A DNA stretch of 29,034 nucleotides from Nitrospinota bacterium (lineage in GTDB: Bacteria > Nitrospinota > Nitrospinia > JACRGO01): the NCBI GenBank assembly GCA_016212295.1, contig JACRGO010000003.1, forward strand, positions 1 to 29,034, read 5' to 3'. Below are positions 1-29,034 of the stretch, piece by piece. Position 1 is the first letter of the stretch. Each line of letters opens with the position of its first letter. Below the pieces are notes generated by a model that ran no database searches, was not told where the DNA came from, and saw only the letters and a list, made by a program, of their open reading frames with translations. The position numbers were made by a program, and so were the translations under genes.

Positions 1-2
1 AC

Positions 3-101
3 AATTTTACAGATTTTGAGCCTGACCTTGTTCGAGAAAAGTCCATTATTTCAAATACTTACAAAAAGAGAATACAAAATACAGGACTGCTATATGCCTA
101 A
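3..101 (+). CDS. 3' end of an unknown protein (partial)
   Basis: An open frame enters from the left edge and ends at a TAA at 99-101. Its residues are mixed, polar and protein-like (…DFEPDLVREKSIIS…). Only 32 codons are visible, so no family can be named. A 14-codon frame starting at ATG 94 overlaps its end and stops at 138; it may be the start of a broken neighbour or chance. The next gene faces the opposite way, so this gene would converge with the DUF5618 gene. Confidence 0.35.
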   Translation, partial: NFTDFEPDLVREKSIISNTYKKRIQNTGLLYA

Positions 102-145
102 CCAATTGAATTTATTCGATAATTTAACCGGACAGTAGTGGGTTG

Positions 146-523
146 TTATACTATTTTTTTTATGAAGTTTTCGGCGGCCCTCATGGCGTCTTTGACCATG
201 GGCGCGTAAGTGACAAGGCCCCGGTAATAACCGGCTATATGCAAGTGCTCGTATAGGTTTTCAAATTCCTTCATCAGTTTTCCGTTGTGCGCGGAAAGAT
301 GTTTTTTGATGGCCTTCCTATACTCATCCACCGATTGGGGGAGTTCTTTTTTCCCAAAACCTCGATTGGCCAGGGCTTCATTTAAAGCCTCCAGCACCGC
401 GAGATATGCCGTGCCGAACGCTTCACGAACGGGTTTTTTGTCAGCGTAATAATTTTCTTCAATAGCAGCGGCTTTTAATAATTGCCTCGCGTTTTGAAGG
501 TATCGAAATGACTCTCTTTTCAT
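146..523 (-). CDS. DUF5618-like helical protein
   Basis: The 125-residue product is all alpha-helical in character: RYLQNARQLLK at the start, an AFGTAYLAVLEALNEAL helix near residues 35-50, a basic middle and a YEHLHIAGYY stretch near 90-100. This pattern matches the DUF5618 family, small HEPN-like proteins often found beside nucleotidyltransferase or nuclease genes. No catalytic motif is evident. It is transcribed toward the left edge and diverges from nfnA, with about 130 bp between them. The ATG at 523 is the only sensible start. Function is unknown; a role in a toxin-antitoxin or defence module is inference from the fold only. Confidence 0.65.
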   Translation of the reverse strand: MKRESFRYLQNARQLLKAAAIEENYYADKKPVREAFGTAYLAVLEALNEALANRGFGKKELPQSVDEYRKAIKKHLSAHNGKLMKEFENLYEHLHIAGYYRGLVTYAPMVKDAMRAAENFIKKIV

Positions 524-652
524 GTAACCTATTTTATATCACTTCGTGTTTCTCCACAATAGGGAATCAAATTATTTGAAATCCCCATGTAACATAATTT
601 AAAATTTATGTCCTTTTAAGAAAGCATTGACTATATTTTCGGAGACTTTAAA

Positions 653-1492
653 ATGCACAAAATCCTGAGAAAGACCCCTCTGTCCCCGGACGTGGTGCAA
701 TTCGAGGTGGAGGCGCCATTGATTTACAATTCCTGGAGGCCGGGGAACTTCATCATCTTCCGCATCCATGAGGAGGGGGAGCGCGTCCCCCTCACCATAG
801 CGGACTCGAACCCCGGGAACAAATCCATCACCATCATCGCGCAGGGTATCGGCAAGACCACCAAGCACCTGAACACACTCAACGAGGGGGACTATATCCA
901 GGACATAATAGGTCCCCTCGGAAACCCCACCCATATTGAAAAGTTCGGGACAGCCGTGGTCATGGGCGGAGGAGTCGGGACAGCCGAGGCTTATCCCATC
1001 GCCAAGGCGTTGAAGGAGGCCGGGAACAAGATGTACGCCATCATAGGCGCAAGGACCAAGGAGCTTGTGATCATGGAAAAGGAGCTTCAGGGGATCGGGG
1101 TGGACGTGCGCGTCTCAACCGACGACGGGAGCCACGGGCACAAGGGACTGGTCACTGAGGTTCTTCAACAGTTGATAGACGAAGGGGTTAAGGTGGATTT
1201 CGTGCTGGCAATAGGCCCACTCCCGATGATGCGGGCGGTTTCCGAATTGACCGGAAAACAAAACATCACGACAATGGTCAGCCTTAATTCCATCATGGTG
1301 GACGGCACTGGAATGTGCGGGGCGTGCAGGGTGACCGTTGACGGGAAAACAAAGTTCGTGTGCGTTGACGGGCCTGAATTCGACGGCCATAAAGTGGATT
1401 ATAAGGAACTGGGGCAACGGCAAAGGATTTATGTGGACCAGGAAAAGGAGTCCATGGAACGGTTTATTCATAAGGGGGGGCGGTGCCAGTAG
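653..1492 (+). CDS. nfnA: NfnA, ferredoxin:NADP oxidoreductase small subunit (FAD, 2Fe-2S)
   Basis: The 279-residue protein belongs to the NfnA/SudB family (also annotated sulfide dehydrogenase beta subunit). With NfnB it forms a cytoplasmic flavin-based electron-bifurcating complex coupling NADH, NADPH and ferredoxin. Visible parts: a ferredoxin-reductase-type FAD barrel at residues 1-95 with RVPLT as the flavin-binding motif; a nucleotide-binding domain at about 100-210 starting VVMGGGVGTAEAYP; and a C-terminal iron-sulfur site with C222, C225 and C237. In characterised NfnA the 2Fe-2S cluster is held by three Cys and one Asp, which agrees with only three Cys here. Length is normal. The partner nfnB starts 1.3 kb downstream, with an unrelated membrane gene in between that overlaps this stop codon. 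Start ATG 653 fits the usual N-terminus of the family (MHKILRKTPLSPDV). Confidence 0.9.
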   Translation: MHKILRKTPLSPDVVQFEVEAPLIYNSWRPGNFIIFRIHEEGERVPLTIADSNPGNKSITIIAQGIGKTTKHLNTLNEGDYIQDIIGPLGNPTHIEKFGTAVVMGGGVGTAEAYPIAKALKEAGNKMYAIIGARTKELVIMEKELQGIGVDVRVSTDDGSHGHKGLVTEVLQQLIDEGVKVDFVLAIGPLPMMRAVSELTGKQNITTMVSLNSIMVDGTGMCGACRVTVDGKTKFVCVDGPEFDGHKVDYKELGQRQRIYVDQEKESMERFIHKGGRCQ

Positions 1493-2748
1493 AATACCCT
1501 CAAATTTATTCCAATCGTATGGATAACTCAAAAAAAAATCTTGTTCGATACTATTTAGTCATGGTTTTTTTAATTGCTCTATCAATCAGAGTGATTATAG
1601 CCTTTAAAATTAATCAGTTGGGGTTGGAGGAGGGAGTAAGAAACTACGCCGATGATGCCCCTTCCTTCGACGATCTTGGTTGGCAAATCGCACAAGGGCT
1701 TCCCGTATCGGCCAACTGGTTTTCACCTGGCTACACATTATTTATCGCTTTGATATATAAAATATTTGGGCATAATGGCCTGCCTGTAATGTTGATACAA
1801 TCCTTTTTAGGCGCTTGCGTTCCCCTATTTGTTTTTGGGTTGGCCCGATTTTTATTTGGTTTGCCATCGGCAATAATAGCTTCAGTTCTAACAGCTTTAT
1901 CCAGACTAATGATCCCTTATTCCATAAATTATTTTTCCGAGTCCCCCACGATTTTTTTTCTTAGTTTATTCCTATTTCTAATGACCAAGTATCAAGCAGG
2001 CAAATGGTATATGTGGGGTGCCGCGTTATGTTTGGGATCAGCGTCTTTTTTCAGGATGCCGGTTGTTCTTTTTACTGTTTTCATCCTGATTTGGATGTTA
2101 ATTTTTTTCCAGAAAAAAATCCATGCGATTTTTGTTAATTGGTTATTTTTTTCTCTCCTGGTTTTTTTGCCCACCTCTTTTATCAGTTATTACAACTATA
2201 CTTTAAATAAAAATCTGGTAATAGGAACAAGCTATGGACAGGCTGTCCACGTATGGGGAAACTATGATGAATATAGCGTTAAATTGAACTCCATGGGTTT
2301 TAATCCATTTAGTAGCATAACTAACTCTTTTGGTATATTTTGGGGAAATCCCGGCACAATAATTACCTTATGGGCCACAAAAATAGCTTTTAATTTTAAA
2401 AGATTTTTTTTGGACAATAATTTTGGGGTAATTGACGCTTATTTTATCCCTCCAGGAGTGCTCAACACATATCAGGGATTATTTCAAATCAGTTGGATCA
2501 TTCCGATTTTTGGCTTATTAATGGGAATAAAAACATATTGGATGGATCAGTCGGGAAAAAAGCCTGAAATTGCCATTTTTACCCTAACGGTTTTATTGTT
2601 TTTCTACTATGCGTTCATACATAGCATATTTTTTTACTGTAGCAATCGTTTTAGAATGCCTGTGCATTTTATTGTTTTGATTTTGTCAGGGGCTGGTTTT
2701 TGGAAATTTTTTGAAAAAATTCAGCCAAAAAGTAATTCAACAATTTGA
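1483..2748 (+). CDS. GT-C/ArnT-like integral membrane glycosyltransferase
   Basis: The product is about 421 residues with a very hydrophobic, multi-spanning profile (roughly 10 or more membrane segments). An early lumenal loop carries acidic residues (YADDAPSFDDLGW, near residue 55-70). After this comes a WFSPGYTLFIALIYKIFG helix, then FSESPTIFFLSLFLF; this order is typical of GT-C enzymes of the PMT/ArnT/GT39 type, which use polyprenyl-linked sugars outside the membrane. Two starts are possible. GTG 1483 lies close behind the purine-rich run AAGGGGGGG and overlaps the nfnA stop by 10 bases; ATG 1519 lacks a ribosome site. I prefer GTG. The DNA is visibly AT-rich, with long T and A runs, unlike nfnA and nfnB on either side, which suggests a later insertion. 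Sugar and acceptor are unknown. Confidence 0.7.
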   Translation: MPVEYPQIYSNRMDNSKKNLVRYYLVMVFLIALSIRVIIAFKINQLGLEEGVRNYADDAPSFDDLGWQIAQGLPVSANWFSPGYTLFIALIYKIFGHNGLPVMLIQSFLGACVPLFVFGLARFLFGLPSAIIASVLTALSRLMIPYSINYFSESPTIFFLSLFLFLMTKYQAGKWYMWGAALCLGSASFFRMPVVLFTVFILIWMLIFFQKKIHAIFVNWLFFSLLVFLPTSFISYYNYTLNKNLVIGTSYGQAVHVWGNYDEYSVKLNSMGFNPFSSITNSFGIFWGNPGTIITLWATKIAFNFKRFFLDNNFGVIDAYFIPPGVLNTYQGLFQISWIIPIFGLLMGIKTYWMDQSGKKPEIAIFTLTVLLFFYYAFIHSIFFYCSNRFRMPVHFIVLILSGAGFWKFFEKIQPKSNSTI

Positions 2749-2788
2749 ATACGATCAATTAACTAACTATTTTTTATTAAGGCGATAA

Positions 2789-4222
<1,434 letters not shown>

Positions 4223-4542
4223 CGCTGGCAAGCCGCCTGCCTGCCGCGGACATGGAACCAAAAATAAAAATTCGCGCAGAGACGCAAAGTCCGGGAGACG
4301 TGGCCGGGAGAAAAAACAGCAATTCTCGGTGAATTGGCATGGGCTTGAGATTGCTTCGCTTCGCTCGCAATGACAAAAATGGTTTTCGTGATGTCATTGC
4401 GAGGCGCGCCTATCCAAAATCCGCAATCCCAAATCCAAAACTTCCCTTGCGTTCCTGGCGAACTTTGCGTGAAACAAAAATTTTTTTTAGATTCTCAGCC
4501 AGCAAGAATTTTATCGATAAGTTACTAACCCAAAATGAATTA
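4223..4542. repeat. Intergenic repeat-like DNA with a 10-bp perfect inverted repeat
   Basis: No gene is supported in this stretch. It contains CGCAATGACA at 4366-4375 and its exact complement TGTCATTGCG at 4392-4401, a hairpin with a 16-base loop but no T-tract. Fragments near 4270 and 4445-4475 (CTTGCGTTCCTGGCGAACTTTGCGTG) belong to the 'ctttgcg' dispersed phrase seen again near 7893, 13108 and 15015. It looks like decayed repeat material, not a promoter or RNA gene. Confidence 0.5.
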
Positions 4543-4570
4543 TTGACAATGCCATTATATGGGTTATATT
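4543..4570 (+). promoter_or_regulatory. Sigma-70 type promoter for the 4607 exported protein
   Basis: TTGACA at 4543-4548 and TATATT at 4565-4570 are separated by 16 bases. The predicted transcript would start near 4577, about 30 bases before ATG 4607, with a GGGAGA ribosome site in between. The -35 is a perfect match to consensus. Confidence 0.65.
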
Positions 4571-4606
4571 AATGTGCATGGGGGGGAATTCGTTGGGAGA
4601 ACGATA

Positions 4607-5044
4607 ATGAAATCCATAATAAAATTTATCTGCATCTTGGTTATCGTGCTTTTAATGTCACAAGCTAAAAACAGCTCGGCCGATTTTATCACCCTTGAGG
4701 GATACTGGCAAGGCGCCTTCCTGAGCACCAAGGGAAATATTACCTATGTTTTAAACATGTACCTCAGTTCAAAATTGAAAGGCACTTATAGCGAGGCAAC
4801 CGAGGAAGGGGGAAAGTTTGTCAACCTGGGCGAAGGCACGGTCACAGGCACAATAACAGGGAAAACTTTTAAATTTGTCCTGAAAGAGACGAGCCCCTGT
4901 AAGGCGACCCTTAAAGGAACGTTTACTGTTACAAAAACCGTCAAGGGCGCGGTTGTGCTTGGAAAGGAAATGAAGGGTTCTTATTCAGGTAACCCTTGCG
5001 GCAATCCTTTCACCGGAAAAGGCACTATCAAGCGGACTGGGTAA
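4607..5044 (+). CDS. Small exported beta-rich protein of unknown function
   Basis: Starting at ATG 4607, behind GGGAGA and inside a longer open frame, the product is 145 residues. It begins with a clear Sec signal peptide (MKSIIKFICILVIVLLMS…, cleavage near NSSA-DF). The mature part is rich in G, T and K alternations (EGYWQGAFLSTKG, GTVTGTITGKTFKF, GTFTVTKTVKGAVV), as in small beta-barrel or lipocalin-like periplasmic proteins. Two cysteines (PCKATL and NPCGNPF) could form a disulfide. It has its own promoter at 4543-4570. I do not recognise a named family. The next gene is also a small exported protein, so the region may encode secreted or envelope factors. Confidence 0.6.
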   Translation: MKSIIKFICILVIVLLMSQAKNSSADFITLEGYWQGAFLSTKGNITYVLNMYLSSKLKGTYSEATEEGGKFVNLGEGTVTGTITGKTFKFVLKETSPCKATLKGTFTVTKTVKGAVVLGKEMKGSYSGNPCGNPFTGKGTIKRTG

Positions 5045-5057
5045 AAAGCGGACATTA

Positions 5058-5172
5058 ACCAAAAGAAAAATATAAGCCTCACGACCCCCTTAAGATTTCT
5101 TCATAATTTTAAAATATTTTTTTGTTTAATCGAGATGAAATCTCGAAGTAATCGTGAAGCTAAAAAACTTCT
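5058..5172. repeat. Dispersed structured repeat, copy A
   Basis: This stretch shares long blocks with 13926-14035 (copy B), including the AACCAAAA…AAATAT…AGCCTC start, the TTTTAAAATA block and the AATCGTGAAGCT end. An inner perfect hairpin is TCGAGAT (5130-5136), loop GAA, ATCTCGA (5140-5146). An outer stem pairs CTTCATAATT (5099-5108) with AATCGTGAAG (5150-5159), imperfectly here and better in copy B. Conserved pairing between copies suggests selection on structure or a small mobile hairpin element. Confidence 0.6.
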
Positions 5173-5206
5173 TTCCTGTGTGCCTTGCTAAGAAAAAGGG
5201 GTAAAG

Positions 5207-5701
5207 ATGAGACGAATATATAAATCCTTCTTTTTTATTTTCCTGGCAATTTTTTCCACCGCCCCATCTACAGCCATGGGGAAGTCTCTTTTGGGGACCT
5301 ACGCCATCAAGGCCAACTATGTTTACGAAACAAAGCTGATAGACGGCCAAAACTGGCAGGTATTCAATTCCCTGCGGCAAGACGGTAATTTAACCGTGGC
5401 CTCAAAGTCAGTCACAGGCGATGAAAATTTATTTTATCTTATTGATAAAAACCTTCCGATTAAATTGAGTTTTCCAAAAGACCCGATCAAAAGCCAGAAG
5501 ACCTACGCGAATGGAGGGGCAGGAAAATATAAGACGGCGGATGAAAAGTGGACCATCAAAACCCAGGTATTGCTAAAAAACAAATCCGGGAAAAACTGGG
5601 CTTCCATCACTTATACCGGCACTGGCTGTTATACTTCCGGGGCTTATAATGGACAATGCCTCAATAAATTCACATGGGTAGGCAGCGGCTACCAAAAGTA
5701 G
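5207..5701 (+). CDS. Small exported protein of unknown function
   Basis: The 164-residue product starts at ATG 5207, preceded by the ribosome site AAGGGG. Residues 1-25 form a Sec signal peptide (MRRIYKSFFFIFLAIFSTAPSTAMG). The mature protein alternates polar and hydrophobic residues (GTYAIKANYVYETKLIDGQNWQV, NLTVASKSVTG), suggesting a beta-sandwich or barrel. Two cysteines lie near the C-terminus (GCYTSGAYNGQC), spaced for a disulfide. No named family is recognised. It lies directly behind dispersed repeat copy A, which may hold its promoter, though no good -35/-10 pair was found there. Composition matches the preceding exported gene. Confidence 0.6.
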   Translation: MRRIYKSFFFIFLAIFSTAPSTAMGKSLLGTYAIKANYVYETKLIDGQNWQVFNSLRQDGNLTVASKSVTGDENLFYLIDKNLPIKLSFPKDPIKSQKTYANGGAGKYKTADEKWTIKTQVLLKNKSGKNWASITYTGTGCYTSGAYNGQCLNKFTWVGSGYQK

Positions 5702-5715
5702 TTTGTAAAAATACT

Positions 5716-5744
5716 TTGACTTTTACCCGCCTTTTTGCTAAATT
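5716..5744 (+). promoter_or_regulatory. Sigma-70 type promoter for the NTF2-like gene
   Basis: TTGACT (5716-5721) and TAAATT (5739-5744) are spaced by exactly 17 bases, about 130 bases upstream of ATG 5879. No other gene starts between them, so the transcript would have a leader of roughly 125 bases. Confidence 0.5.
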
Positions 5745-5878
5745 GCAGTTCAAATCATTAAATGTATCCCCGTTTATTTTAAATTTTACTATAAGTTAAG
5801 GGGGTGATAGCGAAACCAACAGAGAAAATTTTCATGGGTTTTTGTTGTTTTCTTAAACTTTTAATTCAGGAGGCAAAA

Positions 5879-6406
5879 ATGGGGTTTAAATCAATAATCA
5901 CAAGCGCGCTCGCAATTGCCCTGTCCTTCGGCGTTAACGCCTATGCAGGGGAATTGGCATACACGGACATCCCAAGCAGTTCACCAGATGGAAAGGCAAT
6001 TCACGAATTGTTTGTCAAGGCGGAAAAGGCCGCGGCGGACGAGGACATTAAGGGTATTATATCCCTGTACTCCAAGAATTATCTAAACGCCGGCTATGCC
6101 ACGGCTGACATGAGGAATTCCTGGACCAAGATATTCGACATGTTCAATAAAATTAAAATGGATCATCATATTTACCAGATCCAGATATCCAGCGATGGAA
6201 ACAGGGCCAGAATGAAATGCGGCGGATTATTGTCGGGCATGGAAACCCACGGAGGGATGGGGCTTTTGGGCTCAGGCGCTGAGCCTATCGTTATAGACTC
6301 CTGGACGGCCGCCACCCATGAATTCATCAAGGAAGACGGCCAATGGAAGATTTACGGAAACCAGGTGAATTATGACGTTGGACAGGAACGGCATGTCCTT
6401 TTCTAA
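5879..6406 (+). CDS. Exported NTF2/SnoaL-fold protein
   Basis: I place the start at ATG 5879, seven bases behind a strong AGGAGG site; the frame is open further upstream but that part is not protein-like. The product is 175 residues. A Sec signal peptide (MGFKSIITSALAIALSFGVNAYA) is followed by the NTF2-like pattern: a helix IHELFVKAEKAAADEDIKGIISLYS, then strands, ending in a conserved ATHEFIKEDGQWKIYGNQ. This fold serves as a binding or enzymatic cone in SnoaL, DUF4440 and related families; no catalytic residue can be assigned here. It is terminated by the hairpin at 6434-6469. Confidence 0.65.
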   Translation: MGFKSIITSALAIALSFGVNAYAGELAYTDIPSSSPDGKAIHELFVKAEKAAADEDIKGIISLYSKNYLNAGYATADMRNSWTKIFDMFNKIKMDHHIYQIQISSDGNRARMKCGGLLSGMETHGGMGLLGSGAEPIVIDSWTAATHEFIKEDGQWKIYGNQVNYDVGQERHVLF

Positions 6407-6433
6407 GACGTTGTGATAAATCTTAAATTTTTC

Positions 6434-6469
6434 AAAAAAATCCCCGCCGCAAAGCGGGGATTTTTTTTT
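6434..6469. terminator. Rho-independent terminator, probably bidirectional
   Basis: AAAAAAATCCCCGC and GCGGGGATTTTTTTT form a long stem around a short CGCAAA loop, flanked by an A-tract on the left and a T-tract on the right. It can end the 5879 gene on the + strand and the 6541-7326 gene on the - strand, which converge here. Confidence 0.9.
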
Positions 6470-6508
6470 GTAAACAACCAAAATTACGAGGGATAAAGAT
6501 ACTATTTG

Positions 6509-6540
6509 CTCGCCACTCGCCACTCGCCACTCGTTACTTG
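6509..6540. repeat. Short heptad tandem repeat
   Basis: Three to four copies of a CGCCACT-like unit are followed by degenerate TTACTTG units. It sits directly beyond the stop of the FGE-fold gene. No function is visible. Confidence 0.4.
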
Positions 6541-7326
6541 TTACTTCAGTTTAGTTGCAGCGGCATTTTTCACGCATCGAAATCCGATGGCGTCGCGCTG
6601 GTCCCCTGGCGCGGCAAAATACCTGTTGGTGGCGCGCAGTTCAGCCGGCGCATTGTTCCATGATCCTCCGCGCAAGACGCGCGACCTGCCTATGAACGGG
6701 CCGTCAGGATTATTTTTCGGGCTTTTTTCATAGTAGCCGCTGCGCCAGTAATTCCTGTCATACCAGTCCGCCACCCATTCCCATACGTTGCCGCTCATAT
6801 CATGCAGACCCAGGGAATTAGCCGGAAAGCTCGCGACCGGCAGCGTTTTCTTCCTGAATTCCCCGGCGCTGGAATAGGATTCAGTGAAATATTTCCGCGC
6901 GTCGAAATTGGCCCCCGCCGGCGCTAAGACATCCCCTCCGGCGCCGAACCGGGCCTTTTTTCCCCCTTCCCTGGCGGCATACTCCCACTCCGCCTCGGTG
7001 GGAAGCCGTTTTCCCAGCGCAACGCAATAGGAGGCGGCTTCCCCCCAGGTGACGTTTTCCACTGGACAGTCCGCGCAGTCATGGAAGCGTGAGGGATTAA
7101 AACCCCTTACGGCCTGGAATTCCTTTTGCGTTACTTCCCTCTTGTCCATGAAAAAATCATTAACGCAGACCTCATGCGCCGGCCTTTCATCATCCTCTCC
7201 ATCCCCGAATTGGTCCCCCATCTGGAAACATCCCCCCTTGACATGCGCCATTGGCTCCTCGCCCCGGGCAGCGCCGGAAAAACCCAAAAAAACCGCGGCT
7301 GAAAAAATAAAAAGAAGTGTCTTCAC
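6541..7326 (-). CDS. Exported FGE/SUMF1-fold protein lacking the catalytic cysteine pair
   Basis: The start is taken as GTG at 7324-7326, because GGAGAAG sits four bases ahead and the protein then opens with a clean signal peptide (VKTLLFIFSAAVFLGFSGAARG). The product is 261 residues. It shows the formylglycine-generating-enzyme fold: the GCFQMGD opening, PVENVTWGEAASYC, LPTEAEWEYAAREGG, NSLGLHDMSGNVWEWVADWY, LRGGSWNN and GFRCV. In catalytic FGE, two cysteines follow the RGGS segment; here that segment is RGGSWNNAPAELRATNRYF, with none. Sulfatase activation is therefore unlikely; binding or scaffold roles are known for such family members. A CADC pair could be a disulfide. It shares a direction with the coiled-coil gene upstream at 7442-7795. 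Confidence 0.85.
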   Translation of the reverse strand: MKTLLFIFSAAVFLGFSGAARGEEPMAHVKGGCFQMGDQFGDGEDDERPAHEVCVNDFFMDKREVTQKEFQAVRGFNPSRFHDCADCPVENVTWGEAASYCVALGKRLPTEAEWEYAAREGGKKARFGAGGDVLAPAGANFDARKYFTESYSSAGEFRKKTLPVASFPANSLGLHDMSGNVWEWVADWYDRNYWRSGYYEKSPKNNPDGPFIGRSRVLRGGSWNNAPAELRATNRYFAAPGDQRDAIGFRCVKNAAATKLK

Positions 7327-7441
7327 GTCTTCTCCCTGCAGGAATTTCACCAAATGATAAGGAATCTGTTTTTCATTGTCAATCATTAACGGAGAGGCTA
7401 TTGCCGGGGTCTCGATAACATTGGAGAAAAAGGGGGCCATC

Positions 7442-7795
7442 CTACTTCAAAAGACCCTTTATAACCTCGGCCATCACTGGGTTCATAAGGGTAAGGGCTA
7501 TAATCATCAGGATAATCATAAAGTTGAGCTTCTGATTCAGGTTATCAATCCTCCTCTCAAGCTCGGTTTTCATGGCGGACATTTCTGCCTTTAAAACCAA
7601 CAAATCCGCTTTAGTGGCAAGCTCCTTTGTCAGCTCATCCTTAATCTCAAGTTTTTTCTGTAAAGCAATTCCCTCTGCTTTCTTTTCAATGGTCTCTAAT
7701 GAGGCGTCGATTATTTTTATTACCTCCTTTGCTTCATCACGACCAACCTTCTTTTCAAGGAGTTCGTATATCTCCAATGGTAACGTTGCTGCCAT
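7442..7795 (-). CDS. Coiled-coil protein with C-terminal membrane anchor
   Basis: The 117-residue product has a charged N-terminal helix, a coiled coil at about residues 20-90 (KKLEIKDELTKELATKADLLVLKAEMSAMKTELERRIDNLNQKL) with heptad spacing, and one C-terminal membrane segment (NFMIILMIIALTLMNPVMAEVI). This resembles DUF1640-like small anchored coiled-coil proteins common in environmental bacteria. GGGAG precedes the ATG. It is upstream of the FGE-fold gene on the same strand, with about 115 bp between them, so they may be co-transcribed. No function can be assigned. Confidence 0.65.
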   Translation of the reverse strand: MAATLPLEIYELLEKKVGRDEAKEVIKIIDASLETIEKKAEGIALQKKLEIKDELTKELATKADLLVLKAEMSAMKTELERRIDNLNQKLNFMIILMIIALTLMNPVMAEVIKGLLK

Positions 7796-7892
7796 TTTTA
7801 ATCTCCCAACCGCTTAAATGTTTCTTTTATCTCCATTCCCGCCGCCTCTCTTTAAAAAAAAATTCCTAACCCGGACAAGCCAGAACCAAAAT

Positions 7893-7980
7893 TAACCACA
7901 AAGAACGCAAAGAATCCACAAAGAGCACGGAGAAAAAACTTTGTGGTCTTTGCGCCTGCTTTGTGCGCTTTGTGGTGAAG
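7893..7980. repeat. Imperfect inverted repeat of the 'ctttgtggt' dispersed family
   Basis: The left arm (AACCACAAAGAACGCAAAG…CCACAAAG) is the approximate complement of the right arm (CTTTGTGGTCTTTGCGCC…CTTTGTGGT). Related single arms occur near 4450, 13115 and 15015. It fills part of the 318-bp gap between the coiled-coil gene and nxrA; the remainder of that gap holds only the nxrA promoter. Confidence 0.6.
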
Positions 7981-8075
7981 AAAATCTTGCCATTTTTTCA
8001 AGAATTTAATCCATAATTTACTAAAGAATACACCTTCTCCTCAAAAGGCGCAAGCCCCGATTTTTTAAAAAGTTG

Positions 8076-8104
8076 TTGACGCGAAATACAAAATCTGGTA
8101 TTTT
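8076..8104 (+). promoter_or_regulatory. Promoter of nxrA with almost no leader
   Basis: TTGACG (8076-8081) and TATTTT (8099-8104) have a 17-base spacer. A start site about seven bases beyond the -10 would fall near 8111, only a few bases before ATG 8114. No Shine-Dalgarno sequence is present between, so the mRNA may be leaderless or nearly so. Confidence 0.6.
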
Positions 8105-8113
8105 CATCACGCC

Positions 8114-11100
8114 ATGCAAAAACTTGAAAGAAGGAAATTCCTTAAATTAAGCGCGGCCGCTGCCGCCGGAATTATCTTGTCCGGAATAGTCAGGGATTCC
8201 CTAGCGGCGTTGTCCCCCGTGGTGGATATAAAAAACCCCCTGGCCTATTATCCCGACAAGGACTGGGAAAAAGCGTACCACGACCAGTATAAGGCCGACC
8301 TCTCCTTTAAATTCCTGTGCGCCCCTAACGACACCCACAACTGCCGCCTCAGCGCCTTTGTAAGAAACGGGGTCATCACCAGGATGGAGCAGGCTTATGA
8401 TGTGGACCAGGCCGATGACCTTTACGGGAACAAGGCCACTCAAACCTGGCATCCGAGGGGTTGTCCCAGGGGACTGGCCTATATGCGGCGAAGCAACGGG
8501 CCCTTCCGGGTAAAATACCCGGCGGTGCGAAAGGGATGGAAGGAATGGTATGAAGCCGGGTTTCCCAGGGACCACGCCAACGGAAGGCCTCCGGCGAAAT
8601 TCATGAACAGGGGGACGGACGACTTTGCGCGGGTCACATGGGACGAGGTTTATGAAATGATCGCCAAGGCGTTGCTGGACATAGCGTCCACGTACAGCGG
8701 AAAAAGCGGGGCCGGTTTTCTGTTGAAACAGGGTTACCCGGAAGAGATGCTCCAGGGGATGAAGGACAAGGACGGCGGCATTGCGGGGGTCCGCGCCTTG
8801 AAATTCCGTGGAGGCATGGCGCTGCTAGGCGTCACCCGGCTCGCCGGCCTTTACCGTCTCGGCAATTCAATGGTTCTCCTGGACGATTACATCCGGAAAA
8901 AAGGACCGGACGCGTCAGCCGGGGCGACGCTGTGGGACAATTATGCCTGGCACACGGACCTTCCACCGGGCCAGCCAATGGTCCACGGCGCCCAGACCTT
9001 TGACCAGGAGTTTCATGATTTCTGGAATTCGGACCTTATCATTATCTCCGGCCTCAATATAGTTGAGAACAAGATGGCGGACCCTGTCTGGTGGCAAACC
9101 CACATGGAGAAAAAGAAAAAAATCGTTGTCATTGCACCGGAATATAATCCCACCGCCAGCAAGTCCGATTACTGGATACCTATCCGCTATGGCTGCGACG
9201 CGGCCTTGAACCTTGCGCTGTCCCACGTGATTATCAAGGAAGGACTCTGGGACGACGCCTATGTGAAAAAGTTCACGAACCAGCCCTTCCTTATTCGCAT
9301 GGACAATCTGAAACAGCTTAGATTCGAGGACATGGCGCCAGGAACCCCGCTCCTTGATCCGGGTGATGTATTGAGCATCGAACGCCTTGGAGGACACAAG
9401 GACACGCTTGGTACGATAGATGGAAAAATTCAATCCATTGAGCCTGAGTTCCAGACCAATTCAGTGATGATGGCAAAAAAGGGGCCTGTGGCCCTTACAA
9501 GGACCTGCTGCGGGGATTATGTGGACTCAGAGTTGAAGAAACTGGGAATGGAACTTGGGGACATTCAACTCGACTACAGCGGCGAGGCCCGGACCAAATC
9601 CGGCCCTGTGAAGGTGCGCACGGTCTTCAGCCTGTACAAGGAACTCCTTGAAGAGTATACCCCGGAAATTGTTGAGCGGGCGGCATGGTGTCCGGCTGAA
9701 AAGATCAGGAGGCTCGCGAAGGACATTGCGGAATCCAAGGCCGTCTCCTTTATCTGCGGCATGGGGATGAATATGTACCTCCATAACGATCTCATCAACA
9801 GGTCTTATTATCTGACAGCCACCCTGACCGGAAACATCGGAAAACCCGGGGCATGCGTATCCAGTTACGCGGGCAATTACAAGGCCCCGACTTTCAACGG
9901 GCTCCCTTCATGGATCATGGAAGACCCGTTCAACCAGACCCTTGATCCTGACGCGGATGGAACAGAAATCAAGAAGCGCAAATACGCCCGCTTTGAAAGC
10001 CAGCATTACTGGGCCCATGGGGACAGGCCGCTTATCGTCCAAACCCCCAAGGCAGGAAGGGTGGTTGTGACGGGCAGCACCCACATGCCTGCCCCAACCA
10101 AGATGATCTGGTCCAACAACGCTAACCAGATCGGAAACTCAAAATGGGCTTATGACGTTATAAAACGGTCCCTCCCGGAGCAGGAGCTATTGATCGCCAC
10201 GGACTTCGACTGGAACATGAATTGCGAGTATTCCGACATCGTCCTGGCAACGGAGGACTGGTCCTCATTCAGCCACCCTGATATGACCGCTTCCTGCACT
10301 AACCCCTTTCTCCAGTTCTGGCCGGTTTCCCCTCTGAAATCGATGTACGACACCAGGCACGACATAGAACACTACCTTGGCGTGGGCGAGGCCCTGGCCA
10401 GGATCACTGGAGACGCCAGATTTTCCAATCATTACAAGTTCGTCAAGGAGAAAAAAGTTGACGTCTATATGCAAAGGATCCTTGACGCCTCCACCCAGTT
10501 CAGGGGATACAAGGCCAGGGATTTAATTGAAAGGGGCGTGGGCGTCCTGGCCATGTTCAGGACCTATCCACGAATCCCGGCCTGGGAGAACATCAATGAA
10601 AGCGTTCCCTTTTTCACCAGGACCGGCAGAATGGAATTGTACCGGGAGGAAAACACTTGGATCAACCAGGGCGAGAACCTGATTTTGCACAGGGAGCCGG
10701 TTGAGGCCACGTTGTTCCAGACGAACGTCATTATCTCTCCCAAGGGATTCGAGGGGGTGCGGCCCAGGGATTACGGCATACCGGACGATGAAATAGACGG
10801 CGACGCCAAGACCCTTTACAACAAGATCTTCCAATGGGATTCCCTTCTCAGGACAACTAATCCCCTCACCAGGAAACACGGGCTTAATCTCCATTTCATA
10901 ACCCCTAAGCCCAGGCATCGCGCCCATTCCTCCTGGGGCGCCAGCGATTGGAACGTTATATGGTGCAGCAATTTCGGGGACCCTTACCGCATGGAAACAA
11001 GGACCCCCTGGGTAGGGGAAGAGGAAATGGACATCAACCCGGAAGACGCCAAGGAACTAGGCATCAAGGACGGCGATTGGGTGTGGGTGGACGCCAATCC

Positions 11101-11608
11101 GGAGGACCGGCCTTATGTCGGGATGAAAAAAGACGACCCCTATTACAAGGTCAGCCGCGCCATGATCCGTGTGCATTACAATCCTTCTTTTCCAAAGGGG
11201 ATGCTGAACGTAAAGCACGGGGCATACGGCGCAACGCACAAGTCGGTCGAGGCCCATGAAACACATGGAATCGCGATCACCGGCAGGGCGGCGGGCAGCT
11301 ACGCCGCGGCCTTCCGCTACGGGTCCCATCAATCCGCTGTGAGGACGTATCTCAATCCGACCCAAAGCGGGGACGAGTTCGCGCTTAAGGACTATTTCGA
11401 AAATAAAATGACCAAGGGATATTCCATGGACATGTACACCGTGACAGGGGCCCCCAAGGAGTCGCTTGTGAAAATCGCCTTTGCCGAACATGGGGGCCTG
11501 GACCGGAAAACCGCTTGGGAACCGGCCAAGACCGGGTTCACTCCCGGAAACCTCAATGAGGACATGAAAGGTTTCGTCGCGGGCGGGTTTATTATTTTTA
11601 AGTCGTAA
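8114..11608 (+). CDS. nxrA: Nitrite oxidoreductase-type alpha subunit (Mo-bis-PGD, DMSO reductase type II)
   Basis: The 1164-residue protein is a type II DMSO-reductase-family catalytic subunit closest in pattern to periplasmic NxrA, which interconverts nitrite and nitrate at a molybdenum bis-pyranopterin centre. The N-terminus is a Tat signal (RRKFLKL at residues 6-12, then a hydrophobic stretch). The FS0 cluster region is CAPNDTHNC (C69, H75, C77) followed by C117 in HPRGCPRG. D282 in WHTDLPPG aligns with the Asp that ligates molybdenum in NarG-type enzymes. The C-terminal domain near residues 960-1080 has the cofactor-binding pattern (NPEDAKELGIKDGDWVWVD). Length matches known NxrA (about 1150). 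Its expected partners nxrB and nxrC are not adjacent but lie 8.4 kb downstream. Relatives include nitrate, chlorate and selenate enzymes, so direction and substrate are inference. Confidence 0.9.
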   Translation: MQKLERRKFLKLSAAAAAGIILSGIVRDSLAALSPVVDIKNPLAYYPDKDWEKAYHDQYKADLSFKFLCAPNDTHNCRLSAFVRNGVITRMEQAYDVDQADDLYGNKATQTWHPRGCPRGLAYMRRSNGPFRVKYPAVRKGWKEWYEAGFPRDHANGRPPAKFMNRGTDDFARVTWDEVYEMIAKALLDIASTYSGKSGAGFLLKQGYPEEMLQGMKDKDGGIAGVRALKFRGGMALLGVTRLAGLYRLGNSMVLLDDYIRKKGPDASAGATLWDNYAWHTDLPPGQPMVHGAQTFDQEFHDFWNSDLIIISGLNIVENKMADPVWWQTHMEKKKKIVVIAPEYNPTASKSDYWIPIRYGCDAALNLALSHVIIKEGLWDDAYVKKFTNQPFLIRMDNLKQLRFEDMAPGTPLLDPGDVLSIERLGGHKDTLGTIDGKIQSIEPEFQTNSVMMAKKGPVALTRTCCGDYVDSELKKLGMELGDIQLDYSGEARTKSGPVKVRTVFSLYKELLEEYTPEIVERAAWCPAEKIRRLAKDIAESKAVSFICGMGMNMYLHNDLINRSYYLTATLTGNIGKPGACVSSYAGNYKAPTFNGLPSWIMEDPFNQTLDPDADGTEIKKRKYARFESQHYWAHGDRPLIVQTPKAGRVVVTGSTHMPAPTKMIWSNNANQIGNSKWAYDVIKRSLPEQELLIATDFDWNMNCEYSDIVLATEDWSSFSHPDMTASCTNPFLQFWPVSPLKSMYDTRHDIEHYLGVGEALARITGDARFSNHYKFVKEKKVDVYMQRILDASTQFRGYKARDLIERGVGVLAMFRTYPRIPAWENINESVPFFTRTGRMELYREENTWINQGENLILHREPVEATLFQTNVIISPKGFEGVRPRDYGIPDDEIDGDAKTLYNKIFQWDSLLRTTNPLTRKHGLNLHFITPKPRHRAHSSWGASDWNVIWCSNFGDPYRMETRTPWVGEEEMDINPEDAKELGIKDGDWVWVDANPEDRPYVGMKKDDPYYKVSRAMIRVHYNPSFPKGMLNVKHGAYGATHKSVEAHETHGIAITGRAAGSYAAAFRYGSHQSAVRTYLNPTQSGDEFALKDYFENKMTKGYSMDMYTVTGAPKESLVKIAFAEHGGLDRKTAWEPAKTGFTPGNLNEDMKGFVAGGFIIFKS

Positions 11609-11643
11609 ATAGATTTTAAATTTTCAAAACAGGAGAAGTTAAC

Positions 11644-11838
11644 ATGAGAGTAATTGAGGCTAAAATCCTTGATCAGACGCATTTAGAATTAACTCAACCT
11701 CTTCAAGCTAAAATGGGCGATTCTATTAAAATCATGATTAATGATGGCGTTGAAGACGAATACCCATGGCGCGAAGCCGGAAAGAATCAATTTTTAGAAG
11801 CGTATGATGAAAAGGATAGTATTTATGATAACCTTTGA
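11644..11838 (+). CDS. Antitoxin of a MazF/PemK-type module
   Basis: The 64-residue product (MRVIEAKILDQTHLELTQPL…) has a strand-rich N-terminus and a C-terminal acidic tail (WREAGKNQFLEAYDEKDSIYDNL) of the kind that wraps around a toxin. A strong ribosome site AGGAG precedes ATG 11644. It overlaps the remains of a MazF/PemK-like toxin starting at 11825, the usual order for such operons. The antitoxin is intact while its toxin is not. Confidence 0.65.
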   Translation: MRVIEAKILDQTHLELTQPLQAKMGDSIKIMINDGVEDEYPWREAGKNQFLEAYDEKDSIYDNL

Positions 11839-12056
11839 ATTTAGCGCCTATTACGACAAAAGTGAGGAAAGGGAAAGGTGATTTCATTATTAGGGATTGG
11901 CCGCAAGGCGGCTTATTGCTAAAATCCTGTTTACGACTGGCCAAGATTGCTTGTTTAAAAAAGAACGACATTACTAAAACTTTGGGGAAGGTTTCTGATT
12001 ATGACCGGAAAATGGTTTTGGATGTTTGGGATTCAGTTTATTCATTTTCCTGCTGA
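11825..12056 (+). pseudogene. MazF/PemK-like toxin remnant with internal deletion
   Basis: ATG 11825, overlapping the antitoxin stop by 14 bases, opens a frame MITFEF… that quickly reaches a stop at 11879-11881. In another frame, from about 11840 to 12056, the sequence encodes a convincing C-terminal half of a PemK-type RNase toxin (APITTKVRKGKGDFIIRDW, QGGLLLKSCLRLAKIACLKKNDI, KTLGKVSDYDRK). The strand-rich centre, roughly 40-50 residues, is missing and the frame changes at the junction near 11840. A TTG at 11835 could start translation of the C-terminal part (73 residues), but it would lack the N-terminal RNase core. I read it as a deletion remnant. Confidence 0.7.
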
Positions 12057-12060
12057 TATC

Positions 12061-12090
12061 GCATAGCGCGGCATGTCCGCAGCCAAAATA
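12061..12090 (+). repeat. REP-like hairpin repeat copy 1
   Basis: GCATAGCGCGGCATG-TCCGCAGCCAAAA recurs in variant form at 13910-13938, in part at 15006-15021, and inverted at 28820-28841. The core GCGGC…GCCGC can pair. The rest of the gap 12091-12293 holds an AT-rich region with an isolated TATAAT near 12167 and no gene. Confidence 0.5.
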
Positions 12091-12293
12091 AATTTCGATG
12101 CATTCAAACGTTCGATGATATTATTACGTTCAGAAATTCAGCTATTTTTCCCGGTGGAATTTTGGTATAATTGGCTTCCTTTGCCAAAAGGAAAATTTTA
12201 GGCATTTGTTTTCGCGGTGTTGCAAAGGTAACGGAAAATATTTTTAAAGGGAAAAAGGAGGTTATTTTAAATATGCTTTAACGGAGAAGATTC

Positions 12294-13109
12294 ATGAAAA
12301 AATCAAAATTCTTTTGTTCAGCAATATTTTTCTGCATGGCTTTTTTTCTGTTTTCCCCTTTGGCTGTCTGGGCCGATGAGACCGGCGGGTTGTTGGAGAC
12401 TATTGATAACCAGTCTGTAATCAAAATGCTGAAGGCTGGTTTGAGCGAGGAGGTTGTCATCGGGAAGATAAAAACCTCCAAAACCGGCTTTGACCTTACA
12501 ACCGACGGCCTTATAACGCTTAAGGAAAACGGGGTCAATAATAATGTCATAGAGGCTATGATGCAATCCCAAAAGCCTCTTCCCGCCTCCCCCGCGCAGC
12601 CGGAAGTATCTACACCAACGCAGTCCCCTCCGGAAATACCCCCATCCCAGGGACATCCAGGAAACATCCCTGGGCCGTACCCATATCTGAGTAGTCCTCT
12701 TCGCCGCGGCGACTGCAAAAGCCGCCTTGCCGAATTCCTGGGCGGAAATCCCGATTTTGATCCTGAAAAAGCTGGAGAAAACGCGCGCATGGGAAGCTTC
12801 CAACTCAACGCGGACAATAAAATCCAGGTCTTCGGCTCCCTGTCCGAGCGCTCGGCGAAATGCTTCCCCGTGAAACGAAGAGGCCAGACCGACCCCTATT
12901 CCGATAACACGCTGGTGAGTTTTGACGGCAGGATGTTTATTTTTCACGATTTTTACGAGGTCGGGAAGGATTCCGCCGTCGGGATTGTGAAGGATCTGGA
13001 AATCGGCGATTCCCGCGCCCCTCACATCAAGGACGCGCGTGTCACAACCCAGATCACCAGCCCCGCTCCGTCGGAGCGGATTATTATTAACCGGGGACAA
13101 AGGAAGTAG
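12294..13109 (+). CDS. Exported protein with a repeat-associated helical motif
   Basis: The 271-residue product opens with a Sec signal peptide (MKKSKFFCSAIFFCMAFFLFSPLAVWA). Residues about 40-92 hold a helical motif, SVIKMLKAGLSEEVVIGKIKTS, FDLTTDGLITLKENGVNNNVIEAMM, which is widespread in exported bacterial proteins of unknown role. A proline-rich linker (residues 95-130) follows, then a C-terminal beta-like domain. No catalytic signature is visible. It lies between two toxin-antitoxin loci in the DNA separating nxrA from nxrB. Its 3' end has a decayed second copy at 13824-13914, so this gene was partly duplicated. No clear ribosome site other than AACGGAGAAG upstream of ATG 12294. Confidence 0.65.
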   Translation: MKKSKFFCSAIFFCMAFFLFSPLAVWADETGGLLETIDNQSVIKMLKAGLSEEVVIGKIKTSKTGFDLTTDGLITLKENGVNNNVIEAMMQSQKPLPASPAQPEVSTPTQSPPEIPPSQGHPGNIPGPYPYLSSPLRRGDCKSRLAEFLGGNPDFDPEKAGENARMGSFQLNADNKIQVFGSLSERSAKCFPVKRRGQTDPYSDNTLVSFDGRMFIFHDFYEVGKDSAVGIVKDLEIGDSRAPHIKDARVTTQITSPAPSERIIINRGQRK

Positions 13110-13173
13110 CACGGAGTGGTCTTTGTGTCTTTGTGGTGAATAGTTAAAAATATTTTTTTTGGAAAAAACACTT

Positions 13174-13461
13174 ATGAAGAGCGTTCTTAAAAAACAAATA
13201 GAGGAAATGCCGGAGGGAGAGATCAGGGAAACCTTGCGGCGGGAATATTTGAGAAGATTGGTTCGTTACAGGATGACGGATGATTTTTTTAAGAAAAAAT
13301 ATGAAATGGATTTTGAAAATTTTGAGAAAAAGGAGATTGTCAAGAAAAAAAACTTCTCTTTTGAAGTGGAATCAGACTCTCAGGAATGGGAACTCTCGAT
13401 CCAGGGGATAAAAGAGGTCTTGAAAAAACTCAAGGAACTCTCGGATGAAGACATCAGTTGA
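13174..13461 (+). CDS. Antitoxin-like partner of a TumE-type toxin
   Basis: From ATG 13174 the product is 95 residues; a TTG 15 bases earlier is less likely. It is charged and helical (LKKQIEEMPEGEIRETLRREYLRRLVRYRMTDDFFKKKYEMDFENFEKKEIV), with a C-terminal helix (GIKEVLKKLKELSDEDIS). The FxxKYxMxFExFExKxIVK pattern is typical of small antitoxins placed before DUF6516/TumE genes. It overlaps the next gene by 17 bases, implying translational coupling. The identification as a TumA-type antitoxin is inference from order and pattern. Confidence 0.55.
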   Translation: MKSVLKKQIEEMPEGEIRETLRREYLRRLVRYRMTDDFFKKKYEMDFENFEKKEIVKKKNFSFEVESDSQEWELSIQGIKEVLKKLKELSDEDIS

Positions 13462-13789
13462 GGAAATTCTTGAAGAGGCGGAAAGAGTTGCTATTGAATA
13501 TGGTTTGCGGTTAATAGAGATTGAAAGGCTTGAAAATATTATAAGCCTGAAATTAGTAATCGACAAGGAACTTTTTATTCAAATTTATGGAAATTCGGAA
13601 AAAGAAAAGATCAACCTTGCCCTGGTTTTTTCAAACAAAAGATTATATGGGTTTGACTCCGAAGGCGGCAAGTACCATTGCCACTCATTTGATGATCCTG
13701 ATTCCCATGTTTTTCTGAATGAAAGAAAATCGGTAAAGGAGTTTGCCAGGGAATCACTGATGTTATTAGAGAAAAGAGGCTTTTTATAA
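13445..13789 (+). CDS. TumE/DUF6516-like toxin
   Basis: The 114-residue product has an N-terminal helix (EEILEEAERVAIEYGLRLIEIERLE), several strands (SLKLVIDKELFIQIYG), and a conserved-looking NKRLYGFDSEGGKYHCHSFDDPDSH segment with clustered His and Asp residues, followed by a C-terminal helix. The RLYGFD…H pattern resembles the DUF6516/TumE toxin family. Unlike most toxins in this stretch the gene is full length. It overlaps its antitoxin-like partner by 17 bases, starting at ATG 13445. Family assignment is moderate; the toxin role rests on gene order and pattern. Confidence 0.5.
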   Translation: MKTSVEEILEEAERVAIEYGLRLIEIERLENIISLKLVIDKELFIQIYGNSEKEKINLALVFSNKRLYGFDSEGGKYHCHSFDDPDSHVFLNERKSVKEFARESLMLLEKRGFL

Positions 13790-13823
13790 GAAAGCCGGAA
13801 TCATATCTGATTGGGCAAAAATA

Positions 13824-13914
13824 GGTGAATTTTGACGGCAGGATGTTTATCTTTCCTGATTTTTACGAGGCCGGGAAGGATTATTATTCATCGGGGACAA
13901 AGACAGTAGCATGG
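13824..13914 (+). pseudogene. Decayed duplicate of the 3' end of the 12294 gene
   Basis: Positions 13824-13882 match 12914-12972 and 13883-13914 match 13083-13114, with scattered substitutions. The 110 bases between these blocks in the original are missing here, and the junction lies exactly on the pentamer GGATT, present at both ends of the lost segment (12968-12972 and 13078-13082). This is a clear microhomology deletion within a partial gene duplication. The copy carries no usable start. Confidence 0.75.
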
Positions 13915-13938
13915 CGCGGCCTTTGGCCGCAACCAAAA
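13910..13938 (+). repeat. REP-like hairpin repeat copy 2
   Basis: GCATGGCGCGGCCTTTGGCCGC forms a perfect GCGGCC-TTT-GGCCGC hairpin and is followed by AACCAAAA. It joins the duplicated gene end on the left to structured repeat copy B on the right. Related to 12061-12090 and the inverted copy at 28820-28841. Confidence 0.6.
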
Positions 13939-14035
13939 AGAAAATATGAGCCTCTCGATTCCATCACGATTTTAAAATAGTTTTTATTTAATCGAGAAGA
14001 AATCTCGAAGCAATCGTGAAGCTGAAAAACTGGAA
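13926..14035. repeat. Dispersed structured repeat, copy B
   Basis: This is the second copy of the element at 5058-5172. The outer stem TCACGATT (13964-13971) pairs perfectly with AATCGTGA (14012-14019), and the inner stem TCGAGA (13992-13997) with TCTCGA (14003-14008). Flanking AACCAAAAAG…AGCCTC and GAAGCTGAAAAAC are conserved with copy A. It lies immediately upstream of the nucleotidyltransferase gene. Confidence 0.6.
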
Positions 14036-14092
14036 AAAACTTTGCTGAAAAAACAAAGTTTTATGGATTTGCAGCACGGAGCGGAGGAAATA

Positions 14093-14434
14093 GTGACATT
14101 AAAAGAATTGAATCTGAGAGATAACGAGCGGGAAGCCATGCTGGAATTAAAGGAAAGAGTGCTTGAAAAATTTCCGGAAGCCGAGATTATTCTTTATGGT
14201 TCAAAGGCAAGAGGAGATTTTGGCAATGAATCCGACATGGATTTACTAATTCTTATTGACTCGCAGGTTAACAGCAAGTTGGAGGAAGAAATTACCCATA
14301 TTACCTTTGCTTTAGAGCTGAAACATGATGTGGTTTTTGGGAAAATCGTGGAAAATAAAAATTTCTGGGACACTCCTTTGGCGAATGCCATGCCTCTCCA
14401 CCAAAATATAGACAGAGAGGGAGTTCGCGTATGA
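14093..14434 (+). CDS. MNT-type nucleotidyltransferase (antitoxin of MNT/HEPN pair)
   Basis: The best start is GTG 14093, five bases behind GGAGG (14083-14087), giving 113 residues; the frame is open a further 17 codons upstream. The core is YGSKARGDFGNESDMDLLILID, the GS(x)nDxD motif of polymerase-beta-type minimal nucleotidyltransferases, preceded by a helix LELKERVLEKFPEAEIIL. In MNT/HEPN modules this enzyme neutralises the HEPN RNase, in some cases by adding AMP to it. The stop overlaps the ATG of a HEPN gene by four bases (14431-14434), the usual arrangement, but that gene is broken after eight codons. Confidence 0.8.
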   Translation: MTLKELNLRDNEREAMLELKERVLEKFPEAEIILYGSKARGDFGNESDMDLLILIDSQVNSKLEEEITHITFALELKHDVVFGKIVENKNFWDTPLANAMPLHQNIDREGVRV

Positions 14435-14700
14435 AGCAGGAGTTTGTCGACCTGGGGAGTTCAATTCCGGCATGTGCGACAGGAGACAAAAAGGCGATTA
14501 TAAGAAGCTGTCTTGAAAAAAACGTTTACCCTGAAAAACAAACATGCGGTTGCAATAAGAAGCCCGCTGACACACCCCGGCCTTCGGCCACCCCTCTCAA
14601 GAGGGGAATTTTTCATAGGAAAAAATTTTATATCCGTTCACAGGTTCAAGGTTCAGAGTTGAAAAACCGTCAAACACGGCAATGTTGCAAGGTTTTTTAG
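14431..14700 (+). pseudogene. Broken HEPN gene start (toxin partner of 14093 MNT)
   Basis: ATG 14431 overlaps the MNT stop and encodes MKQEFVDL, a typical opening of HEPN partners, but afterwards the residues (GSSIPACATGDKKAIIRS…) do not resemble HEPN and run into the palindromic element at 14571. The frame ends at 14700. Beyond the first eight codons I see insertion or rearrangement, not a functional gene. A separate HEPN-like fragment lies at 15091-15195 and may be the displaced remainder. Confidence 0.55.
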
Positions 14701-14967
14701 GGCGCTCCACATTGTGGACCTGTTGGTTAACCTGCTTAGTAACGCTCAATGAAAATCCGCATGGGTAAGCGGGTTTTGGAGATAAGCGTGGATACAGGGT
14801 TTTCTAAAACCTGGAACCCTGAACCGTGAACGGTTACAAAATTTTTAATCGCCGGAGGTATGATTCCACGCGGTTTGCCGCGGCGCCTTATTCCTTACTC
14901 CTTATTGAAATAGCGCCACCACCTATAAATTCCCCTCTTGAGAGGGGTGGCCGAAGGCCGGGGTGTG
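14571..14967. repeat. 397-bp interrupted palindrome (MITE-like element)
   Basis: The ends are a perfect 41-base inverted repeat: 14571-14611 and 14927-14967. Each arm itself contains two hairpins (GGCCTTCGGCC, and CCCCTCT-CA-AGAGGGG). A second, imperfect inverted pair lies inside (about 14621-14660 against 14806-14847, sharing CCGTTCAC…GGTTCA). The centre has AAAATCCGC…GCGGGTTTT at 14752-14776 and TCCACATTGTGGA at 14706-14718. The right half has about 80 extra bases, so the element is asymmetric. No open frame of gene-like quality is present. The whole gap 14455-15090 is otherwise without genes. Confidence 0.75.
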
Positions 14968-15005
14968 TTAAGGATTTTGTGGCATTTGAAGAAGAGGATG
15001 TAAAG

Positions 15006-15036
15006 GCATGGCGCGGCCTTTGCGTCTTTGCGTGAA
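15006..15036 (+). repeat. Composite of REP-like and 'ctttgcg' repeats
   Basis: GCATGGCGCGGCCTTT (as at 13910) runs directly into CTTTGCGTCTTTGCGTGAA, the arm of the dispersed family seen at 7893-7980 and near 13115. It shows that the two repeat families can be joined. Confidence 0.45.
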
Positions 15037-15090
15037 CTTTTTTATTTTTGGTTTAGGCTTGCCAGGGTTAGGTATTATAATAGACGCACA

Positions 15091-15195
15091 ATGCAATTTT
15101 TGGAGGATGCCGAAAAGAAGATCGGCAAAGCGGAAGTGAAATTAAAGGAGGTGGGCAGGGTTTTGATTTATGAAGAGGCGGGCCGTTTGGCGTGA
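15091..15195 (+). pseudogene. HEPN-like N-terminal fragment
   Basis: ATG 15091 opens 34 codons (MQFLEDAEKKIGKAEVKLKE, then YEEAGRLA) with the helix pattern of HEPN-domain N-termini, then stops at a TGA where a full HEPN would continue for another 90 or so residues. It lies downstream of the broken HEPN start at 14431 with the palindromic element between them. It may be the rest of that gene or an unrelated remnant. Confidence 0.4.
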
Positions 15196-15336
15196 TACAG
15201 GCAAAAACATTCACTTTCAAATGTTCAGCCAAAAACGATGGATATTGATGTTTCAAGGAAGACTTTGGAAGCCAAAGGACATAAAAAAAACTGTGGGATT
15301 CACCCTGCAATGCTTTTTGATGAAAGGAGACGGGAA

Positions 15337-16191
15337 ATGAAAAAGAAATTTGTAGCAGGAATTTTGATGGCGGTGGTTTTTCTCGCGTGTGGCGAAAAGA
15401 GCCCGCTTGAAAAATTGCGAAGTGACTTGGAGGGGAAATATTTCACCTCCAAAAAAGATGAGTTGACGATTCACTTCATGCCTAAATTCATGCCCGCAAA
15501 GGACATTTATGATGGCATGCAGCAGTACGATATGCACACGTCGTTGTCATTCGGACTCTCTGCTGGTCCCGTGTCCGCGAACGCGAAAGTGGATCCGGTG
15601 CTTTCTATGTTCATCGATAGTTGCAAGGGGAAAATTCCCGACAAACCTGGGCCCATGGACTGGATGCTACCGGAGTCCGAGCGGGAGAAAAAAAGAAACG
15701 CTCCGAAGAACAGCGATCACCCGGACCAGTGCATGAGTGTGGCATACGCGATCATGCTACGCAATGCCGCGAGCGGTAATCAAGTTATCGATTTCGTGGA
15801 CAGCCCGGAGTGGAAGAGAGAGAAGCTGAAATCAGCTTTGAGCGACAATCGTTGTAAAACTGCGAGTATAGCCCGTAAATTTTTGATATTTCTTAAACAG
15901 AATGAAGAGATTAATTTCAAGAAGTACGGAGTATTTACAGATGATGTTGAGGAGATAACTTCCCTTCCTGAATCTACCAAAGGCGCTCGAAGAGGAAAGG
16001 TCTATTATTACAACACCTCGATTGTTTTATCTAACAACAAAAAAGAATTTATTGCAACCATGAGTCCGGACGAGAACGGTAAAAAGGCCGGTCTCATCGG
16101 GACGTGGACGGTGACGGAAAAAAGCCATCCGAATGAGGAAGATCCAAAAACTTTCGGAGGCACCGCCGTCACCTCCGGATTATTTTATTAA
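15337..16191 (+). CDS. Putative lipoprotein of unknown function
   Basis: I choose ATG 15337, behind AAAGGAG, because it opens a classical lipoprotein signal (MKKKFVAGILMAVVFLAC-GE, lipobox FLAC, lipidation at C18); the frame is open another 33 codons upstream without a signal. The product is 284 residues. The mature part starts with a charged helix, contains paired Cys (CKGK, QCMS, NRCK) and ends in a strand-rich segment (GKVYYYNTSIVLS, GLIGTWTVTEKS, GGTAVTSGLFY). I do not recognise the family. It is followed by a strong terminator at 16201-16236. Together with the next gene it shares TCG/GCG/CTC-rich stretches unlike its neighbours and may have arrived from another lineage. Confidence 0.6.
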   Translation: MKKKFVAGILMAVVFLACGEKSPLEKLRSDLEGKYFTSKKDELTIHFMPKFMPAKDIYDGMQQYDMHTSLSFGLSAGPVSANAKVDPVLSMFIDSCKGKIPDKPGPMDWMLPESEREKKRNAPKNSDHPDQCMSVAYAIMLRNAASGNQVIDFVDSPEWKREKLKSALSDNRCKTASIARKFLIFLKQNEEINFKKYGVFTDDVEEITSLPESTKGARRGKVYYYNTSIVLSNNKKEFIATMSPDENGKKAGLIGTWTVTEKSHPNEEDPKTFGGTAVTSGLFY

Positions 16192-16200
16192 CAAACATTT

Positions 16201-16236
16201 AAACCCCTCGGAGTCAAATGATTCCGAGGGGTTTTG
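16201..16236 (+). terminator. Rho-independent terminator after the lipoprotein gene
   Basis: AAACCCCTCGGA and TTCCGAGGGGTTTT pair across a GTCAAATGA loop, with a T-tract at the 3' side. It begins ten bases after the stop codon at 16191. Confidence 0.9.
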
Positions 16237-16237
16237 A

Positions 16238-16266
16238 TTGAACAAGATTTTTTGATTCGGTAAAAT
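16238..16266 (+). promoter_or_regulatory. Promoter of the VirB6/TrbL-like gene, nearly leaderless
   Basis: TTGAAC (16238-16243) and TAAAAT (16261-16266) are 17 bases apart, directly behind the terminator stem. The expected start site near 16273 is only about four bases before ATG 16277, and no ribosome site is present. Confidence 0.5.
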
Positions 16267-16276
16267 ACCCTGAAAA

Positions 16277-17584
16277 ATGAAAAACAAAATCTCAAAAATA
16301 ATCCTCGGAATTGCGTTCGTTATTTTTTCGATCGGAAGTTTCCCGGAGACGAGTTTTGCTAATTCTGCTGCTTGGTTTGCTTATGAAGGTTGCAATGCAA
16401 CATCTTACGATGAATGGTTAGCATCGCCATGTCGTCGAAATACAGCATGTGATTCATCTCTCTCACATTATGATGAATAGCAATGTTCAGCAGCAAAGGA
16501 GGAGTGGAATAAACAGCATCCGGAGAATAGTCGTTCCAAAGTAGTAAATGGGAGAAATGATGTCACAAAGAGAAATAATCGTGCAGTTTTAAAGGATGCC
16601 GCCAGTACCGCCTTCAGCTGGCTATTAGACAACGTCATCATCAAACCTTTGAGTTGGTTAGCAATGTGGTTTTTCGTGGTCTCCAAGTTCGTGATCAATT
16701 TTCTCCTGGGAGCTATCACGTGGATCGACGACAAGACGTACGAAGTCCCGCCGACAGTTTTCGAATTTTGGAAAAAACTTTCCGAAATCGCACTTTCGCT
16801 CGTCGTCCTCGCCGGAGCGTTGTCCGCATTCCTCATCTCCACCCACTCCGCGAAAGAGGAGGACGCCCGGACGGTCGTCTCTAACTTGGTGAAAGTCGTC
16901 GTCGCGATCGCGCTTTCGTGGTCGATCGCGATTTTCGTCATTGAGCAAGCGCAGATCCTCGAGAAGGCGATTTACGCGACCGGCAAGGCGGGCGAGAACA
17001 TCAGCTCCGCGATGGGCAAATTCAAGAAAGATATTAAGATCGACAACATCGGCTTGGACAACCCATCCAGCACGGGTGGGCAAATATGCGAGAAGTCCGA
17101 CGGCGAAGGGTTTAAGCTCGCGCGGCTGGTGGTGCAAGATGTCTCGCTTTTTTATTTCATCGTGCCACTCGTGATCGTGCTCTTCACGTACATCATCCGA
17201 CTCGCCGCGATGTACGTCTTGCTCGGACTCGTCGGGATGGCGGCGCTCGGGCTTTTTTCGCCGAAGATCCGGAAGCTTTTTGAAATGTGGTACACGAAAT
17301 TTATCACCGTGCTCAAAATCCCGCTCATCCTCGCGGTCTTCGTCTCGGTCGCTTTCATCCTCATGGACGTGATTGAAAATACCGTGGCCGGGACAGTCAC
17401 CGCCGATTCTTGTGTGATTGCGCTCTTCGGTGTTTTTGGCAAAGACTCGACAGAAATTTTTAAAAATCTCGTGAAGTACACGCTCGGCGTGCTCATCATC
17501 ATCAAAGGCTGCCACGTCGCGGCGTCGAACCATGGATTCTTGATAAAGCCCCTCTTTTTTTTAGAAGCATTGGAAAAGCCTTAA
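16277..17584 (+). pseudogene. VirB6/TrbL-like membrane protein gene with an in-frame TAG
   Basis: ATG 16277 opens a Sec signal peptide (MKNKISKIILGIAFVIFSIGSFPETSFA) and a Cys-containing segment, then meets TAG at 16478-16480 (codon 68). The same frame continues without another stop to 17584, with coherent protein on both sides of the TAG (SHYDE stop QCSAAKEEWNK). The downstream part, over 310 residues, has about six membrane segments, a KEEDARTVVSNLVKVVVAIALSW region and RLAAMYVLLGLVGMAALGLFSPKIRK, as in VirB6/TrbL-type channel components of type IV secretion systems. A CAG to TAG mutation is the simplest cause. A TTG restart at 16649 has no ribosome site. The C-terminus is short for such proteins. 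Codon use is strongly TCG/GCG/CTC-biased, suggesting foreign origin. Confidence 0.6.
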
Positions 17585-17601
17585 TCCCGTGAGATAATAA
17601 G

Positions 17602-17664
17602 CTGAAGTTAAAGCTTCAGGCGGGCAAAAAAGGATTCAGAATCCAGGAGCCAGAAGTCAGAATA
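17602..17664. repeat. Small hairpin and 'agccagaa-cagaat' repeat
   Basis: CTGAAG (17602-17607) pairs with CTTCAG (17614-17619); no T-tract follows, so it is a poor terminator. Then GATTCAGAATCC…GAGCCAGAAGTCAGAAT at about 17632-17662 is a phrase found again, with variation, at 27490-27521 downstream of modC. Confidence 0.4.
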
Positions 17665-17718
17665 TGAAAAAAATGCCAGGCGGTAACAGGCTACGCTATT
17701 ACAAAAGGAGTTCCACCC

Positions 17719-17769
17719 ATGCCAATCATTTCCATGTTTTACGGGATCATGATTATCGATCCCCTGTGA
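17719..17769 (+). pseudogene. DUF4160 toxin-like gene reduced to its two ends
   Basis: The 16-codon frame MPIISMFYGIMIIDPL begins like DUF4160 proteins (MPTISMFYGI…) and ends like them (…IDPL), with the 60-70 residues normally in between missing. AAAGGAG lies upstream of ATG 17719. The intact DUF2442 gene follows ten bases later, the usual partner order for this toxin-antitoxin-like pair. An internal deletion is the best explanation. Confidence 0.6.
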
Positions 17770-17778
17770 GGTGATACC

Positions 17779-18081
17779 ATGTACTGGGATGTCAAAACCG
17801 TTAAACCGTTGCCGGATTATCGTATCTATGTCGAGACCGAGGATGGGCAAAAGGGAATTTTTGACCTGAAGCCCTATCTTGATCATGGCGTATTTCGAGA
17901 GCTTCGGGATGTGCATTACTTCAATCAGGCGGGCATCCTGTTCGGCGCGGTCACTTGGCCTCACGAGCAGGACATTGCGCCGGAGACCCTGCTTGCCGAA
18001 ATGGTTCCCCTTGGTCCGAACCTCGCGCCTGACATTGAGTTCGAGAGGGACGCACCAAAAACATCACGCCCCTCAACTTAA
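17779..18081 (+). CDS. DUF2442 protein (antitoxin-like partner of DUF4160)
   Basis: The 100-residue product (MYWDVKTVKPLPDYRIYVETEDGQKGIFDLKPYL…) has the DUF2442 pattern: a two-strand hairpin, the F/LKP(Y)L motif, VFRELRDVHYFNQAGILFGAVTWPHEQDIAPETL. These proteins fold as small N-terminal beta domains and are commonly encoded directly after DUF4160 genes. A ribosome site (GAGGTG) precedes ATG 17779. The DUF4160 partner here is a 16-codon remnant. The residues after about 85 (PDIEFERDAPKTSRPST) look variable. Role as an antitoxin is inference from gene order. Confidence 0.8.
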   Translation: MYWDVKTVKPLPDYRIYVETEDGQKGIFDLKPYLDHGVFRELRDVHYFNQAGILFGAVTWPHEQDIAPETLLAEMVPLGPNLAPDIEFERDAPKTSRPST

Positions 18082-18150
18082 TCATTAGGTGTTTTGGTGT
18101 TTGAAATAAACGATATTTTATGTTCAACCGTCACGGAGTAATCTGAATAC

Positions 18151-18324
18151 ATGAAGAAATTTAGTGTATACATAGAAACCTCGATCATCAGTTACTTAGC
18201 GGCTAAGCCAAGCCGAGACTTGCTTACCGCCGCATGTCAGCAAATTACAGTCGAATGGTGGGAAGACAAGCGAAACGAATATAATCTTTTCACATCTGAG
18301 CTGGTAGTGAAAAATGAAAAATGA
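18151..18324 (+). pseudogene. VapC-like PIN toxin truncated to its N-terminal third
   Basis: ATG 18151 encodes 57 residues, KKFSVYIETSIISYLAAKPSRDLLTAACQQITVEWWEDKR, YNLFTSELVV, which match the N-terminal third of a PIN-domain subfamily beginning YIETSIxSYL. Normal length is about 140-150; here the frame ends with KNEK at a TGA overlapping the start of the antitoxin-like gene. The rest of the PIN domain, including later acidic active-site residues, is missing, so nuclease activity is not expected. Confidence 0.7.
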
Positions 18325-18511
18325 AATTCTATCAGAAGTCTGGCGCAACAGAGATGAATTCGCCAAACGACATAATTACGACCTCACCGCAATGGTTGCT
18401 ACATTGCAAGAGATGGAACGTCATCCATTGAGCGCTATAGTTGACAGAAGCAAAGAAACACCTAACAAATCGTTGCAGCAGACGGCGAGGAAAGGCACTC
18501 GCCGCTGCTGA
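18314..18511 (+). CDS. Antitoxin-like partner of the PIN toxin
   Basis: The 65-residue product starts MKNEILSEVWRNRDEFAKRHNYDLTAMVATLQEMERHPLSAIVDRSKE, a pattern of small antitoxins that follow YIETS-type PIN genes. It overlaps the truncated toxin by 11 bases. The last 17 residues (PNKSLQQTARKGTRRC) are encoded by the attC-like hairpin at 18461-18526, so the ancestral C-terminus was probably replaced or extended by that element. No independent ribosome site is apparent. Confidence 0.55.
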   Translation: MKNEILSEVWRNRDEFAKRHNYDLTAMVATLQEMERHPLSAIVDRSKETPNKSLQQTARKGTRRC

Positions 18512-18526
18512 TGCCGGACGTTCGAC
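18461..18526. repeat. attC-like hairpin (possible integron-cassette site)
   Basis: The 66 bases run from CCTAAC to GTTCGAC. Inner arms CAGCAG-AC-GGCGAG and CTCGCC-G-CTGCTG pair with unpaired AC/G bulges, around a GAAAGGCA loop, and the outer ends carry AAC…GTT core-like ends. This layout (complementary ends, unequal bulges, location at the end of one small gene and just before another) resembles attC recombination sites. No integrase is in the window and the right core does not fit the RRRY rule perfectly, so another hairpin repeat family is possible. Confidence 0.4.
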
Positions 18527-18547
18527 TATTAAAAAGGAGGATTCGTA

Positions 18548-18970
18548 ATGAGAAAAACCTGGGTTTACAGCCCTCATAGCGGCGGCGTGAAGATTCCACC
18601 CGCTGTCCAGGAGCGAACAAGGAACCGCATTCTCTCCTATGCGGAGAAGAATTATTCAGGGAAATATACCCGGATTGAGATGCGTTTCCGTGGGCAACTT
18701 TGCTATATCGACGCCTACACAGAACCCTTTATTCCCAAGGATTACCGCGGGAAACTCTTTGGGGAGTCGCGGGAGGATAGAATCGAACGGCTTCGCAATA
18801 TACCGACGCACCTATGCAGGCTCAGGTACTTTGGAGACGAGGACCGCTGGTCAATGGCCTTTTACAAGTACAGCGATGAGAAGTATGAGCCAAGCATTTT
18901 CAACAATGGAACATTTCATGGCACGCCCGAGGAAGCGTTTGAAACCTCCGCGGTCTACCTGCAGGATTAA
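18548..18970 (+). CDS. Conserved-looking hypothetical protein
   Basis: The 140-residue product starts at ATG 18548 behind a strong AAGGAGG site. It is soluble and mixed alpha/beta: WVYSPHSGGVKIPPAVQERTRNRILSYAEKNYSGKYTRIEMRFRGQLCYIDAYTEP, then LRNIPTHLCRLRYFGDEDRWSMAFYKYSDEKYEPSIFNNGTFHGTPEEAFETSAVYL. No signal peptide, membrane segment or catalytic motif is seen. I do not recognise a named domain. It lies immediately after the attC-like hairpin, as a mobile cassette gene would, and ahead of an intact MNT/HEPN pair. Confidence 0.65.
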   Translation: MRKTWVYSPHSGGVKIPPAVQERTRNRILSYAEKNYSGKYTRIEMRFRGQLCYIDAYTEPFIPKDYRGKLFGESREDRIERLRNIPTHLCRLRYFGDEDRWSMAFYKYSDEKYEPSIFNNGTFHGTPEEAFETSAVYLQD

Positions 18971-19061
18971 GATTTCCAAAGGAGGCATAGCAGGTCGCTT
19001 AATAGGACCGATCTGTGGAAAGCGGAAGAAGACAAAATTCTTGAAAAAGGAGGGGCCTGGC

Positions 19062-19388
19062 ATGCAAGGGATTAATTCCAAATTGATTGAAACGGTTAAG
19101 GGCAAATTAATAAATGCCTATAATCCTATGGAAATTTACCTTTTTGGTTCTTCGGCTTGGGGAACGCCTGGTGATGAGAGCGATTTGGATTTGCTTATTG
19201 TGGTGGAAAAGTCCTCGGAAAAACCATATAAGCGGTCCATTAAGGGCTTAAAGGCTTTAAGAGGTTTAAAAATTGCCGAAGACATTTTGGTTTACACCAA
19301 GGATGAGTTTAAGGAACTCTCAATTGATATTTCCACCCTGTGTTTTAAAATTAAAAATGAAGGCATAAAGCTCTATGAAGCAGCATGA
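19062..19388 (+). CDS. MNT-type nucleotidyltransferase (antitoxin)
   Basis: From ATG 19062, behind AAAGGAGG, the product is 108 residues; the reading frame is open far upstream, overlapping the previous gene out of frame, but that part is not conserved. The core motif is FGSSAWGTPGDESDLDLLIVVE, the GS…DxD metal-binding pattern of minimal nucleotidyltransferases. It is followed by a HEPN gene that overlaps it by 14 bases, an intact MNT/HEPN toxin-antitoxin module in which the MNT protein counteracts the HEPN RNase. This is the second such module in the island; the first (14093) has lost its HEPN. Confidence 0.85.
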   Translation: MQGINSKLIETVKGKLINAYNPMEIYLFGSSAWGTPGDESDLDLLIVVEKSSEKPYKRSIKGLKALRGLKIAEDILVYTKDEFKELSIDISTLCFKIKNEGIKLYEAA

Positions 19389-19764
19389 GGTTTGGCTGGT
19401 TAAAGCCGAAAATGATTTAAAATCGGCCAAAAAACTAATTGAAGGCGATGACCCCATTTTAGATACCGCCATCTACCATACCCAACAATGCGCTGAAAAG
19501 GCTTTAAAAGCCTACCTTTCCTTCCTGCAAAAACCTATCCAAAAAATCCATAATCTTGGATTATTGGTTGACCTCTGCTCTGATTGCGATAAGGATTTTG
19601 CAGCGCTTTTGGACGACGCGGAAGAATTGAGTCCATACGATACCGCGTTTAGATATCCGGACCTTATTTTAGAGCCTGATAAAAAAGACGTAAGTGACGC
19701 CATTGAAAAAAGCGAAAAGATACTTTATTTTGTTAAACAGAAAATAAGAAGACCTCAAATATGA
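19375..19764 (+). CDS. HEPN-domain protein (toxin of MNT/HEPN pair)
   Basis: The 129-residue product is the HEPN partner of the preceding MNT gene. It begins HEVWLVKAENDLKSAKKLIEGDDPILDTAIYHTQQCAEKALKAYLSFL, the classical HEPN helix pair with the HTQQCAEKALKAYL core, then a KIHNLGLLVDLC helix and SPYDTAFRYPDL near residue 90. No full R-x4-6-H RNase motif is visible, so activity may differ from the best-studied HEPN toxins. Length is complete. ATG 19375 overlaps the MNT gene by 14 bases. Confidence 0.85.
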   Translation: MKQHEVWLVKAENDLKSAKKLIEGDDPILDTAIYHTQQCAEKALKAYLSFLQKPIQKIHNLGLLVDLCSDCDKDFAALLDDAEELSPYDTAFRYPDLILEPDKKDVSDAIEKSEKILYFVKQKIRRPQI

Positions 19765-19792
19765 AGAAGAAATTATCAAGGAGCCGCGGAAC

Positions 19793-19942
19793 GTGCCTGA
19801 TGATCAAATTTTTAATCTTCTCAGTATCATACGCATTTTTAAAAAAAGTATAATTACGCGGAGAGAAGTGGATTTCCATCTCAAACAAGAATTTGGCGAG
19901 TGGGATACTTTAAGCGATGAGGCACTGTTACTGCTGTTCTAA
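19793..19942 (+). CDS. Possible small protein
   Basis: GTG 19793 lies nine bases behind AAGGAG and opens 49 codons (VPDDQIFNLLSIIRIFKKSIITRREVDFHLKQEFGEWDTLSDEALLLLF). The composition is protein-like and the tail (W-x-LSDEALLLL) resembles small uncharacterised proteins. A rival frame from ATG 19761 covers the same DNA less convincingly. No family is recognised. Downstream to 20071 I see no gene and no clear nxrB promoter. Confidence 0.35.
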   Translation: MPDDQIFNLLSIIRIFKKSIITRREVDFHLKQEFGEWDTLSDEALLLLF

Positions 19943-20071
19943 TTGTTTCTTTCACCACGCAAATGAAGGCCGCTAATTTTCCGTATAGATGAAAACCAAG
20001 AAAGTTGTGGAAGTTATTTTTCTATAACTTTAGACTCTTTAGTTCCTAATAACTTACTAACGAAAAAAATC

Positions 20072-21214
20072 ATGGTGAGAGACGACCTGACCAAGGTCTA
20101 CAATCGGCAATTGCGCAGGGAAATGGACTACTCCTATGACTCCGCGCGGCCAAAGAGGCAGATAGCATACATCTTTGACATAAACCGCTGCATCGGCTGC
20201 CAGACCTGCACCATAGCTTGCAAGTCCACCTGGACCTTCGGAAAGGGCCAGGAATACATGTGGTGGAACAACGTGGAAAGCAAGCCCTTCGGGTCCTATC
20301 CCCAGCACTGGGACATAAAATTGCTAGCCATGCTTGGCCCTCAACAATGGGACAAGGGAGTCTACGCGGGGAAGACCATTTTCGAGTCGGCCCCGGAAGA
20401 CGAGAAGTACCTTGGGTTCCGCGTCAAAGAGCAGGAATGGCGCTTCCCCAACATGTATGAAGACACCGCCACGGGCCACGATATGCAAGGCGTGGACGCC
20501 GCGAAAAAACACGGAGTATGGTTTCATTACCTGCAAAGGATATGCAACCATTGCACTTATCCCGCCTGCCTGGCCGCCTGTCCGCGCAAGGCAATATATA
20601 AAAGGGACGAGGACGGCATTGTCCTGATAGACCAATCAAGATGCCGGGGTTACCGCGAATGCGTGGGCGCGTGTCCATACAAGAAATCCATGTACAGGCC
20701 TGAAAGCAGGACGAGCGAGAAATGCATCGCCTGTTTCCCCAGGGTCGAAAAAGGGGAGATGCCGCGCTGCGTCGTGGCCTGCGTTGGAAAGATAAGGCTG
20801 CAAGGATACCTGACGACCGACCCAAGGAGGGCCGACCCGAATAATCCCATTGATTACCTTGTCCATTTTGAAAAGGTGGCCTTGCCGTTGTACCCTCAAT
20901 TCGGCACTGAGCCTAATGTCTATTATCTTCCGCCTAGATGGGTCCCCCTGGAGTATCTGGGCCAGTTGTTCGGTCCGGGCGTGGAAGAGGCCATAGCAAA
21001 GCGGACCGATCCCAGCGACAAACTCTTCGCGTGCCTGCGGTGTTTCGGGATGCAGCGGGACGTCCTTTACAGGTTTGAACTCCAGAACGGCCGTGTGCTA
21101 GCGTATAACGACAAGGACGAAAAGGTCATTGATCTGGCCTTGAAGGACGAGCCTTTTTATGAAAGACCCATGGTGGACAAGGAAAGGAATACACTGAGGA
21201 TTAACGAGCCATAG
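20072..21214 (+). CDS. nxrB: Nitrite oxidoreductase-type beta subunit (four Fe-S clusters)
   Basis: The 380-residue protein carries four cysteine groups that relay electrons from NxrA. Group I is C40, C43, C46, C50 (CIGCQTCTIAC, then KSTWTFGKGQEYMWWNNVE). Group II is C158, C161, C166, C170. Group III is C191-x2-Y194-x2-C197-x3-C201, where the second position is Tyr, consistent with the 3Fe-4S cluster of NarH-type subunits. Group IV is C218, C221, C233, C237. The GQEYMWWNNVE-x-KP-x-G-x-YPQ segment is a hallmark of NxrB from Nitrospira, Nitrospina and anammox bacteria. There is no signal peptide, as expected if it is exported with the Tat-bearing NxrA. No ribosome site precedes ATG 20072. nxrC follows 183 bp later. 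Confidence 0.92.
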   Translation: MVRDDLTKVYNRQLRREMDYSYDSARPKRQIAYIFDINRCIGCQTCTIACKSTWTFGKGQEYMWWNNVESKPFGSYPQHWDIKLLAMLGPQQWDKGVYAGKTIFESAPEDEKYLGFRVKEQEWRFPNMYEDTATGHDMQGVDAAKKHGVWFHYLQRICNHCTYPACLAACPRKAIYKRDEDGIVLIDQSRCRGYRECVGACPYKKSMYRPESRTSEKCIACFPRVEKGEMPRCVVACVGKIRLQGYLTTDPRRADPNNPIDYLVHFEKVALPLYPQFGTEPNVYYLPPRWVPLEYLGQLFGPGVEEAIAKRTDPSDKLFACLRCFGMQRDVLYRFELQNGRVLAYNDKDEKVIDLALKDEPFYERPMVDKERNTLRINEP

Positions 21215-21268
21215 ATACTTGCTCGTATATTCCGGGAATTCGTCTCTCACAATTTTAAAAAAGATATA

Positions 21269-21365
21269 GAACGCGGATGACGCGGATAAAACGGATCTAC
21301 ACGGGTTAAATATGATGAAAATAAAAATTCCGTATAAATCCGTTTTATCCGTGTCATCCGTGTTC
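21269..21365. repeat. 28-bp inverted repeat between nxrB and nxrC
   Basis: The arm at 21269-21296 and the arm at 21338-21365 are complementary at 26 of 28 positions, and both mismatches are G-T, so the RNA could form a continuous 28-pair stem. Each arm is built from repeated CGGAT(G/A)-type words (GCGGATGACGCGGAT…). The phrase resembles intergenic repeats common in environmental genomes. No T-tract follows. It may modulate nxrC expression relative to nxrB. Confidence 0.65.
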
Positions 21366-21397
21366 CATTAAAATTTAAAATATCTTTTGCTAGCATT

Positions 21398-22246
21398 ATG
21401 AAAAAAACATTGTTACTCATATTTTTCTTCGTTCTCGTTTCCCATTCAGTAAATGCGAACGCCGAGCACCCGGAGCACCCGGAGCCTCCGTCAGTGACTT
21501 ACACTGTGTCCGTTGAGGACGCCGGAAACCGCGAAATCCCTCTGGACCCCTTCAATATGGAATTCTGGGGCGGAGTTCCAGGCACGGATTTATTATTGGA
21601 GATGCAAAAAGTCGTCAGGCCAATGGGGGGCGGCACGATTCACGAACTCAGGGTCCAGGCCGTCCACAACGCTACGTCCATAGCCTTTCTTCTTGAATGG
21701 AAGGATGACACGCCTGATTGGGAGAATTTGCTGCTGTACGCCGACGCCGCCGCGGTTGAATTTCCGTCCGACGGGGGAGAAGAAGGGTCCGCCTTCATGG
21801 GGGACGCCGCGCACATGGTCAATATCTGGCACTGGAAGGCCGATTGGCAAAGGAACATGCAGGGAGGCTTTCAGGACACCAGGAGCGCCTTCCCGTCCAT
21901 GTTCAGCAACTATTCAACAGGTGATTTGATGGATAACGTGGCCGAGGCGGTGGGGAACCCCAATTCCAGCCGAATTCAAACCTCTCCCGTGGCGGCCTTT
22001 TTAGCCAAGGGCTTCGGGACCCTGACCTTCAATTCATACCAGAACGTCCGCGGGCGGGGGGATTACAGGGACGGGAAATGGCGCGTGGTTTTCCTGAGGG
22101 GCCTCGAAACCCCTTCTAAAATAGAGGCCCAGTTCAAGAAAGGGGTCAAGAATTTCGCCGCCTTCGCGGTTTGGGACGGAAAGCATAGGGAGCGGAACGG
22201 CATGAAGTCCTTCACCAAAAACTGGGCGCATCTGATTATCAAGTAA
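21398..22246 (+). CDS. nxrC: Nxr-type gamma subunit, ethylbenzene-dehydrogenase-related haem-b protein
   Basis: The 282-residue protein has a Sec signal peptide (MKKTLLLIFFFVLVSHSVNANA-EH) and the strand-rich fold of the haem-binding gamma subunits of type II DMSO-reductase complexes (ethylbenzene dehydrogenase gamma, NxrC candidates). Recognisable parts are IPLDPFNMEFWGGVPG, ELRVQAVHNATSIAFLLEWKDDTPD, DAAHMVNIWHWKADWQ and the C-terminal FAVWDGKHRERNGMKS. In this family haem b is bound by Met and Lys; M140-K147-like residues of the HMVNIWHWK segment and the late Met-Lys are candidates. No membrane anchor is present, so the complex would be soluble or attached by another protein. Its 3' end is overlapped antisense by the hsp20 read-through frame. 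Confidence 0.85.
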   Translation: MKKTLLLIFFFVLVSHSVNANAEHPEHPEPPSVTYTVSVEDAGNREIPLDPFNMEFWGGVPGTDLLLEMQKVVRPMGGGTIHELRVQAVHNATSIAFLLEWKDDTPDWENLLLYADAAAVEFPSDGGEEGSAFMGDAAHMVNIWHWKADWQRNMQGGFQDTRSAFPSMFSNYSTGDLMDNVAEAVGNPNSSRIQTSPVAAFLAKGFGTLTFNSYQNVRGRGDYRDGKWRVVFLRGLETPSKIEAQFKKGVKNFAAFAVWDGKHRERNGMKSFTKNWAHLIIK

Positions 22247-22750
22247 AAAATGGATAAAAATATCTGATAGTATAGGAGTTTTTATTTTTTTACTTATAAA
22301 TAAAACAGTGGGCTTGGGCAGGGTGATGGTCAACACCCCTTTCCTGAATTCGGCGTTGGCCTTGGCTTCGCCCATGCCGGTGGGCAAGGGGATAGTTCTT
22401 TGGAAGGAGCCGTATGAGCGTTCCATGCGGTAATAACCCCGCTTTTTCTCTTCCTTCTCCTCCTTTTTCTCCCCCTTAATGGTAAGGGTTTCATTGCTTA
22501 TGGCAACGTCTATGTCTTTTTCATCCATGCCTGGAAGCTCAACTGAAACCTCCACCTCTTTCTCCTTTTCCGCCACGTTGATCCTGGGACTGAAGGCGCC
22601 CAGCCTGCTTTCTCCAAAACCAAAGGGTTCAAGGTTGAAACCGGGATCAAAGAAGCTGTCAAACATGCGGTTCATTTCCCTTTGGAGGGTGCCCAGTTCC
22701 CGCCACAGGGACCTGCCAAAATCGTATCTCTCAAGTTCAGGCCACAACAT
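22034..22750 (-). CDS. Hsp20 small heat-shock protein with a run-on C-terminus
   Basis: Residues 1-146 are a normal small heat-shock protein: MLWPELERYDFGRSLWRELGTLQREMNRMFDSFF, then an alpha-crystallin domain from about 56 (RINVAEKEKEVEVSVELPGMDEKDIDV) to LTITLPK at 146. AAGGAGGA precedes ATG 22750. After LPK the usual short tail with an I-x-I motif and stop is absent. The frame continues 92 residues through AT-rich DNA and then antisense into the 3' end of nxrC, stopping at 22034. The likely break is near 22312. A remaining KKIK shortly after may be a trace of the tail or chance. Chaperone function may persist, but oligomer assembly could be affected. Confidence 0.75.
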   Translation of the reverse strand: MLWPELERYDFGRSLWRELGTLQREMNRMFDSFFDPGFNLEPFGFGESRLGAFSPRINVAEKEKEVEVSVELPGMDEKDIDVAISNETLTIKGEKKEEKEEKKRGYYRMERSYGSFQRTIPLPTGMGEAKANAEFRKGVLTITLPKPTVLFISKKIKTPILSDIFIHFLLDNQMRPVFGEGLHAVPLPMLSVPNREGGEILDPFLELGLYFRRGFEAPQENHAPFPVPVIPPPADVLV

Positions 22751-22891
22751 AAGTAGAGTCCTCCTTTTAAATTGGTTTTAGCCGCTTAATTGGATAGCGC
22801 CCGCCTTTCTGATTTTTTTATACAATTGGAAATTTTTTTTTTGTCAAGCGGCAAAAAATTGCTTTTTACAAAAAGACCCTCAAAAAAATCC

Positions 22892-22920
22892 TTGACGTTC
22901 GTTATTCCTTTTGGTATATT
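22892..22920 (+). promoter_or_regulatory. Sigma-70 type promoter of modE
   Basis: TTGACG (22892-22897) and TATATT (22915-22920) with a 17-base spacer, 32 bases before ATG 22952. Same -35 hexamer as the nxrA promoter. The -10 lies inside the candidate ModE box 22900-22923. Confidence 0.7.
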
Positions 22921-22923
22921 ACG
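22900..22923. promoter_or_regulatory. Candidate ModE operator 1 (autoregulatory)
   Basis: CGTTAT (22900-22905), 12 bases, ATTACG (22918-22923): five of six positions are complementary. Known ModE boxes have CGnTAT-type half-sites in this spacing. Placement across the spacer and -10 would block RNA polymerase, giving autorepression. Confidence 0.5.
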
Positions 22924-22951
22924 CTCCTGTGCATACAAAAATTTGAAACCA

Positions 22952-23332
22952 ATGTCCAAAAAAAAGATTGATACCGGGAAAAAAGGCGGGGCAAAAAGCT
23001 CTTATGAGTTAAAGGGCAGGATATGGGTGTCCGGACAAGAGGGGACCTTCGTGGGGTATGGGCGAGCGGTTCTGCTGGAACGCATTAGGGATTGCGGCTC
23101 CATCTCCGGGGCGGCGAAATCCATGAAGATGTCCTACCGCCACGCCTGGAGGCTGGTGGATTCCATGAACCGCCAAGCCGGGACTCCTCTGGTGGAGACC
23201 GCCACCGGCGGCGCGAGGGGCGGAGGGGCTCGTCTTACCAAGGCAGGAGAAAGGGCCATTGAAAATTTCCTGCGGCTTCACCAGAGACTCAAGGAATTTT
23301 TGAGAGAGGAGGCAGGCAATTTGACCTGGTAA
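22952..23332 (+). CDS. modE: ModE-like molybdate-responsive regulator, DNA-binding domain only
   Basis: The start is ATG 22952, downstream of the promoter; an upstream extension of the frame would place the promoter inside the gene. The 126-residue product has the ModE N-terminal winged helix: GYGRAVLLERIRDCGSISGAAKSMKMSYRHAWRLVDSMNRQAGTPLVETATGGARGGGARLTKAGERAIENF. The SISGAAKSMKMSYRHAW segment is the recognition helix region. The C-terminal Mop/TOBE domains that bind molybdate in E. coli ModE are absent, so molybdate sensing must be indirect or by another protein; single-domain ModE forms are known. It lies upstream of the porin and modABC, with candidate operators before itself and before that operon. 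Confidence 0.85.
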   Translation: MSKKKIDTGKKGGAKSSYELKGRIWVSGQEGTFVGYGRAVLLERIRDCGSISGAAKSMKMSYRHAWRLVDSMNRQAGTPLVETATGGARGGGARLTKAGERAIENFLRLHQRLKEFLREEAGNLTW

Positions 23333-23347
23333 AAAAAATTTGCGTTG

Positions 23348-23371
23348 CGTTATGCTTTTTTGGGTATAACG
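23348..23371. promoter_or_regulatory. Candidate ModE operator 2 (porin-modABC operon)
   Basis: CGTTAT (23348-23353), 12 bases, ATAACG (23366-23371): a perfect inverted repeat with the half-site sequence and spacing of ModE boxes. It lies in the 91-bp gap between modE and the porin start, and TATAAC within it could be a -10 element. Same half-site and spacing as operator 1. Confidence 0.65.
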
Positions 23372-23423
23372 AATTTTTCATGAAACAATGCAACCTTTAT
23401 TTTCAGAAAGGAGTTTGTCCGCT

Positions 23424-24707
23424 ATGGCAGCCGTCAAAAAGCAAAACCAATTTGTAAATATATTTCTGGCCTTCTGGCTTATTTTTTCAGTAGCGGACAC
23501 GATTCTCCCTTCCTCTTCCAGGGCCGAGCCAAAGGATATTTTGAGTCTGTTGAAGGAAAAAGGGATCTTGAGCGAGGAGGATATCCTTACTATCAGGGAA
23601 TCGGAAAAAGAAAGGTTGAAAGGCAAATTCAAGAATGGCTTCCAATGGGAAACCGGGGATGGACTGGCGGCAATACAAATCGGCGGACGCGTCAATGCTG
23701 ATATTGACATCTTTGAAAATGCTCATGCGAAAAACGATTCAATCTACCTTAAAAGGGCAAGAATTTTCACCTCCGGCAGGATTTCAGGCCATTACGAGTG
23801 GAAGGTGGAAGGAGAGTTCGCGGAAGGAACCGTTGCGGCCAGGGACCTTTTTATTAACATAAACCATGACGAAAGAATGCAGGTGAAAATCGGGCAATAT
23901 AAGGAACCCTTCGCCCTGGAGCAAAATTCCTCCGTCAACTATATAGACTTCAAGGAGCGCTCCATCATAGGCAGCCGAATAGCGCCGGACCGCGACATCG
24001 GCCTTGTGCTCCACGGCCTGTTGTCAAATGATACCCTCGGCTACCAACTTGGCGTATTCAATGGAAACGGGCTCAATAATGCGTCGGACTCCGACAATTA
24101 TAAAGACGCCGCCATGCGATATGGCATGAACCCTTCAAGGACCTTCATATAGGAGGCGCTTTCACCTGGGGGCATAAATCCAGAGGACTCGTTGATTACA
24201 AGGCGCCGGTTTCCGGCTCCGCTATCCTGGCCTTTGATTCCTCCAAGGTAAGCGGAAAAAATATGAATCTTTTAAGGTCCGGCGCGGAGCTGGCTTACGG
24301 AATCGGGCCTTGGAGGGTCGTCTCCGAGTACATGCGGGCCGATTACAATGATGTGGATCTTTTATCCAGTGGAAGCCGGGAGGATTTTTTCGCTCAGGGG
24401 ATTTACGCCACCGCCAGTTGGTTCTTAACGGGCGAAGAAAAGCGGCCCCAGAAAGGGGGCGTGGGAATTGCTTGCCGGATATGAATGGGTGGATGTGGAC
24501 AAGGATTTTTTCAAGAAGGGCGGACTGGCCGGCGCATCAGAAACCAACTCGTATAAAGCCGGGGTCAACTGGTATCTGAATCCCATGTTCCGCGTTATGC
24601 TGGATTACGTTTACAACGACTATTCCAGCGCCATAGTCAGCCATGACAATGGAACAAAAGATGACAGGGAGCACATGGGTTGGGCGCGGTTCGCCCTGGA
24701 ATATTAA
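23424..24707 (+). pseudogene. OprO/OprP-type outer-membrane porin with two compensating frameshifts
   Basis: From ATG 23424, 11 bases behind AAAGGAG, the gene begins with a signal peptide (ending SSSRA-EP), a short N-terminal helix (ILSLLKEKGILSEEDILTIRE), then phosphate-selective-porin motifs: IQIGGRVNADIDIF, YLKRARIFTSGRISGHYEWKVEGEF, KIGQYKEPFALEQ, FKERSIIGSRIAPDRDIGL, YQLGVFNGNG. At 24131-24133 (CCC) one C appears lost; restoring it gives NPFKDLHIGGAFTWG. Near 24463-24467 one base appears extra; the frame then ends with LLAGYEWVDVD…MFRVMLDYVYNDYSS and FALEY, a proper porin terminus. Net length is 428 codons, normal for the family. Both indels are in or next to homopolymer runs, so base-calling error is a real alternative to pseudogenisation. 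Linked to modABC, it may admit oxyanions such as molybdate. Confidence 0.8.
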
Positions 24708-24748
24708 AATACATAAACACAAAATTTTATTTGACAAGGAGACCTCGA

Positions 24749-25624
24749 ATGAAAAACAAGGCATTTCACCTTTTAAAAAAAATATTTTCCCTGGCGCTTT
24801 TCAGTGGCATCACCATTTACGGGACTTTCGTCTTGGCGGAAGAACAATCCTTGATGGTCTTTGCGGGAGCGGCAAGCAAACCGCCCACGGAAGAGGCGGC
24901 CAGGGCCTTTGAAAAAAAGACCGGCATAAAAGTGGACCTCGTGTTCGGCGGGTCCGGCTATGTCCTTTCCCAGATGATCCTGAGCAAAAAGGGAGATATT
25001 TATTTCCCCGGATCGTCGGACTATATGGAAAAGGCCAAAAGAGAGGGTTATGTGTTCCCGGAGACGGAAAGGGTCGTGGTTTATCTTGTGCCTTCGCTCA
25101 ACGTCCAGAAAGGAAACCCAAAGGAAATTAAAGGTCTAAGGGATCTACTCCGGCCCGGAATCAGGGTGGCCATCGCCAATCCGGAAGGGGTGTGCCTGGG
25201 CGCCTACGCGGTGGAGATCATTGAGAAACAATTTTCCTCCGTTGAAAAAGAGGCATTGAAAAAAAATATTATCAACTATACGGAAAGTTGCGAAAAAACG
25301 GCGGCCGCCCTATCATTGAAAATGGCGGACGCGGTGATCGGGTGGGGGGTCTTCGAGCATTGGGATCCGGAAAGGATAGATACCGTTCCCTTGAGGCCTT
25401 CCGACATCCTTCGGGTGGGCTATATTCCCGTCGCCGTATCGAGGTTCACCGCCCGGAGGGAGCAGGCTCAAAAATTTATCGATTTCCTTGTTTCCGGCGA
25501 AGGGAAGGAAATTTTCCGGAAGTACCATTATTATATGTCCCCTGAAGATGCCTTCGCCTGGATCGGTGAAAAGAAGACGGTGGGCGGAGAATACGTTGTT
25601 CCCGGAGAGTGGATCAAGAGATGA
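24749..25624 (+). CDS. modA: Molybdate/tungstate-binding periplasmic protein
   Basis: The start is ATG 24749, behind AAGGAG; the frame is open upstream but the signal peptide (MKNKAFHLLKKIFSLALFSGITIYGTFVLA) begins here. The product is 291 residues. The ModA/WtpA-type fold is visible: LMVFAGAASKPPTEEAARAFEKKTGIKVDLVFGGSGYVLSQMILSKKGDIYFPGSSDYMEKA, then VPSLNVQKGNPKEIKGLRDLL, VAIANPEGVCLGAYAVEI, and ADAVIGWGVFE. These segments carry the oxyanion-binding Ser/Ala/Tyr-type positions of the family. The stop overlaps modB (ATGA), so the three mod genes are translationally coupled. Whether the ligand is molybdate or tungstate cannot be told from sequence. Confidence 0.9.
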   Translation: MKNKAFHLLKKIFSLALFSGITIYGTFVLAEEQSLMVFAGAASKPPTEEAARAFEKKTGIKVDLVFGGSGYVLSQMILSKKGDIYFPGSSDYMEKAKREGYVFPETERVVVYLVPSLNVQKGNPKEIKGLRDLLRPGIRVAIANPEGVCLGAYAVEIIEKQFSSVEKEALKKNIINYTESCEKTAAALSLKMADAVIGWGVFEHWDPERIDTVPLRPSDILRVGYIPVAVSRFTARREQAQKFIDFLVSGEGKEIFRKYHYYMSPEDAFAWIGEKKTVGGEYVVPGEWIKR

Positions 25625-26397
25625 ATTTGAAAAGGCTTTCCATCGCTTTTGCGTTCCTGACGCTTTTTTTGTACGGGGGCTTGATAGGGTCGCTCTTCTA
25701 TTTTTATCGAGGACCTCTCTTCCTGGAGGCCCTCTTTTCCGACAGGACGCTTTTTTCCATCCGGCTGAGCCTGGCCACAGCCACAATCGCGACCATTATC
25801 TCCGTCGCCGTCGCCGTTCCTTCGGCCTACGCCCTAAGCAGGTTTGATTTTCCCGGGAAACGGTTCATCGACACCCTTCTGGAATTTCCCATGATCGTCT
25901 CTCCCGCCGCCCTCGGGGCCATGATTCTCATCTTCTTCAGCACACCCCTGGGGGAAGTCCTCCAGGAAAGAACGGTCCAGTTTGTCTTTGCCTTCGCCGG
26001 GATCGTCCTTGCCCAATTTGTCACCACTGCGGGGGTGGCGACAAGGCTCCTCAAGGCGGCCTTGGACGAGACCCCCCGGCGGTACGAGGAGGTGGCGCGT
26101 TCATTGGGGGCCTCCCCCTTCCAGGCCTTTTTCACCATCACCCTTCCACTGGCGAAACGGGGGATTATCGCCTCCGTGATCCTGACGTGGGCAAAGGCCC
26201 TGGGGGAGTTCGGGGCGACCATTACCGTGGCGGGCTCCATGGCCATGAAGACGGAGACCCTTCCCATCGCCATATTCATGAGGCTTTCCGGAGCGGATAT
26301 CGAGGGTTCGGCGGTGTTGATCCTGATCCTGGTCTCCATTGGATTCGCCATCCTTTACGGGACAAGGTTCCTTACGGAGAAGACGCCCCATGCTTGA
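25621..26397 (+). CDS. modB: Molybdate ABC transporter permease
   Basis: ATG 25621 overlaps the modA stop in ATGA; a GTG 12 bases earlier is possible. The 258-residue product has about six membrane segments and the inner-membrane-permease EAA loop with the ModB-type pattern (ETPRRYEEVARSLGASPFQAFFTITLPLAKRGIIASVILTWAKALGEFGATITVAGSM), which contacts the ATPase ModC. RFDFPGKRFIDTLLEFPMIVSPAALGAMILIFF is the usual second-third helix region. The stop overlaps modC by eight bases. It forms the channel of the ModABC molybdate importer. Confidence 0.92.
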   Translation: MNLKRLSIAFAFLTLFLYGGLIGSLFYFYRGPLFLEALFSDRTLFSIRLSLATATIATIISVAVAVPSAYALSRFDFPGKRFIDTLLEFPMIVSPAALGAMILIFFSTPLGEVLQERTVQFVFAFAGIVLAQFVTTAGVATRLLKAALDETPRRYEEVARSLGASPFQAFFTITLPLAKRGIIASVILTWAKALGEFGATITVAGSMAMKTETLPIAIFMRLSGADIEGSAVLILILVSIGFAILYGTRFLTEKTPHA

Positions 26398-27484
26398 GAT
26401 AAAAAATCTTGTGGTAAGGGCCGGAAATTTTACACTGGATGGCGTGAACCTTTCGGTGGAGGCCCCCGGCTGCCATGTCCTTCTAGGACCCACGGGCAGC
26501 GGCAAGACCGTCTTTTTGGAGACGATCATGGGCCTTAAGCGTCCGCATCAAGGAGAGATTCGCTTGGAGGGAAAGGATATAACCGGACTTCCTCCGGAAA
26601 GGAGGGGAATCTCCTATCTCCCACAGGACTTGGCTCTTTTTCCCCATCTCACCGTGCGGGAAAATATTCTGTACGGATTGACGGTTAGGAAGATAAAACA
26701 AGGAGCGGCCTACTGGTTCGCTTATGAATTGGTGGAAACCCTGGGAATAAAACATATCCTCGACCGTTCAACACGCCATATCAGCGGAGGAGAGAAACAG
26801 CGAGTGGCGCTTGCGAGGGCCATTGCCCCTGGATGCAAATTTCTTATCCTGGATGAACCTTTATCCGCCTTGCACGAGGGCCTGAAAAAAGAGCTGTGGT
26901 TTTTGATAAAAGACCTTAAGAAGAAGTACGGGCTGGCCATTTTCATGGTAACCCACGATACGGAGGAAGCCTTTTTCCTCGGGGACAGGATCAGCGTGAT
27001 AATTGACGGCTTGGTTCATCAGACAGGGGAGAAGGAGGAGGTTTACGGATGCCCGGAAACCATAGAAGTCGCGCGTTTTTTTGGTATTGGAAATTTATTC
27101 GAGGCTGAGGTGATGGAAGAAACGGAAGAAAATATAATTGCCATGTGCAAGGAACTCAATTCCAAACTGACTCTATCCAAGGCCGCCGGGCCGTCATGCC
27201 CTTTGCGTCCGGGTTCTCTCATCACCATAGGCATAAGGCCGGAGAATGCGCTGATTTTAAGGCCAGACCTAAAGCGGCCGGAACAGAGTAATCTACTTGC
27301 CGGCGAGATCACGGATGTTTTTCAAAAAGGACCATCTTCCATAGTCCTGTTCTCGGCGGAAAGAACTAACAGGATTATTGAGATTGAAATCCCAGGCTAC
27401 GCCTTCAGTAAACTCAACATCGCCCAGGGAGATAGTGTGGACGTCACCTTAAAAAGCGAAAACATCTTTTGTATGCCGCGTTGA
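26390..27484 (+). CDS. modC: Molybdate ABC transporter ATP-binding protein
   Basis: From ATG 26390, behind GGAGA and overlapping modB by eight bases, the product is 364 residues. Walker A is GPTGSGKT (residues 33-40); the Q-loop LPQDLALFPHLTV, signature ISGGEKQR, Walker B FLILDEPLSALHE and the H-loop MVTHD follow in order. After residue 240 a TOBE-type domain is present (LAGEITDVFQKGPSSIVLFSAERTNRIIEIEIPGYAFSKLNIAQGDSVDVTLKSENIF), the oxyanion-binding regulatory module seen in ModC. Since the ModE here lacks its own TOBE domain, ModC might be the molybdate sensor by inference. There is no clear terminator before the convergent PiT gene. Confidence 0.93.
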   Translation: MLEIKNLVVRAGNFTLDGVNLSVEAPGCHVLLGPTGSGKTVFLETIMGLKRPHQGEIRLEGKDITGLPPERRGISYLPQDLALFPHLTVRENILYGLTVRKIKQGAAYWFAYELVETLGIKHILDRSTRHISGGEKQRVALARAIAPGCKFLILDEPLSALHEGLKKELWFLIKDLKKKYGLAIFMVTHDTEEAFFLGDRISVIIDGLVHQTGEKEEVYGCPETIEVARFFGIGNLFEAEVMEETEENIIAMCKELNSKLTLSKAAGPSCPLRPGSLITIGIRPENALILRPDLKRPEQSNLLAGEITDVFQKGPSSIVLFSAERTNRIIEIEIPGYAFSKLNIAQGDSVDVTLKSENIFCMPR

Positions 27485-27546
27485 ATCCTGAGAACGAGGA
27501 CTCAGAAGCCAGAATTCAGAATAAGGGAAGAATTTTTTCGGCATCC

Positions 27547-28647
27547 TTATTTCAAGAGCCAGTACAATAGCGCCGCGAGCAGAGCCGCCGCCGGCAACGT
27601 AACGATCCAGGCGAGAAGCATATCCGCAACGGTCTTCCATCGGATATGCTTTCCACCGCTATGCAGCCCAATGCCAATGATCGCGCCGGAAGAAACATGC
27701 GTGGTGGAAACAGGCATGCCAAACCGTGAAGCGGCCCCGACCAAGAGCGAAGTGATCAGGTTGGCGGCAAAACCTTCAGTGGTATTCATAGGGGTGACTT
27801 TTCGCGCAAGCGTCTCCGTGACACGGAGCCCGGCGATCATACTCCCGATACCCATCGCGACAGCCACCATGATATAGAACCCGATATCCGAAACACCGGC
27901 TAGCGCGCTTGAGGCGATACCAAGAGCCAGAATCTTGGGCGTGTCATTCAGTCCCCTGGCAAAGCTGGCTGCGCCGGCGCTCGCCCAGTGGAGCGAATCC
28001 ATCAGATTAAGCCTGGAAATGACGCTTGGAGACGCGGAACAATCCCTGGTTTGTCCCACGACAACTACAGGAGCAGTCCCGGCCATGGCCGCTGCCGAGC
28101 AGGAAGGCTGCAGCGCCACATCGTGTTTTTCGACGCAAACGCAGTATCGATTTAACCCAGAAAAACAGATTCTCACCAAGGGAAACACCGCCCACATCAG
28201 CCCCAACGCGATCAGAGGGCTCGCGGCCAATGGCAGTGCGATTTTGCTTCCGAGGGCCATCCACTTGACCCCGCCAAAACCAGCCGCCACCAATCCTGCT
28301 CCGCACAGCGCGCCCGCGATTGAATGCGTTGTTGAGACAGGAAGTCCTGTGCGCGAGGCAAATAGAATCCAACCGATAGCGCCCATGGACACAGCCATCA
28401 AAAATCCCGGCCCTTCGGGAAATGAAGTGAGCAGGCCGTTTCCACTGAAGGTCTTCACAAGCTTCTGGGCCGCGAAAGCCGCGCAGATTCCTCCAGCGAC
28501 TGTCCCAAGGGCGCCCCAAATAACGGCGCGGCGAAAGTTTGCCACCCCGCTGCCGACAAGGGTGGCGATGCCCTTGCTGATGTCGTTGCCGCCGTTGGCG
28601 AACGCCAGCGCCAGCGTCAAAAGGGCGAGGACGCTTGTCATTATCAT
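27547..28647 (-). CDS. PiT-family inorganic phosphate transporter
   Basis: I choose ATG 28647 because GGAG ends six bases ahead; 28659 or a TTG at 28698 are alternatives. From it the product is 366 residues and hydrophobic throughout. PiT signature repeats are plain: FANGGNDISKGIATLVGSG near the start, PVSTTHSIAGALCGAGLVAAG in the first half, then FARGLNDTPKILALGIASSAL and PVSTTHVSSGAIIGIGLHSGG in the second. The duplicated GxNDxxK and PVSTTH motifs are those used for cation-coupled phosphate uptake in the inner membrane. A polar loop with several Cys (CVCVEKHDV…, RDCSASPSV) lies mid-protein, as in other members of this bacterial subgroup. It converges with modC and has no visible partner; arsenate or other anion transport cannot be excluded. 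Confidence 0.9.
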   Translation of the reverse strand: MIMTSVLALLTLALAFANGGNDISKGIATLVGSGVANFRRAVIWGALGTVAGGICAAFAAQKLVKTFSGNGLLTSFPEGPGFLMAVSMGAIGWILFASRTGLPVSTTHSIAGALCGAGLVAAGFGGVKWMALGSKIALPLAASPLIALGLMWAVFPLVRICFSGLNRYCVCVEKHDVALQPSCSAAAMAGTAPVVVVGQTRDCSASPSVISRLNLMDSLHWASAGAASFARGLNDTPKILALGIASSALAGVSDIGFYIMVAVAMGIGSMIAGLRVTETLARKVTPMNTTEGFAANLITSLLVGAASRFGMPVSTTHVSSGAIIGIGLHSGGKHIRWKTVADMLLAWIVTLPAAALLAALLYWLLK

Positions 28648-28819
28648 GGCCGTCTCCATATCCACGGATGTAAACCCGCCGCAATCCTTGCTTAACAAAT
28701 GATCTTTTTGAATTTGGATATTTAAACTTTCAATTATCCTTGGTTAGGATGGCACATCCTATACCAACTTCCCACCCGCGTCAAGAAAAATTGCCTGAGG
28801 ACGGCTGTGCCCTGCTTCA

Positions 28820-28841
28820 TTGCGGCCATGCCGCGCTATGG
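28820..28841 (-). repeat. REP-like hairpin repeat, inverted copy
   Basis: Reverse complement reads CCATAGCGCGGCATGGCCGC, matching the 12061 and 13910 copies. It sits upstream of the PiT gene, in a gap of about 330 bp (28648-28979) without a gene. Confidence 0.5.
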
Positions 28842-28878
28842 ATAAGATTGACAATTTAAACTTGATTTTTAAAAAACT

Positions 28879-28931
28879 ATTGAATTTATTCAATCCCGTT
28901 AGCCAGTAGCTAACGCAACACTTACTACTGG
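28879..28931. promoter_or_regulatory. Chain of hairpins, two mutually exclusive
   Basis: ATTGAAT/ATTCAAT (28879-28894) is followed by CGTTAGC-CAGTA-GCTAACG (28897-28915). CCAGTAG (28903-28909), which overlaps the second hairpin, can instead pair with CTACTGG (28925-28931). Competing stems about 50 bases before the next start codon resemble attenuators, but no T-tract is present. Confidence 0.4.
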
Positions 28932-28979
28932 CGAAAGGTGACGTCTTCATGAATGCCTATTGAATGGGAGTAGAATATC

Positions 28980-29034
28980 GTGTCAAAAAAGGATAATCAA
29001 GTAAAACCGTCATTCAGAGACAGAGCTCCAGTGT
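28980..29034 (+). CDS. Start of an unknown gene (cut by window edge)
   Basis: GTG 28980 lies about ten bases behind ATGGGAG and opens 18 codons without a stop to the edge (SKKDNQVKPSFRDRAPV…). Basic N-terminus, no signal peptide. Too short to identify. Confidence 0.4.
   Translation, partial: MSKKDNQVKPSFRDRAPV

Follow-up and report, generated by a model that had tools for sequence, protein, structure and literature searches.

The nxrABC operons of Nitrospina gracilis are contiguous, with the genes in the order A-B-C (PMC3578206). In the anammox bacterium Scalindua profunda, other nxr-cluster genes sit between the alpha gene scal00863 and the beta gene scal00867 (PMC3655542). NXR and NAR activities are difficult to distinguish from sequence (PMC10839748). 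We found no case in the literature of an nxrA/nxrB pair split by insertion.

Here, we analyzed a 29,034-nt window, i.e., the whole stretch from position 1 to 29,034 (+ strand) of contig JACRGO010000003.1 from the Nitrospinota bacterium JACRGO01 (assembly GCA_016212295.1). The end of an alpha subunit gene (11608) and the start of the beta subunit gene (20072) are separated by a gap of exactly 8463 bp (11609-20071), hereinafter the island. Probably, an ancestral contiguous NXR-like alpha-beta-gamma operon was broken open in this species as mobile and selfish DNA built up within it step by step.

The split NXR-like locus and its relatives

The enzyme genes and the DNA between them are as follows.

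8114-11608, + strand: NXR-like alpha (molybdopterin) subunit (Pfam Molybdopterin; Tat-like RR signal; 990 bits to NxrA of PDB 7b04; 84% identity to the OFTM173 orthologue)
11609-20071, + strand: insertion zone, 8463 bp, missing from the congener OFTM173 (85 bp instead)
20072-21214, + strand: NXR-like beta (Fe-S) subunit
21215-21397, unstranded: dispersed palindromic repeat R3, occupying the whole beta-gamma gap (hairpin z=-8.3), missing from the congener
21398-22246, + strand: gamma (heme b, ethylbenzene-dehydrogenase-like) subunit (EB_dh, 8.2e-29; TIGR03477 below cut-off)

The three subunit ORFs are all intact (1164, 380, and 282 aa), and coordinates and ORFs agree with an earlier note on this DNA in that nxrA lies 8463 bp from nxrB/nxrC with both sides undamaged. 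The alpha subunit aligned with 7b04 NxrA over residues 3-1160 (990 bits, versus 137 bits for the next family), which places it in the type II DMSO reductase family. A Nitrospinota reference alpha scored 1702 bits against Kuenenia NxrA, compared to 990 for the window alpha. In the beta tree, the window, OFTM173, and Hecatella sequences grouped together (91/90) outside canonical NXR (96/97), and all three complexes carry the molybdenum-site motif WHTDLPPG, the marine-type Nitrospinota having WHGDQAPG. Judged by its sequence, the complex is NXR-like and lies beyond the Kuenenia/Nitrospina-type canonical clade. The label "nxr" used earlier should read "nxr-like"; nitrite oxidation is unproven, given the position outside the canonical clade, the grouping with an archaeal relative, and the deviating molybdenum-site motif.

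In OFTM173, the sole further genome available for the genus, the three genes are contiguous (A, 593-4096; B, 4182-5336; C, 5336-6205), and the DNA alignment between the window and this locus covers the three genes only. The window's own genome has a second locus, on contig C105, where the three subunit genes and a TorD-like gene are contiguous. At least 15 further Nitrospinota A-B pairs show gaps of about 94 to 378 bp, and in "Candidatus Hecatella orcuttiae" the A and B ORFs overlap; no A-B pair examined other than the window's is split. By these comparisons the split is a derived state, the polarity resting on OFTM173 plus the outgroups since the sole congener sequence is on a 7-kb contig.

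The earlier note had offered two alternatives, a split nxr locus typical of the lineage or a recent accumulation zone. The first conflicts with the A-B-C contiguity of OFTM173. The separation of scal00863 and scal00867 indicates that such an arrangement can be stable (PMC3655542), but the spacing in the anammox cluster consists of nxr-cluster genes, not decayed toxin-antitoxin (TA) genes and repeats, and the congener and every other A-B pair examined are contiguous, making a lineage-typical split extremely improbable. The accumulation alternative is supported by the congener's contiguity and by the recurrence of island modules at other sites of the genome.

Between the congeners, dN was 0.106 (A), 0.142 (B), and 0.338 (C), with dS saturated and therefore no dN/dS ratio. 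That the ORFs are intact and that amino-acid divergence from the congener is low points to selection on the subunits during most of their history, if not necessarily since the split.

Contents of the island

The features recognized between alpha and beta are listed below.

11644-11838, + strand: small ORF, antitoxin-like by position only, overlapping the PemK-like remnant; no family match
11832-12056, + strand: PemK/MazF-like toxin remnant lacking the N-terminal part (profile positions 40-102 matched by residues 4-63; PemK_toxin, E=0.053, below cut-off)
12059-12138, + strand: short dispersed repeat with copies on contigs C109 and C5
12294-13109, + strand: ORF with a signal-peptide-like start and no known function; 13824-13925 is a partial duplicate of its 3' part
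13159-13789, + strand: pair of small, overlapping ORFs (100 and 114 aa), family-less, TA-like in arrangement only
14042-14434, + strand: orphan MNT-type nucleotidyltransferase (antitoxin) (NTP_transf_2, 1.3e-11)
14431-15017, + strand: dead HEPN gene with its middle deleted; what still aligns to the sister gene is 14434-14455, 14460-14504, and 14971-15017
14505-14970, unstranded: MITE-like repeat R1, within the dead HEPN gene (about 260 bp without R2)
14630-14837, unstranded: repeat R2, lying within R1 between the two copies of an 8-bp AAAATTTT duplication
15238-16191, + strand: family-less ORF with an internal lipoprotein-like start
16481-17584, + strand: TrbL/VirB6-like membrane protein (TrbL, 8.4e-07)
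17685-18081, + strand: DUF2442 gene (8.1e-16), preceded by what, by eye, may be a DUF4160-like start
18142-18511, + strand: PIN-like fragment (by eye; no Pfam match) and a short ORF that runs through the attC-like site at its end
18460-18526, + strand: attC-like site (ACCTAAC, imperfect hairpin with an unpaired A, and a non-consensus GTTCGAC)
18548-18970, + strand: ORF of unknown function beginning 22 bp past the attC-like site
19062-19764, + strand: intact MNT/HEPN pair, type VII TA-like (HEPN, 4.8e-24), with overlapping gene ends

The earlier note had placed all modules in the same direction, with decayed genes and repeats. The recognizable ones (PemK-like remnant, MNT, TrbL/VirB6-like, DUF2442, and MNT/HEPN) do all lie on the + strand, and decay and repeats do occur between alpha and beta, among them a pair of 59-nt repeats (12914/13824), an inverted repeat that is perfect over 42 nt (14570/14927), and a HEPN gene in three pieces. 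The note's term "toxin-antitoxin island" is apt only in part: one pair is intact, and the remainder comprises genes that are orphan or decayed, two ORFs of secreted-protein-like character, the TrbL-like gene, and noncoding repeats. ORFs of at least 150 aa cover 41% of the island; in 226 stretches of 8.46 kb sampled from the same genome (contig C150, consisting of N bases only, excluded), this coverage had a median of 78% and a lowest value of 58.5%. The island was the least gene-dense of these at the 100- and 150-aa cut-offs, while at 200 aa 7 of the 226 were equally gene-poor.

Several modules have relatives elsewhere. The MNT/HEPN pair, in which an NTP_transf_2 antitoxin gene adjoins a HEPN toxin gene, has a copy on contig C147 (88% identity), the DUF2442 gene one on C49 (88%), and the orphan MNT is 77% identical at the nucleotide level to the MNT of an intact pair on OFTM173 contig C595. 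The MntA model matched the window pair at 2.9e-06 and 27.1 bits, below the curated cut-off of 60. HEPN matches numbered 6 in the window's own genome and 11 in the congener, with almost none in families f5 and f7. PADLOC matched only the nucleotidyltransferases, to PDC-S09 and similar candidate systems. No relative of the TrbL-like protein was found in 29 other Nitrospinota genomes, nor any match among plasmids or viral contigs.

R1/R2 sequences recur at dozens of sites in the window's own genome, and R1 copies stand at many contig ends. Copies free of R2 on C142 and C96 provide the uninterrupted comparator for R2, itself multicopy, noncoding, and flanked by the target duplication. Relatives of R3 also occur at dozens of places. 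An Rfam scan of the window gave zero matches.

Origin and consequences of the split

Because many contigs end in the multicopy repeat R1, the two halves of the island could have been wrongly joined. In a chimera of unrelated pieces, alpha and beta would be adjacent in the real genome. The assembly is a 237-contig draft, the TrbL segment is without relatives in other Nitrospinota, and the trinucleotide composition of the island is mildly atypical (91st-97th percentile). However, both junctions (11609 and 20071) lie outside repeats, so that an assembly error at either is unlikely, and the window has no N bases. Neither a second end of the window alpha nor a second start of the window beta is present on any other contig; even with a misjoin at R1, about 2.9 kb of other DNA would follow alpha and about 5 kb would precede beta; and modules on either side of R1 have copies or relatives in the same genome. 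As for a second nxrAB locus misjoined here, which the earlier note had named as a refuting case, such a locus exists on C105, but its A and B show no more than about 41% and 53% identity, respectively, and it is itself contiguous. Overall, we regard a chimera of unrelated pieces as improbable.

A single mobile element, either an integrative element or an integron cassette array, might instead have entered between alpha and beta as a unit. This would fit the TrbL/VirB6-like ORF, the common direction of the recognizable genes, the attC-like site, and the three full integron integrases encoded in the genome. Against it, those integrases all lie on other contigs, and nothing integrative or conjugative (integrase, relaxase, or mating-pair gene) was recognized among the island ORFs beyond the TrbL-like ORF, which alone falls short of an ICE. 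The attC scan of the window returned only one site, with a non-consensus 3' core, and two scans at stricter settings returned nothing. The threshold was set after the candidate had been seen, and the estimate of chance hits at that score (0.05 per shuffled window) is therefore optimistic; the same threshold missed an attC-like site near the C3 integrase (score 16), i.e., the scan is insensitive. The nested parts moreover differ in kind and age, and the MNT/HEPN, DUF2442, and R1/R2 copies are scattered over different contigs. Entry as a unit is highly doubtful.

Stepwise accumulation is the most probable reading; on it, alpha and beta are 8.5 kb apart because TA genes, gene remnants, and small, putatively transposable repeats accumulated between them. 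The starting point would have been a contiguous operon encoding a periplasmic NXR-like molybdoenzyme. Into its alpha-beta gap would have come, most likely in several steps, TA modules, MITE-like repeats, a partial duplication of local origin, and perhaps a relic integron cassette. Directly visible are the wrecking of one HEPN gene by deletion and R1 and the insertion of R2 into R1; R3 would have entered the beta-gamma gap. We infer the order of events, and that the intervening DNA is tolerated rather than useful. Counting against this reading are the dependence of the polarity on one congener and the outgroups, the multicopy R1 inside the island, the 200-aa ORF cut-off at which other sampled stretches are equally gene-poor, and the fact that a search for a flanking direct repeat bounding the whole island found none. 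"Recent," as the accumulation had been called, needs caution, since the history is layered (pair, deletion, MITE, and nested MITE).

Transcription of beta and gamma would now start at a promoter of their own or continue into them from the MNT/HEPN pair, 307 bp upstream. A consensus scan from that pair to beta gave neither a strong promoter nor a terminator, and the assertion that nxrA and nxrB must be expressed separately does not follow. We consider it very unlikely that the split is functional, with beta-gamma under the MNT/HEPN promoter or read-through, the make-up of the complex following the TA operon, and the TA pair penalizing loss of the intervening DNA. Possible, if still unlikely, is that the complex is dying and the split marks the early loss of a redundant enzyme, an outcome rather than a cause and as such compatible with stepwise accumulation. 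There is a second NXR-like complex on C105, the alpha-beta and beta-gamma junctions are both invaded, and the window operon is without an adjoining TorD-like gene; yet the three ORFs are intact, and the congener retains the orthologue while having no C105-type copy.

Comparison with known systems

The genus offers an intact and a broken-open operon of the same multisubunit respiratory enzyme, in which single insertion steps are readable. Adjacency-based rules can overlook such loci, and where "nxr" is annotated in uncultured Nitrospinota, the gene may belong to an NXR-like clade that is shared with an archaeon and whose direction is unproven.

With the N. gracilis nxrABC operons the locus shares a Tat-motif alpha, a beta, and a heme-b gamma in A-B-C order, but those operons are contiguous and in the canonical clade, whereas the window operon is split and outside it, its alpha being about 42% identical to marine-type Nitrospinota (PMC3578206). 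It resembles the S. profunda cluster in the nonadjacency of alpha and beta and differs in what lies between, nxr-cluster genes there and TA genes, remnants, and repeats here (PMC3655542). The closest relative found beyond the genus is the NXR-like complex of "Ca. Hecatella orcuttiae" (L008; alpha about 58%, beta about 63%, with the DLPP motif in common), which is archaeal and has overlapping A and B followed by a TorD-like gene. Within the island, the pair at 19062-19764 resembles MntA/HepT (type VII) pairs in its NTP_transf_2 and HEPN genes with overlapping ends but differs in its MntA score below the curated cut-off, its TA activity being putative. The repeats are like MITEs and dispersed palindromic repeats in being small, noncoding, and multicopy, with inverted repeats and, for R2, a target duplication. 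Set beside these systems, the locus is a good example of an operon broken open and not a new kind of gene system.

An interrupted NXR-like operon with intact subunit genes

The window comprises an entire contig (C235, 29034 bp) of a draft genome of 3.74 Mb in 237 contigs. The earlier note held that nxrA is split from nxrB, and its coordinates for the gap proved exact: all three subunit ORFs are intact and 8463 bp lie between alpha and beta.

Subunit genes in the window
8114-11608: alpha gene, intact
20072-21214: beta gene, intact
21398-22246: gamma gene, intact

The alpha-side and beta-side junctions of the intervening island are both repeat-free, and no other context for these alpha and beta genes was found in the assembly. 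The weak point of the island assembly is the MITE-like repeat R1 (14505-14970), which is present at many contig ends of this genome and probably limits its contiguity; a misjoin there would still leave several kb adjoining each of the alpha and beta genes.

A molybdate uptake cluster lies downstream of the NXR-like genes, its ModA scoring above the cut-off. A ModE-like regulator, a broken porin and a modABC-like molybdate transporter (22790-27484) adjoin the molybdoenzyme genes. The phosphate-selective porin gene (23388-24707) is in three frames, reflecting either a pseudogene or a sequence error.

Gene order in relatives and identity of the complex

The only other genome of the genus compared was OFTM173 ("Nitrospinia bacterium," L007), whose prefix is shared with MAGs from an Oslofjord subsea tunnel study (PMC10732223). 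There, beta follows alpha after 85 bp and gamma overlaps the beta stop codon; DNA alignment with the window is confined to the three subunit genes. A second, divergent NXR-like complex in the window genome (C105, L088: 8053-14546) has its alpha, beta and gamma genes side by side, together with a TorD-like gene, and no orthologue of it was seen in OFTM173. C105 also holds cytochrome oxidase genes. In at least 15 same-contig pairs from other Nitrospinota, beta lies 94 to 378 bp from alpha (spacings taken from the match coordinates of the searches), and the alpha and beta ORFs of the archaeon Hecatella overlap one another. This pattern of contiguity runs against a split typical of the lineage, one of the options in the earlier note, and the preferred interpretation is that the split is derived.

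The alpha subunit aligns over its full length with Kuenenia NxrA at 990 bits, compared to 1702 bits for a marine-type Nitrospinota alpha. The beta tree places the window sequence outside the canonical NXR clade, in a group with OFTM173 and Hecatella, and the molybdenum-site motif reads WHTDLPPG in place of WHGDQAPG. Given also that NXR and NAR are hard to separate by similarity or phylogeny (PMC10839748, a comparative study of the phylum), these sequence features suggest that the complex is best termed NXR-like. In Candidatus Hecatella orcuttiae (L008), copper-protein-like genes precede the archaeal relative of the complex.

Island contents and legible insertion steps

Island features, left to right
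Small ORF and PemK-like remnant, the latter below the Pfam cut-off
Short dispersed repeat
ORF with a signal-peptide-like start
Two small overlapping ORFs without family
Partial 102-bp duplication, copying the end of the signal-peptide-like ORF
MNT antitoxin gene, its HEPN partner dead
Repeats R1 and R2
Lipoprotein-like ORF
16481-17584: TrbL/VirB6-like ORF
DUF2442 gene
PIN-like fragment, judged by eye
18460-18526: attC-like site
ORF of unassigned function
Intact MNT/HEPN pair

ORFs of at least 150 aa cover 41% of the island versus a minimum of 58.5% among 226 equally long stretches, drawn from sampled contigs of its own genome. The island was again the lowest with a 100-aa cut-off; at 200 aa, 7 of the 226 were equally low. 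Copies 88% identical to the MNT/HEPN pair and to DUF2442 occur elsewhere in the genome (C147 and C49, respectively). For the TrbL/VirB6-like ORF, no relative was found in 29 other Nitrospinota genomes, in plasmids or in viral contigs. HEPN matches number six in this genome and 11 in the congener, with almost none in the same-class families f5 and f7; the genus is therefore rich in such modules.

The dead HEPN gene, for which an intact pair on C595 of OFTM173 served as comparator, keeps its first ~8 codons and lacks its middle; 45 bp, R1/R2, and 47 bp follow, and these two later pieces outscore 2000 of 2000 shuffles. R2 sits inside R1 flanked by two AAAATTTT copies, and R1 copies without R2 are found on C142 and C96. 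Another dispersed repeat, the third, makes up the 183-bp beta-gamma gap and has a strong hairpin, so that invasion has struck both operon junctions.

The attC-like site was the sole match of the scan within the window. Its 5' core agrees with the consensus, its 3' core departs from it, and its hairpin leaves an A unpaired; the folding was equalled by only one of 200 shuffles. Full-length integron integrases number three in the genome (C146, L159; C3, L157; C182, L158). The C3 integrase has as neighbours a glyoxalase-like cassette gene and, at L157:12825-12911, an attC-like site; C50 carries a broken integrase. A relic attC is a plausible reading of 18460-18526, covering at most the ~18.1-19.0 kb segment.

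A consensus scan of 19765-20071 detected neither a promoter-like site (≥9/12) nor a + strand terminator; beta and gamma may be transcribed by read-through from MNT/HEPN or from an unrecognised promoter.

Overall, on the basis of the draft assembly, the interruption of this NXR-like operon is real, derived, and multi-step. It is ordinary in kind and unusual in its legibility.

Follow-up and report, generated by a model that had tools for sequence, protein, structure and literature searches.

Two palindromes on either side of a gene for a small ModE-type regulator were found in the window, i.e. the whole stretch of 29,034 nucleotides of Nitrospinota DNA analyzed here. With a probability of roughly 0.88, as judged from sequence, both are operators (Mo-boxes) of this adjacent regulator, a ModE protein consisting of a helix-turn-helix (HTH) domain only (ModE-S), which would repress the porin-modABC operon and modE when molybdenum is sufficient. 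The presence of a ModE-type operator before the porin-modABC operon is strongly supported, because its half-site and spacing are kept among relatives of the regulator and because Methylophilaceae display the same gene order, box included. Binding by the 126-aa protein, repression as opposed to activation, and the nature of the signal are inferred. The order on the + strand is: modE promoter with box, modE-like gene, perfect box, Porin_O_P porin, and modA-, modB- and modC-like genes.

Sequence and position of the two palindromes

The palindrome at 23348-23371 (+ strand), CGTTATGCTTTTTTGGGTATAACG, is composed of two perfectly matched 6-bp arms around a 12-bp spacer (CGTTAT-N12-ATAACG). Its exact symmetry had been claimed in the earlier note and was borne out by the sequence, as was its location between a modE-like gene (22952..23332) and a molybdate transporter operon (porin-modABC, from 23424). 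It adjoins the only ModE-domain gene detected in the source genome. The site conforms to the 24-bp dyad CGNTAT-N12-ATANCG taken from the published E. coli ModE consensus, ATCGNTATATA-N6-TATATANCGAT (PMC545781), and thus shares the CGNTAT half-site, total length of 24, spacing and dyad symmetry of the E. coli ModE/modA operator, whereas the inner triplets ATA/TAT of the latter are replaced by GCT/GGT.

Without mismatch, this pattern was encountered only once in the whole assembly (3,743,818 bp, 90.5% complete), at 23348-23371, so that the genome-wide search proposed earlier uncovered no scatter of random copies. When the 91-bp gap between modE and the porin gene was simulated 200,000 times with an order-1 Markov model, not one perfect site appeared, and base composition gave an estimate of 7e-6 for the same gap. 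Sites with at most one mismatch elsewhere in the genome numbered three (contigs C40, C169 and C207) and are probably coding sequence, since each lies within an open frame (105 to 884 codons). A relaxed pattern, with any base at position 3 and one mismatch, matched 85 genome sites vs 84 for a reversed control; as this count equals background, only the strict sequence at the modE-porin locus carries the signal. A different 24-mer, CGTTATTCCTTGTTCGATATTCCG, was present in identical or near-identical form on four contigs of the source genome (C22, C98, C137 and C172) and resembles a fragment of an interspersed repeat more than a ModE site.

A second box, CGTTATTCCTTTTGGTATATTACG, missed by the earlier note, was found at 22900-22923 (+ strand) in front of the modE-like gene. 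It displays one mismatch, and the chance of a site as good in the gap before modE is ~3e-4. It covers the spacer and the -10 element of a sigma-70-like modE promoter, TTGACG-17-TATATT (22892..22920, + strand), of which the consensus scan found one vs 0.8 expected in shuffled sequences. This -35/box geometry was repeated in locus L012 of the same-class genome G002 and in some other relatives. In G002 the sequence before modE is GGTTATTCCTTTTTGTATATTACG, near-identical to the second box and with the -35 position kept, and copies of CGTTATTCC...TATATTACG precede modE in Nitrospirota and Gammaproteobacteria. With a second operator over its promoter, the modE gene probably represses itself.

On the porin side, a possible weak promoter, TTGCGT-19-TATAAC (or -18-GTATAA; 23340..23370, + strand), is embedded in the perfect box. 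It was recognized by visual inspection and escaped the consensus scan; its -35 hexamer displays an offset of -8 from the box, equal to that at 22892. Both boxes are thus positioned at promoters, the modE-side promoter being good and that of the porin operon weak. A ModE-S dimer is predicted to bind the two CGTTAT half-sites. The 22900 box would then cover the spacer and -10 element of modE, and the 23348 box the likely porin-modABC promoter; as the boxes lie over likely promoters, bound ModE-S would block RNA polymerase by promoter occlusion at both sites. In such a scheme porin-modABC would be repressed and modE autorepressed under molybdenum sufficiency, and a shortage would lead to derepression.

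The regulator and its relatives

The 126-aa regulator (modE-S, 22952..23332, + strand) matched the ModE domain model TIGR00637 with 84.1 bits (E 5e-24), below the curated cut-off of 98.5, as well as PF00126 (HTH_1, LysR-type HTH). Its best solved relatives were PDB 2ijl ('Molybdenum-binding transcriptional repressor', 135 aa, HTH-only; E 8e-19) and also E. coli ModE (1b9m). No C-terminal TOBE/Mop molybdate-binding domain was detected in it by Pfam scan. The protein therefore combines the two features of ModE-S, a ModE-type winged-helix domain and the lack of a TOBE/Mop domain. Its identification as a full-length ModE was rejected, the two molybdate-binding TOBE domains, i.e. the ligand-binding part of classical ModE as in E. 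coli, being missing.

The source genome, whose 90.5% completeness leaves room for a missing gene, yielded no further ModE domain, no full-length ModE and no stand-alone Mop protein; its single TOBE (PF03459) match belonged to a second ModC. Direct sensing of molybdate by the regulator is thus unlikely, since it lacks a molybdate-binding domain and the search for a full-length ModE came up empty. For the same reasons, and with no stand-alone Mop protein in the genome, the signal relayed to ModE-S is somewhat more plausibly molybdenum-cofactor (Moco) status than molybdate itself, by analogy with Agrobacterium. ModE-S of A. tumefaciens reportedly represses modABC via two Mo-boxes and responds to Moco, not molybdate (Hoffmann et al. 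2016). Two imperfect N12 boxes were indeed located upstream of modABC at the Agrobacterium locus considered here (L115). Both systems have an HTH-only regulator and N12 Mo-boxes beside modABC, whereas the present locus differs by a box before modE-S itself, a porin as first gene of the operon and a divergent ModABC.

Desulfovibrio ModE likewise consists of a DNA-binding domain alone, and its sensing mechanism was stated to be unclear (Rodionov et al. 2004, PMC545781). Its predicted operator, CGGTCACG-N14-CGTGACCG, differs from the present one, in which the E. coli-type half-site is kept (PMC545781).

Relatives of the regulator were sought in 84,980 species genomes; 80 were obtained, and 78 out of 79 complete ones displayed the HTH-only length. 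Boxes with spacers of 4 to 24 were searched from 500 bp upstream to 900 bp downstream of these modE-like genes. Spacer 12 stood out, with 16 perfect sites, 34 with at most one mismatch and 47 with at most two among the 80 loci, vs zero to one locus for any other spacer at the one-mismatch level. At the same level, the true half-site was recovered at 34 loci; its 119 permutations reached two loci at most and 0.18 on average. The 80 loci, which are not all independent (many are from Hymenobacter), span Nitrospirota, Deltaproteobacteria/Thermosulfurimonas, Bacteroidota, Alpha-, Beta- and Gammaproteobacteria, and others. The conserved part consists of the CGTTAT/ATAACG arms at fixed spacing, the middle being variable. 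Half-site and spacing are thus kept together with the regulator, and the earlier claim that the palindrome displays those of known ModE operators agrees with these relatives as it does with the spacing of the published consensus.

The strict form CGTTAT-N12-ATWACG was present in zero to four copies per genome in nine relatives, mostly exactly at the modE/mod locus, and in several of them it was essentially unique and located at the mod locus. The two loci with the closest transporter homologues (L048 and L057) displayed a perfect box beside modA with modE-S adjacent. G002 carried a promoter-embedded box before modE; the gene itself is cut in two by contig ends, and modABC adjoins its second part. 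In most of the other same-class loci read (L010-L038), a single HTH-only homologue of ModE was present, with neither a modABC match nor a good box within ~1.5 kb; class-level footprinting therefore yielded G002 only, and broader relatives were needed. A nearly complete genome of the same genus (G001) displayed no ModE-S protein match and only a distant ModA, which indicates that the boxed locus is not common to the whole genus. In Desulfococcus sp. 4484_241 (locus L058, 5457-7493), a near-identical box, CGTTATGCTTTTTGGGGAATAACG, lies between modE-S and a downstream gene for a NitT/TauT-like (NMT1-type) substrate-binding protein; a mobB-like gene lies upstream, as read from translations.

The porin-modABC operon and neighboring genes

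The first gene of the operon encodes a Porin_O_P-family outer-membrane porin (23424..24707, + strand; PF07396, E 1e-13 on the first part) and is interrupted. Its first frame stops at 24152 and similarity runs on in other frames to 24707, the frame changing twice within 24130-24480 and returning to the first near 24460. A tblastn search with a Methylophilaceae porin matched pieces at both ends of the region. The break may be an assembly or sequencing error or may mark a decaying gene; as the frame is interrupted in the assembly, a working porin should not be taken for granted. The earlier note had predicted molybdate control of the operon including this porin. The operator before the operon supports such control, while direct sensing of molybdate is not supported for a regulator consisting of an HTH domain alone, and the interrupted frame makes a functional porin uncertain.

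Downstream, on the + strand, lie genes for a divergent modA-like periplasmic oxyanion-binding protein (24749..25624; TIGR01256, 71.1 bits, above the cut-off of 62.5), a modB-like permease (25621..26397; TIGR01581, 198 bits, and TIGR02141, 166 bits, both slightly below cut-off) and a modC-like ATPase (26390..27484), for which WtpC was the closest model, with a weak TOBE_3 match. The modA-like protein is 63-67% identical to modA of L048 and L057. Since ModB and ModC do not reach the molybdate-specific cut-offs and WtpC is the model closest to ModC, tungstate could be a substrate as well. A second, conventional ModA (contig C131) and ModC (contig C186) are encoded in the source genome, and no box with at most two mismatches was found in the stretches read at these loci.

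In two Methylophilaceae (L117 and L118), modE and a box are accompanied by modABC, with a Porin_O_P-like porin in its vicinity. L118 displays the same order, modE-box-porin-modA-modB-modC, and the same box position; the Methylophilaceae arrangement differs from the present one by a conventional ModA (PRK10677 equivalog) and an intact porin.

A type II DMSO-reductase-like molybdoenzyme cluster lies just upstream of the regulator (alpha, 8114-11608; beta, 20072-21214; EB_dh-type heme b or gamma, 21398-22246); family scores do not single out its substrate. No Rfam riboswitch match (e.g. Moco motif) was found in 19000-29034.

Alternative explanations and meaning

The palindrome could instead serve chiefly to end modE transcription, as an intrinsic terminator made up of a hairpin with a T-rich run after it. 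At 23348-23371, just 3' of the modE stop codon, a scan indeed recovered a stem of 10 pairs, counting G-U as a pair, with AATTTTT directly behind it. Such hairpin matches are, however, expected here by chance (mean 1.1), and the folding z-score was only -1.19. A terminator would also leave the fixed spacing and variable middle of the box in relatives unaccounted for, and boxes occur at promoters upstream of modE, where it would be needless; this explanation is therefore very unlikely. Similarly improbable is a true operator at which ModE-S acts as an activator, or on its own gene only. ModE of E. coli is also an activator of some Mo-enzyme operons, and the second box over the modE promoter would suit control of modE alone, but both boxes overlap likely core promoters, which fits repression, and the transporter operons of relatives carry boxes directly beside modA.

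Least credible is a chance palindrome whose likeness to an operator arises from AT-rich promoter sequence. The -10 element and the right arm do share letters, and the relaxed pattern was no more frequent than its control. Against this stand an estimated probability of ~1e-5 or less for the modE-porin gap, co-conservation at 34 of 80 loci, far above the permuted control, and the near-uniqueness of the strict box, mostly at the modE/mod locus, in the genomes of relatives.

The reading of both palindromes as ModE-S operators is thus preferred. The site at 23348-23371 is almost certainly, as judged from sequence, a ModE-type binding site: a real operator, ordinary in kind, and a known type of switch in a new organism. 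A more tentative possibility, for which the odds are rather low, is that the boxed operon constitutes a dedicated high-affinity route for molybdate (or tungstate), provided with an outer-membrane Porin_O_P channel and switched by a cofactor-reading HTH-only ModE, beside a separate, box-less conventional ModA/ModC.

In several phyla, an operator of fixed half-site and spacing is conserved together with HTH-only ModE regulators; the present locus suggests that an outer-membrane porin may be a member of a molybdenum regulon. The finding bears on how HTH-only ModE proteins sense molybdenum, a question left by comparative work (PMC545781); as the strict box is near-unique per genome, the locus would offer a simple two-operator test system.
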